A stretch of 64,000 bases of DNA from Ilex aquifolium (Eukaryota; Streptophyta; Magnoliopsida; Aquifoliales; Aquifoliaceae), in assembly GCA_951799425.1 (NCBI GenBank), contig OX637399.1, positions 13,136,501 to 13,200,500 on the forward strand, written 5' to 3'. The notes beneath the pieces are model-generated. The model was given only the letters and a program-made list of their open reading frames with translations. It did not search any database and was not told where the DNA came from. The stretch's first letter is position 1, and every line of letters starts with the position of its first letter. Shown here piece after piece: positions 1 through 64,000 of this stretch. A program made the position numbers and the translations under genes.

Positions 1-1
1 T

Positions 2-436
2 ACAATAAATGAGATATTTGTAGGAAGCTGTATTTCAGATCCCCTTGAGACATCACTGGTTAGTCCCACTACTTCGGACTACCCGGCTCCTCTAGAGTAT
101 GTACAGTGGTTGAATGCTTCCCCACGGGTTGTCAAGTTTGGACAACAGTTTGAGACTTTGGATCAATCAGGAAGCTCCACTCGTGCAAAGTCATCTTTGG
201 AAGAACCACCTATATTGGAGCTTAAACCTCTTCCAAATCATCTACGGTATGCATATTTGGGTGACTCTTTTACTTTACCTGTTATTGTTTCTGCTTCACT
301 TGATGAATTTCAGGAGAGTAAGCTGCTGCGAGTCCTTCGTGAATACAAAACAGCTTTAGGATGGTCTATTGCAGATATTAAGGGCATTAGTCCCTCAATT
401 TGTATGCACAAAATTCTGCTTGAAGATGATGGTAAG
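2..436 (+). pseudogene. pol: Athila pol fragment, region just before reverse transcriptase
   Basis: An open frame from the window edge to 436. It contains the conserved Athila stretch LELKPLPNHLRYAYLG followed by IGW-like GWSIADIKGI and a HKILLEDDGK end, which lie just upstream of RT in this lineage; the same stretch is seen in E3 near 25410-25620. It stops abruptly at the GTAAG duplication where the Tekay element begins and resumes at 9199 with [11 protein letters not shown] in the same frame. It is therefore a split pol, not a separate gene. Confidence 0.85.
432..436. repeat. Target-site duplication GTAAG (left)
   Basis: GTAAG here and at 9194-9198 flank the nested Tekay element. Removing one copy plus the element restores the Athila pol frame exactly. 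Confidence 0.9.
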
Positions 437-726
437 TGTGACTCCCCAATTTCCAGGGGTCCTTTATTCACCGTTCATAAACCCATCAACCCGCGGAAAT
501 ACCCGTGAGTGCCGCACAATCCGACATCACGCTAATAGTATCCCTTTACCCGGGATTATCACTCACACGTATAACCCGTGTTCCTTTAATCATTTAATCC
601 GATCGAGGTTCAATATACCCCAATATATTTCATTTAAGGTCCATTTGTATTGTTGGAACCCAACAAACAAAAGTCCAATAGCATGGGAAACAATTCAAAA
701 TTTTCAAAGTTTTGGGGGGTGTCACA
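437..726 (-). repeat. Rearranged 5' LTR: mostly inverted LTR 3' end
   Basis: Positions 437 to about 705 match the reverse complement of the last roughly 270 bp of the solo LTR (about 5900-6168), starting at the terminal TGTGAC. Shared blocks include CAACCCGCGGAA, TACCCGTG and CCCTTTAC. Only about the last 17-20 bp (ending GGGGTGTCACA at 726) reads forward, immediately before the primer site. A normal LTR of this family starts TGTAAAAC, as at 3672 and 8269. The left end of this insertion is therefore an inverted U5 end. Confidence 0.7.
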
Positions 727-729
727 GCT

Positions 730-741
730 TGGTATCAGAGC
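730..741 (+). promoter_or_regulatory. Primer binding site, initiator Met tRNA
   Basis: TGGTATCAGAGC, complementary to the 3' end of initiator tRNA-Met, three bases after the LTR-type end GTCACA. It matches the 13-base site of the T elements except for the final base (A instead of C). Confidence 0.88.
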
Positions 742-1083
742 ATAGGTATACGATTTACCTAGGGCTTGATGGGGCATGGGTCTAGACCATTGCATTCATT
801 GTACATTACATGTTATGTGCTTAAATTGCTGCAAGTAATGTGATATATGATATGTGTATTATATGCATGATAAAATGTGTATGGAAAATGGACACACTAG
901 GGTTAGAGAACCTAGCCTTGGGAGTGGGAAAGTGAATAAACGGGATGGTTTAAGGTGTAGATGTCTACTATTGGAGGCATACGCTCTACTAGTGAGACAA
1001 TGAGAAAATTTTAAACGTTTTAACTTTGGTCCCTACCTCGGGGTACTAAGTTAGTGTGCCATTGCCACTTGACGTGTGTGTAG
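742..1083 (+). other. Tekay leader between primer site and gag
   Basis: No credible ORF. This is the untranslated leader expected between primer site and gag ATG; I see no further structure. Confidence 0.6.
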
Positions 1084-2229
1084 ATGGCAAGTGGAAGAAA
1101 AGGACGTCGTGGCGATGGGCGGAACAATAATCAACCACCACCGGTCTTCGACCAACAAGCATTTACGGAAACCATGGGCATGATGGCGGCTACTGTTGCA
1201 CAAGTTAGTGCAAATGTCGGGCATGGAGGCACGAGTAACCTCCAACAGTTTAAAGCACACAAACCTCCAGTCTTCGTGGGAGGGGCGGATCCGATGGTGG
1301 CAGACCATTGGTTCTGGCAAGTCAATAAGATCTTAGGGGCAATGGAGGTCACCTCTGACGCTACTAAGATAAGACTAGCTGCATTCCAGCTAGAGGGAGA
1401 AGCCCAATTGTGGTGGGATTGGGTGACAGCCTCGAAGAACTTAGAGGCCATGACATGGGGAGAGTTTAAGGAGCTCTTCATGGGTAAATATTTCCCAACG
1501 GCCGTTCGACATGCAAAGGCCCGGGAATTCCTAGATTTGAAGCAAGGGTCAATGACTGTGATGGAGTATGTGGCTAAGTTCACCAAATTAGCCCGATTTG
1601 CTGATGATTATGTGGCCACGGATATGGCCAAGGTAAGAAGGTTTGAGGATGGGTTGAAACTATCCATCCAGGGAAATATTGTGGGCCTCCGCCTGCAAGA
1701 CTTGGACTCTATGGTCGAGATAGCTATGGCCATTGAGAGAGAGGTTGACGATGCATGAAGCATCCGTGAGGCGGGTGCTAAGGATAAGAAGAAGGAGGGC
1801 CAATCCTCTTCTTCTAGTTCGGGGAAGAAGCAGAGGACTTCTGCTCCACGAGGACAACAAGGACAGAGCTGCGGCTATCAAGGCCAAGGTCAAGGTCAAC
1901 TTTCCCAAGGCGGGAGAAACTTCAGGACTACCTACTAGGCAGGCCAGAAGACATGTTTTCATTGCCACCAACCGGGGCATATGAGGCGGGATTGTCCTCA
2001 GAGGCAAGGATCCCAGAGCTATGGGACATCTTAGTCCCAGTCATCAGTGGGACAACCACAGAACCATTTTGTTCCTCCCTACCCCACCACAGGCCAGATG
2101 AACCAATATCAGTTCCAGGGTGCTACTCAGGCCCCTACCACCTTCCGAGCGGGAACTCCGCAGTCAGGCCAGATGGGCCAGGGCATGGGCCGAGGACAGG
2201 GCATGCAGGCCGGGACTTCGGGGACCTAG
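1084..2229 (+). pseudogene. gag: Tekay gag (capsid and zinc knuckle) with four in-frame stops
   Basis: The structural protein that packages element RNA. The first 224 codons hold the retrotransposon Gag domain: EGEAQLWWDWV near residue 103, then FKELFMGKYFP and the MTVMEYVAKFTKLARFA stretch typical of chromoviruses. The same frame then continues through a glutamine/glycine/serine-rich linker to one zinc knuckle, CFHCHQPGHMRRDC (CX2CX4HX4C, from 1954). In-frame stops lie at 1756 (TGA), 1936 (TAG), 2032 (TAG) and 2227 (TAG), with no frameshift, so decay is by point mutation. ATG 1084 fits the family, with a basic glycine-rich start. Non-functional as read. Confidence 0.88.
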
Positions 2230-2785
2230 GGGCGTGTCTACGCCATTACACCTCAGGCTGAGCCAGTGGATCAGTCAGTCATTCAGGGTACATTTATACT
2301 CTCTTGCTTATGGACTAGGGTGTTATTTGACTCTGGTGCATCACATTCATTCATTTTTGCATCATGTGTGAGGGATTTGGGCTTAGAGGTTAATACCTTG
2401 GAAGAGCCATTGTATGTGAATTCACCCCTAGGAGCTAGGGTGTGTGTGAATCAGATATGTCGGGGTTGTGAGTTAGAGATCTCGGGGATTCTACTCATTG
2501 TGGACCTTAGAGTTATGGACATGTCGGAGTTCGATGTCATCCTTGGGATGGACTGGTTGGTGGCGCATCGGGTCGTCATTGATTGTGATAGGAAGAGGGT
2601 CACTGCCTATACACCGGACGGTGTTTGTTTCAAGTTTCAGGGGGAAAAGCAAGATGCTTTGCCCCAAGCCGTGTATGACTCTCGATGGCATGGGCAGTTG
2701 ATGGGTTGGCTTGCGAGCCTTACCCTGGAGGACGAAGCAAGACAAGAATTGGGTCTACCTCGGGTGGTGTGTGAGTATGAGGACG
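2230..2785 (+). pseudogene. pol: Tekay retropepsin-like protease region
   Basis: Continues the gag frame. It includes the GRVYAIT lead-in and the aspartic protease active site LFDSGASHSF (catalytic Asp codon at 2329), followed by the second conserved strand FDVILGMDWL. The catalytic Asp-Ser-Gly is intact. The region would cut the Gag-Pol polyprotein. It is joined to gag only through the TAG at 2227, and the frame is lost about 460 bp downstream in a T run. Confidence 0.85.
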
Positions 2786-3671
2786 TTTTTTCCAAACGAG
2801 TTACCGGGATTACCTCCCCATAGGGATGTGGACTTTAGCATCGAGTTGCGTCTGGGTACTTCGCCCATTTCTATGACTCCACATAGGATAGCGCTAGCTG
2901 AGTTGCAAGAACTCAAGGTCCAATTACAAGAATTATTGGACAAGGGTTTTATTAGACCGAGCACTTCATCTTGGGGCGCTCCGGTGCTGTTTGCCAAGAA
3001 GAAGGACAAGACTCTTCGATTGTGTATAGACTATCGGCAGTTGAACTGGGTCACCATCAAGAATAGGTACCCTTTGCCGAGGATTGATGATCTGTTTGAT
3101 TAGCTGAGGGGAGCGCGGGTCTATTCTAAGATAGATCTCCGCACGGGCTACCATCAGTTGAGGATTAGGGAGGCAAATATCCCTAAGACGGAGTTCAGAA
3201 TGCGGTATGGGCATTTCGAGTTCACAATGATGCCATTTGGATTGACGAATGCCCCAGCGGCATTCATGGATCTCATGCATAGGGTGTTCCAACCCTATTT
3301 AGATCAGTTCGTCGTGGTGTTTGTTGATGACATCCTGATCTACTCCAAGACAGTGGAGGAGCATGAGCGTCACTTGAGGATTGTTCTCCAGACCTTGAGG
3401 GACCACCAGTTGTACTCCAAGTTCAGTAAGTGTGAATTTTGGCTTACGGAGGTGAAATTTTTGGGACACGTGGTGTCGGCTTCGGGGGTGTCAGTTGACC
3501 CGGAGAAGGTAGAGGCGGTGATGAATTGGGAGAGGCCGAAGTCAGTCTTCGAGATACGTAGTTTCTTGGGATTGACAGGGTACTACCGGAGATTCATCGA
3601 GGACTTCTCCCGACTAGCCGCACCTATGACTAGATTGACCCGGAAGGAGGTCAAGTTCGAGTGGAATGATT
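2786..3671 (+). pseudogene. pol: Tekay reverse transcriptase, cut by solo LTR
   Basis: After a T run at about 2786-2791 the frame shifts by one; removing one T would restore the [12 protein letters not shown] lead-in. The RT fingers and palm follow: [20 protein letters not shown], the conserved [28 protein letters not shown] and the catalytic [10 protein letters not shown] nonsense TAG at 3101-3103 replaces a Gln codon after DDLFD. The thumb sequence [10 protein letters not shown] is present. Coding stops at the TGATT duplication at 3667-3671, where the solo LTR inserted, and resumes at 6174 in the same frame. Confidence 0.88.
3667..3671. repeat. Target-site duplication TGATT (left)
   Basis: Pairs with TGATT at 6169-6173; the pair brackets the solo LTR exactly at its TG and CA ends. 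Confidence 0.92.
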
Positions 3672-4025
3672 TGTAAAACCCCGGAAATTTGAACTTTTTC
3701 CAAAAAGGGCAAAATAGTAATTTGCCACTATAATGCGTATTTAAAATACTCATGTTCTAGACCTCGGATGAGTAAACGGAGTTCGCCGTTGGATTCGTAT
3801 CGCGGAAACGAGTCACCTTGTCAAATTTCGTCGAATTCCGAGATAGTCGGATTTTACACGTCGTTCGAGGCGACTGCGTGGCGAATAACTTCACGAACGT
3901 CCCCATGAATAAATTTTACAAAATTTCCGTAAAATTGAATTAAAGATCAAATAAAATTATTTTGAACTTAAACCGGGATCAAATAAATCGTTTCGGCACT
4001 AAATCGGACCCGATTAAGCGAGGGA

Positions 4026-4066
4026 CACGTGGCGCGACGTGGGCCGAGTATTTGAAACTATAAATA
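4026..4066 (+). promoter_or_regulatory. LTR promoter: G-box/ABRE-like CACGTGGC plus TATA box
   Basis: CACGTGGC at 4026-4033 lies 26 bp upstream of TATAAATA (4059-4066), with a second ACGTGG at 4037-4042. ACGTGGC is the known core of abscisic-acid response elements bound by plant bZIP factors. At the same place in the 3' LTR (about 8620-8640) the box has decayed while the TATA remains (8657-8664). Function is inferred from motif and spacing only. Confidence 0.5.
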
Positions 4067-5713
4067 GGGGTAAATATCTAGAAAATCAGATTTTTCTTTC
4101 CCTTGTGTTCTTGTTTGGCCGGCCAAGAGAGAGAGGAGAGAAAATAGAATTTTCTTCAAGCTTTCTCCGTCGATTCCCGGAGTTCCGTCGCTCGGATTCC
4201 GTCGAGCCAAGAGCTAAAGTCGATCCTCTCGGCGAGGGCTACACAACCACCCCAAGAACGAGGGATTTCACCGAAGATCCAAAGAAGGAGATTTGGGGGG
4301 AAATCTAGTCTTGGGCTAGGAAAGAGTTCTTGAAGCTTCCTTCGGGTGATTACGCTTCAAGAGGTAGGGTTCTTCTTACTTTGGTGTAATCTTTTCTTAG
4401 ATGTTATTAGTCTAAAGTTTTGATATGCTATGCCTAGGATAGACCTTCATATATAGGTTTATGGTCATAGAAATGGAAAAGTGAGCATAGAGATGGTTTA
4501 AATCTAATTTCTAGCTTAACTTTGGTGTATGAAGTTACATGTGAATTATTATGTAACTTGGGGAAATTTGAGGCATGATTATGAGATTTATAAATTGTGC
4601 CTAGAAGGTGTTTGATTAAATGTCTTGTTTGAATGGAAGTAGTTGTTTTAATTGAATTGAAATAACATGCTTAAGTTTAACTTGTGGAATCATATGCATA
4701 TGATATGATTTGTAATTAAATGTGCTTGTTGATATATGCATATGTTGATATAGTAACATTGAAATGAATATGGTAATTATATGTTTAGGATATAAATTTA
4801 CCATGGATGTGTTGAAATTGTGCATGTGTTGTTCTTGACATATTGAACATCATGTGGTATGCAATGGGACATAGCATTGCATGTGCACGGAAGCATCTCA
4901 TTACATGGGTGTGTGCATGGTTGATGTCAACGCCACACTTGGTGATTGACGAAATGGCTTGGGAAAAGTTGGGTCGAAGACCTAGCTAAGCCCATGATTG
5001 CATGATAAATTGGGTCGGGATGAGCAAGAAGAGGCATGACGACCTCTCGGGTGAAAGACCCGGTGATTTGGGGGGTGCACTCCATTGGTATAAGAGCCCA
5101 TAAAGTGTACGGGTGTGGAAGACCATTGGTATGAGTCCATGAAAAAGTCCGATCCCAAGAAAGACCCTAGCTTTGAAAATGTCATTTGATGAAACATAAA
5201 TGATGAAATGAAACACCTTGGCATTGCATCGTGTTGTAGGAGTCGGTGAGGACTCGGGTTAAAATGCATGAGGGAGTGACATCTAATTTCATGGCATGGT
5301 AGTATTGCATTCCAACTTAGGATGCATGTCCTTGTGAGAAATGATTGTTTGCAAATGAATGTTGCATGAGCATGAGCATCTAGGGGGAGAGTAGTCGTTG
5401 TAGGGTTTACTTTACTGGGCGTTGGCTCACCCTATACGGGAAACATTTCAAGTGTGGGGTTTGCACCGGCGGATGGCTCACTTGGAGAGCATCAAGCATG
5501 AAGGGGGCCGGCTTGTGGCCTTAGTTCGAGTTTTTGTAAAACTTTTGTATAAATTCCATTTTCATGTGTAAATTATGGAATTAATTGTAATGGAACTTGT
5601 ATAAGTTGTGTATTATATGGAAATCCTTGTCAAACATGTATTTGATGAATTGGGAAGGGTTTTGAATGGCTTGGAAATGAAAAACAGGTAAAAAGGGCAA
5701 TTCTGGGCCAGGC

Positions 5714-5887
5714 GTACCGGTACGGTTAGGTCCAGAAGGCGTAGCGTACCGGTACGGTCAGGTCCAGTAGGCGTAGCGTACCGGTACGGTTAGGTCCAGA
5801 AGGCGTAGCGTACCGGTACGCGTACCGATACGCGTACCGGTACGGTCAGGTCCAGTAGGCGTAGCGTACCGGTACGCGTACCGGTAC
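5714..5887 (+). repeat. GTACCGGTAC palindrome cassette, 32-bp units
   Basis: Seven perfect GTACCGGTAC palindromes start at 5714, 5746, 5778, 5810, 5834, 5866 and 5878, with a one-mismatch copy at 5822. Main spacing is 32 bp, with 12 bp in the tight groups. The 22-bp spacers carry TCCAGTAG or TCCAGAAG in the middle. The block lies about 1.65 kb downstream of the TATA box, in the 3' part of the LTR. Confidence 0.95.
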
Positions 5888-6168
5888 GCTCTCCAAAATT
5901 CAGAATTTTTTTTATTCTTTTGCCAAGTCTTTGGGCTATGTTTTCCTTCCTTCTAATGTTACAAATGGATAATAAGGGGATACCAATGGTGGTATATTGG
6001 ATCTCGGATAGGTCAACCAACCGAAAGAAATTGGACTTGTATTTTTTTTTATCCCGGTAAAGGGAATGTGGTGCCGCGGTATCGGGTTAAGCGACATCCA
6101 CGGGTAATTCCGCGGGTTGACGGGTTGTCAACGGTTAATACAGGACCCCCGGAAAATGGGGCGTCACA

Positions 6169-6173
6169 TGATT
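6169..6173. repeat. Target-site duplication TGATT (right)
   Basis: Right copy of the solo LTR duplication. Confidence 0.92.
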
Positions 6174-6640
6174 CGTGTGAGAAGGCATTCCAGGAGCTAA
6201 AGAGGATGCTCACTTCAGCTCCTATCTTGATTGTTCCGGAGAGGGGACAAAATTACACGGTGTACTGCGATGTCTCCAAGGACGGACTTGGTTGTGTCTT
6301 GATGCAGTCCGGGAGAGTGGTGGCTTATGGTTCTCGAAAATTAAAGAACCACGAACAGAATTACCCCACACATGACATGGAGTTGGCGGCAATTGTCTTT
6401 GCCTTGAAGGCTTGGCGCCACTATTTATATGGTGAACAATTTGAGGTGTTTTCGGACCACAAAAGTCTGAAGTACATCTTCACTCAGCGGGACCTCAACA
6501 TGAGGCAGCGTAGGTGGATGGAGTACCTAGAGAACTATGACTTCACTTTGCATTACCACCCTGGTAAGGCAAATGTGGTGGCTGATGCACTTAGCCGGAA
6601 GTCACGGGGAGTCTTGGCTAGTCTGGCTTCCCGGGAGTGA
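6174..6640 (+). pseudogene. pol: Tekay RNase H domain
   Basis: Continues RT after the solo LTR. The RNase H domain degrades the RNA strand of the RNA/DNA hybrid. The acidic residues are visible in order: Asp in YCDVSKDG, Glu in [12 protein letters not shown], Asp in FSDHKSLKY and Asp in VVADALSRK. It ends at TGA 6638-6640, in the same frame as the integrase part that follows, so this is a nonsense change rather than a natural end. Upstream bases in this frame belong to the solo LTR and are not part of the gene. Confidence 0.88.
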
Positions 6641-8174
6641 CGGATGCTTGAGACCGTGGGCCAATTTGTGCTGCATTATCGGGGTCGGACTCAGGGTGTT
6701 TTAGGGAGCTTGGTGGCTACACCTTCCCTACTGAGCAGAGTGATTGAGTCCTAGGGGCAGGACCCAGAGTTATCATCCATCAGGGACCAAGTGCAAATGG
6801 GTACCGGTAACGAGGGTTGGGCCATTCACTTAGATGGCAGTCTTCGGTTTAGGGGAAGGGTTGTGTTCCCCCAGTCTACGGATCTGAGAGAGGAGATCCT
6901 CAGGGAGTTCCATTGCTCTAGTTTTGCGGTGCATTCAGGCGGCACGAAGATGTATCATGACCTTTGTCGCCAGTATTATTAAAGCGGGATGAAGAGGCAA
7001 ATTGGCGACTGTCAGTAGATGCCTCACATGTCAGTAGGTTAAAGTCGAGCACCAGAGACCAGCAGGGTTGCTCCAGCCTTTGGAGGTGGCTGAGTGGAAG
7101 TGGGAGCACGTCACGATGGATTTTGTGACCCACTTGCCACGGACATCGCTGGGGCATGACGCGGTGTGGGTGATAGTGGACCGGCTTACGAAGTCGGCAC
7201 ACTTTTTGGCGGTGCGGATGAACTTCACATTGGAGGAATTCTGCAGGTTGTACATACGGGAGATAGTCCGGTTGCATGGGGTGCCCATATCTATAGTATC
7301 GGATCGGGATCCCAGGTTTACGGCTCATTTTTGCGAGAGTTTCCAGCGAGCCATGGGGACTCAGTTGATGATGAGCACAACCTTTCATCCCCAAACAGAC
7401 GGTCAGTCGGAGAGGACCATCCAGACATTAGAGGACATGCTACGGGCATGCGTCCTAGACCTCAAGGGTAGCTGGGAAGAGCATTTACCCTTAGTGGAAT
7501 TCGCCTATAATAACAGCTATCAGGCGAGCATACGGATGGCACCCTATGAGACACTTTATGGGAGGCCTTGCCGTTCTCCGATCTGTTGGACGGAGGTTGG
7601 AGAGAGACCCTCTACGGGTCCAGACTTGATAAGAGATGCCTCGGAGAAGGTGAACCGGATAAAGAAGCGTCTTCTCACGGCTCAAAGCCGACAGAAGAGC
7701 TACGCCGATAGACGGCGGCGACCTCTGGAGTTTGAGGTGGGAGATCATGTCTTCTTGAAGGTGATGCCTAAGAGAGGAATGGTCAGATTCAGCAAGCGGG
7801 GAAAGCTGTTGCCGAGGTATATTGGGCCCTTTGAAGTACTTGAGAGGGTTGGTACTGTGGCTTACAGGTTGGCGTTACCGCCAAATTTATCGGGTGTTCA
7901 CGCGGTATTCCATGTCTCCATGCTCCGGAAATACACCCCAGATCTGACTCATGTGGTGGATTGGGGCGAGCTTATTGTTGATGCTGATGGGACCTTCGAG
8001 GAGGGACCGGTGCGTATCATGGATAGCCGGGAGCAGGTTTTGCGAGGCAAGACCGTGAGGCTAATGAAGGTGTTATGGCAACACCGGGGAGTGGAGGAGG
8101 CAACATGGGAGTGTGAGGACACCATACGTGCCAATTATCCTTTCTTATTTGAGGATAGATGTACATTCTTGTAG
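6641..8174 (+). pseudogene. pol: Tekay integrase with chromodomain-like tail
   Basis: The first part (to about 7010) carries the HHCC zinc finger (histidines in FHCSSFAVHSGG) with stops at about 6752 and 6980. A one-base insertion near 7010 shifts the frame, after which the Cys pair CLTC and, past a TAG, an ORF of 368 codons to 8174 follow. The catalytic triad is present: Asp in VTMDFVTHLP, Asp in VSDRDPRF, Glu in GQSERTIQTLE. The tail has GPFEVLERVG, the conserved VFHVSMLRK, then a degenerate chromodomain (VLWQHRGVEEATWE) typical of Tekay/Del elements, thought to steer integration to heterochromatin. This is the longest open stretch of the element. Confidence 0.88.
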
Positions 8175-8255
8175 TCATTTAGTATGATATGACTGTTGCA
8201 TATGCATGTGGTTGTATGTGCATGAGGGTGTGAATTTCGGGGACGAAATTCTTTT

Positions 8256-8268
8256 AAGGGGGGAAGAA
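8256..8268 (+). promoter_or_regulatory. Polypurine tract
   Basis: AAGGGGGGAAGAA directly before the 3' LTR start TGTAAAAC; the expected plus-strand primer. The preceding 80 bp are the 3' untranslated region, including TTTCGGGGACGAAATT, which is also seen in T. Confidence 0.88.
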
Positions 8269-9193
8269 TGTAAAACCCGGGTAAAATTTGAACTTTTATG
8301 AAAAAGGGTAAAACGGTAATTTGCCACTACGGTACGGGTTGTAAACCTGAATTTTTCTAGATCTCAGATGACGAAACGGGCCTCACCGTTGGATTCGTCT
8401 CGCAAAATCTAGTTACCCTGTAAAATTTCATTGAATTCGGAGACAGTCGAATTTTCACATTTTACGAGGCGGTCGGGCCTCGGGAGACTCAAAAACGAAC
8501 TTTTTAATAAAATTTTAAATTTTGAAAATAAATGATTGCAAGTTAAAATAAAAATATTTTGAACTTGAATCGGAGCGAAATTTAATCGTTTCGGGGCTAA
8601 AACGGACCCGGGAAATAAGGGCCGTGTAGCGCATTGTGGACCAAGTATTTAGAAAGTATAAATAGGGGAGAAAATCAGATTTTCTCCCCATTCTTTGCTC
8701 AGTCGTTCAACGTGAAAACAAGGAGGGAAAGCTAGGGTTTTCTCCACCTTCTCTCTAAGATCTTCGTCTCCACGGAGCTCAAATCCACTCGGGCCAAGAA
8801 CAAAGGTCGTTCTACGCATCGAGGGCTACAAAACCATACCAAGAAAGAAGGATTTCACCGAAGTTCCAAAAACGAGCTTGGAGAAATCAAGGGTTATGGG
8901 CAAGATTGGGATTCTTGAAGGTGTCTACCAAGTGGGTTTACGCTTCAAGAGGTAGGGTTCCCTCCTACTAAGGTTTATTCCAAACCTAGAATGTTTTTGT
9001 GAAATGGGTAGGATGATAGGATGTGTATCTCTTGCCTATTGTTGTTAATTTGGGTGAAATGAGCATTGAAATGGGTATAGATAAATCCTAGCTTGGATTG
9101 GTAATTAGGAATTGCTAAATGTGATTTCTAAAATGGGATATGTGAATTATACCCAATGTGATTCTTGTGTTCTATGGAAATTGGGGCGTCACA
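8269..9193 (+). repeat. 3' LTR of the Tekay element (internally deleted, 925 bp)
   Basis: Starts TGTAAAACCC, ends GGGGCGTCACA, then GTAAG. It follows the solo LTR for about 900 bp (U3, TATAAATA at 8657-8664, the transcribed leader with GCTAGGGTTTTCTCC) and then jumps to the last 13 bp or so of the family end. About 1.6 kb of the LTR, including the palindrome cassette, is therefore missing. Confidence 0.85.
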
Positions 9194-9198
9194 GTAAG
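9194..9198. repeat. Target-site duplication GTAAG (right)
   Basis: Right copy; Athila pol resumes at 9199. Confidence 0.9.
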
Positions 9199-11880
9199 CC
9201 TGTGGTTGTGCAACAACGCCGCTTAAATCCTATCATGAAGGAGGTAGTGAAGAAAGAAATCATCAAATGGTTGGATGCCGGAATCGTATATCCTATCTCA
9301 GATAGTTCATGGGTTAGTCCAGTTCAATGTGTTCCGAAGAAAGGAGGCATGACGGTAGTGTCCAATGAGAACAATGAGTTAATCCCAACACGAACAGTGA
9401 CTAGGTGGAGAGTATGTATGGATTATCGCAAACTCAATAAGTCAACTCGAAAAGATCACTTCCCTCTACCATTCATTGATCAGATGCTTGATAGATTGGC
9501 TGAGGATGTATTCTATTGTCTATTGGAAGGTTATTCCGGCTATAATCAGATCGCAATAGCACCCGAGGACCAGGAGAAGACTACGTTTACCTGCCCCTAT
9601 GGAACCTTTGCATTCCGGAGGATGCCTTTTGGATTATGCAACGCACCTGCAACGTTTCAACGATGCATGATGGCAATATTCTCCGACATGGTCGAGCAAA
9701 ATCTCGAGGTATTTATGGATGATTTTTTCGTATTTGGAGATAGCTTTGACCTATGTTTAGAGAACTTAACCCTTGTGTTGAAAAGATGTGTGGAAACAAA
9801 CTTGGTGTTAAACTGGGAAAAGTGTCACTTCATGGTTCAAGAAGGTATTATTTTGGGGCACAAAGTTTCTATTAATGGCATAGAGGTGGATAGGGCAAAA
9901 ATAGAGACTATTGAGAAACTACCACCACCAACATCAGTCAAGGGAATTCGTAGTTTTTTGGGCCATGCGGGATTTTATAGGCGATTCATAAAGGATTTTT
10001 CCAAGATCATAAAGCCTCTGTGTAACCTTTTAGAGAAAGATGTGCCCTTTAATTTTGATAAAGCTTGCCTAGAGGCCTTCGAGGTGTTGAAAAATAAGCT
10101 CATAACTGCCCCTGTGATAGTTGCACCAAATTGGAATTTGCCGTTTGAGCTGATGTGTGATGGTAGCGACTTTGCAGTTGGCGCAGTTTTAGGTCAATGG
10201 AAAGAAAAGATGTTTCATGCTATCTATTATGCTAGCAAGACATTATCGGACGCACAACTCAACTACACAACCACTGAGAAAGAATTATTAGCAGTTATTT
10301 TTGCTTTCGACAAATTCCGATCTTATCTCATTGGTACAAAGGTGATAGTGTTCACAGATCATTCTGCCATTAAGTATTTAATTTCGAAAAAGGACGCCAA
10401 GCCACGCTTGATTCGATGGGTCCTTTTGCTTCAAGAGTTTGATCTAGAGATTTGGGACAGAAAGGGGACAGAGAATCAAGTGGCGGATCATCTCTCCAGA
10501 CTTGAGAATACCGTACAACAAAAGGGTGGGGGAGTAATGATCAATGAATCCTTTATGGATGAGCAACTCTTTTGTGTTGCAGGGGAAGCACCATGGTATG
10601 CAGATTATGTGAACTATATAGTGAGTCATGTGTTTCCTCCTGACTTGAGCTACCAACAAAGGAAGAAGTTCTTACACGAGGTGAAGCATTACATCTGGGA
10701 TGAGCCATTCCTATTCAAACAATGTGCGGATCAAATGTTAAGAATATGTGTACCCAGGGAAGAGATCGAAGGAATCTTGCAGCATTGTCACTCATCAGAT
10801 TATGGAGGCCATTATGGGGGAGAGAGAACAACGGCAAAAGTGCTTCAATCAGGTTTTTATTGGCCAACTCTCTTTAAGGATGCCCATTTTTTCGCATTAA
10901 AGTGCGACAGGTGTCAATGGACTGGAAATATTTCAAAGCGACAAGAAATGCCCTTAAACAGTATTTTGGAGGTTGAGATCTTTGATGTCTGGGGTATAGA
11001 CTTCATGGGTCCGTTTCCATCATCTTACAATAACATGTACATTTTAGTTGCGATGGATTACGTCTCGAAGTGGGTTGAAGCAGCTGCTTTGCCTACCAAT
11101 GATGCAAAGGTGGTGTTAAATTTCCTCTGTAAAAACATCTTCACGAGGTTTGGTACACCGAGAGCAATCATTAGCGATGAAGGTATGCATTTTTGTAATA
11201 AATATTTTGCAGCCCTTCTTGCTAAATATGGAGTCACCCATAAGATTGCCACAGCTTATCACCCCCAGACCAGTGGCCAAGTTGAAGTTTCGAATAGAGA
11301 AGTGAAGCGGATTCTGGAGAAAATTGTTAATCCAAACCGAAAGGACTGGTCGAAGAAGCTAGATGATGCCTTGTGGGCCTATCGAACAGCATACAAAACG
11401 CCAATTGGAATGTCTCCATATCGGCTCGTGTATTGAAAAGCTTGTCATCTACCGGTGGAATTGGAGCATAGTGCATATTGGGCTATTCGGAAACTTAACT
11501 TTGACTTGCATGCAGCGGGTGAGAAGCGTCTCTTGCAGTTGAATGAGATGGATGAGTTCCGTCTCCAAGCATACGAAAACGCCAAGCTTTATAAAGAGAA
11601 GATAAAAAAGTCGCATGATAAGAAGATCATTGAGCGAAAGTTTGAGCCGGGACAAGCGGTACTCCTCTTCAATTCGCGGTTAAAACTCTCCCCGGGTAAA
11701 CTCAAATCAAGGTGGTCAGGGCCATTTATTGTTACTAAAGTGTTCTCGCATGGAGTAGTTGAAGTCGAAGATTCCCACTCCAAGAGAAATTTTAAAGTGA
11801 ACGGGCAAAGATTGAAGCACTATTGGGATGGCGACATTGATCGCCAAAAGACTTCAATTACTCTTGCCAATCCGGAATAA
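9199..11880 (+). pseudogene. pol: Athila P pol: reverse transcriptase, RNase H, integrase
   Basis: Open from 9199 to a TGA at 11434-11436, then the same frame to TAA 11880. Domains: RT ([28 protein letters not shown], catalytic FMDD near 9715), RNase H ([38 protein letters not shown]), integrase with HHCC finger (histidines near 10787-10815, CDRC), then Asp in WGIDFMG, Asp in IISDEGMHF and Glu in NREVKRILE. The stop at 11434 sits where relatives have the Gly of [10 protein letters not shown] (GGA to TGA). Apart from that single change and the nested insertion, this pol part is intact. The DEGMHF box departs from the usual DGGSHF but keeps the catalytic Asp. Confidence 0.93.
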
Positions 11881-12121
11881 AAACAGGGAGTAGTCAGGCT
11901 GATGACTATAAATTAAGCGCTATTTGGGAGGCAACCCAAAAATCTAGTTTTTAATTTTTATTTTATTTTTATGTCAATTTAGTCATTAGATGATTAGTAC
12001 AAGTAATTAGTGTGTTACTTGCTTGTAGGTAGCGATGATCGAAAAGAAACATCAAAGAAAAGAAACGAGTGAAAAATAAATGGAGTTTGACAAGTAAAAA
12101 GAATATGAAAACAGAAAGTCA

Positions 12122-12330
12122 GCGCCTAGGCGCCCAAAACCAGCACCCCAGCGCTAAAATTCTGTACCCATGCCAGTGATCCAGCGCCTAGGCGCCCAGG
12201 CAGCGCCCCTGCGCATCCCAGGCAGCCTCCAACACAGCCCAGGCAGTGCCCCTGCGTGCCAGGCAGCGCCCCTGCGCCCAGTCCCTGCCTAGGCAGCGCC
12301 CCTGCGCGCCCTTCCAGCGCCCAGGCGCGC
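12122..12330 (+). repeat. GC-rich palindrome block, GCGCCTAGGCGC core
   Basis: The perfect 12-bp palindrome GCGCCTAGGCGC occurs at 12122-12133 and 12184-12195, 62 bp apart, with CCAGTGATCCAG just before the second. CAGCGCCCCTGCGC-type half copies then run to about 12330. The same words (CAGCGCCCCTGCGC) recur in this element's own 3' LTR at 15643-15703. Confidence 0.85.
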
Positions 12331-12375
12331 CCAAGCTGTCCGAAAAGCCTCCAAAACTGCTTTCAGATCAGATTT

Positions 12376-12600
12376 TCAGCATTCTACACATCAAAAAACT
12401 CTTCGAAAACCATATTTTCAGCATCCAAACTCAGATTTTCAGCTTCCAAAGCTGCTTTCAGCTCAGATTTTCAGCATCCAAACTTAGATTTTCAGCTTCC
12501 AAAACTGTTTTTAGCTCAGATTTTCAGCATCCAAACATCAAAAACAGCATCCAAACTCAGATTTTCAGCATCCAAACATCAAAAACAGCTTCCCAAATAA
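12376..12600 (+). repeat. Degenerate tandem repeat CAGATTTTCAGCATCCAAA
   Basis: About nine imperfect copies of a roughly 20-bp word (CAGATTTTCAGCWTCCAAA), some with an extra CATCAAAAACAGC. A slippage-type repeat; no function seen. Confidence 0.85.
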
Positions 12601-13040
12601 ACTCCTACCACTACCACACAAATTTCAAACCTCTAAAAATACATACACACCAACTCTTTTTCATCCAAAATTTCACTCCATCATCTTGAATATCTCAAAC
12701 TCCTTTCCACCAACATTCTCACATCTCAAGTGGCATCAATGAGCATCAAATAGCATCAAGGGTTAGTCCATTCTCCATGGGTAAAGAAAAAAACTTGGCA
12801 ATTTAAGGTACAATTCTCGTTTATTCTCCATGGGTAGGGTTTAAGTCTACTTCAATGCTTGTGAGAGATTGTTGGGCGTCCTCTTTGGTGGTGCTCATAA
12901 TATTTGGGATGGCTTATCATTGACGAATTGAGCATTGCAAACAAGGTATTTGTTAAAATACCCAAGAGGGAACAAAGATTAGTTAGCTACTTTGTGACCT
13001 AATTTTAGTTATTGTGAGGGTTTATCATTGCATATTCAAC

Positions 13041-14254
13041 ATGTCTTCAAAACGCCAAAGAGGGGAAAGCTCTAAATCTTCCAAGTCATACGACAAAAAG
13101 AGATTTGTTAGCGAAGCGGCATCGGAGAGATTTCATACGTGGTTGGTGAAAAAGGTATTGATTCTCGAACGCGGTCTTCGCCCAGATGAGACGCATGATG
13201 GGTGTGTACATGACATGATTATGGAGCGTGGTTGGTTTGATTTCACAGAACAACCGGAGGCCGCCGTAATCCCCATTGTCAAAGAATTTTATGCCAATGC
13301 CAAGGAGGCTGACAACCATGTGGTTCAAGTCTGGGGTAAAGCAGTGTTGTTTGACAAGGAAAACATCAATGCTTATTACAACATCGAAAATATATCCGAT
13401 GATGATGAGTATACAAAATATAGAACTGAAGAACTTGACTTGGATGAGGTGATCAAGTGTCTAGGAAAGCCGGGTGCTAAGTGGACATTAAAGGGGTCAG
13501 AGAAGGTTCATTTTTCACATAGCGAGCTGAGCCGGTTTGGGAAGGCATGGTACTACTTTCTATGTGCTAAACTGATGCCTTCCACACACTTTACTGAATT
13601 ACTCCGTGAAAGGGCAGTATTGCTCTATTGCATAGTTACAGGAAAAACCATAAATGTGGGACAAGTTATTGCAGATTCAATCACAAAGGCTATTAAGAGC
13701 GGTTCAAATACCGGGTTGCCTCACCCATATTAATTTGCGGACTATGTAAGAAAGTAAGAGTCAAATGGAGTGTTGATGAAGTAGTTCAACAACCGCAGGT
13801 GCCAATTGATCATCAAATCATTAGTCACTTTAAAGTGTGGAAGGGTGGTTTCTCTGAGCATAGGGGTGCCGGGTTTGTTATGGTGAATATGCCTCAAGAG
13901 TCTGGGGACCCATCGGAGCCTCCTCAGCCTGCTGCTGCTTCATCCCAGTCACCTATGGAGAGTCTAATTGATGAGATGCGTGGATTGCGTCGAGAAACAC
14001 AGGAGTTACACAGAGAGACACAAGAGTTACATAGGAAAACTCGATGCGAGTCTAGACGTAATGGCCAACTTGCACATCGTTTGGACTCATTCATGGAGTA
14101 CTCAACGAACTTCAATTCTTCACTAGTCCAGATGTTTACCAACTGTGGTTTCAACTCGGGCACATCTCCAGTACAGTTTCCTAGTCCACCTATGTTTCCC
14201 GAATACACTCCCGACTCAGCGGACGATGAGGACGCTGACGATGATGCGAACTAG
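13041..14254 (+). pseudogene. Athila P env-like ORF (plant transposon protein domain), frameshifted
   Basis: The third ORF of Athila elements, often called env-like although no membrane fusion role is shown. I chose ATG 13041 (MSSKRQRGESSK) rather than 13014 because a basic, serine-rich start matches the counterpart in E3. The conserved part includes RFHTWLVKKV, ERGWFDF, VKEFYANA and VQVWGKAV, then LLRERAVLLYCIVTGKTINVG. At about 13730 a one-base shift breaks the frame; it resumes in the next frame (from about 13734) with KVRVKWSVDE and runs to 14254. The C-terminal part has two perfect seven-residue repeats RETQELH, which look like a coiled coil, and an acidic tail. No transmembrane helix or signal peptide is obvious. 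Confidence 0.8.
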
Positions 14255-14321
14255 CGAAGTCTCAGGGAAGTCATCTGTCTTAATTTTTTCTACTTTATCC
14301 ATTGAGGACAATGCTTAGTTT

Positions 14322-14334
14322 AAGTTTGGGGGTG
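14322..14334 (+). promoter_or_regulatory. Internal polypurine-like tract of P
   Basis: AAGTTTGGGGGTG, preceded by GAGGACAA, about 1.07 kb upstream of the true tract at 15392, which has the same context (GAGGACAAG then TAAGTTTGGGGGT). Looks like a second plus-strand priming site or a duplicated end. Confidence 0.6.
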
Positions 14335-15391
14335 TTTTCTTGTTTGCATTTGTTTGCATTTGCATTATTAGGTTTGCATTTAGATAGCATGTTTGTGCAT
14401 GTTTTAGTACAAATTGCGCAATGGGTTGAGTGAATTTGATTATGGCCAATGATGAAATGGATTAATTGTTAATTCAAGGGAAATTGATGAACATGTTGAG
14501 TTTGTAGTTTAACATACTAGTTGGTTTTACACTTGTTTGATTTTTTTTCATGCATGAGCACATATCTATCTGTTTGGTTAGTTATCATTTAGAGAATTTA
14601 TTTGGCTAAGTGCTTGTGGGAGATATCAGTGAAACTCTAGAAAATTTATTTAAGCATCATTCGAAGCAAGTTAGGCATTCATATAAGTTTGGGGGAAATA
14701 TTGGTTATGATGGGATAGTATAAAAAAAAAAAGGAGTTTTTGAAAAATTATTTTGATTTGATCCTTCATGAGTTAGAAAAAAAAAAAGAATAGGAAGACA
14801 AGAAACAAGAAAGGAGCATGTGGTGAGTAGAGATGGAGCGTAAAACGCACTCACTCATAAACACATGTTGAGAACGAGATGGAGTGTAAAACGCACTCGT
14901 TCAAGAAAATGCGAGATGGAGCGTAAAACGCACTCGCTCAATAGGAAGTGAGATGGAGCATAAAATGCACTCACTGAATGAATGAAAAAGAGAGAAAAAG
15001 AGAGAGAGAGAAAAAAAAATCTTTGTACCTTCTAGTTATATGTTTTGCTTTAACAAGCAGAGGTTGATGTGAAACGTAAGTTCATAGAGTTGATATTGAG
15101 TATCTCTTAATGGAGCGCTTGACTACGTAAATGTATCTGGGTGATGGCTAGCTTAAACAGTTCAAATATGCACATGTATTTAAAGGGTCATGAGCGGAGG
15201 TAAAATTAAGGAGTATGTTGAATTGATAGACTTTGCATTGTTTTGAAGTTTCCCATGAATTATTATTTGTAGTAACTTTTGGGGCCATTATTCAGATTCA
15301 TATTGATCCATTATTTGAGTATTTGGTTGTTAGGAATAGTTTTTAAAAATTTTTTGTTCTTAGTATTTTGCTTGAGGACAAGCAAATATTT
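14335..15391 (+). other. Noncoding 3' region of P
   Basis: AT-rich, with A runs near 14720 and 14780, a GAGA-rich stretch near 15000, the repeat below, and CTTGAGGACAAGC just before the polypurine tract. No credible ORF. Confidence 0.65.
14830..14974 (+). repeat. Four-copy repeat, unit GAGATGGAGCGTAAAACGCACTC
   Basis: Four units about 37-50 bp apart, each with GAGATGGAGYRTAAAAYGCACTC, in which the flanks of TAAAA are partly complementary (GAGCG / CGCACTC), so each unit could form a small hairpin. The last copy is the most diverged. Confidence 0.85.
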
Positions 15392-15406
15392 AAGTTTGGG
15401 GGTATT
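15392..15406 (+). promoter_or_regulatory. Polypurine tract of P
   Basis: AAGTTTGGGGGTATT immediately before the LTR start TGATGAGTGG; the standard Athila arrangement. Confidence 0.85.
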
Positions 15407-16738
15407 TGATGAGTGGGTTTTATACCTACGAATTGAGTACTTTCGGTTTGATGAAATTGCAAGTTTTTAATTATTTTATGTTCCTTTTTATTTTTTTTGT
15501 GTGTTTTGATGTTATTTTGTAGGGATGATCATTTAGAAGGAAACAAGATGATTTGGAAGGAAACAAGGTCAATTTGGAGCCAAAATGTTGGATTTTTGAA
15601 GGCTAAACAACAAGGGAAGATGCTAGGCTTAAAAGGGGTCAGCGCCCCTGCGCCACAAGGGCAGTAAATCAGCACCCCTGCGCTGATTTTGGCGCAGCTG
15701 CGCGTGTGTGTGGCTTTGGACGCGAATTCCGACTTGTTTTTGACTCGAAATTGGACTCTACTGCCTCTTATGTGCTAGGGTTTGAGGGGAATATAAAAAT
15801 ACTGATTTTGGGGGCTGAAAAGGGAGAGAAGAAGACCAATGATTGATAGAAAATTGAAGGCAAGAATCGAAGGAACCGACACGAAAAAAATCGGACTTGA
15901 ATGCTAGAGAGGAATTGAAGATTGCAACTAAGTTTTCATTCTTTTCCCTTACTTTTACTTCTTGATTTTCTAAGATGCTGTTTAATTTGAGAAGGATATT
16001 TTTCAATTATATTATGAACTAAATTTTTATTAAGATTGCAACGGAACCTAATGTCTAGTTAAATTGATCTACTCTCGTTTCTAGTTTTTGTTGATCTTAT
16101 ATGATTTGTTTGTCATATTTTGTGTTTAATATATGATTGTTTGGCCAACAATTAATTTGATAACTTAGACGAAATTGGGAGATGAATTCTAGGTTTAGAT
16201 ATGAATATGATGACATGCGTCTGGTTAATTTTTCTAAGGATTGAGTTGTTGGGTTTGTGTATAGGATAAGAATATACATATATGCCGTGTGTAACTTTTA
16301 TGAGAGTTTGAACTTAATGAATCTATTCCAACTTATTTTGCATAGGAATATAGCAATTTAATTGGGAGAGATATGCTTATCTAACTATCGGAAGAGGTTT
16401 GATAAATAATTTTGAAGTCTCAGTTAACAACTTATTTTGATCAATTAACTGGAAAGAGAGTGGAATGATTTATACGAAGCATTAGGGGAAGTTGTAATCT
16501 TAACTTCTTTTATCCGGTAAATTCAACCCTTGATTATTAAGTTTAGATTTAGTTTTAAATTAGTCATTCCATAGTTCAACTCCAATTGTTTAAATAAAAT
16601 TGAATTGATATAAAGTTAGTACCTGAAAGTTATTAGTAATAATTCTCCGTGGGAACGATACTCTACTTATCACTTTATTACTTGTTGATCGTGTATACTT
16701 GCACATAAATTGTCAATACCAAATTCGGACAACATTCA
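15407..16738 (+). repeat. 3' LTR of Athila P (right end approximate)
   Basis: Begins TGATGAGTGG after the polypurine tract. The end is placed near 16738 because sequence matching the minus-strand element M begins there; candidate CA ends lie between about 16718 and 16738. No coding. A GC-palindrome block lies about 235-297 bp from its start. Confidence 0.75.
15643..15703 (+). repeat. Palindrome block in P LTR, GCGCAGCTGCGC core
   Basis: CAGCGCCCCTGCGC, then CAGTAAATCAGC, then a second CACCCCTGCGC and the perfect palindrome GCGCAGCTGCGC at 15692-15703. It sits at about the same distance from the LTR start as the GTACCGGTAC block of E3, but with a different core. Confidence 0.8.
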
Positions 16739-18784
16739 CATTCACTCCAACTTTCCTTAACTCCAACACAATTCAATACCCTTTCTAGGACATCTAACCT
16801 ACTAAAAAATTGAACCACTCATATGAACCTCAATTGAATGATCATGCCCAAAGTCATTTCCGAAATTGCAACATGATTTATGATTTTGATGTGTTCAAAG
16901 TAGAAAACATTGATTTCTAGTTTAAACTACCAAAATGAATACCCAAAATGCAAAACATCAATTTAAATAGCAAGGACATTCCTAATCTTATCAAATATCG
17001 AAAGTTGAGCAATATTTCCCTATCCTTTAAGCATAGAGCTACCTAACACGTCGTTCTAATGCCTGAACCAAGCACACATGAGCAACATCATGGCTTTAAA
17101 TGCTAGACTAGAGTATACACCTACACATTCATTTTCAAACTCGTGTGTGTGCAATGGACATGTAATTTAAGCATTTACACAATGGAATTCACATTCACTT
17201 TGGCTATCCAAATTAAGCTTCGATGCAACCTCACCAAGGATGTCTGTCAACAATGAATCACACTCTAGTTATCCTGACATGCTCTCCATGTGTATACGTG
17301 AAATAGAATCTTGTGCACAAAACAAAGTACGCTCACATATAATCCAAAAATGAAGTTCATGCATGAAAATGCAACGACCTTGACATAATCTCATGAAAGG
17401 AATGTTAGGGCACTATATAGAAAAATAACTTTTCTTTTTCTTTAAAAGTATGCATCTCCCACACTTCTCTAGATCATTTAGGACTTCAAGGGTTTTAATG
17501 GGGCCTTGGGGTGATATTGAGGTAAAAGAAACGAAGGATATAGGATAACAAAGAGGGTTGTTCCGAGTGAGTGACTTTTATTTCAAAAACATCTCCCTTT
17601 TTATGGGATTTTAGCTCAGCATCATCACCACACTCTTTGTTTATTTTCTTTCTTTTCCTTAACATTTTCCTTCTCTTTTTGATCATTCTTTTTTCTTTTC
17701 ACCCGTTTTTTCTCTTTTCTTGGATTTTCATTCTTTTTCCATTCAACTCTTCGAGTTTCAACATCATTCATCCCTCTTGTTTGAATTTCCACACCATACT
17801 TCCTTCTCTTTTATGATAACTCATATTCAGCTCTAGGAACAACCATGGTGAGTTAGATTTTTGTCATTTTGCACTGGCTTGGTGAAATGTGTGGTATGGA
17901 AACGAATTTACAATTTAAGGCTCAATCATGGCACTAGGGATAAAATTTTCACTAGAAAAAAGCTAAGGCTCAAAGCATTAAAAAATGGCCTAAGATCACC
18001 TCTAGATAAGCATGGGGGAACATTATGCATTTCAAGACAAGTCAATCAACTACGCAAATGCACCTAACCAAAACAAGAATGATGAGATTATTGAACAAAT
18101 TTGAAATTTGAAGAAATGTTCTTTGAGTAAATGTAAGTTCCCTCTAACAAGGATTAACACTAAAGCTCTCATGGGTACTCACTCATCTCCACTATTCATG
18201 TCAAGCTCTAAAATGTGAACTCAATCCGTAAATTGATACAATTACACATTCAAGGTGTGCATATTGGCGTGTTCAAAAGCAAATACATAAGTGATACTCA
18301 AGCATAGGATGAGCTTCTATAATGTGCTCATATATTCAAAATTCAACACAAAGATCAACATGTCAACAACCCATAGCACTCTTAATAAGGAAATACAGAT
18401 CAACATTCATATATTTTCTAAAAAAATTTCTAAATTTTCACATAATTTGCAACTATTGTGAACAAAAATCTGTATGATATGTGAAAGGTGAGTTTTTCAC
18501 CACAAAAATTTGTATTATCAAAAAAAATTTCCACAAATATTGGTGTATCGTACAAATGGTGCACCTCACACCCCCCAACTTGATTCATACATTGTCCTCA
18601 ATGCAACAAAAAAGATATGATAAGCAATGAAAGACTGTAAAAAGATGAGTAGGGTTAAAGAACACCTCGCAATTGAGCTTTTGACAAAAAACACCAATAT
18701 TAGCAACTAAGAAAAACAACACTATACGAAAAGATAAAAATAATTCATATGAACAGTTAAAGTAAATAATAATAAAAAAACTGA
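16739..18784 (-). other. Noncoding region after pol of M
   Basis: The reverse complement follows E3 28369-30290 by eye, including the GA-rich stretch (pyrimidine-rich here at 17640-17810) and the tract at 18568-18581. ORFs on either strand are not conserved as proteins. Confidence 0.7.
18568..18581 (-). promoter_or_regulatory. Internal polypurine-like tract of M
   Basis: The minus strand reads AAGTTGGGGGGTGTG followed by AGGTGCACC, preceded by TTGCATTGAGGACAATG. The same set of words is found in E3 at 28540-28578. Confidence 0.65.
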
Positions 18785-19541
18785 CTATACACTAAAAAGC
18801 ATAAGAAAAAGTAACTCCTCCAACAAGTTCGGGTAGACCAGATCCATCAAATCCTCCCCCACTCCTTGTCCTTCAAAACCCTCGAAAAAATGGCTTAAGT
18901 CTTTGGCCATTGACCTTGAATTTCCTACCATCTTCGGGGTTCGTGACTTCCACAGCCCCATTGGGATAGGCCACCTTGACAAGGTAGGGGCCATCCCAAC
19001 GGGATCAGAGTTTCCCTTGAAAGATTGAGAGACAAGAGTTGTATAAGAGCACTTTTTGGTCGGGCTCAAATGACTTCCTTACAATGGATTTGTCATGAAA
19101 GATCTTAGCCCGCTCTTTTGAAATCTTGGAGCTCTCATACGCATCTCTTCAAATCTCTTCCAATTCATTCATTTCTAGCTTCCTATTCTCTCTAGCCATT
19201 CTCATGTTGAAGTTCAAGGTCTTTATGGCACAATAGGCCTTGTGTTCCATTTCAACTGGAAAATGGCAAGCCTTGCCATAGACGAGCCGGTAGGGAGACA
19301 TACCTAAGACAGTCTTTTAGGTAGTGCGGTAAGCTCATAGGGCATCGGTCAGTCTACATGACAAATCTTTCCTATTCGGGTTCACTGTTTTCTCTAGGAT
19401 ATTTTTGATCTCCCTATTGACCAACTTGGCTTAGCCATTGGTCTGTGGGTGATATGCGGTGGACACCTTGTGTTTGACGCCATATTTATGCATTAAAGAT
19501 GCAAATGGCCTATTACAGAAATGCGATCCACCATCGCTTAT
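18785..19541 (-). pseudogene. pol: Athila M integrase, C-terminal half
   Basis: The minus strand from 19541 reads the second integrase Asp box ([12 protein letters not shown]), the Glu helix ([15 protein letters not shown]), [18 protein letters not shown] and the C-terminal [15 protein letters not shown] / [10 protein letters not shown]. Several stops interrupt it (for example where relatives have NGQAE), so it is dead. It begins exactly at the CTTAT duplication, where the T array inserted; the upstream half is at 61648-62445 on the minus strand. Confidence 0.88.
19537..19541. repeat. Target-site duplication CTTAT (left)
   Basis: Pairs with 61643-61647. Joining the outer flanks restores the integrase box RAMISDGGS on the minus strand. 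Confidence 0.92.
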
Positions 19542-20058
19542 TGTAACACCCCGAATTTTCTTTTATATATTTATAGAGATATATATATATATAGTAAATA
19601 ATATTTGTAAAGATGTAGATATATGTAGTGACATAAGAATAAACCGTAGGAATAAATGCTATGGAGACAATTTGATTGGGAAGTTACGTGTCGAAGATGT
19701 TTAAACTTGGAAAGGGTGATTAGACAAGTTTCTAAAAGTTTGTAGGTCAAAATAATGATTCCATTGAATCCGGAAGGTCGAAAAACATTGGGAGTGGTAA
19801 TATGGATGTATTGGAAGTTAGGAAGTGTCTCGGAGTTAAAATACACTTTAGCAAGAATTTGGGTAAAAATGGGTATTGAACACTACATAGTGTTTTGGCC
19901 ATAACTTTTTATCCTTAAGTCCAATGGATCTGAAATTTTTACAGTAGATAGTAGACATCTAGGGCTACAAAAGTATGTCTCATGAAAATTTTCCACTTCG
20001 ACCTCTAAATGGGTGAAAACTGTATTGGAAGTTGAAACAAAAATCTGGTAGTCAAACC

Positions 20059-20112
20059 GTACCGGTACGCCGAACTCCAGTAGCTAAACCGTACCGGTAC
20101 GCGTACCGGTAC
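20059..20112 (+). repeat. GTACCGGTAC palindrome cassette in T LTR1
   Basis: Palindromes start at 20059, 20091 and 20103: spacing 32 then 12 bp, the same as in the solo LTR. The 22-bp spacer holds TCCAGTAG at the same offset (7 bases). The last palindrome ends about 52 bp upstream of the TATA box, so the cassette is promoter-proximal here. Equivalent blocks: 38785-38850 (LTR2, spacing 12-32-12), 44060-44113, 49325-49378, 54590-54643, 59855-59908. Confidence 0.93.
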
Positions 20113-20209
20113 GACCGATAAAGCCAGCCCGATCCGACTGCGGGTCTTTCTCCATTTCTTCCACTATAAATACTTAAGGCCGACTATTTGAGCCCCATTT
20201 CAGCCTTCT

Positions 20210-20507
20210 AAACCCTAGGCACCTTTAGAGAGAAAGAGATGGAGAGAAGAACGTCAAAGATAAGGAGAGATACACCATTTTAGAAGATTAAAACCCTAGA
20301 TTTCTAAGATTTCACTTCTCTACTCATTCTCTTTTCTTCCATTCTTCACCCACTCTCACCCAAATCTTTTGAAAACCCTAGGGAGGGGGAATTAAAAAGG
20401 AAAAGAAAGGAAAGCAAGAAGGTCTTGAAGCTTGCGTATTTGGCTAAAACTCTTGAGCATTGAGGTAGGGGATTTCTTCCTAATCTCTTACATTGAGGCT
20501 AGGGTTT
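20210..20507 (+). promoter_or_regulatory. Telo-box motifs (AAACCCTAG) in T LTR leader
   Basis: AAACCCTAG at 20210-20218, 20291-20299 and 20373-20381, and its complement CTAGGGTTT at 20499-20507, all downstream of the TATA box. Telo boxes are known plant promoter/leader elements bound by Myb-type telomere-repeat factors. Nearly all are kept in the other T LTRs (LTR3 has AAAATCCTAG for the second). Confidence 0.6.
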
Positions 20508-20614
20508 ATGTATATATATATATATGTTTTTCACTCTCATCCTTATATACATGATAAGAAATACATGATTCTTGTTCCTCTTGAAATAAATGCCATGTTT
20601 TGAACATTGTGATG

Positions 20615-20619
20615 GTTGG
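20615..20619. repeat. Target-site duplication GTTGG (left)
   Basis: Pairs with 34076-34080. Intact T LTRs have GATGGTTGGGTAAC here, with a single GTTGG. Confidence 0.95.
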
Positions 20620-22332
20620 TGATTAGCACACAACTTTGTATATTTTTAAGATGCTAATCAACTCATTTCACTTACTTTTGAGCTTTAAATTGTCTAAGTT
20701 ATGACGATTGAAGTCTTAACATCAATTTGTTGTTTTGTAGTTGAATGAAGCTAAATGTGGCCTTTAAAGACCCTCCCATACCACTTGGGATGAAAGGAGT
20801 TGAAATGATAGTTTGAGGATAGATCGGGAGCAAAGAAATCAAGAAATTCAGAAAAGGATGCATAACAGTACCGGTACCCAGTACCGGTACTGAAAACCTA
20901 CTGGAATCGTAGTACCGGTACCAAATGGTACCGGTACCCAGTACCGGTACTGAAAACCTACTGGAATCGCAGTACCGGTACTCGGTACCGGTACCAAATG
21001 GTACCGGTACCCAGTACCGGTACTGATTCCCTAAAGTGCTCAAATTCTGCAGATCTGCTCAGCTGTCTTGTGGACCCCTCCATGCTTTTCTCTGACACGC
21101 CCACCTTACTGTTCATCATGATTCACACTCCCTTCTAGACTTGCGGAGTTAAGGCATTGATTGAAGAGAGGAGGATGGGATGTGCTGGGTGTGGAGACAT
21201 ACTCTGCCACCCCCTGTCTTTCCCTGGCTGCTGCATCCCTATGAAGAAAATCACATCTGTAGACCCACTTCTCTCTGCAGGCACGTTTGTGGAAAAGGAA
21301 GAGTCTCCTGCAAGAGAGATATTGATGTATTACATTAGATAGTTTTAGAGAGAGAAGCTCTGGCGAGGAAGACAATGAATAGTAGATTCTAGAGAGAGAA
21401 AGTTGTAATTTTCACTTATTTTTCCAGTACATTGCCTTGCATTCTTCTCTAAGACTCTTTAGAACTTCTTTTAATGCCATTAATGTAAGTCATTTCATGC
21501 TTTGCACTAGTTTAATGTTCTCTTCCACTTTCTACCATTAATGAATGAAAGTTCTTCATTTTCACAACTATGTAATGGTTTTAAATGCATTTTCTTGTAG
21601 CTTATGAATTATTGTACTTTGTAGCTTTAGAAGTTCATAGATTTGCAATGCACTTTTATTACATAGTTATTTCCATTCCAAGTATGAGTAGCTAAACACT
21701 TTTTGTTGGCAAGACCAAGGGAAATCCTCATTTGGGTATACCATTTCAACTCTCTCTACACCCTCCCTTTAGAGTCCCATGGTTCGGTTTGACCGGATTG
21801 AAGGTGGATGAATTGGTGAATCTTTGATAAACCGTAGGCCTAGTCACGGTTTATGCTTAGGCATTCACCAACATCATCCTCGGCTTTACGTGAATCAACC
21901 GTTCATTCTTGCTCAATCGGAGGAGTGATTTGAGTGGAGATAGTATACCTATTGGAGGGACCTCTTGGAATTGCCAACGCTCGTTCTCTCATTCTAAGTT
22001 CACCAAAACACACTTCACCAAACAATTTCCAACAACAAGAATTTTACACTTTCTTTTGCACTAAATCACTTTCACATTTGCTCACTTCCTTCCCTGTGGA
22101 ATCGACCTTGGAATACTTTCCAAGTAAAACACAACTCACGAAAGTCTCCTTGCGATTGGGGAGCATTTTTGTGCATACACATCCCATATCTACATTATCC
22201 CATTTCCCTTTCCTATTGCCCTTTCTTTTCACACTATCCCAAAGGGGGAGAAATCCTTCCTTCCGCTCATACATTGCATCAATTGAGGGATAGTAGTTAA
22301 AGGGTTAGGAATAGGATTGTTTTGCTCAATCA
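20620..22332 (+). repeat. E3 5' LTR
   Basis: 1713 bp, TG...CA ends. Same length as the 3' LTR. Short ORFs in it are also present in the 3' LTR and are not conserved genes. The U5 part ends AGGATTGTTTTGCTCAATCA, just before the primer site. Confidence 0.95.
20868..21023 (+). repeat. GTACCGGTAC palindrome cassette, E3 5' LTR
   Basis: Nine palindromes start at 20868, 20881, 20912, 20928, 20941, 20972, 20985, 21001 and 21014: spacings 31, 13 and 16 bp. The 21-bp spacers contain CTACTGGA (complement TCCAGTAG). 156 bp in all, the same length as in the 3' LTR but with the subunits in a different order. Confidence 0.95.
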
Positions 22333-22336
22333 TTTT

Positions 22337-22354
22337 TGGCGCCGTTGCCGGGGA
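22337..22354 (+). promoter_or_regulatory. Primer binding site, Asp tRNA
   Basis: TGGCGCCGTTGCCGGGGA, four bases after the 5' LTR; the usual Athila primer site. Confidence 0.92.
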
Positions 22355-22491
22355 AGGCTAGTGTCAAATCAAGGAAGTGATTTCCGAACAACGGAGGTAA
22401 GTCCCGTGATTTTCATCACGGGCTGAGGTACGTTATTTCGTGTATATATTCTTGTTTGTTTCCAATTTCATTTGTATAGATATCTTGTTGC

Positions 22492-25400
22492 ATGTGGGGA
22501 AGGGACGACTATCACCGATTAGTTAGACAACCCTTAGGCCCCAACATGAACATCGACCAAGACCCACCCGAGGATGCGGGTGACAATTTCGAAAATGTGG
22601 ATGTCAACCCAAACATCCAAGGGGGTGGAAATTTTGACAATGTCGGGGTGAATCCAAATGCTCAAAGGGGTGGGGGGTTACCCGAAAATAGGATGCCTAA
22701 CCCAAGAATGCAATATCCCCCTCTAGATGCTTTTGATAATGAGGATGCTAACCCGAATAGGCAAATGGGTGGGGGATTCCAACAACCTAGGATGCCCAAC
22801 CCACGAGTGCAATTTCCCCCACCTAGGAATGAAGGGAACATCCAACTTGACCCTCCACCAAGGACAATGCGGGAGTTCCTTCAACCGACCCGTAGCTCCA
22901 CACCATCATGCCTTGTCCTTCCTGTCCAAGCACATCTCTTTGTAATCAAACCATGGATGTTGCAACTACTCCCTAAATTCCATGGGGTTGAGAAGGAAAA
23001 CCCTTATAGTCATTTAAAGTCTTATGAGGAAATAGTTGCAACCTTTATCCCAAATTACAACATGGAAGAGATTGCAAGGATGAAACTTTTCTCTTTTTCC
23101 TTGGAGGGTAAGGCAAAGATTTGGTTTGATTCCATGGGACCTCGGACCATGCTATCTTGGGACTATATAGTTTCATTCTTTTTGAAAAAGTTTTTTCCGG
23201 TTCATAGAACCACTTCATTGAAAAAAGACATTCAAAACTTTTCTGAAAAACCCAATGAACAATTCTATCAGTGTTGGGAGCGATATAGAGATTTGATTCA
23301 ATCCATACCACATCATGGTTTTACATCGTGGCAATTGGTGAGTTTCTTCTATGATGGAATCTCACCAAACCATAGGCAATTTATTGATATGATGTGCAAT
23401 GGTGAATTTTTGAACAAAGACCCTGACGAGGCCCTTGATTACTTTGGTACCTTGGCCGAAAATGCACAATCGTGGGATGTTAGGGATCCAAGTGATGTAC
23501 CTAGGACAATGCCAGTGAGTAGTCAACCACCACGGGGAGGGATGTATGACTTAAAAGACCGTGAGGATCTACTTTCCCAAATTTCCAAATTGTCTAGGAA
23601 AGTGGATAGCCTTGAGGTGGAAAGGAGACGAGAGGTGTCTCATGTGTCAAGAGCCGAGGAGGCTTGCTCTATTTGTGGGGGTGTCGATCATTCCACGTCG
23701 GAGTGTCCGAGCATTCTGGCACTTAAAGAGACATACCATGAACAGGTCAATGCCTTCAACCAACCGAGGCAATCATTTCCTCAAAATTCCAACACTTACA
23801 ATTCAGGGTATCGTGATCACCCTAATTTCAGTTGGAGGAATGAGAACCCCATTCCTTATGGCTCAAACACATATACACCTCCCGCACCTCCTAGGCAAGG
23901 CCAATTTCAATCCCAGGGTCAAGGGCAAGCCTCTAACTCCCAATACCCACGATCTAATCCGCAAGGGTATCAATCCAATCCTCCCCCACAAAATTTCTCC
24001 CAACAAGGTCCGTCTAGTTCTTCCATCTACCAACCCCCTCATAAGATGAATTTGGAAGATATGCTCCACAATTTCATTCAAACCCAGACCACCCTCAATC
24101 AAACCTTCACTAATTTCATGCAAAGCCAAACCACCTTCAATAAGGACATTTCGGCCCAACTCACCAAGATCACCAATGCCATTGGGTTGTCTCAACAAGA
24201 GAAGGGAAAATTTCCCTCTCAACCCCAACAAAATCCCAAAGGTCAAAATGTGGTTGAGTTGGCCGAGACTTCCCAGGAGGGTTTTGAGCAACTCAAAGCT
24301 GTCACCACACTTAGGAGTGGTAAACAAATTGAAAAGATGGTGGTGCCAAAGTTGACACCAAAGGCCGCATTGCCAAAAGAAAAAGAAATTGATAGTGAGG
24401 CCAAAGAAAGTGAGGCCAAAGAAAGTGTGGTCGACAAGGGCGAGCCGAGTGAAAAGAGTGAGAGAGATGGGGTTGATAAAGAACATGTGATTGATGATGG
24501 TTTATGCTTTCCTTCCATGTCCGCCCCTTTTCCCCATCGTTTGAAGCCACCCGTCAAGGTGGCTAATTATGCTGACATTCTTGAGATTTTCAAGCAGGTA
24601 AAGATAAACATCCCGCTCCTGGATGCCATCAAGCAAATCCCCTCTTGTGCAAAGATCTTAAAGGACTTGTGCACAGTGAAAAGAAGGCTAAATGTCCACA
24701 AAAGAGCATTCCTTACCGAGCAAGTGAGCTCAATTTTGAGGACTAACACTCCTCCCAAGTTTAAGGATCCCGGCTGCCCCACCATTGCCATAACCATTGG
24801 AGATTGCCGGGTGGAACAAGCCTTGCTTGATTTAGGTGCTAGTGTGAACCTCCTCCCCTACTCTGTGTATCAACAACTTAAGCTGGAGGAACTGAAGCCT
24901 ACTTCAATCACGCTTCAACTGGCGGACCGCAGTGTTCGCACACCAAGGGGAGTAGTTGAGGATGTTTTAGTCCAAGTGGACAAGTTTTACTTTCCTGTTG
25001 ATTTCATTGTGCTTGATACTCACCCTGTTGCTAACCTTAGCTCTCAAATCCCTGTGATACTAGGTAGACCTTTCCTTGCTACATCTAATGCTGTGATTAA
25101 TTACAGGAATGGTCTTATGAAGCTGGCATTTGGAAACATGACAATGGAGCTTAATGTGTTCAACCTATGCAAGCAACCGGGAGATGATGAGGATGCACAT
25201 GAGGTAAATCGGATTGATACTTTGGTGGAAGAGCACATGGAAGTGATGAGCACTTTGAGTTTGAAACATGAAGAAGTGGTTGAGCATGAAGAAGTGGTTG
25301 AGCATGAAGAAGTGGAAAGCTTGAAAGGGGTGGATAAGTGGATTCCTACATTTGAAAGACTCCCACACCAAGAAAAGAAGATATTCCCATCTGATGTACA

Positions 25401-28368
25401 AAAACCTACCTTAGAATTGAAGCCTTTACCTTCCCATTTGAAATATGCATATCTTGGGGAAGATGAATCGTTCCCGGTGGTGATTAGTTCTACATTGGAT
25501 GTAAAGCAAGAGGGAGAACTCTTGGAGGTGCTGCGGAGACATAAGGGAGCAATTGGGTGGACAATTGCGGATATCAAGGGGATAAATCCTACCATTTGCA
25601 CACACCGGATCTACCTTGAAGAAGATGCAAAACCATCTCGCCAGCCACAAAGGAGATTAAATCCGATCATGAAGGATGTGGTACGGGATGAGGTTTTGAA
25701 ACTACTTGACGTGGGCATTATCTTTCCAATTGCCGACAGTAAGTGGGTTAGTCCCACGCAAGTAGTACCCAAGAAGTCGGGTGTGACTGTGGTAGAAAAT
25801 GAGGAGAATGAACTCATTCCAACAAGGGTAATCACTGGATGGAGAGTGTGTATTGATTACCGGAAGCTCAACTTGTGCACAAGGAAAGACCACTTTCCAA
25901 TCCCATTCCTCGATCAAGTGCTAGAACGGGTAGCGGGGCATCTTTTCTATTGCTTCTTAGATGGATACTCTGGCTACAATCAGATAGAGATTGCCCTTGA
26001 AGACCAAGAGAAAACCACCTTCACTTGCCCCTACGGTACCTTTGCGTATCGTCGCATGCCTTTCGGGCTATGTAATGCGCCTGGAACATTCCAACGTTGC
26101 ATGATGGGGATTTTTAGTGATATGGTGGAGAAGATTGTCGAGGTGTTTATGGATGACTTCTCAATCTTCGGGGATTCTTTTGAGGGGTGTTTGGAAAATT
26201 TGGAGAAGGTGTTGGAGAGATGTGAGGAGAAGAATCTTGTGCTGAATTGGGAGAAGTGTCACTTTATGGTGACGGAAGGGATCGTGTTGGGTCACATAGT
26301 GTCGGCAAGGGGCATCGAAGTTGACAAATCCAAGGTGGAGGCCATCTCCAACCTTCCCACGCCGACAACTATCAAGGGTATCCGGTCATTTCTAGGCCAT
26401 GCAGGTTTCTATCGCCGATTCATTCAAAATTTTAGCGCATTGGCCCGACCCCTGACCAATTTACTGTCTAAGGAGATTCCTTTTGAGTGGTCGAATGAGT
26501 GTGAGGCATCATTTAAAAAATTAAAAAGCATGCTTGTCACGCCTCCGATCATGCGACCACCCAATTGGGATCTACCCTTTGAGCTTATGTGCGACGCGAG
26601 TGACTACGCGGTTGGCGCAGTGCTTGGTCAGAGGAAGGACAATCGACCGCATGTTATACACTACGCTAGCAAGACACTTAATGAGGCACAAATGAATTAC
26701 ACTACCACTGAAAAAGAATTGCTAGCTGTAGTGTTTGCTCTTGATAAATTCCGTTCATATATCATTGGTTCACCTATTGTTATCTTTACTGACCATTCTG
26801 CTTTAAAGTACTTGTTATCAAAGCAGGATGCGAAGCCAAGACTCATTAGGTGGATCCTCCTCCTACAAGAATTTGACTTGATCATTAAAGACAAGAAGGG
26901 AGTTGAGAATGTCGTGGCGGATCACTTGTCCCGACTGGTGGCACAAGAGACAAATGAGCACATCCCTATCACAGACTCCTTCCCTGATGAGCAATTACTG
27001 TCCATTCATTCTCATTGTCCTTGGTATGCTGATATTTGCAATTATCTTGCAACAGGACAAATCCCACCACACTGGAGCCCTGAGGATAAAAGGAGGTTTA
27101 TGGCGGACGTCAAGTACTTTTACTTCGATAATCCGTATCTGTTCAAGTACTGCCCAGACCAAATCATGAGGCGATGTGTGCCTGAAAATGAGCAGCGGAA
27201 TGTCCTTGCCTTCTGTCACTCCTAAGCCTGCGGTGGCCACTTCTCCGCCAAGAAAACTTCTTAAAAAATTCTCCAATCAGGTTTCTACTGGCCTTCTTTA
27301 ATTAAGGATTGTATTTCATTTTGCAAAGAATGTGATAGATGCCAACGTTTGGGGAATGTGACCCGGAGGAATATGATGCCCCTCTCCCCTGTACTTGTCA
27401 TAGAGATATTCGATTGTTGGGGCATTGACTTCATGGGTCTCTTCCCTATGTCGTTTGGCTATCTATACATTCTGCTGGCAGTGGACTATGTGTCCAAATG
27501 GGTGGAGGCTATCCCAACCAAGACTAACGACCACCGGGTTGTAGTCAAGTTCTTAAAAGAGAACATTTTTTCGAGGTTCGGGACGCCTCGTGCGATGATT
27601 AGTGATGGTGGATCACACTTTTGTAACAGGCCATTTGCATCTTTAATGTTTAAATATGGCGTTACTCACAAAGTATCCACCGCTTATCACCCACAAACAA
27701 ATGGCCAAGCCGAGCTAGCCAATAGGGAGATCAAGACCATCCTTGAAAAAACAGTTAACCCCAATAAGAAGGATTGGTCTGAGAGATTGATTGATGCCCT
27801 GTGGGCATATCGTACTGCCTACAAGACAGTTTTGGGCATGTCTCCCTATCGGCTTGTCTATGGAAAGGCATGCCATCTGCCGGTAGAAATGGAACACAAG
27901 GCCTTTTGGGCCATCAAGACTTTAAATTTCAATATGAGAATGGCCGGGAAACATAGGATGTTAGAAATGAATGAATTGGAAGAGATTCGGCGGGATGCAT
28001 ACGAGAGTTCAAAAATTTCAAAGGAACGGGCGAAAATCTTTCATGATAACTCCATAGTGAGGAAATCATTCGAGCCCGGGCAAAAGGTACTCTTGTATAA
28101 TTCCCGCCTCTCCATTTTTCCCGGAAAGCTAAGATCCCGTTGGGATGGCCCCTATCTTGTCAAGGTGGCCTACCCCAATGGAGCTGTTGAGATCACCAAC
28201 CTCAAAGATGGCCAAACATTCAAAGTCAATGGCCAAAGACTTAAGCCATTCTTTGAGGGCTTTGAAAACCAAGTGGTGGAGGAGGAGTTAACCGACCCGG
28301 TGTATCTGGAAGTGATTGAGGAATACCAATTGGTCCTTTGTTCGCATGTACAGTTTCCTTTATTTTAA
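22492..28368 (+). pseudogene. gag-pol: E3 gag-pol polyprotein, two nonsense codons
   Basis: One frame throughout, 1577 codons to TAA 27223 and then on to 28368. Order: Asn/Pro-rich N-terminus; Gag domain (about residues 165-320, with FSFSLEGKAKIWFDSM); zinc knuckle CSICGGVDHSTSEC (residues 392-405, CX2CX4HX4C); Gln/Pro-rich linker; acidic and Lys-rich stretch; protease with LLDLGASVNLLP (about 778-789) and VILGRPFL; RT (about 1050-1300) with WRVCIDYRKLN and catalytic FMDD near 1217; RNase H ([37 protein letters not shown]); integrase with Asp in WGIDFMG, Asp in SDGGSHF, Glu in NREIKTILE. Stops: TAA 27223-27225, where M still has the Glu of CHSEACGGHF, and TAA 27262-27264. Both hit the zinc finger; everything else reads through. 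Confidence 0.95.
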
Positions 28369-28555
28369 TTATGTCATGTTTTTATTTCATGTCAATTACT
28401 TGTTGTTGCTATATAACTCTGTTTTCTTTTGAATCAAGATCTTGGTGTGTTCGTCAAAAGCTCGAATGCGAGGTGTTTTCTTACCCTTCTCATCTTTTAT
28501 TGTCTTTCATTGCATATGCTATCTTTTTGTTGCATTGAGGACACTGCATGATTCT

Positions 28556-28570
28556 AGTTGGGGGGTGAGG
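28556..28570 (+). promoter_or_regulatory. Internal polypurine-like tract of E3
   Basis: AGTTGGGGGGTGAGG followed by the palindrome GGTGCACC, preceded by TTGCATTGAGGACACTG. The 12-base core AGTTGGGGGGTG is identical to the one in front of the 3' LTR (32351-32362). Confidence 0.65.
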
Positions 28571-30380
28571 TGCACCACTTGTTAGATGCACCAGATTTTT
28601 TTTTGTGTACTCCAATTTTGTGTTGCATTGGTACAAAATATGTGAGAAATTTTGAAAATTTTTGATGAAAAATACCTTTAAGTTGATCTGTATTCCCTTA
28701 TGAAGTGAGTATGAACTGGATGACATGTTGATTGTTGCTGTGAACCTTGTGCACATGAGCTTACTATAGAAATGGATCCTATGCATAAGTATCACATATG
28801 TATTGATTTTTCGAACTCATCTGTATGTGATTTATGAATTTGTAATTTCAGTGATTTACGGGTTGGATTCATGTTTTAAGCTTGACATAAGTAGTGGAGA
28901 TGAGTAAGGACCCATGAGAGTTTTAGTGCCAAACCTTTTTGGAGGGAACTTACGTTTACTCAAAGAAAAATTTTTGATATCAAGTTTGTTCAATAGTCTC
29001 ATTATGCTTGCTTTGGTTAGTTGCATTTGGTTAGTAGACTGATTTGTCTTGATCATGTAATGCTCTCCCCATGTGGACCTGGAAGTGATCTTAGGCCATT
29101 GTTGAATACTTTGAGCCTTAGCCCTTTTTCTTGAGAAAATTTTATCCCTAGTGCCGTGATTGAGCCCATTTTAAAATTCGTTTCTATGCCACACATTTGA
29201 CCAAGCCAATGCAAAATGATAAAAATCTATCTCACCTTGGTTGTTCCTAGAGCTGAATATGAGTGAGTGCAAAAGAGAAGGAAGTGTGGTGTGGAAACTC
29301 CAACAAAAGGGATGAATGATTTGAAACTCAAAGAGTTGAATGAAAATCCAAGAAAAGGAGAAAAAGAGGTGAAAAGAATAAAGAGTGATCAAAAGAAAAG
29401 GAAGATGTTAAGAAGAGTTAAGAAAATAAACAAGGGGTGTGGTGATGGTGAGAAAATCAAAATCCCATGAAAAGGAAGTGTTTTTCCAACATTAAAGTCT
29501 CTCACTCGGAACAACCCTCTTTGTTGTCCTTTTTTCTTCATTTCTTTTACCTAGATATCACCCCAAGGCCCCGTTACAACCCTTAAAGCCCTAAGTGATC
29601 TAGAGAAGCATGGGAGAAGCATATTTGTTAAAGAAATGATAAGTTTAGTCTTACTACCTAATGCACTAATATTCCATTCATGAGACTATGCCAAGGTTGC
29701 CTCATTTTCATATATGAACTTCATTTTTGGATTACATGTGAGCACTTTTTTTTGAACACAAGATTCCATATCACATGTACACATGGAGTGCATACCAGTA
29801 TAACGTGAGTGCAGTTATTGCTTAAGAGTGTCCCTTGGTGAGTTTTGCATTGAAACTGAGTTTGTCTAGCCTGTCGAATGTGAATTCTGTTTCGTAAATG
29901 CCCAAATTACTTGTTTAAATTCACATGCACACGAGTTGAAAATTAATTGGTAGGTGCATACTTCTGACTAGCATTGGGGACTATGGTTTTGCTCATGTGC
30001 ATCTAGTTCGTTCAATTAAGAAATTTGTTAAAAAGCTTCATGCTTACAAGAATGAGGGAATATTTCTCAAGTTATTGATATTGACATATTTTAGGAATGA
30101 ATTGATTCTGAACCTTATGATGTTTATTTTGGGTGCTCATTTTGATAGTTGAGAACAGAATTTGAATTTTTGTATGATGAATGTTCATAGGTTTAAATCA
30201 CCTTGCAATTTCAATCATAAAGTGAGCATGATGGTTCGAGTTGTGGGTTATAATTGGAATATATATTTTCAAATGGAGTTGGAGTTAGAAGTAATGTGAT
30301 GAAGTGTCTAGGAAGGGCCTAAGTTGATTTTGATTGAAGGAATGTTTCAGCAGGAGTAGTTTGGCGGACAAAGCAGAACA

Positions 30381-30507
30381 GTACCGGTACTCGGTACCTG
30401 TACCAAATGGTACCGGTACCCAGTACCGGTACCAAAAACCTACTGGAATCGCAGTACCGGTACCCAGTACCGGTACCAAATGGTACCGGTACCGAGTACC
30501 GGTACCG
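30381..30507 (+). repeat. GTACCGGTAC cassette upstream of env-like ORF
   Basis: Same core, same 21-bp CCTACTGGAATCGCA-type spacer and same CAAATG linker as the E3 LTR cassette, about 340 bp upstream of the env-like ATG. One palindrome has a mismatch (GTACCTGTAC). Confidence 0.93.
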
Positions 30508-30847
30508 TCTGCCTGACGAGAAAAAAAATTAGGGCTTTTAATTTCAAAACATAAATTCAACCTTTCATTTCCCTCATTTACTCCTTCCCTACCTACTCCC
30601 CCCTTACCCGATGGCACTCCAAGGGTCAAGAACCCTTTCTCTCTCCCTCTTCACTCTCCCCATTTACTCCTCCCCTTCCTTCTTCCCCCCTACCCGACGG
30701 CACTCCAAGGGTCAAGAACTTTTTTTTCTTCCCCCTCAGTCTATAAAATTCCCTTGAGCTAGATTATTTTCCACAAGTTCTCCTCCATTTTACCCTACCC
30801 TTATAGCCGAATCTCAAGTTCCTCCTATTCTCTCCATTCATTACACA

Positions 30848-32044
30848 ATGCCTCGCACCAAGATGGTCGGATCAGGACCAGAGCCCAGTTCTCCTCCTGC
30901 CATGGGTTCTGCCAGCCGCAAAAGAAGTGGAGAAGGCTCGAGTGGGGACCTTGAGAAACAGAGAAAGAAGGCCAAGAGGGATGCTCGACGCCAGTTGATT
31001 GACGGTAAGAATGTGACCTGTGAACGTTTTTTGGATAGGCCTTCCCTTTCCCCCATTCATCCTGCTGTGAAAATCATTGAGGGGCATGGGATGCATTTCT
31101 GGTTTAAGGAGGTTGTGGGATATAATTTGGCTTTGGTGAGGGAGTTTTACCGTTCACTAAATTTCATTGAGGATGATGATGAGGGAGTGTTGAGAGCAAA
31201 TGTCAGGGGTAAGATTATTGTGGTGACCCCTGATGTCATAGCCACATGCCTTGGGGATTACCAGAGACCCCCATCCAGACCACCCGTTTATCCTCGCAAA
31301 ATGGGTAAGCCGAAGACCAAGGAGGAGCTTGTCGAGTTGATGTATGAGGATCCTGCTACGTTCAGGGGAACCTTTCAGAGTGGGGGGTTGAAGTATGTTT
31401 ATGGGATTCTTAACAAACTCCTTCACTATAATCTTTACCCAAAATTCGCAGAGAAGAAGCCCAATGTGGAAAAGTTGAACCTTCTGGATACCGTTGTGTC
31501 GGGCAAAACAATGGATTTTGCCCTTATCATTTGGGATGTGATGAAGGACTTTGCCACCACTGAGAAGCCGATGGCCAATCTACCATACGGAAGCTTGGTC
31601 ACCCGACTTTGTGACCATGCTAAGGTTAAGGGCTATGGACTGGAAAAACTGACCCCCCCTGAGTTTGGAGCTATTGGCAGGGCCAGCAGTCAGAAAAGGA
31701 AGGCTATGAGCCGTGGGGATCGGGCTCAATCTGATTCTGAAGAGGATGTTGCACCTGCTGTGCCCACCATGCCATTCAAGCCTGTTGTGAAATGCTTAAC
31801 CCATCAGAGACTTGGTGCCCTGGAAAAGACAGCGCATGAAATTAAGACCTCAGTCCAGGAAATGGCAACAATGTTGAAGGAGATGTATGTACACACATTT
31901 CCTGAGAAAGCTGTCCCAGAAGTTCCGGCTGCTCCTTCAACCTCCAGAATGGATGTGGAGGAGAAAGATTCTGAGGCTGATCATGATGAAGAAGATGAGG
32001 AGGGGGATGAATTTGAGGGTGATGATGAGAGCGATGGAGAGTAG
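30848..32044 (+). CDS. E3 env-like ORF, putative plant transposon protein domain, intact
   Basis: 398 codons, uninterrupted. Basic Ser/Pro-rich N-terminus with likely nuclear-targeting KRSGEGSS and KQRKKAKRDARR (residues about 20-50); a globular middle (about 55-270) with FWFKEVVGYNLALVREFYRS, GKIIVVTPDVIATCLG and VSGKTMDFALIIWDVM, matching the domain known only from Athila-like third ORFs; a helical stretch about 320-350; and an acidic Asp/Glu C-terminus. No signal peptide or membrane helix is apparent, so despite the name an envelope role is not supported; a nuclear or nucleic-acid role fits better (inference). It is the only large ORF intact from start to stop in the window. Confidence 0.85.
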   Translation: MPRTKMVGSGPEPSSPPAMGSASRKRSGEGSSGDLEKQRKKAKRDARRQLIDGKNVTCERFLDRPSLSPIHPAVKIIEGHGMHFWFKEVVGYNLALVREFYRSLNFIEDDDEGVLRANVRGKIIVVTPDVIATCLGDYQRPPSRPPVYPRKMGKPKTKEELVELMYEDPATFRGTFQSGGLKYVYGILNKLLHYNLYPKFAEKKPNVEKLNLLDTVVSGKTMDFALIIWDVMKDFATTEKPMANLPYGSLVTRLCDHAKVKGYGLEKLTPPEFGAIGRASSQKRKAMSRGDRAQSDSEEDVAPAVPTMPFKPVVKCLTHQRLGALEKTAHEIKTSVQEMATMLKEMYVHTFPEKAVPEVPAAPSTSRMDVEEKDSEADHDEEDEEGDEFEGDDESDGE

Positions 32045-32350
32045 TTTGTGTTTGGGATTTCTGTGCTTTATTTCTTTTTGTTTTGGGTTTAGGTGAAGTT
32101 GAGGAGGGGAGATTAGGTTTTTCTTTTGATTGTTCTTTTCAATGTCCTACTCCGTTTTGTACTCCAACTTTGTTCACAATTAATGAATCCACAGTTGTTC
32201 CTTTTTGCTCATTGTTTATGTTGTCAATTGCATTTGGATTTTTACTTTTCATTTGACTGAATGGTTGTTTAAATTGATTGATTGTGTGATTTATGGTTGC
32301 TTTGGTTGTGCTGGGAAATGAACATTTTGCTAAGGGACTAGCAAAACTTA

Positions 32351-32362
32351 AGTTGGGGGGTG
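32351..32362 (+). promoter_or_regulatory. E3 polypurine tract
   Basis: AGTTGGGGGGTG abutting the 3' LTR start TGATTAGC. Confidence 0.9.
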
Positions 32363-34075
32363 TGATTAGCACACAACTTTGTATATTTTTAAGATGCTAA
32401 TCAACTCATTTCACTTACTTTTGAGCTTTAAATTGTCTAAGTTATGACGATTGAAGTCTTAACATCAATTTGTTGTTTTGTAGTTGAATGAAGCTAAATG
32501 TGGCCTTTAAAGACCCTCCCATACCACTTGGGATGAAAGGAGTTGAAATGATAGTTTGAGGATAGATCGGGAGCAAAGAAATCATGAAATTCAGAAAAGG
32601 ATGCATAACAGTACCGGTACTCGGTACCGGTACCAAATGGTACCGGTACCCAATACCGGTACTGAAAACCTACTGGAATCGTAGTACCGGTACCAAATGG
32701 TACCGGTACCCAGTACCGGTACTGAAAACCTACTGGAATCGCAGTACCGGTACTCGGTACCGGTACTGATTCCCTGAAGTGCTCAAATTCTGCAGATCTG
32801 CTCAGCTGTCTTGTGGACCCCTCCATGCTTTTCTCTGACACGCCCACCTTACTGTTCATCATGATTCACACTCCCTTCTAGACTTGTGGAGTTAAGGCAT
32901 TGATTGAAGAGAGGAGGATGGGATGTGCTGGGTGTGCAGACATGCTCTACCACCCCCTGTCTTTCCCTGGCTGCTGCATCCCTATGAAGAAAATCACATC
33001 TGTAGACCCACTTCTCTCTGCAGGCACGTTTGTGGAAAAGGAAGAGTCTCCTGCAAGAGAGATATTGATGTATTACATTAGATAGTTTTAGAGAGAGAAG
33101 CTCTGGCGAGGAAGACAATGAATAGTAGATTCTAGAGAGAGAAAGTTGTAATTTTCACTTATTTTTCTAGTACATTGCCTTGCATTCTTCTCTAAGACTC
33201 TTTAGAACTTCTTTTAATGCCATTAATGTAAGTCATTTCATGTTTTGCACTAGTTTAATGTTCTCTTCCACTTTCTACCATTAATGAATGAAAGTTCTTC
33301 ATTTTCACAACTATGTAATGGTTTTAAATGCATTTTCTTGTAGCTTATGAATTATTGTACTTTGTAGCTTTAGAAGTTCATAGATTTGCAATGCACTTTT
33401 ATTACATAGTTATTTCCATTCCAAGTATGAGTAGCTAAACACTTTTTGTTGGCAAGACCAAGGGAAATCCTCATTTGGGTATACCATTTCAACTCTCTCT
33501 ACACCCTCCCTTTAGAGTCCCATGGTTCGGTTTGACCGGATTGAAGGTGGATGAATTGGTGAATCTTTGATAAACCGTAGGCCTAGTCACGGTTTATGCT
33601 TAGGCATTCACCAACATCATCCTCGGCTTTCCGTGAATCAATCGTTCATTCTTGCTCAATCGGAGGAGTGATTTGAGTGGAGATAGTATACCTATTGGAG
33701 GGACCTCTTGGAATTGCCAACGCTCGTTCTCTCATTCTAAGTTCACCAAAACACACTTCACCAAACAATTTCCAACAACAAGAATTTTACACTTTCTTTT
33801 GCACTAAATCACTTTCACATTTGCTCACTTCCTTCCCTGTGGAATCGACCTTGGAATACTTTCCAAGTAAAACACAACTCACGAAAGTCTCCTTGCGATT
33901 GGGGAGCATTTTTGTGCATACACATCCCATATCTACATCATCCCATTTCCCTTTCCTATTGCCCTTTCTTTTCACACTATCCCAAAGGGGGAGAAATCCT
34001 TCCTTCTGCTCATACATTGCATCAATTGAGGGATAGTAGTTAAAGGGTTAGGAATAGGATTGTTTTGCTCAATCA
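32363..34075 (+). repeat. E3 3' LTR
   Basis: 1713 bp; nearly identical to the 5' LTR apart from the cassette and scattered substitutions (for example CTTGCGGA/CTTGTGGA, TTTACGTG/TTTCCGTG). Confidence 0.95.
32611..32766 (+). repeat. GTACCGGTAC palindrome cassette, E3 3' LTR
   Basis: 156 bp, nine palindromes (one with CCAATACCGG). The CTCG-plus-CAAATG linker unit that is third in the 5' LTR appears first here. Confidence 0.93.
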
Positions 34076-34080
34076 GTTGG
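34076..34080. repeat. Target-site duplication GTTGG (right)
   Basis: Right copy; the T LTR continues with GTAAC at 34081. Confidence 0.95.
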
Positions 34081-35310
34081 GTAACTATTAAATTTCTCCT
34101 TTTCATCTTCAAACCTTGGTTTTAAAGAGAAATGGACTTTTCCCTCTATTTTCCCTTGGTATTGCTTTCAAAACTTTAGTGTTTGATATTGTACACCAAA
34201 ATGTTACTTATGATGATCTCTTGCTCATTTTCTTCCATCATATTATGAAACATTATATTAGAAATTGTGAAATTTGGTAATTCCTTGAAATGTTGATGAA
34301 TTGAGAATATTTTGGTTTCCTCAATTGTATGGTTGTTGTGAGGGACTTGGATTGCCTTCGAGAGATGTCGTAGAGTGTTAGATGTTAGTCTACCCCAGTG
34401 GGGGTGAGATGGTTTCCTAGCACTTGTAGTGGGTTGTCATTTGGTAATGAAACCACTATCGTTCACTGGAGTTCGAACAAGGGATAGTATACTTTTCCTG
34501 GGAAGGGACTCGTCACTGCCATTGGGATGGTAGACGCCCTTTCCTAAAATGCTTGTGAATGTGATTGTGATTGGTGGACTAGGTATAATCGTTGGGTAGA
34601 TTCATGAGAAGCAATCAACATACATGGTACGGGGATGAACCAATATACATGGGATGATGAGTTGGAACGTCTTGGCCGGTGCATTGGTATGGGACAATGC
34701 ATCGGAAGACGCCCTTCCGAATTGGCCTAACTTTGGACACGGTGTATTGTTGTTCAATTTAATTTATTCTTTACTTGATTGTTGTTATGGCTTAAACTTG
34801 AGATCTCTTTAAACTGTCCTGTTTTTCCTTCAAAAATTGATATATATTATTTTTGAAATGTGACCGACCCGTTTTATATTTTTTTATAAACCTTTTTTCA
34901 GTTGGGAAGATTTTGCTACAGAGCTTCGTGCTCATCCCCTACCAATTTACATTTTTCAGATTTGGTGCTAGAGGAGGATCTCGGCATCGACGAGTCAGGG
35001 CATTGGGAGGCTCCACTCGAGGGGAACCTAGATCCCGAGGTGGATATGTAGAGATGTAACTTCTTTTGTACTAGACTAGGTTATTCTTTTGGACACTGTG
35101 AGGTCTAGTTTATTTTGCTATTCCGCTGTGCTACTTTAATTAATTTTTGAGATGTAAATGCCATGGTTGGGCATATTCTTTTGGATAATGATGTAAATAT
35201 TTTATGGATGATGAATGAAGTTTAATGTATTTATGAATGATATTAGTGCTCTCATGATGTAAATGGTTTTAGTGTGTAATGCCGTCCAGGGTGTGTTTTG
35301 GGGCGTTACA
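34081..35310 (+). repeat. T LTR1, right part
   Basis: Continues LTR1 to GGGGCGTTACA. No coding; the ORF near 34853 is also in the other LTRs and has no recognisable domain. Confidence 0.93.
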
Positions 35311-35314
35311 GATT

Positions 35315-35327
35315 TGGTATCAGAGCC
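35315..35327 (+). promoter_or_regulatory. T primer binding site, initiator Met tRNA (copy 1)
   Basis: TGGTATCAGAGCC, full 13-base match, four bases after LTR1. Equivalent sites: 40590-40602, 45855-45867, 51120-51132, 56385-56397. Confidence 0.92.
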
Positions 35328-35621
35328 TAGGCTTTAGGTCTTACATGGGAGCTGTAGGTTATGGATTACCACTAGAAAGGTAGGACTAGGTTGAAGAAAC
35401 CTTAGGCTTGAATTTGTTTGTGGTTATGTGTTTATCAAATAGGTAAGATTTGTTGTTTATTTAGGTTAGGGGTTAATTATTTGTTCGAATTCGATGAATT
35501 GTCTTGCTACGCAATCGAGTTTGTGGCCCCTGATGCAAAGAGGGCTAAACGCTTTGAACAAGATTTGAGGCCTTCCATTCGCGAGAAGAGGGTCACACTC
35601 TGAATTCGAGAATACAAGTAC

Positions 35622-36146
35622 GTGTCCGTGGACGAGAACGAGGACGTGGACGTGTACGTGTCGGTGGACGTGAACGAGGACGTGAACTTGAACGTGGACG
35701 TGTACGTGGACGTGGACGTGATTGGACAAAGACCTCAGATAGTTCGAGAAGATGAAGTGACTCAGACTAGAACAAGCACTGACCCGCGCCAATGCTTTGT
35801 ATGCGGAGAGTATGGGCACTTCAAACATAGATGCCCCTCGTTTCCCCCAATGACCAAGCAAGCAACTGAGCAAGTACCAGCAAACAAGCCACCTCTACAA
35901 AGGCCAGCACAGTAGAGACCTCAGATAGCTCGAGGAGCGGGAGGCGTACCAGAGAGAATAGGCACGAATGCACGCCTATGTTTTGCCTGTGGAGGTGTTG
36001 GGCACTTCCTAGATAATTGTCCATTGCTTTCTACCAAGACCAACCAAGCAACTGGGCGAGTGAATGCAAACAAGCCACCGCGACGACAACCATTACCACC
36101 ACCGAGACCGTTACAAGCTCAAGCCCCCGACGGCGCCAATCAATGA
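35622..36146 (+). pseudogene. gag: T gag C-terminal remnant with two zinc knuckles (copy 1)
   Basis: A frame with CFVCGEYGHFKHRC and, after an in-frame TAG (35913-35915), CFACGGVGHFLDNC: two CX2CX4HX4C knuckles. Upstream, 35520-35600 keeps the tail of the capsid domain (AKRFEQDLRPSIRE). The stretch between (about 35610-35720) reads Asp-Val repeats in this frame, but Arg-Gly repeats in another, which suits a nucleocapsid linker and suggests a frame slip. Only this C-terminal piece of gag remains, so it cannot form capsids alone. Confidence 0.8.
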
Positions 36147-36309
36147 AGGGTTTTTGCTTTGACTCAACCAGAGGAAGATGTCTCCAACGCCGTTGTGGAA
36201 GGTATCGTCCTTCTCTACCATTCTTGGGCCCGAATTTTTATTGGATTCCTATGCGACTCATTCTGTTATACGTACTGCGGACGCTGTGGAATTGGGATTG
36301 GGTTTCTAG
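36147..36309 (+). pseudogene. pol: T protease remnant with altered active site (copy 1)
   Basis: A frame with the VFALTQPEEDVSNAVVEG lead-in of chromovirus protease and, one frame over, LLDSYATHSVIRTADAVELG. The family active site Asp-Ser-Gly-Ala-Thr-His-Ser reads Asp-Ser-Tyr here (Asp codon at 36244), so catalysis should be lost. All five copies carry it; equivalents start 5275, 10540, 15805 and 21070 bp further on. Confidence 0.75.
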
Positions 36310-36539
36310 GGAATAGAACTTACTGTATATGTTAACTTGCCTACGGGAAAACAAGGGGATACCAGTAGGGTTTATTTATATGTACTCTTTGACTCTAATT
36401 TATATCTACTTGCTAGGAAATCATCATGTCTTGCCATTCTGGATAATACTACCTTGTTCCAAAATATATTATGGTGAGGTAAACCCTAAATCTTTTCTTA
36501 TGCCTTCAAACCCTAGTTTACAAAGGAGATGTGTTTTTT

Positions 36540-37510
36540 TCTCTTGATTTCTCCTTTGTTCTTGATTCCCGAACTTAAATATTATTTATTCTAAGCTATG
36601 TTATGGGTGGGTGACCACCAAATCCTTTTGGTATGCCCTTGAAATCCTAGTTTTCAAGGGAGAGGTGTTTTCTCTTTATCTTGCCTCTGTCATTGATTTC
36701 AAACCTTGATAGTCATTTGTTATCGATTCCAATACATGATTGTTACTTTATCTCTGATTCCAAGCTTGATATCCGTTGTTATTGATCTCGAGACTTGATT
36801 ATTTCCTTGTCCTTAACTTCCTAAGCTTAATGATCCATTTGTTCTTGGTATCAAAAATTTGATATTCATTCTACCCTTGTGATTCAATTATTTTCAATAT
36901 TCACTACTTGATATTCTTTATTCTTGGTTCCAAGACTTGAGTGTTCTTTTGGTCTTGATTTCTAAGCTTCATAATCATTTGTTCTTGATTACACACCTTG
37001 ATAGTCGTTTGTTATTGATTTCCATACTTGATTGTTCCGTTAAATCTTAATTTCTCCTTTGTTCATGACTTTCAAGCTTGATACGCTTTTATTCTTGATT
37101 TCCAAGCTTAATATTCATTTGCTCTTGATCGCCAAATTTGGTATTCATTTGATTGATTCTAACTATTGTAATTCATGTATTCTTGATATTCAATATTTGA
37201 CATCCTTTGGTTCTTGATTTCAAGACTTGGTTGTTCCTTTGTTTTTAATTTCCCCAGGCTTGATGATCCATTGGTTCTTGATAGCCAAATTTAATATTCA
37301 TTTGTTATTGATTCTAACCCTTGTGATTCATTTATTCTTGATATTCAATACTTGATATTCATTGGTTCTTGATTTCAAGACTTGACATTCAATTGCTCTT
37401 GATTTCAATACTTGATCTCTCCTTGTCCTTGAGTTCAAAACTCGATACTCTTTAGTTCTTGGTTATAAAGCTTGATTATTTATTTGTTCCTTAATTCAAA
37501 ATTCTAAAGA
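36540..37510 (+). repeat. Degenerate repeat in T spacer: TTGTTCTTGATTTCAAGACTTGAT
   Basis: About twenty diverged copies of a 35-50 bp unit built on ATTYATTTGTTCTTGATT(TCMAAGCTTGAT). Replaces the region where RT, RNase H and most of integrase would be. Present in all internal domains (starting about 41815, 47080, 52345 and 57610). Confidence 0.8.
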
Positions 37511-37709
37511 TTGGTATTGACCAATAAAATGGTATTTTCGATGATATTATGTTAATTTTTCTTAAATTATTTCGTTGGAAAAATGTATATGGATTTGGAA
37601 GCTAAGAGGGGAGGACAAGTCTGGTTAGGTTTCAACTGTAACCTTTGGTGGATTATAATTTATATCAGAGTGCGCAGCGAACTAACGGAGTAAGGACTAC
37701 AATGGGGAA

Positions 37710-38230
37710 ACTACGGAGAAGATTCAACTCATCCGGGAGAGGCTACGCACGGCGCGAAGTAGACAGAAGAGCTACGCGGACCACAGACGAAGATCCTTGG
37801 AATTAAAAGTGGGAGATTTCATGTTTTCCAAGGTGTCACACAAGAAGGGCGTGTTTCGATTCGGCAAGAAGGGAAGTTAGCGCCAAGATATACCGGGCCA
37901 TTTGAAGTGATCAAGGTTGTGGGCAAAGCGGCGTATCAGTTGCGGTTACCAGCTCAGCTGTCTGGGGTACATGACGTGTTCCACGTGTCGATGTTGAGGA
38001 AGTGTCAATCGGATGCAACTCCAGTCGTGGATTTGGAGGATATTGAAATTCAGGATGGAGCAACATATGAAGAACAACCGGTGGAGATTCTTGATGCCAA
38101 GGAAAAGGTGCTCCGCAACAAGGTCATCCGACTCGTGAAGGTTTTGTGGCGACATCATGGGGTGAAAGAAGCTACATGGGAACCGGAGCAAGAAATGCGG
38201 GAGAAGTATCCATATTTGTTCGCTACTTGA
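37710..38230 (+). pseudogene. pol: T integrase C-terminal and chromodomain-like remnant (copy 1)
   Basis: Starts in frame with EKIQLIRERLRTARSRQKSYADHRRRSLE, a match to the region after the integrase core of the Tekay element at 7640-7720; a one-base loss near 37876 shifts the frame, and an ORF of 107 codons (37907-38230) follows with PFEVIKVVG, VFHVSMLRK and the chromodomain-like VLWRHHGVKEATWEPE. No catalytic triad. Confidence 0.85.
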
Positions 38231-38258
38231 GGTAAGTTTCGAGGACGAAACTTTCTTT

Positions 38259-38270
38259 AAGGGGGGTGGA
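38259..38270 (+). promoter_or_regulatory. T polypurine tract (copy 1)
   Basis: AAGGGGGGTGGA, one base before LTR2. Equivalents: 43534-43545, 48799-48810, 54064-54075, 59329-59340. Confidence 0.9.
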
Positions 38271-38271
38271 T

Positions 38272-40585
38272 TGTAACACCCCGAATTTTCTTTTATATAT
38301 TTATAGAGATATATATATAGTAAATAATATTTGTAAAGATGTAGATAGATGTAGTGACATAAGAATAAACCGTAGGAATAAATGCTATGGAGACAATTTG
38401 ATTGGGAAGTTACGTGTCGAAGATGTTTAAACTTGCAAATGGTGATTAGACAAGTTTCTAAAAGTTTGTAGGTCAAAATAATGATTCCATTGAATCCGGA
38501 AGGTCGAAAAACATTGGGAGTGGTAATATGGATGTATTGGAAGTTAGGAAGTGTCTCGGAGTTAAAATACACTTTAGCGAGAATTTGGGTAAAAATGGGT
38601 ATTGAACACTACTTAGTATTTTGGCCATAACTTTCTATCCTTAAGTCCAATGGATCTGAAATTTTTACAGTAGATAGTAGACATCTAGGGCTACAAAAGT
38701 ATGTCTCGTGAAAAGTTTCCAATTCGACCTCTAAATGGGTCAAAACTGCATTGGAAGTTGAAACAAAAATCTGGCAGTCAAACCGTACCAGTACGCGTAC
38801 CGGTACGCCGAACTCCAGTAGCTAAACCGTACCGGTACGCGTACCGGTACACCCGATAAAGCCAGCCCGATCCGACTGCGGGTCTTTCTCCATTTCTTCC
38901 ACTATAAATACTTAAGGCCGACTATTTGAGCCCCATTTCAGCCTTCTAAACCCTAGGCACCTTTAGAGAGAAAGAGATGGAGAGAAGAACATCAAAGATA
39001 AGGAGAGATACACCATTTTAGAAGATTAAAACCCTAGATTTCTAAGATTTCACTTCTCTACTCATTCTCTTTTCTTCCATTCTTCACCCACTCTCACCCA
39101 AATCTTTTGAAAACCCTAGGGAGGGGGAATTAAAAAGGAAAAGAAAGGAAAGCAAGAAGGTCTTGAAGCTTGGATATTTGGCTAAAACTCTTGAGCATTG
39201 AGGTAGGGAATTTCTTCCTAATCTCTTACATTGAGGCTAGGGTTTATGTATATATATATATGTTTTTCACTCTCATCCTTATATACATGATAAGAAATAC
39301 ATGATTCTTGTTCCTCTTGAAATAAATGCCATGTTTTGAACATTGTGATGGTTGGGTAACTATTAAATTTCTCCTTTTCATCTTCAAACCTTGGTTTTAA
39401 AGAGAAATGGATTTTTCCCTCTATTTTCCCTTGGTATTGCTTTCAAAACTTTAGTGTTTGATATTGTACACCAAAATGTTACTTATGATGATCTCTTGCT
39501 CATTTTCTTCCATCATATTATGAAACATTATATTAGAAATTGTGGAATTTGGTAATTCCTTGAAATGTTGATGAATTGAGAATATTTTGGTTTCCTCAAT
39601 TGTATGGTTGTTGTGAGGGACTTGGATTGCCTTCGAGAGATGCCGTAGAGTGTTAGATGTTAGTCTACCCCAGTGGGGGTGAGATGGTTTCCTAGCACTT
39701 GTAGTGGGTTGTCATTTGGTAATGAAACCACTATCGTTCACTGGAGTTCGAACAAGGGATAATATACTTTTCCTGGGAAGGGACTCGTCACTGCCATTGG
39801 GATGGTAGACGCCCTTTCCTAAAATGCTTGTGAATGTGATTGTGATTGGTGGACTAGGTATAATCGTTGGGTAGATTCATGAGAAGCAATCAACATACAT
39901 GGTACGGGGATGAACCAATATACATGGGATGATGAGTTGGAACGTCTTGGCCGGTGCATTGGTATGGGACAATGCATCGGAAGACGCCCTTCCGAATTGG
40001 CCTAACTTTGGACACGGTGTATTGTTGTTCAATTTAATTTATTCTTTACTTGATTGTTGTTATGGCTTAAACTTGAGATCTCTTTAAACTGTCCTGTTTT
40101 TCCTTCAAAAATTGATATATATTATTTTTGAAATGTGACCGACCCGTTTTATATTTTTTTATAAACCTTGTTTGAGTTGGGAAGATTTTGCTACAGAGCT
40201 TCGTGCTCATCCCCTACCAATTTACATTTTTCAGATTTGGTGCTAGAGGAGGATCTCGGCATCGACGAGTCAGGGCATTGGGAGGCTCCACTCGAGGGGA
40301 ACCTAGATCCCGAGGTGGATATGTAGAGATGTAACTTCTTTTGTACTAGACTAGGTTATTCTTTTGGACACTGTGAGGTCTAGTTTATTTTGCTATTCCG
40401 CTGTGCTACTTTAATTAATTTTTGAGATGTAAATGCCATGGTTGGGCATATTCTTTTGGATAATGATGTAAATATTTTATGGATGATGAATGAAGTTTAA
40501 TGTATTTATGAATGATATTAGTGCTCTCATGATGTAAATGGTTTTAGTGTGTAATGCCGTCCAGGGTGTGTTTTGGGGCGTTACA
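38272..40585 (+). repeat. T LTR2 (2314 bp)
   Basis: TGTAACACC ... GGCGTTACA. About 10 bp longer than LTR3-5 because the cassette has an extra half unit (GTACCAGTAC at 38785, then 38797, 38829 and 38841). TATAAATA at 38903-38910. Confidence 0.95.
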
Positions 40586-40896
40586 GATTTGGTATCAGAG
40601 CCTAGGCTTTAGGTCTTACATGGGAGCTGTAGGTTATGGATTACCACTAGAAAGGTAGGACTAGGTTGAAGAAACCTTAGGCTTGAATTTGTTTGTGGTT
40701 ATGTGTTTATCAAATAGGTAAGATTTGTTGTTTATTTAGGTTAGGGGTTAATTATTTGTTCGAATTCGATGAATTGTCTTGCTACGCAATCGAGTTTGTG
40801 GCCCCTGATGCAAAGAGGGCTAAACGCTTTGAACAAGATTTGAGGCCTTCCATTCGCGAGAAGAGGGTCACACTCTGAATTCGAGAATACAAGTAC

Positions 40897-41421
40897 GTGT
40901 CCGTGGACGAGAACGAGGACGTGGACGTGTACGTGTCGGTGGACGTGAACGAGGACGTGAACTTGAACGTGGACGTGTACGTGGACGTGGACGTGATTGG
41001 ACAAAGACCTCAGATAGTTCGAGAAGATGAAGTGACTCAGACTAGAACAAGCACTGACCCGCGCCAATGCTTTGTATGCGGAGAGTATGGGCACTTCAAA
41101 CATAGATGCCCCTCGTTTCCCCCAATGACCAAGCAAGCAACTGAGCAAGTACCAGCAAACAAGCCACCTCTACAAAGGCCAGCACAGTAGAGACCTCAGA
41201 TAGCTCGAGGAGCGGGAGGCGTACCAGAGAGAATAGGCACGAATGCACGCCTATGTTTTGCCTGTGGAGGTGTTGGGCACTTCCTAGATAATTGTCCATT
41301 GCTTTCTACCAAGACCAACCAAGCAACTGGGCGAGTGAATGCAAACAAGCCACCGCGACGACAACCATTACCACCACCGAGACCGTTACAAGCTCAAGCC
41401 CCCGACGGCGCCAATCAATGA
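40897..41421 (+). pseudogene. gag: T gag remnant (copy 2)
   Basis: Two zinc knuckles separated by TAG 41188-41190, as in copy 1; no further stop before 41421. Confidence 0.8.
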
Positions 41422-42984
41422 AGGGTTTTTGCTTTGACTCAACCAGAGGAAGATGTCTCCAACGCCGTTGTGGAAGGTATCGTCCTTCTCTACCATTCTT
41501 GGGCCCGAATTTTTATTGGATTCCTATGCGACTCATTCTGTTATACGTACTGCGGACGCTGTGGAATTGGGATTGGGTTTCTAGGGAATAGAACTTACTG
41601 TATATGTTAACTTGCCTACGGGAAAACAAGGGGATACCAGTAGGGTTTATTTATATGTACTCTTTGACTCTAATTTATATCTACTTGCTAGGAAATCATC
41701 ATGTCTTGCCATTCTGGATAATACTACCTTGTTCCAAAATATATTATGGTGAGGTAAACCCTAAATCTTTTCTTATGCCTTCAAACCCTAGTTTACAAAG
41801 GAGATGTGTTTTTTTCTCTTGATTTCTCCTTTGTTCTTGATTCCCGAACTTAAATATTATTTATTCTAAGCTATGTTATGGGTGGGTGACCACCAAATCC
41901 TTTTGGTATGCCCTTGAAATCCTAGTTTTCAAGGGAGAGGTGTTTTCTCTTTATCTTGCCTCTGTCATTGATTTCAAACCTTGATAGTCATTTGTTATCG
42001 ATTCCAATACATGATTGTTACTTTATCTCTGATTCCAAGCTTGATATCCGTTGTTATTGATCTCGAGACTTGATTATTTCCTTGTCCTTAACTTCCTAAG
42101 CTTAATGATCCATTTGTTCTTGGTATCAAAAATTTGATATTCATTCTACCCTTGTGATTCAATTATTTTCAATATTCACTACTTGATATTCTTTATTCTT
42201 GGTTCCAAGACTTGAGTGTTCTTTTGGTCTTGATTTCTAAGCTTCATAATCCTTTGTTCTTGATTACACACCTTGATAGTCGTTTGTTATTGATTTCCAT
42301 ACTTGATTGTTCCGTTAAATCTTAATTTCTCCTTTGTTCATGACTTTCAAGCTTGATACGCTTTTATTCTTGATTTCCAAGCTTAATATTCATTTGCTCT
42401 TGATCGCCAAATTTGGTATTCATTTGATTGATTCTAACTATTGTAATTCATGTATTCTTGATATTCAATATTTGACATCCTTTGGTTCTTGATTTCAAGA
42501 CTTGGTTGTTCCTTTGTTTTTAATTTCCCCAGGCTTGATGATCCATTGGTTCTTGATAGCCAAATTTAATATTCATTTGTTATTGATTCTAACCCTTGTG
42601 ATTCATTTATTCTTGATATTCAATACTTGATATTCATTGGTTCTTGATTTCAAGACTTGACATTCAATTGCTCTTGATTTCAATACTTGATCTCTCCTTG
42701 TCCTTGAGTTCAAAACTCGATACTCTTTAGTTCTTGGTTACAAAGCTTGATTATTTATTTGTTCCTTAATTCAAAATTCTAAAGATTGGTATTGACCAAT
42801 AAAATGGTATTTTCGATGATATTATGTTAATTTTTCTTAAATTATTTCGTTGGAAAAATGTATATGGATTTGGAAGCTAAGAGGGGAGGACAAGTCTGGT
42901 TAGGTTTCAACTGTAACCTTTGGTGGATTATAATTTATATCAGAGTGCGCAGCGAACTAACGGAGTAAGGACTACAATGGGGAA

Positions 42985-43505
42985 ACTACGGAGAAGATTC
43001 AACTCATCCGGGAGAGGCTACGCACGGCGCGAAGTAGACAGAAGAGCTACGCGGACCACAGACGAAGATCCTTGGAATTAAAAGTGGGAGATTTCATGTT
43101 TTCCAAGGTGTCACACAAGAAGGGCGTGTTTCGATTCGGCAAGAAGGGAAGTTAGCGCCAAGATATACCGGGCCATTTGAAGTGATCAAGGTTGTGGGCA
43201 AAGCGGCGTATCAGTTGCGGTTACCAGCTCAGCTGTCTGGGGTACATGACGTGTTCCACGTGTCGATGTTGAGGAAGTGTCAATCGGATGCAACTCCAGT
43301 CGTGGATTTGGAGGATATTGAAATTCAGGATGGAGCAACATATGAAGAACAACCGGTGGAGATTCTTGATGCCAAGGAAAAGGTGCTCCGCAACAAGGTC
43401 ATCCGACTCGTGAAGGTTTTGTGGCGACATCATGGGGTGAAAGAAGCTACATGGGAACCGGAGCAAGAAATGCGGGAGAAGTATCCATATTTGTTCGCTA
43501 CTTGA
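42985..43505 (+). pseudogene. pol: T integrase tail (copy 2)
   Basis: Same frameshift as copy 1; ORF part 43182-43505 identical in protein to copy 1. Confidence 0.85.
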
Positions 43506-43546
43506 GGTAAGTTTCGAGGACGAAACTTTCTTTAAGGGGGGTGGAT

Positions 43547-45850
43547 TGTAACACCCCGAATTTTCTTTTATATATTTATAGAGATATATATATAGTAAAT
43601 AATATTTGTAAAGATGTAGATATATGTAGTGACATAAGAATAAACCGTAGGAATAAATGCTATGGAGACAATTTGATTGGGAAGTTACGTGTCGAAGATG
43701 TTTAAACTTGCAAATGGTGATTAGACAAGTTTCTAAAAGTTTGTAGGTCAAAATAATGATTCCATTGAATCCGGAAGGTCGAAAAACATTGGGAGTGGCA
43801 ATATGGATGTATTGGAAGTTAGGAAGTGTCTCGGAGTTAAAATACACTTTAGCGAGAATTTGGGTAAAAATGGGTATTGAACACTACTTAGTATTTTGGA
43901 CATAACTTTCTATCCTTAAGTCCAATGGATCTGAAATTTTTACAGTAGATAGTAGACATCTAGGGCTACAAAAGTATGTCTCGTGAAAAGTTTCCAATTC
44001 GACCTCTAAATGGGTCAAAACTGCATTGGAAGTTGAAACAAAAATCTGGCAGTCAAACCGTACCGGTACGCCGAACTCCAGTAGCTAAACCGTACCGGTA
44101 CGCGTACCGGTACACCCGATAAAGCCAGCCCGATCCGACTGCGGGTCTTTCTCCATTTCTTCCACTATAAATACTTAAGGCCGACTATTTGAGCCCCATT
44201 TCAGCCTTTTAAACCCTAGGCACCTTTAGAGAGAAAGAGATGGAGAGAAGAACATCAAAGATAAGGAGAGATACACCATTTTAGAAGATTAAAATCCTAG
44301 ATTTCTAAGATTTCACTTCTCTACTCATTCTCTTTTCTTCCATTCTTCACCCACTCTCACCCAAATCTTTTGAAAACCCTAGGGAGGGGGAATTAAAAAG
44401 GAAAAGAAAGGAAAGCAAGAAGGTCTTGAAGCTTGGGTATTTGGCTAAAACTCTTGAGCATTGAGGTAGGGGATTTCTTCCTAATCTCTTACATTGAGGC
44501 TAGGGTTTATGTATATATATATATATGTTTTTCACTCTCATCCTTATATACATGATAAGAAATACATGATTCTTGTTCCTCTTGAAATAAATGCCATGTT
44601 TTGAACATTGTGATGGTTGGGTAACTATTAAATTTCTCATTTTCATCTTCAAACCTTGGTTTTAAAGAGAAATGGACTTTTCCCCCTATTTTCCCTTGGT
44701 ATTGCTTTCAAAACTTTAGTGTTTGATATTGTACACCAAAATGTTACTTATGATGATCTCTTGCTCATTTTCTTCCATCATATTATGAAACATTATATTA
44801 GAAATTGTGGAATTTGGTAATTCCTTGAAATGTTGATGAATTGAGAATATTTTGGTTTCCTCAATTGTATGGTTGTTGTGAGGGACTTGGATTGCCTTCG
44901 AGAGATGCCGTAGAGTGTTAGATGTTAGTCTACCCCAGTGGGGGTGAGATGGTTTCCTAGCACTTGTAGTGGGTTGTCATTTGGTAATGAAACCACTATC
45001 GTTCGCTGGAGTTCGAACAAGGGATAATATACTTTTCCTGGGAAGGGACTCGTCACTGCCATTGGGATGGTAGACGCCCTTTCCTAAAATGCTTGTGAAT
45101 GTGATTGTGATTGGTGGACTAGGTATAATCGTTGGGTAGATTCATGAGAAGCAATCAACATACATGGTACGGGGATGAACCAATATACATGGGATGATGA
45201 GTTGGAACGTCTTGGCCGGTGCATTGGTATGGGACAATGCATCGGAAGACGCCCTTCCGAATTGGCCTAACTTTGGACACGGTGTATTGTTGTTCAATTT
45301 AATTTATTCTTTACTTGATTGTTGTTATGGCTTAAACTTGAGATCTCTTTAAACTGTCCTGTTTTTCCTTCAAAAATTGATATATATTATTTTTGAAATG
45401 TGACCGACCCGTTTTATATTTTTTTATAAACCTTGTTTGAGTTGGGAAGATTTTGCTACAGAGCTTCGTGCTCATCCCCTACCAATTTACATTTTTCAGA
45501 TTTGGTGCTAGAGGAGGATCTCGGCATCGACGAGTCAGGGCATTGGGAGGCTCCACTCGAGAGGAACCTAGATCCCGAGGTGGATATGTAGAGATGTAAC
45601 TTCTTTTGTACTAGACTAGGTTATTCTTTTGGACACTGTGAGGTCTAGTTTATTTTGCTATTCCGCTGTGCTACTTTAATTAATTTTTGAGATGTAAATG
45701 TCATGGTTGGGCATATTCTTTTGGATAATGATGTAAATATTTTATGGATGATGAATGAAGTTTAATGTATTTATGAATGATATTAGTGCTCTCATGATGT
45801 AAATGGTTTTAGTATGTAATGCCGTCCAGGGTGTGTTTTGGGGCGTTACA
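43547..45850 (+). repeat. T LTR3 (2304 bp)
   Basis: Cassette 44060-44113. Shares GGCAATATGG with LTR5 and LTR6; LTR1, 2 and 4 have GGTAATATGG. Confidence 0.95.
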
Positions 45851-46161
45851 GATTTGGTATCAGAGCCTAGACTTTAGGTCTTACATGGGAGCTGTAGGTT
45901 ATGGATTACCACTAGAAAGGTAGGACTAGGTTGAAGAAACCTTAGGCTTGAATTTGTTTGTGGTTATGTGTTTATCAAATAGGTAAGATTTGTTGTTTAT
46001 TTAGGTTAGGGGTTAATTATTTGTTCGAATTCGATGAATTGTCTTGCTACGCAATCGAGTTTGTGGCCCCTGATGCAAAGAGGGCTAAACGCTTTGAACA
46101 AGATTTGAGGCCTTCCATTCGCGAGAAGAGGGTCACACTCTGAATTCGAGAATACAAGTAC

Positions 46162-46686
46162 GTGTCCGTGGACGAGAACGAGGACGTGGACGTGTACGTG
46201 TCGGTGGACGTGAACGAGGACGTGAACTTGAACGTGGACGTGTACGTGGACGTGGACGTGATTGGACAAAGACCTCAGATAGTTCGAGAAGATGAAGTGA
46301 CTCAGACTAGAACAAGCACTGACCCGCGCCAATGCTTTGTATGCGGAGAGTATGGGCACTTCAAACATAGATGCCCCTCGTTTCCCCCAATGACCAAGCA
46401 AGCAACTGAGCAAGTACCAGCAAACAAGCCACCTCTACAAAGGCCAGCACAGTAGAGACCTCAGATAGCTCGAGGAGCGGGAGGCGTACCAGAGAGAATA
46501 GGCACGAATGCACGCCTATGTTTTGCCTGTGGAGGTGTTGGGCACTTCCTAGATAATTGTCCATTGCTTTCTACCAAGACCAACCAAGCAACTGGGCGAG
46601 TGAATGCAAACAAGCCACCGCGATGACAACCATTACCACCACCGAGACCGTTACAAGCTCAAGCCCCCGACGGCGCCAATCAATGA
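46162..46686 (+). pseudogene. gag: T gag remnant (copy 3), extra stop
   Basis: TAG 46453-46455 as in all copies, plus TGA 46624-46626 (CGA to TGA) shared only with copy 4. Confidence 0.8.
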
Positions 46687-48249
46687 AGGGTTTTTGCTTT
46701 GACTCAACCAGAGGAAGATGTCTCCAACGCCGTTGTGGAAGGTATCGTCCTTCTCTACCATTCTTGGGCCTGAATTTTTATTGGATTCCTATGCGACTCA
46801 TTCTGTTATACGTACTGCGGGCGCTGTGGAATTGGGATTGGGTTTCTAGGGAATAGAACTTACTGTATATGTTAACTTGCCTACGGGAAAACAAGGGGAT
46901 ACCAGTAGGGTTTATTTATATGTACTCTTTGACTCTAATTTATATCTACTTGCTAGGAAATCATCATGTCTTGCCATTCTGGATAATACTACCTTGTTCC
47001 AAAATATATTATGGTGAGGTAAACCCTAAATCTTTTCTTATGCCTTCAAACCCTAGTTTACAAAGGAGATGTGTTTTTTTCTCTTGATTTCTCCTTTGTT
47101 CTTGATTCCCGAACTTAAATATTATTTATTCTAAGCTATGTTATGGGTGGGTGACCACCAAATCCTTTTGGTATGCCCTTGAAATCCTAGTTTTCAAGGG
47201 AGAGGTGTTTTCTCTTTATCTTGCCTCTGTCATTGATTTCAAACCTTGATAGTCATTTGTTATCGATTCCAATACATGATTGTTACTTTATCTCTGATTC
47301 CAAGCTTGATATCCGTTGTTATTGATCTCGAGACTTGATTATTTCCTTGTCCTTAACTTCCTAAGCTTAATGATCCATTTGTTCTTGGTATCAAAAATTT
47401 GATATTCATTCTACCCTTGTGATTCAATTATTTTCAATATTCACTACTTGATATTCTTTATTCTTGGTTCCAAGACTTGAGTGTTCTTTTGGTCTTGATT
47501 TCTAAGCTTCATAATCCTTTGTTCTTGATTACACACCTTGATAGTCGTTTGTTATTGATTTCCATACTTGATTGTTCCGTTAAATCTTAATTTCTCCTTT
47601 GTTCATGACTTTCAAGCTTGATACGCTTTTATTCTTGATTTCCAAGCTTAATATTCATTTGCTCTTGATCGCCAAATTTGGTATTCATTTGATTGATTCT
47701 AACTATTGTAATTCATGTATTCTTGATATTCAATATTTGACATCCTTTGGTTCTTGATTTCAAGACTTGGTTGTTCCTTTGTTTTTAATTTCCCCAGGCT
47801 TGATGATCCATTGGTTCTTGATAGCCAAATTTAATATTCATTTGTTATTGATTCTAACCCTTGTGATTCATTTATTCTTGATATTCAATACTTGATATTC
47901 ATTGGTTCTTGATTTCAAGACTTGACATTCAATTGCTCTTGATTTCAATACTTGATCTCTCCTTGTCCTTGAGTTCAAAACTCGATACTCTTTAGTTCTT
48001 GGTTACAAAGCTTGATTATTTATTTGTTCCTTAATTCAAAATTCTAAAGATTGGTATTGACCAATAAAATGGTATTTTCGATGATATTATGTTAATTTTT
48101 CTTAAATTATTTCGTTGGAAAAATGTATATGGATTTGGAAGCTAAGAGGGGAGGACAAGTCTGGTTAGGTTTCAACTGTAACCTTTGGTGGATTATAATT
48201 TATATCAGAGTGCGCAGCGAACTAACGGAGTAAGGACTACAATGGGGAA

Positions 48250-48770
48250 ACTACGGAGAAGATTCAACTCATCCGGGAGAGGCTACGCACGGCGCGAAGT
48301 AGACAGAAGAGCTACGCCGACCACAGACGAAGATCCTTGGAATTAAAAGTGGGAGATTTCATGTTTTCCAAGGTGTCACACAAGAAGGGCGTGTTTCGAT
48401 TCGGCAAGAAGGGAAGTTAGCGCCAAGATATACCGGGCCATTTGAAGTGATCAAGGTTGTGGGCAAAGCGGCGTATCAGTTGCGGTTACCAGCTCAGCTG
48501 TCTGGGGTACATGACGTGTTCCACGTGTCGATGTTGAGGAAGTGTCAATCGGATGCAACTCCAGTCGTGGATTTGGAGGATATTGAAATTCAGGATGGAG
48601 CAACATATGAAGAACAACCGGTGGAGATTCTTGATGCCAAGGAAAAGGTGCTCCGCAACAAGGTCATCCGACTCGTGAAGGTTTTGTGGCGACATCATGG
48701 GGTGAAAGAAGCTACATGGGAACCGGAGCAAGAAATGCGGGAGAAGTATCCATATTTGTTCGCTACTTGA
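48250..48770 (+). pseudogene. pol: T integrase tail (copy 3)
   Basis: ORF part 48447-48770; ends with EKYPYLF like copies 1 and 2. Confidence 0.85.
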
Positions 48771-48811
48771 GGTAAGTTTCGAGGACGAAACTTTCTTTAA
48801 GGGGGGTGGAT

Positions 48812-51115
48812 TGTAACACCCCGAATTTTCTTTTATATATTTATAGAGATATATATATAGTAAATAATATTTGTAAAGATGTAGATATATGTAGTGACAT
48901 AAGAATAAACCGTAGGAATAAATGCTATGGAGACAATTTGATTGGGAAGTTACGTGTCGAAGATGTTTAAACTTGCAAATGGTGATTAGACAAGTTTCTA
49001 AAAGTTTGTAGGTCAAAATAATGATTCCATTGAATCCGGAAGGTCGAAAAACATTGGGAGTGGTAATATGGATGTATTGGAAGTTAGGAAGTGTCTCGGA
49101 GTTAAAATACACTTTAGCGAGAATTTGGGTAAAAATGGGTATTGAACACTACTTAGTATTTTGGCCATAACTTTCTATCCTTAAGTCCAATGGATCTGAA
49201 ATTTTTACAGTAGATAGTAGACATCTAGGGCTACAAAAGTATGTCTCATGAAAAGTTTCCAATTCGACCTCTAAATGGGTCAAAACTGCATTGGAAGTTG
49301 AAACAAAAATCTGGCAGTCAAACCGTACCGGTACGCCGAACTCCAGTAGCTAAACCGTACCGGTACGCGTACCGGTACACCCGATAAAGCCAGCCCGATC
49401 CGACTGCGGTTCTTTCTCCATTTCTTCCACTATAAATACTTAAGGCCGACTATTTGAGCCCCATTTCAGCCTTCTAAACCCTAGGCACCTTTAGAGAGAA
49501 AGAGATGGAGAGAAGAACATCAAAGATAAGGAGAGATACACCATTTTAGAAGATTAAAACCCTAGATTTCTAAGATTTCACTTCTCTACTCATTCTCTTT
49601 TCTTCCATTCTTCACCCACTCTCACCCAAATCTTTTGAAAACCCTAGGGAGGGGGAATTAAAAAGGAAAAGAAAGGAAAGCAAGAAGGTCTTGAAGCTTG
49701 GGTATTTGGCTAAAACTCTTGAGCATTGAGGTAGGGGATTTCTTCCTAATCTCTTACATTGAGGCTAGGGTTTATGTATATATATATATATGTTTTTCAC
49801 TCTCATCCTTATATACATGATAAGAAATACATGATTCTTGTTCCTCTTGAAATAAATGCCATGTTTTGAACATTGTGATGGTTGGGTAACTATTAAATTT
49901 CTCATTTTCATCTTCAAACCTTGGTTTTAAAGAGAAATGGACTTTTCCCTCTATTTTCCCTTGGTATTGCTTTCAAAACTTTAGTGTTTGATATTGTACA
50001 CCAAAATGTTACTTATGATGATCTCTTGCTCATTTTCTTCCATCATATTATGAAACATTATATTAGAAATTGTGGAATTTGGTAATTCCTTGAAATGTTG
50101 ATGAATTGAGAATATTTTGGTTTCCTCAATTGTATGGTTGTTGTGAGGGACTTGGATTGCCTTCGAGAGATGCCGTAGAGTGTTAGATGTTAGTCTACCC
50201 CAGTGGGGGTGAGATGGTTTCCTAGCACTTGTAGTGGGTTGTCATTTGGTAATGAAACCACTATCGTTCACTGGAGTTCGAACAAGGGATAATATACTTT
50301 TCCTGGGAAGGGACTCGTCACTGCCATTGGGATGGTAGACGCCCTTTCCTAAAATGCTTGTGAATGTGATTGTGATTGGTGGACTAGGTATAATCGTTGG
50401 GTAGATTCATGAGAAGCAATCAACATACATGGTACGGGGATGAACCAATATACATGGGATGATGAGTTGGAACGACTTGGCCGGTGCATTGGTATGGGAC
50501 AATGCATCGGAAGACGCCCTTCCGAATTGGCCTAACTTTGGACACGGTGTATTGTTGTTCAATTTAATTTATTCTTTACTTGATTGTTGTTATGGCTTAA
50601 ACTTGAGATCTCTTTAAACTGTCCTGTTTTTCCTTCAAAAATTGATATATATTATTTTTGAAAAGTGACCGACCCGTTTTATATTTTTTTATAAACCTTG
50701 TTTCAGTTGGGAAGATTTTGCTACAGAGCTTCGTGCTCATCCCCTACCAATTTACATTTTTCAGATTTGGTGCTAGAGGAGGATCTCGGCATCGACGAGT
50801 CAGGGCATTGGGAGGCTCCACTCGAGGGGAACCTAGATCCCGAGGTGGATATGTAGAGATGTAACTTCTTTTGTACTAGACTAGGTTATTCTTTTGGACA
50901 CTGTGAGGTCTAGTTTATTTTGCTATTCTGCTGTGCTACTTTAATTAATTTTTGAGATGTAAATGCCATGGTTGGGCATATTCTTTTGGATAATGATGTA
51001 AATATTTTATGGATGATGAATGAAGTTTAATGTATTTATGAATGATATTAGTGCTCTCATGATGTAAATGGTTTTAGTGTGTAATGCCGTCCAGGGTGTG
51101 TTTTGGGGCGTTACA
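48812..51115 (+). repeat. T LTR4 (2304 bp)
   Basis: Cassette 49325-49378; GGTAATATGG variant, as in LTR1 and LTR2. Confidence 0.95.
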
Positions 51116-51426
51116 GATTTGGTATCAGAGCCTAGGCTTTAGGTCTTACATGGGAGCTGTAGGTTATGGATTACCACTAGAAAGGTAGGACTAGGTTGAA
51201 GAAACCTTAGGCTTGAATTTGTTTGTGGTTATGTGTTTATCAAATAGGTAAGATTTGTTGTTTATTTAGGTTAGGGGTTAATTATTTGTTCGAATTCGAT
51301 GAATTGTCTTGCTACGCAATCGAGTTTGTGGCCCCTGATGCAAAGAGGGCTAAACGCTTTGAACAAGATTTGAGGCCTTCCATTCGCGAGAAGAGGGTCA
51401 CACTCTGAATTCGAGAATACAAGTAC

Positions 51427-51951
51427 GTGTCCGTGGACGAGAACGAGGACGTGGACGTGTACGTGTCGGTGGACGTGAACGAGGACGTGAACTTGAACGT
51501 GGACGTGTACGTGGACGTGGACGTGATTGGACAAAGACCTCAGATAGTTCGAGAAGATGAAGTGACTCAGACTAGAACAAGCACTGACCCGCGCCAATGC
51601 TTTGTATGCGGAGAGTATGGGCACTTCAAACATAGATGCCCCTCGTTTCCCCCAATGACCAAGCAAGCAACTGAGCAAGTACCAGCAAACAAGCCACCTC
51701 TACAAAGGCCAGCACAGTAGAGACCTCAGATAGCTCGAGGAGCGGGAGGCGTACCAGAGAGAATAGGCACAAATGCACGCCTATGTTTTGCCTGTGGAGG
51801 TGTTGGGCACTTCCTAGATAATTGTCCATTGCTTTCTACCAAGACCAACCAAGCAACTGGGCGAGTGAATGCAAACAAGCCACCGCGATGACAACCATTA
51901 CCACCACCGAGACCGTTACAAGCTCAAGCCCCCGACGGCGCCAATCAATGA
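51427..51951 (+). pseudogene. gag: T gag remnant (copy 4), extra stop
   Basis: TAG 51718-51720 and the shared TGA 51889-51891. Confidence 0.8.
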
Positions 51952-53514
51952 AGGGTTTTTGCTTTGACTCAACCAGAGGAAGATGTCTCCAACGCCGTTG
52001 TGGAAGGTATCGTCCTTCTCTACCATTCTTGGGCCTGAATTTTTATTGGATTCCTATGCGACTCATTCTGTTATACGTACTGCGGGCGCTGTGGAATTGG
52101 GATTGGGTTTCTAGGGAATAGAACTTACTCTATATGTTAACTTGCCTACGGGAAAACAAGGGGATACCAGTAGGGTTTATTTATATGTACTCTTTGACTC
52201 TAATTTATATCTACTTGCTAGGAAATCATCATGTCTTGCCATTCTGGATAATACTACCTTGTTCCAAAATATATTATGGTGAGGTAAACCCTAAATCTTT
52301 TCTTATGCCTTCAAACCCTAGTTTACAAAGGAGATGTGTTTTTTTCTCTTGATTTCTCCTTTGTTCTTGATTCCCGAACTTAAATATTATTTATTCTAAG
52401 CTATGTTATGGGTGGGTGACCACCAAATCCTTTTGGTATGCCCTTGAAATCCTAGTTTTCAAGGGAGAGGTGTTTTCTCTTTATCTTGCCTCTGTCATTG
52501 ATTTCAAACCTTGATAGTCATTTGTTATCGATTCCAATACATGATTGTTACTTTATCTCTGATTCCAAGCTTGATATCCGTTGTTATTGATCTCGAGACT
52601 TGATTATTTCCTTGTCCTTAACTTCCTAAGCTTAATGATCCATTTGTTCTTGGTATCAAAAATTTGATATTCATTCTACCCTTGTGATTCAATTATTTTC
52701 AATATTCACTACTTGATATTCTTTATTCTTGGTTCCAAGACTTGAGTGTTCTTTTGGTCTTGATTTCTAAGCTTCATAATCCTTTGTTCTTGATTACACA
52801 CCTTGATAGTCGTTTGTTATTGATTTCCATACTTGATTGTTCCGTTAAATCTTAATTTCTCCTTTGTTCATGACTTTCAAGCTTGATACGCTTTTATTCT
52901 TGATTTCCAAGCTTAATATTCATTTGCTCTTGATCGCCAAATTTGGTATTCATTTGATTGATTCTAACTATTGTAATTCATGTATTCTTGATATTCAATA
53001 TTTGACATCCTTTGGTTCTTGATTTCAAGACTTGGTTGTTCCTTTGTTTTTAATTTCCCCAGGCTTGATGATCCATTGGTTCTTGATAGCCAAATTTAAT
53101 ATTCATTTGTTATTGATTCTAACCCTTGTGATTCATTTATTCTTGATATTCAATACTTGATATTCATTGGTTCTTGATTTCAAGACTTGACATTCAATTG
53201 CTCTTGATTTCAATACTTGATCTCTCCTTGTCCTTGAGTTCAAAACTCGATACTCTTTAGTTCTTGGTTACAAAGCTTGATTATTTATTTGTTCCTTAAT
53301 TCAAAATTCTAAAGATTGGTATTGACCAATAAAATGGTATTTTCGATGATATTATGTTAATTTTTCTTAAATTATTTCGTTGGAAAAATGTATATGGATT
53401 TGGAAGCTAAGAGGGGAGGACAAGTCTGGTTAGGTTTCAACTGTAACCTTTGGTGGATTATAATTTATATCAGAGTGCGCAGCGAACTAACGGAGTAAGG
53501 ACTACAATGGGGAA

Positions 53515-54035
53515 ACTACGGAGAAGATTCAACTCATCCGGGAGAGGCTACGCACGGCGCGAAGTAGACAGAAGAGCTACGCCGACCACAGACGAAGATC
53601 CTTGGAATTAAAAGTGGGAGATTTCATGTTTTCCAAGGTGTCACACAAGAAGGGCGTGTTTCGATTCGGCAAGAAGGGAAGTTAGCGCCAAGATATACCG
53701 GGCCATTTGAAGTGATCAAGGTTGTGGGCAAAGCGGCGTATCAGTTGCGGTTACCAGCTCAGCTGTCTGGGGTACATGACGTGTTCCACGTGTCGATGTT
53801 GAGGAAGTGTCAATCGGATGCAACTCCAGTCGTGGATTTGGAGGATATTGAAATTCAGGATGGAGCAACATATGAAGAACAACCGGTGGAGATTCTTGAT
53901 GCCAAGGAAAAGGTGCTCCGCAACAAGGTCATCCGACTCGTGAAGGTTTTGTGGCGACATCATGGGGTGAAAGAAGCTACATGGGAACCGGAGCAAGAAA
54001 TGCGGGAGAAGAATCCATATTTGTTCGCTACTTGA
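53515..54035 (+). pseudogene. pol: T integrase tail (copy 4)
   Basis: ORF part 53712-54035; ends EKNPYLF (Tyr to Asn), shared with copy 5. Confidence 0.85.
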
Positions 54036-54076
54036 GGTAAGTTTCGAGGACGAAACTTTCTTTAAGGGGGGTGGAT

Positions 54077-56380
54077 TGTAACACCCCGAATTTTCTTTTA
54101 TATATTTATAGAGATATATATATAGTAAATAATATTTGAAAAGATGTAGATATATGTAGTGACATAAGAATAAACCGTAGGAATAAATGCTATGGAGACA
54201 ATTTGATTGGGAAGTTACGTGTCGAAGATGTTTAAACTTGCAAATGGTGATTAGACAAGTTTCTAAAAGTTTGTAGGTCAAAATAATGATTCCATTGAAT
54301 CCGGAAGGTCGAAAAACATTGGGAGTGGCAATATGGATGTATTGGAAGTTAGGAAGTGTCTCGGAGTTAAAATACACTTTAGCGAGAATTTGGGTAAAAA
54401 TGGGTATTGAACACTACTTAGTATTTTGGCCATAACTTTCTATCCTTAAGTCCAATGGATCTGAAATTTTTACAGTAGATAGTAGACATCTAGGGCTACA
54501 AAAGTATGTCTCCTGAAAAGTTTCCAATTCGACCTCTAAATGGGTCAAAACTGCATTGGAAGTTGAAACAAAAATCTGGCAGTCAAACCGTACCGGTACG
54601 CCGAACTCCAGTAGCTAAACCGTACCGGTACGCGTACCGGTACACCCGATAAAGCCAGCCCGATCCGACTGCGGGTCTTTCTCCATTTCTTCCACTATAA
54701 ATACTTAAGGCCGACTATTTGAGCCCCATTTCAGCCTTCTAAACCCTAGGCACCTTTAGAGAGAAAGAGATGGAGAGAAGAACATCAAAGATAAGGAGAG
54801 ATACACCATTTTAGAAGATTAAAACCCTAGATTTCTAAGATTTCACTTCTCTACTCATTCTCTTTTCTTCCATTCTTCACCCACTCTCACCCAAATCTTT
54901 TGAAAACCCTAGGGAGGGGGAATTAAAAAGGAAAAGAAAGGAAAGCAAGAAGGTCTTGAAGCTTGGGTATTTGGCTAAAACTCTTGAGCATTGAGGTAGG
55001 GGATTTCTTCCTAATCTCTTACATTGAGGCTAGGGTTTATGTATATATATATATATGTTTTTCACTCTCATCCTTATATACATGATAAGAAATACATGAT
55101 TCTTGTTCCTCTTGAAATAAATGCCATGTTTTGAACATTGTGATGGTTGGGTAACTATTAAATTTCTCATTTTCATCTTCAAACCTTGGTTTTAAAGAGA
55201 AATGGACTTTTCCCTCTATTTTCCCTTGGTATTGCTTTCAAAACTTTAGTGTTTGATATTGTACACCAAAATGTTACTTATGATGATCTCTTGCTCATTT
55301 TCTTCCATCATATTATGAAACATTATATTAGAAATTGTGGAATTTGGTAATTCCTTGAAATGTTGATGAATTGAGAATATTTTGGTTTCCTCAATTGTAT
55401 GGTTGTTGTGAGGGACTTGGATTGCCTTCGAGAGATGCCGTAGAGTGTTAGATGTTAGTCTACCCCAGTGGGGGTGAGATGGTTTCCTAGCACTTGTAGT
55501 GGGTTGTCATTTGGTAATGAAACCACTATCGTTCACTGGAGTTCGAACAAGGGATAATATACTTTTCCTGGGAAGGGACTCGTCACTGCCATTGGGATGG
55601 TAGACGCCCTTTCCTAAAATGCTTGTGAATGTGATTGTGATTGGTGGACTAGGTATAATCGTTGGGTAGATTCATGAGAAGCAATCAACATACATGGTAC
55701 GGGGATGAACCAATATACATGGGATGATGAGTTGGAACGACTTGGCCGGTGCATTGGTATGGGACAATGCATCGGAAGACGCCCTTCCGAATTGGCCTAA
55801 CTTTGGACACGGTGTATTGTTGTTCAATTTAATTTATTCTTTACTTGATTGTTGTTATGGCTTAAACTTGAGATCTCTTTAAACTGTCCTGTTTTTCCTT
55901 CAAAAATTGATATATATTATTTTTGAAATGTGACCGACCCGTTTTATATTTTTTTATAAACCTTTTTTCAGTTGGGAAGATTTTGCTACAGAGCTTCGTG
56001 CTCATCCCCTACCAATTTACATTTTTCAGATTTGGTGCTAGAGGAGGATCTCGGCATCGACGAGTCAGGGCATTGGGAGGCTCCACTCGAGGGGAACCTA
56101 GATCCCGAGGTGGATATGTAGAGATGTAACTTCTTTTGTACTAGACTAGGTTATTCTTTTGGACACTGTGAGGTCTAGTTTATTTTGCTATTCCGCTGTG
56201 CTACTTTAATTAATTTTTGAGATGTAAATGCCATGGTTGGGCATATTCTTTTGGATAATGATGTAAATATTTTATGGATGATGAATGAAGTTTAATGTAT
56301 TTATGAATGATATTAGTGCTCTCATGATGTAAATGGTTTTAGTGTGTAATGCCGTCCAGGGTGTGTTTTGGGGCGTTACA
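54077..56380 (+). repeat. T LTR5 (2304 bp)
   Basis: Cassette 54590-54643. Shares TTGAAAAGATG with LTR6 (others TTGTAAAGATG). Confidence 0.95.
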
Positions 56381-56691
56381 GATTTGGTATCAGAGCCTAG
56401 GCTTTAGGTCTTACATGGGAGCTGTAGGTTATGGATTACCACTAGAAAGGTAGGACTAGGTTGAAGAAACCTTAGGCTTGAATTTGTTTGTGGTTATGTG
56501 TTTATCAAATAGGTAAGATTTGTTGTTTATTTAGGTTAGGGGTTAATTATTTGTTCGAATTCGATGAATTGTCTTGCTACGCAATCGAGTTTGTGGCCCC
56601 TGATGCAAAGAGGGCTAAACGCTTTGAACAAGATTTGAGGCCTTCCATTCGCGAGAAGAGGGTCACACTCTGAATTCGAGAATACAAGTAC

Positions 56692-57216
56692 GTGTCCGTG
56701 GACGAGAACGAGGACGTGGACGTGTACGTGTCGGTGGACGTGAACGAGGACGTGAACTTGAACGTGGACGTGTACGTGGACGTGGACGTGATTGGACAAA
56801 GACCTCAGATAGTTCGAGAAGATGAAGTGACTCAGACTAGAACAAGCACTGACCCGCGCCAATGCTTTGTATGCGGAGAGTATGGGCACTTCAAACATAG
56901 ATGCCCCTCGTTTCCCCCAATGACCAAGCAAGCAACTGAGCAAGTACCAGCAAACAAGCCACCTCTACAAAGGCCAGCACAGTAGAGACCTCAGATAGCT
57001 CGAGGAGCGGGAGGCGTACCAGAGAGAATAGGCACGAATGCACGCCTATGTTTTGCCTGTGGAGGTGTTGGGCACTTCCTAGATAATTGTCCATTGCTTT
57101 CTACCAAGACCAACCAAGCAACTGGGCGAGTGAATGCAAACAAGCCACCGCGACGACAACCATTACCACCACCGAGACCGTTACAAGCTCAAGCCCCCGA
57201 CGGCGCCAATCAATGA
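56692..57216 (+). pseudogene. gag: T gag remnant (copy 5)
   Basis: TAG 56983-56985; lacks the extra TGA of copies 3 and 4. Confidence 0.8.
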
Positions 57217-58779
57217 AGGGTTTTTGCTTTGACTCAACCAGAGGAAGATGTCTCCAACGCCGTTGTGGAAGGTATCGTCCTTCTCTACCATTCTTGGGCC
57301 CGAATTTTTATTGGATTCCTATGCGACTCATTCTGTTATACGTACTGCGGACGCTGTGGAATTGGGATTGGGTTTCTAGGGAATAGAACTTACTGTATAT
57401 GTTAACTTGCCTACGGGAAAACAAGGGGATACCAGTAGGGTTTATTTATATGTACTCTTTGACTCTAATTTATATCTACTTGCTAGGAAATCATCATGTC
57501 TTGCCATTCTGGATAATACTACCTTGTTCCAAAATATATTATGGTGAGGTAAACCCTAAATCTTTTCTTATGCCTTCAAACCCTAGTTTACAAAGGAGAT
57601 GTGTTTTTTTCTCTTGATTTCTCCTTTGTTCTTGATTCCCGAACTTAAATATTATTTATTCTAAGCTATGTTATGGGTGGGTGACCACCAAATCCTTTTG
57701 GTATGCCCTTGAAATCCTAGTTTTCAAGGGAGAGGTGTTTTCTCTTTATCTTGCCTCTGTCATTGATTTCAAACCTTGATAGTCATTTGTTATCGATTCC
57801 AATACATGATTGTTACTTTATCTCTGATTCCAAGCTTGATATCCGTTGTTATTGATCTCGAGACTTGATTATTTCCTTGTCCTTAACTTCCTAAGCTTAA
57901 TGATCCATTTGTTCTTGGTATCAAAAATTTGATATTCATTCTACCCTTGTGATTCAATTATTTTCAATATTCACTACTTGATATTCTTTATTCTTGGTTC
58001 CAAGACTTGAGTGTTCTTTTGGTCTTGATTTCTAAGCTTCATAATCCTTTGTTCTTGATTACACACCTTGATAGTCGTTTGTTATTGATTTCCATACTTG
58101 ATTGTTCCGTTAAATCTTAATTTCTCCTTTGTTCATGACTTTCAAGCTTGATACGCTTTTATTCTTGATTTCCAAGCTTAATATTCATTTGCTCTTGATC
58201 GCCAAATTTGGTATTCATTTGATTGATTCTAACTATTGTAATTCATGTATTCTTGATATTCAATATTTGACATCCTTTGGTTCTTGATTTCAAGACTTGG
58301 TTGTTCCTTTGTTTTTAATTTCCCCAGGCTTGATGATCCATTGGTTCTTGATAGCCAAATTTAATATTCATTTGTTATTGATTCTAACCCTTGTGATTCA
58401 TTTATTCTTGATATTCAATACTTGATATTCATTGGTTCTTGATTTCAAGACTTGACATTCAATTGCTCTTGATTTCAATACTTAATCTCTCCTTGTCCTT
58501 GAGTTCAAAACTCGATACTCTTTAGTTCTTGGTTACAAAGCTTGATTATTTATTTGTTCCTTAATTCAAAATTCTAAAGATTGGTATTGACCAATAAAAT
58601 GGTATTTTCGATGATATTATGTTAATTTTTCTTAAATTATTTCGTTGGAAAAATGTATATGGATTTGGAAGCTAAGAGGGGAGGACAAGTCTGGTTAGGT
58701 TTCAACTGTAACCTTTGGTGGATTATAATTTATATCAGAGTGCGCAGCGAACTAACGGAGTAAGGACTACAATGGGGAA

Positions 58780-59300
58780 ACTACGGAGAAGATTCAACTC
58801 ATCCGGGAGAGGCTACGCACGGCGCGAAGTAGACAGAAGAGCTACGCGGACCACAGACGAAGATCCTTGGAATTAAAAGTGGGAGATTTCATGTTTTCCA
58901 AGGTGTCACACAAGAAGGGCGTGTTTCGATTCGGCAAGAAGGGAAGTTAGCGCCAAGATATACCGGGCCATTTGAAGTGATCAAGGTTGTGGGCAAAGCG
59001 GCGTATCAGTTGCGGTTACCAGCTCAGCTGTCTGGGGTACATGACGTGTTCCACGTGTCGATGTTGAGGAAGTGTCAATCGGATGCAACTCCAGTCGTGG
59101 ATTTGGAGGATATTGAAATTCAGGATGGAGCAACATATGAAGAACAACCGGTGGAGATTCTTGATGCCAAGAAAAAGGTGCTCCGCAACAAGGTCATCCG
59201 ACTCGTGAAGGTTTTGTGGCGACATCATGGGGTGAAAGAAGCTACATGGGAACCGGAGCAAGAAATGCGGGAGAAGAATCCATATTTGTTCGCTACTTGA
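58780..59300 (+). pseudogene. pol: T integrase tail (copy 5)
   Basis: ORF part 58977-59300; private change DAKKKV (others DAKEKV) and EKNPYLF. Confidence 0.85.
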
Positions 59301-59341
59301 GGTAAGTTTCGAGGACGAAACTTTCTTTAAGGGGGGTGGAT

Positions 59342-61642
59342 TGTAACACCCCGAATTTTCTTTTATATATTTATAGAGATATATATATAGTAAATAATAT
59401 TTGAAAAGATGTAGATATATGTAGTGACATAAGAATAAACCGTAGGAATAAATGCTATGGAGACAATTTGATTGGGAAATTACGTGTCGAAGATGTTTAA
59501 ACTTGCAAATGGTGATTAGACAAGTTTCTAAAAGTTTGTAGGTCAAAATAATGATTCCATTGAATCCGGAAGGTCGAAAAACATTGGGAGTGGCAATATG
59601 GATGTATTGGAAGTTAGGAAGTGTCTCGGAGTTAAAATACACTTTAGCGAGAATTTGGGTAAAAATGGGTATTGAACACTACTTAGTATTTTGGCCATAA
59701 CTTTCTATCCTTAAGTCCAATGGATCTGAAATTTTTACAGTAGATAGTAGACATCTAGGGCTACAAAAGTATGTCTCGTGAAAAGTTTCCAATTCGACCT
59801 CTAAATGGGTCAAAACTGCATTGGAAGTTGAAACAAAAATCTGGCAGTCAAACCGTACCGGTACGCCGAACTCCAGTAGCTAAACCGTACCGGTACGCGT
59901 ACCGGTACACCCGATAAAGCCAGCCCGATCCGACTGCGGGTCTTTCTCCATTTCTTCCACTATAAATACTTAAGGCTGACTATTTGAGCCCCATTTCAGC
60001 CTTCTAAACCCTAGGCACCTTTAGAGAGAAAGAGATGGAGAGAAGAACATCAAAGATAAGGAGAGATACACCATTTTAGAAGATTAAAACCCTAGATTTC
60101 TAAGATTTCACTTCTCTACTCATTCTCTTTTCTTCCATTCTTCACCCACTCTCACCCAAATCTTTTGAAAACCCTAGGGAGGGGGAATTAAAAAGGAAAA
60201 GAAAGGAAAGCAAGAAGGTCTTGAAGCTTGGGTATTTGGCTAAAACTCTTGAGCATTGAGGTAGGGGATTTCTTCCTAATCTCTTACATTGAGGCTAGGG
60301 TTTATGTATATATATATATGTTTTTCACTCTCATCCTTATATACATGATAAGAAATACATGATTCTTGTTCCTCTTGAAATAAATGCCATGTTTTGAACA
60401 TTGTGATGGTTGGGTAACTATTAAATTTCTCCTTTTCATCTTCAAACCCTTGTTTTAAAGAGAAATGGACTTTTCCCTCTATTTTCCCTTGGTATTGCTT
60501 TCAAAACTTTAGTGTTTGATATTGTACACCAAAATGTTACTTATGATGATCTCTTGCTCATTTTCTTCCATCATATTATGAAACATTATATTAGAAATTG
60601 TGGAATTTGGTAATTCCTTGAAATGTTGATGAATTGAGAATATTTTGGTTTCCTCAATTGTATGGTTGTTGTGAGGGACTTGGATTGCCTTCGAGAGATG
60701 CCGTAGAGTGTTAGATGTTAGTCTACCCCAGTGGGGGTGAGATGGTTTCCTAGCACTTGTAGTGGGTTGTCATTTGGTAATGAAACCACTATCGTTCACT
60801 GGAGTTCGAACAAGGGATAATATACTTTTCCTGGGAAGGGACTCGTCACTGCCATTGGGATGGTAGACGCCCTTTCCTAAAATGCTTGTGAATGTGATTG
60901 TGATTGGTGGACTAGGTATAATCGTTGGGTAGATTCATGAGAAGCAATCAACATACATGGTACGGGGATGAACCAATGTACATGGGATGATGAGTTGGAA
61001 CGTCTTGGCCGGTGCATTGGTATGGGACAATGCATCGGAAGACGCCCTTCCGAATTGGCCTAACTTTGGACACGGTGTATTGTTGTTCAATTTAATTTAT
61101 TCTTTACTTGATTGTTGTTATGGCTTAAACTTGAGATCTCTTTAAACTGTCCTGTTTTTCCTTCAAAAATTGATATATATTATTTTTGAAATGTGACCGA
61201 CCCGTTTTATATTTTTTTATAAACCTTGTTTCAGTTGGGAAGATTTTGCTACAGAGCTTCGTGCTCATCCCCTACCAATTTACATTTTTCAGATTTGGTG
61301 CTAGAGGAGGATCTCGGCATCAACGAGTCAGGGCATTGGGAGGCTCCACTCGAGGGGAACCTAGATCCCGAGGTGGATATGTAGAGATGTAACTTCTTTT
61401 GTACTAGACTAGGTTATTCTTTTGGACACTGTGAGGTCTAGTTTATTTTGCTATTCCGCTGTGCTACTTTAATTAATTTTGAGATGTAAATGCCATGGTT
61501 GGGCATATTCTTTTGGATAATGATGTAAATATTTTATGGATGATGAATGAAGTTTAATATATTTATGGATGATATTAGTGCTCTCATGATGTAAATGGTT
61601 TTAGTATGTAATGTCGTACAGGGTGTGTTTTGGGGCGTTACA
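59342..61642 (+). repeat. T LTR6, right end of array (2301 bp)
   Basis: Ends GGGGCGTTACA then CTTAT. Private changes cluster near its outer end (GTCGTACAGGG against GCCGTCCAGGG; one T lost in TTAATTTTGAG), as expected for the terminal copy. Cassette 59855-59908. Confidence 0.95.
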
Positions 61643-61647
61643 CTTAT
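61643..61647. repeat. Target-site duplication CTTAT (right)
   Basis: Right copy for the whole T array. Confidence 0.92.
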
Positions 61648-62445
61648 CATAGCACGAGGCGTCCCAAACCTCGAAAAAATGTTCTCCTTGAGAAACTTGA
61701 CCACGACCTGGTGGTCATTGGTCTTGATTGGGATAGCCTACACCCATTTGGATACGTAGTCCACTGCCAGCAGAATATATAGGTAGCCAAATGACCCGGG
61801 GAAGGGACCCATGAAGTCGATGCCCCAACAATCAAATATCTCAATAACAAGTACAAGGGAGAGGGGCATCATGTTCCTTCGGGTCACACTACCCAAGCAT
61901 TGGAACCTATCACACTCTTTACAGAAAGAGATGCAATCTTTTATCAGAGAGGGCCAATGAAAACTTGACTGTAGAATTTTTGCCGAAGTCTTCTTTGTAG
62001 AGAAATGGCCACCGCACGCTTCCGAATGACAAAATACAAGGACTTCCCGTTGTTCATTTTCTTGTATGCATCTCCGCATGACTTGGTCGGGGCAGTAGTT
62101 GAACCGATACGGGTTGTCGAAGTAAAAGTACTTCACATCTGCCATGAACCTCCTTTTATCCTCTGGGCTCCAATGCAGTGGTATTTGTCATGTTGCAAGA
62201 TAATTACATATGTCAACATACCAAGGACAAACATAATGAATCGAAAGTAAATGCTCATCAGGGAAAAAGTCAGGGATAGGAATGTGCTCATCGGCTTCTT
62301 GCACCACCAGTCGGGATAAATGGTCCGCCACCACGTTCTCAACTCCCTTGTTATCTTTAATCGTCAAATTGAATTCTTGTAGGAGGAGTATTGCTTGAAT
62401 TCTTTTCGTTGTTGTCCCTAATCTCCGAACATCATCCCGTAGCAT
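61648..62445 (-). pseudogene. pol: Athila M RNase H end and integrase N-terminal half
   Basis: One minus-strand frame: ILLLQEFNLTIKD and VVADHLSRL (RNase H end), then FYFDNPYRFNYCPDQVMRR, the HHCC histidines in CHSEACGGHF, and catalytic Asp in WGIDFMGPF, ending in the [13 protein letters not shown] lead to the second Asp at 19541. Nonsense TGA at 62188-62190 and a stop at 61738-61740. The second Cys of the zinc finger CDRC reads CDRF, so the finger is damaged. It is the upstream partner of 18785-19541. Confidence 0.88.
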
Positions 62446-62474
62446 GTGTATGGCTTATACGGATAGGGGAGTGT

Positions 62475-64000
62475 CACTCTCCCTCGGAATGATGCAACAC
62501 ATGGGGTAAATGAAATAGTGGGAATGAAATGTGTGTGTGTGTGTGTGCAAAGTTGCTCCCCAAGCATAGAGAGAATCTTGCAATGTCGTGTTTTACTTGG
62601 AATGGGTATTCCAAGGTCGTCTCCTCAAGGAAGGAAAGGTCAAGTTGTGGTGAAGGTGATTTTGTGAAAATGGGAAAGTATAAAAATCCTTGAGTTTGAG
62701 TTTTGTGAATTGTGTTTCGTGATGAAAATGAAATGGAAACAAGTGTTGGCTAATCCGAAGATGTCATTCTAATTGGAAAGCAAAATCAACTCAAAACATT
62801 CCTCTAATGGTGTCTAGATGTATGATTGCTCGTAGGAAGCGTGAGACTAAAATGGAGGCGAGGATTCAAGCATACACCGTGAAAAGTCTACGGTGTATCA
62901 AGAACTCACAACCATGTCCACACTCAACCTAGTCAAACCAAATCAACGTACACTACGAGAGGGAATGAAAAAGAGTTGATTTAGCACACCCAAGAGGAAT
63001 TCTCCCTTGGATTAGCCAACTTCAAGCTTAGCTACTCATGGTTCAAGTAAAAACATTCATTATGTAAAGAGACATGTAAAAGAAATGGGAATGAAAATGA
63101 GTTGAGAATGAAACTTAGAACATAAATTAAAGCTAGAATGAAGTAGACTACAAAGTGGAATTCATTTCACACTAAAATGAAAAAGTTACAGAGCATACCC
63201 AACAAAAATGTAAAAGTGCAAGAACAACTCAATACAATAATGGTAGAATCTAGAATGCATAACTAAACTTGCAATACTCTGGAAATAAATGACATTAAGT
63301 GCAATAGATGAAGTTTACAAGAGTCTTACAGAAGATTACAAGTGAAAATGGATAAAAGAAATGCAAAAATCTAAGTTATCTCTCTAAAACTACTCCTAAG
63401 CTTAGGTAGCCTTCCTCCTTCAAAATCTTGTGGAATGTTGAATATATGGTGTAGAGATGATGCATTTTCGTCCATTAGGCTCCCCATAGCCTGTGTGCAG
63501 GCCTCCCATCAATGGGAGGTGAGTTGATTGGCTTGGCAGGCTAGGAGAAGCCTACCCAGCAACCCCCTAGCTCCCATCTTCTCTCCCATCCTCAGAAATG
63601 CAATGGCCTCTAAAGTCCACCCCTAGGTGTGTGGAGACATGTATGTGTGTAAGGGATGTCAGGGACAAGTGGGAGAATCAATGGTGGGACCCCTAAGCAA
63701 GTGGAGCTTGAGTTGCAGGCGTTCTAGCACTTCTGGGCAAAACCTACCGGTAAGTCGCAGGAAACCTATCTGTAGGTTTTACTCCAGTATCACAAACTTA
63801 CCGGTAGGTTTGGTTTCCTTCTACCGGTAGGTCGTAAATGAGATTCTAGCTCAGGACCAGTTTTCGTAGATTTGTCGTAACTTTTGATCCAACCGTTCGA
63901 TTGAGTTGAAATTTTGGCAAATACAGAGAACATCCAGATCTACAAATTTCATGTTTTTCACTCTTTCATATTCGAAGTATATCATGGTAAAAAATGGGAA
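62475..64000 (-). repeat. Athila M LTR (minus strand), runs off window
   Basis: The reverse complement is alignable by eye with the E3 LTR from its U5 end inwards: shared words include GTGTTTTACTTGGAA, TATTCCAAGGTCG and TTAGCTACTCATG. The last 45 bp or so of the LTR, including its CA end, are missing. (GT)n at about 62531-62548. ORFs here are not conserved. Confidence 0.75.
63744..63830 (-). repeat. Palindrome block in M LTR, CTACCGGTAG core
   Basis: CTACCGGTAA (63744), TTACCGGTAG (63798) and the perfect palindrome CTACCGGTAG (63821-63830), with CTCCAGTA in the spacer (63782-63789). It lies at the homologous LTR position of the E3 cassette (about 400 bp from the LTR start), but its core is CTACCGGTAG rather than GTACCGGTAC. 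Confidence 0.82.

Follow-up and report, generated by a model that had tools for sequence, protein, structure and literature searches.

A palindrome-word-palindrome unit shared by arrays in Athila and Tekay-type retrotransposons of Ilex aquifolium

The window, a 64,000-nucleotide stretch of the Ilex aquifolium genome, contains nested LTR retrotransposons to which we apply the lineage names Athila and Tekay; we presume these names to be correct, as they rest on an earlier reading of the DNA and on known lineage features. In Athila E1 and E3, the reverse transcriptase and RNaseH precede the integrase, which is the gypsy order. The integrase pieces fell into two groups, E1/E2/E3 and the Tekay-type elements, and the E3 integrase showed 86-92% identity to E2, 60% to E1, and 27% to Tekay. 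A Tekay-type solo LTR (TGTAAAAC...GTCACA; 3672..6168, forward strand) carries the 5-bp repeat TGATT on both sides, its ends and flanks being read directly. It sits inside the pol of another Tekay-type element, and its first 720 bp are 69% identical to the Tekay-type LTR at 8269. An inverted copy (77%) of the Tekay-type LTR end (6051-6168) was found at 437-556, near the start of the Tekay element. Athila E1 (203-436, 9112-13733) is apparently split by the Tekay-type element that itself holds the solo LTR.

The element termed T (19542..61642, forward strand) consists of five tandem LTR-internal units and a sixth LTR, with the 5-bp repeat CTTAT at both ends. The units are about 99.4% identical in shifted self-alignments, and we count the six LTRs as one family because they are copies within one insertion; tandem LTR arrays have been published for Cassandra elements (PMC7215508). 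T carries Tekay-type integrase remnants, with 54-56% identity at the integrase C-terminus. This places T and the solo LTR in one clade, though their LTRs do not align, and leaves Athila versus Tekay as the only distant pair. The original prediction had spoken of unrelated lineages, which holds for Athila against the Tekay clade but not for T against Tekay.

Athila E3 (20620..34075, forward strand; LTRs 20620-22332 and 32363-34075; 5-bp repeat GTTGG) is inserted in the first LTR of T and splits it; the overall nesting is deep, E3 lying within T and T within Athila E2. ORF3 of E3 (30848..32044, forward strand; 398 aa) was identified as an open reading frame with a domain match to PF20167 (Putative plant transposon protein). 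Two proteins among 4546 candidates were homologous to ORF3 at E<=0.001, and no relatives of E3 pol or of the Tekay integrase were present in viral_contigs. We take Athila ORF3 to be an env-like gene.

The 10-bp palindrome GTACCGGTAC, referred to as P, occurs in the whole window as 49 perfect and 5 one-mismatch matches against 0.48 expected, and none of 100 dinucleotide shuffles of the window gave as many as these 54. Arrays in the Tekay-type solo LTR, the six T LTRs, and the LTRs and internal region of Athila E3 hold 53 of the 54 matches; the single match outside them is GTACCGGTAA at 6801. The Tekay solo array (5714..5887) comprises eight palindromes, seven perfect and one reading GTACCGATAC, with spacings, in order, of 32, 32, 32, 12, 12, 32, and 12 bp and four 22-bp spacers centred on TCCAG[T/A]AG. 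The LTR of the surrounding Tekay element (from 8269) is without such an array. The T LTRs together hold 18 perfect and one single-mismatch copies. The cassette of T LTR 1 (20059..20112) reads P-22-P-2-P, and TATAAAT starts at the 53rd base after it; the cassettes of the other LTRs lie at 38785..38850 (LTR 2, with one extra 12-bp unit, GTACCAGTAC), 44060..44113 (LTR 3), 49325..49378 (LTR 4), 54590..54643 (LTR 5), and 59855..59908 (LTR 6). All six show spacings of 32 and 12 bp, with TCCAGTAG at spacer offset 7.

Within E3, the 5' LTR array (20868..21023) contains nine perfect palindromes with spacings of 13, 31, and 16 bp, and the 3' LTR array (32611..32766) contains eight perfect copies and one ATACCGGTAC, in blocks like those of the 5' array but offset by whole repeat units. 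A third E3 array (30381..30505; seven perfect copies and one GTACCTGTAC) lies outside the LTRs, between pol and ORF3. It is 94% identical to part of the 3' LTR array over 83 bp, and the flanks are unrelated. A possible TATA box of ORF3, CTATAAA (30741..30747, forward strand), starts at the 236th base after this internal array. Just upstream of it is a pyrimidine-rich direct duplication of about 90 bp (30564-30742), which we take to resemble the Y patch of plant core promoters. A fourth family copy, partly decayed, was detected in the presumed 5' LTR of Athila E2 (63745..63829, reverse strand, measured core to core), where four palindromes with the consensus CCTACCGGTAGG (3/4 cores intact) are spaced by 23, 32, and 22 bp. 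CCTACCGGTAGG differs from P by a symmetric change, and the dyad and half-site are kept.

All four families (Tekay solo, T, E3, and E2) have the 31/32-bp spacing; none of the spacings of 12, 13, 16, 22, and 23 bp occurs in every family, and the spacings other than 31/32 differ among families. The window-wide count and the readout of spacings and words confirmed the original prediction that GTACCGGTAC palindromes with shared spacings and a centred spacer word recur in the Tekay solo, T, and E3 LTRs. With few spacings and a centred word, the arrays do not behave, within this 64-kb window, as a simple repeat with random spacing and no spacer word. The predicted list of Tekay, T, and E3 is correct as far as it goes, but it left out the E3 internal array and the E2 copy. 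The two spacings given for E3, 31 and 13 bp, were recovered, and the further 16-bp spacing had gone unmentioned. Similarly, the placement of TCCAGTAG at offset 7 is accurate for all six T LTRs but for only two of the four long spacers in the Tekay array, the other two carrying TCCAGAAG. As for the proposed helical phasing, the 31/32-bp spacing is in phase to within 17 degrees, but the 12-, 13-, and 16-bp spacings are 51, 86, and 189 degrees out, and uniform phasing of the arrays was rejected on that basis.

The exact full module with TCCAGTAG gave no match in viral_contigs and none in genome_contigs; these holdings are viral and prokaryotic, so its absence from them says nothing about plants. 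P pairs were found at 22 loci (12 and 10) in the IMG/VR scans, and the IMG/VR locus with eight P copies is a coding repeat of a phage-like contig. The exact 10-mer GTACCGGTAC occurs in 40 papers, and the titles of the 20 listed are on unrelated subjects.

The spacers of Tekay, T, and E3 contain the 8-mer TCCAGTAG or its complement CTACTGGA, the latter in the E3 LTR spacers, centred in the 21-22 bp between two P. None of 20,000 column shuffles produced an 8-mer common to the three; the longest word that they gave was a 7-mer, seen once. In E2, the word ATACTGGA (63790-63783) is centred in the 22-bp spacer, and trimming the 8-mer to the part that E2 shares gives the 7-mer core TACTGGA. When one spacer per family (for Tekay, the TCCAGTAG type) was shuffled 200,000 times, this 7-mer, trimmed from the E3 word to the E2-shared part, came to lie no more than 1 bp off centre in 73 shuffles for Tekay, 56 for T, and 74 for E2. 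A degenerate cassette scan required two cores TACCGGTA (<=2 mismatches per core, <=3 together) at a spacing of 30-34 and, close to the middle, TACTGGA with <=1 mismatch. It found 16 places (Tekay 4, T 6, E3 5, E2 1) and none in any of 60 dinucleotide shuffles; it was devised after the E2 copy had been seen by eye, with tolerances that admit that copy. The motif, its spacing, and its centred word are directly visible in four families of two clades, the word running in one direction in Athila (E2, E3) and in the opposite direction in the Tekay clade (T, solo LTR).

No flank homology accompanies these units. Masking the cassette left, as best local matches, 26 bp (E=0.005) between the Tekay solo LTR and T LTR 2 and 35 bp (E=0.040) between an Athila E3 LTR and T or Tekay; the sequences compared were one T LTR, the E3 3' LTR, the E3 pre-ORF3 region, and two Tekay-type LTRs. 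The masked E3, T, and Tekay LTRs do not align, in agreement with the prediction that the rest of these LTRs does not match between lineages. Comparing Tekay, T, E3, and E2 in all six pairs gave 7-8 matching positions out of 8 in the word but 4/14, 3/13, 4/14, 3/13, 7/14, and 2/13 in the spacer flanks, with 7/14 belonging to T versus E2. The spacers of the E3 LTR and E3 internal arrays match at 10/13 flank bases. The E2 and E3 LTRs align at 68-69% downstream of their arrays, and, judging from the alignment offset, the arrays appear to occupy matching places, which makes common descent of the E2 and E3 arrays likely. Across families, the likeness looks like that of sites kept by selection in drifting sequence, or of a very old common origin combined with selection.

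Athila E1 is without P and without the spacer word. Six copies of another dyad, GCGC-N4-GCGC, lie between its pol and ORF3 (12122..12328), and the presumed E1 3' LTR has a second array (15642..15703), 235 bp from the presumed LTR start at 15407, composed of GCGCCCCTGCGC, GCACCCCTGCGC, and GCGCAGCTGCGC. Two of these three are GCGC-N4-GCGC and one has a mismatch; TATAAAA starts at the 89th base after the array. GCGCCCCTGCGC is exact in both E1 arrays. All eight GCGC-N4-GCGC copies of the window are in these two arrays, against 0.03 expected for a pattern that was picked after the arrays had been seen. The LTR array starts 248 bp from the LTR start in E3, compared with 235 bp in E1, and the two Athila families have a pair of arrays at the same two places, in the LTR and before ORF3, with a different dyad in each element. 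Tandem repeats with ATTTTCAGCATCCAAA (12407-12593) adjoin the dyad array in the E1 pol-ORF3 gap. Visual inspection of 14831-14975, between E1 ORF3 and the presumed 3' LTR, showed a further dyad array, in which a unit resembling GAGATGGAGCGTAAAACGCACTC with an imperfect dyad recurs in four degenerate copies.

The arrays turn over rapidly and are rearranged even within one element: the two LTR arrays of E3 are offset from each other by entire blocks, and an extra unit is present in T LTR 2. Outside the array, the E3 LTRs differ at 12/1557 aligned positions (about 0.8%), and 18/20 CG dinucleotides are intact. None of the 57 array columns in T is variable, versus 27/1013 of the other columns in the first LTR piece and 23/1234 in the second, a conservation no greater than chance allows. 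Variable CG sites in T number 1/10 inside the array (a site that straddles the array end as the alignment was read) and 8/43 outside. In the light of these counts, the earlier argument that CCGG should decay yet is mostly perfect here is uninformative. CCGG decay as a sign of selection was rejected, E3 and T being too young; the CCGG and CG tests do not separate selection from youth.

Among the matches listed, the sole direct precedent comes from Sireviruses. Bousios et al. (2010; PMC2829016) described element-specific palindromes, the RM boxes, in 13 Sireviruses, with a CGG-CCG core in 12. Most LTR copies are clustered, starting 200-400 bp from the LTR start and upstream of the TATA, and form CpG islands, and further RM boxes lie upstream of the env-like gene in the nine Sireviruses having one. 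In the accessible text, RM boxes are called Sirevirus-specific with respect to other copia elements, and gypsy or Athila elements are mentioned in three places, none of them a survey. The present arrays are similar in being element-specific palindromes in many copies, near-identical in otherwise divergent elements (PMC2829016). P is a perfect 10-bp palindrome, and the E2 and E1 dyads are likewise palindromic repeated boxes. The Sirevirus Inga box AGCGGTASTACCGCT has the half-site CGGTA/TACCG, as in the P arrays (PMC2829016). A CGG-CCG dyad appears in the Tekay, T, and E3 arrays, which read CGGTAC-N2/3-GTACCG across neighbouring palindromes; it was not seen in E1 and E2, and the E1 dyad is without CGG-CCG, as is that of the Sirevirus Tnd-1 (PMC2829016). 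Set against the RM definition of >=8 copies per element, E3 has 26 (24 perfect) when both LTRs and the internal array are counted, E1 has 8 over two arrays, the Tekay solo LTR has 8, and T has 3-4 per LTR; 4 were seen in E2.

In position, the LTR clusters of E1 (235 bp) and E3 (248 bp) fall inside the 200-400 bp range, and those of T (about 520 bp from the LTR start) and the Tekay solo LTR (2042 bp) fall outside it. The T and E1 LTR arrays are located shortly upstream of a TATA. No TATA was found in the 477 bases that follow the E3 LTR array, nor in the interval separating E1 ORF3 from the array upstream of it, and the sole TATA-like match after the E2 array, CATATATT at the 293rd base, is weak and far downstream. 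In the Tekay solo LTR, the TATA (4059) is about 1.65 kb upstream of the array, and none was found after the array. Additional copies upstream of ORF3 are present in E3 (30381-30505, with ORF3 from 30848) and E1 (12122-12328). The CpG o/e ratio is raised in the arrays relative to the rest of the LTR or internal region in T (1.46/0.45), the E3 LTR (1.0/0.34), E3 internal (1.11/0.27), E2 (0.86/0.27), and Tekay (1.56/0.92). The two E1 arrays, at 0.73 and 0.63, are not enriched (rest of the E1 LTR, 0.83; window, 0.64).

Overall, the present arrays have much of the RM layout in common: E3 and E1 fit it most, T has the TATA position, and the Tekay array shows little beyond palindromes and CpG richness. 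Whereas the RM hosts are Ty1/copia Sireviruses, the hosts here are Ty3/gypsy elements (Athila, Tekay-type, and the derivative T), and the Sirevirus RM description, as far as it is accessible, shows neither a centred spacer word nor a 32-bp module (PMC2829016). Among the matches listed for palindromes or tandem boxes in Athila or gypsy LTRs, no report of this layout in Athila was found. RM-type palindrome arrays are known from Sireviruses, and the present arrays are most likely of that type, in Ty3/gypsy elements and with a composite P-word-P unit.

Other known systems share single aspects. In Del (Tekay) LTRs, Cruz et al. (2014; PMC4029996) described plastic CpG islands, which are likewise CpG-rich blocks of variable length and were proposed to help escape host control. 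Unlike the present case, eudicot Del elements are described without an island, the accessible text shows no Athila link, and its main text lacks "palindrom-" and "tandem". The anti-silencing VANC targets of VANDALs (Hosaka 2017 and a 2023 follow-up; PMC5735166, PMC10398659) resemble the arrays in having a short family-specific motif in fast-evolving tandem arrays at several non-coding places per element; they differ in that VANDALs are DNA transposons and the motif YAGTATTAY is bound by a known TE-encoded protein, and "palindrom-" does not occur in PMC5735166. In Brassicaceae COPIA elements, the LTR heat-responsive elements (PMC5059998) are a host-factor site that arose repeatedly in the LTRs of separate families, but there the factor is known (HSFA2, nGAAn clusters), and no shared long-range module is evident in the accessible text.

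The reading we favour, with slightly more confidence than doubt, is that the arrays are RM-type cis-regulatory palindrome modules in Ty3/gypsy elements and that Athila and the Tekay clade share the P-word-P unit through a common factor. Each palindrome would be a site for a homodimeric DNA-binding factor with the half-site TACCG/CGGTA, and the predicted site for a dimeric protein stays the best reading of the binding that we infer. Two such sites, 31-32 bp apart (about three turns), would flank a second, directional site with the core TACTGGA. The P-word-P unit would then act as a composite enhancer, multiplied by slippage. Bound in the LTR, the factor would activate the genomic transcript; bound at the additional array ahead of ORF3 in Athila, it would also activate a distinct ORF3 transcript, presumably from an internal promoter. 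The contact bases would be kept while the remaining sequence drifts. As Athila and the Tekay clade carry the same unit, they would use the same factor, most likely a host-encoded one. In favour of this reading stand the excess of P, the cassette scan with its empty shuffles, the centred word conserved between unlike flanks, the symmetric change in the E2 palindrome, the paired arrays of E1 and E3, the TATAs after the T, E1 LTR, and E3 internal arrays, the raised CpG o/e outside E1, and the Sirevirus precedent. Weighing against it are the position of the Tekay solo array, the TATA misses after the Tekay, E3 LTR, and E1 internal arrays and the weak match in E2, the lack of P, word, and CpG enrichment in E1, the reversed direction of the word between the clades, the unphased and variable spacings other than 31/32 bp, the chance-level conservation of the T array, and the array-free LTR of the surrounding Tekay element. 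A literature query requiring five terms together gave no paper on a plant factor with an ACCGGT palindrome.

Several other explanations bear on the same observations. The cassette may have moved between families by template switching or recombination, with the palindromes being merely recombining ends, which we regard as unlikely. Template switching between plant LTR elements has been published (PMC1950507), and copying of an array within an element does occur, since the E3 LTR and internal arrays share palindromes and spacers (10/13 flank bases; 94% over 83 bp) within unrelated flanks. Because P-S-P is both a direct and an inverted repeat, its spacer could flip, which may account for why the word runs one way in Athila and the other way in the Tekay clade, and the T-E2 pair, at 7/14 flank bases, stands above the other pairs. 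In the other five pairs, however, the flanks match at 2-4 of 13-14 positions while the P core and the word persist. A recently transferred cassette would bring its flanks, as in the E3 LTR and internal arrays, and a recent transfer between families was rejected because the spacer flanks are mostly unlike (2/13-4/14; T-E2, 7/14); an ancient transfer followed by selection would need a selected site anyway. Of the two alternatives originally offered, selection by a host factor and template switching, selection fits better, given a word conserved at 7-8/8 versus flanks at 2/13-7/14. Improbable to a greater degree is a neutral minisatellite, whose palindromes would be kept perfect without function by slippage, unequal exchange, and hairpin-templated correction. 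Such homogenisation accounts for the sameness within an array and is consistent with the block shifts between E3 LTR arrays whose flanks differ by about 0.8%, with the extra 12-bp unit in T LTR 2, and with the strong hairpin potential. It leaves unexplained why four families with mostly unalignable flanks have the same P core, 31-32 bp spacing, and centred word, and why E1 and E3 each place a pair of arrays in the LTR and before ORF3 yet differ in motif.

The hairpin potential could itself be the function, with the paired palindromes as the stem and the word in the loop of an RNA or single-strand DNA structure for packaging, dimerisation, or RNA-protein contact; we consider this very improbable. 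Computed with single-strand DNA parameters, folding beats shuffles in the E3 arrays (z -12.6 and -12.1), a 145-base part of the Tekay array (-6.3), and E2 (-5.4), and more weakly in T (-3.0) and E1 (-2.1 and -2.7). For the E3 internal array, the fold is a single hairpin that exposes the word in its loop. Self-complementary 10-mers in an array must fold in any case, though, so these z-scores add no independent support. An RNA loop is disfavoured by the word running in opposite directions in Athila and the Tekay clade, and also by the position of the T array upstream of the TATA of T. Complementary outer base pairs (distinct contexts: Tekay 5/5, T 4/5, E3 LTR 5/8, E3 internal 3/6) were rejected as hairpin evidence, the contexts not being independent. 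Finally, the factor might be encoded by the elements, the Athila ORF3 protein or another element protein being a putative VANC-like binder from which T and Tekay borrow; to this we assign a very slight chance. The array precedes ORF3 in both E3 and E1, and the motif type differs between E1 and E3 at both places at once. VANDALs provide a precedent for short tandem motifs co-evolving with a TE protein (PMC5735166), and a paper on Retand suggests that accessory proteins bind DNA and mentions tandem arrays (PMC11963269). Against this, tblastn gave no ORF3 match in the Tekay-type or T parts of the window, and the E1/E3 contrast amounts to two families only.

A broader version, an operator system shared across plant Ty3/gypsy elements, appears improbable. 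Here, one dimeric trans factor, perhaps Athila ORF3 (PF20167), would recognise TACCGGTA both in the LTRs of Athila and upstream of its ORF3; the Tekay clade, with its non-autonomous derivative T, would carry the same operator in order to exploit that factor. If so, the dyad that E1 has instead in its LTR and before ORF3 would serve a regulator whose specificity had changed.

More generally, palindromic boxes in LTRs and ahead of env-like genes had been described for Sireviruses. Much of that layout in Athila, and the composite site that Athila shares with the Tekay clade, suggest a common control input for distant plant retrotransposon groups, and also that Athila could transcribe its third ORF from a dedicated promoter. 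The factor behind the arrays would give a handle on how these elements escape silencing.
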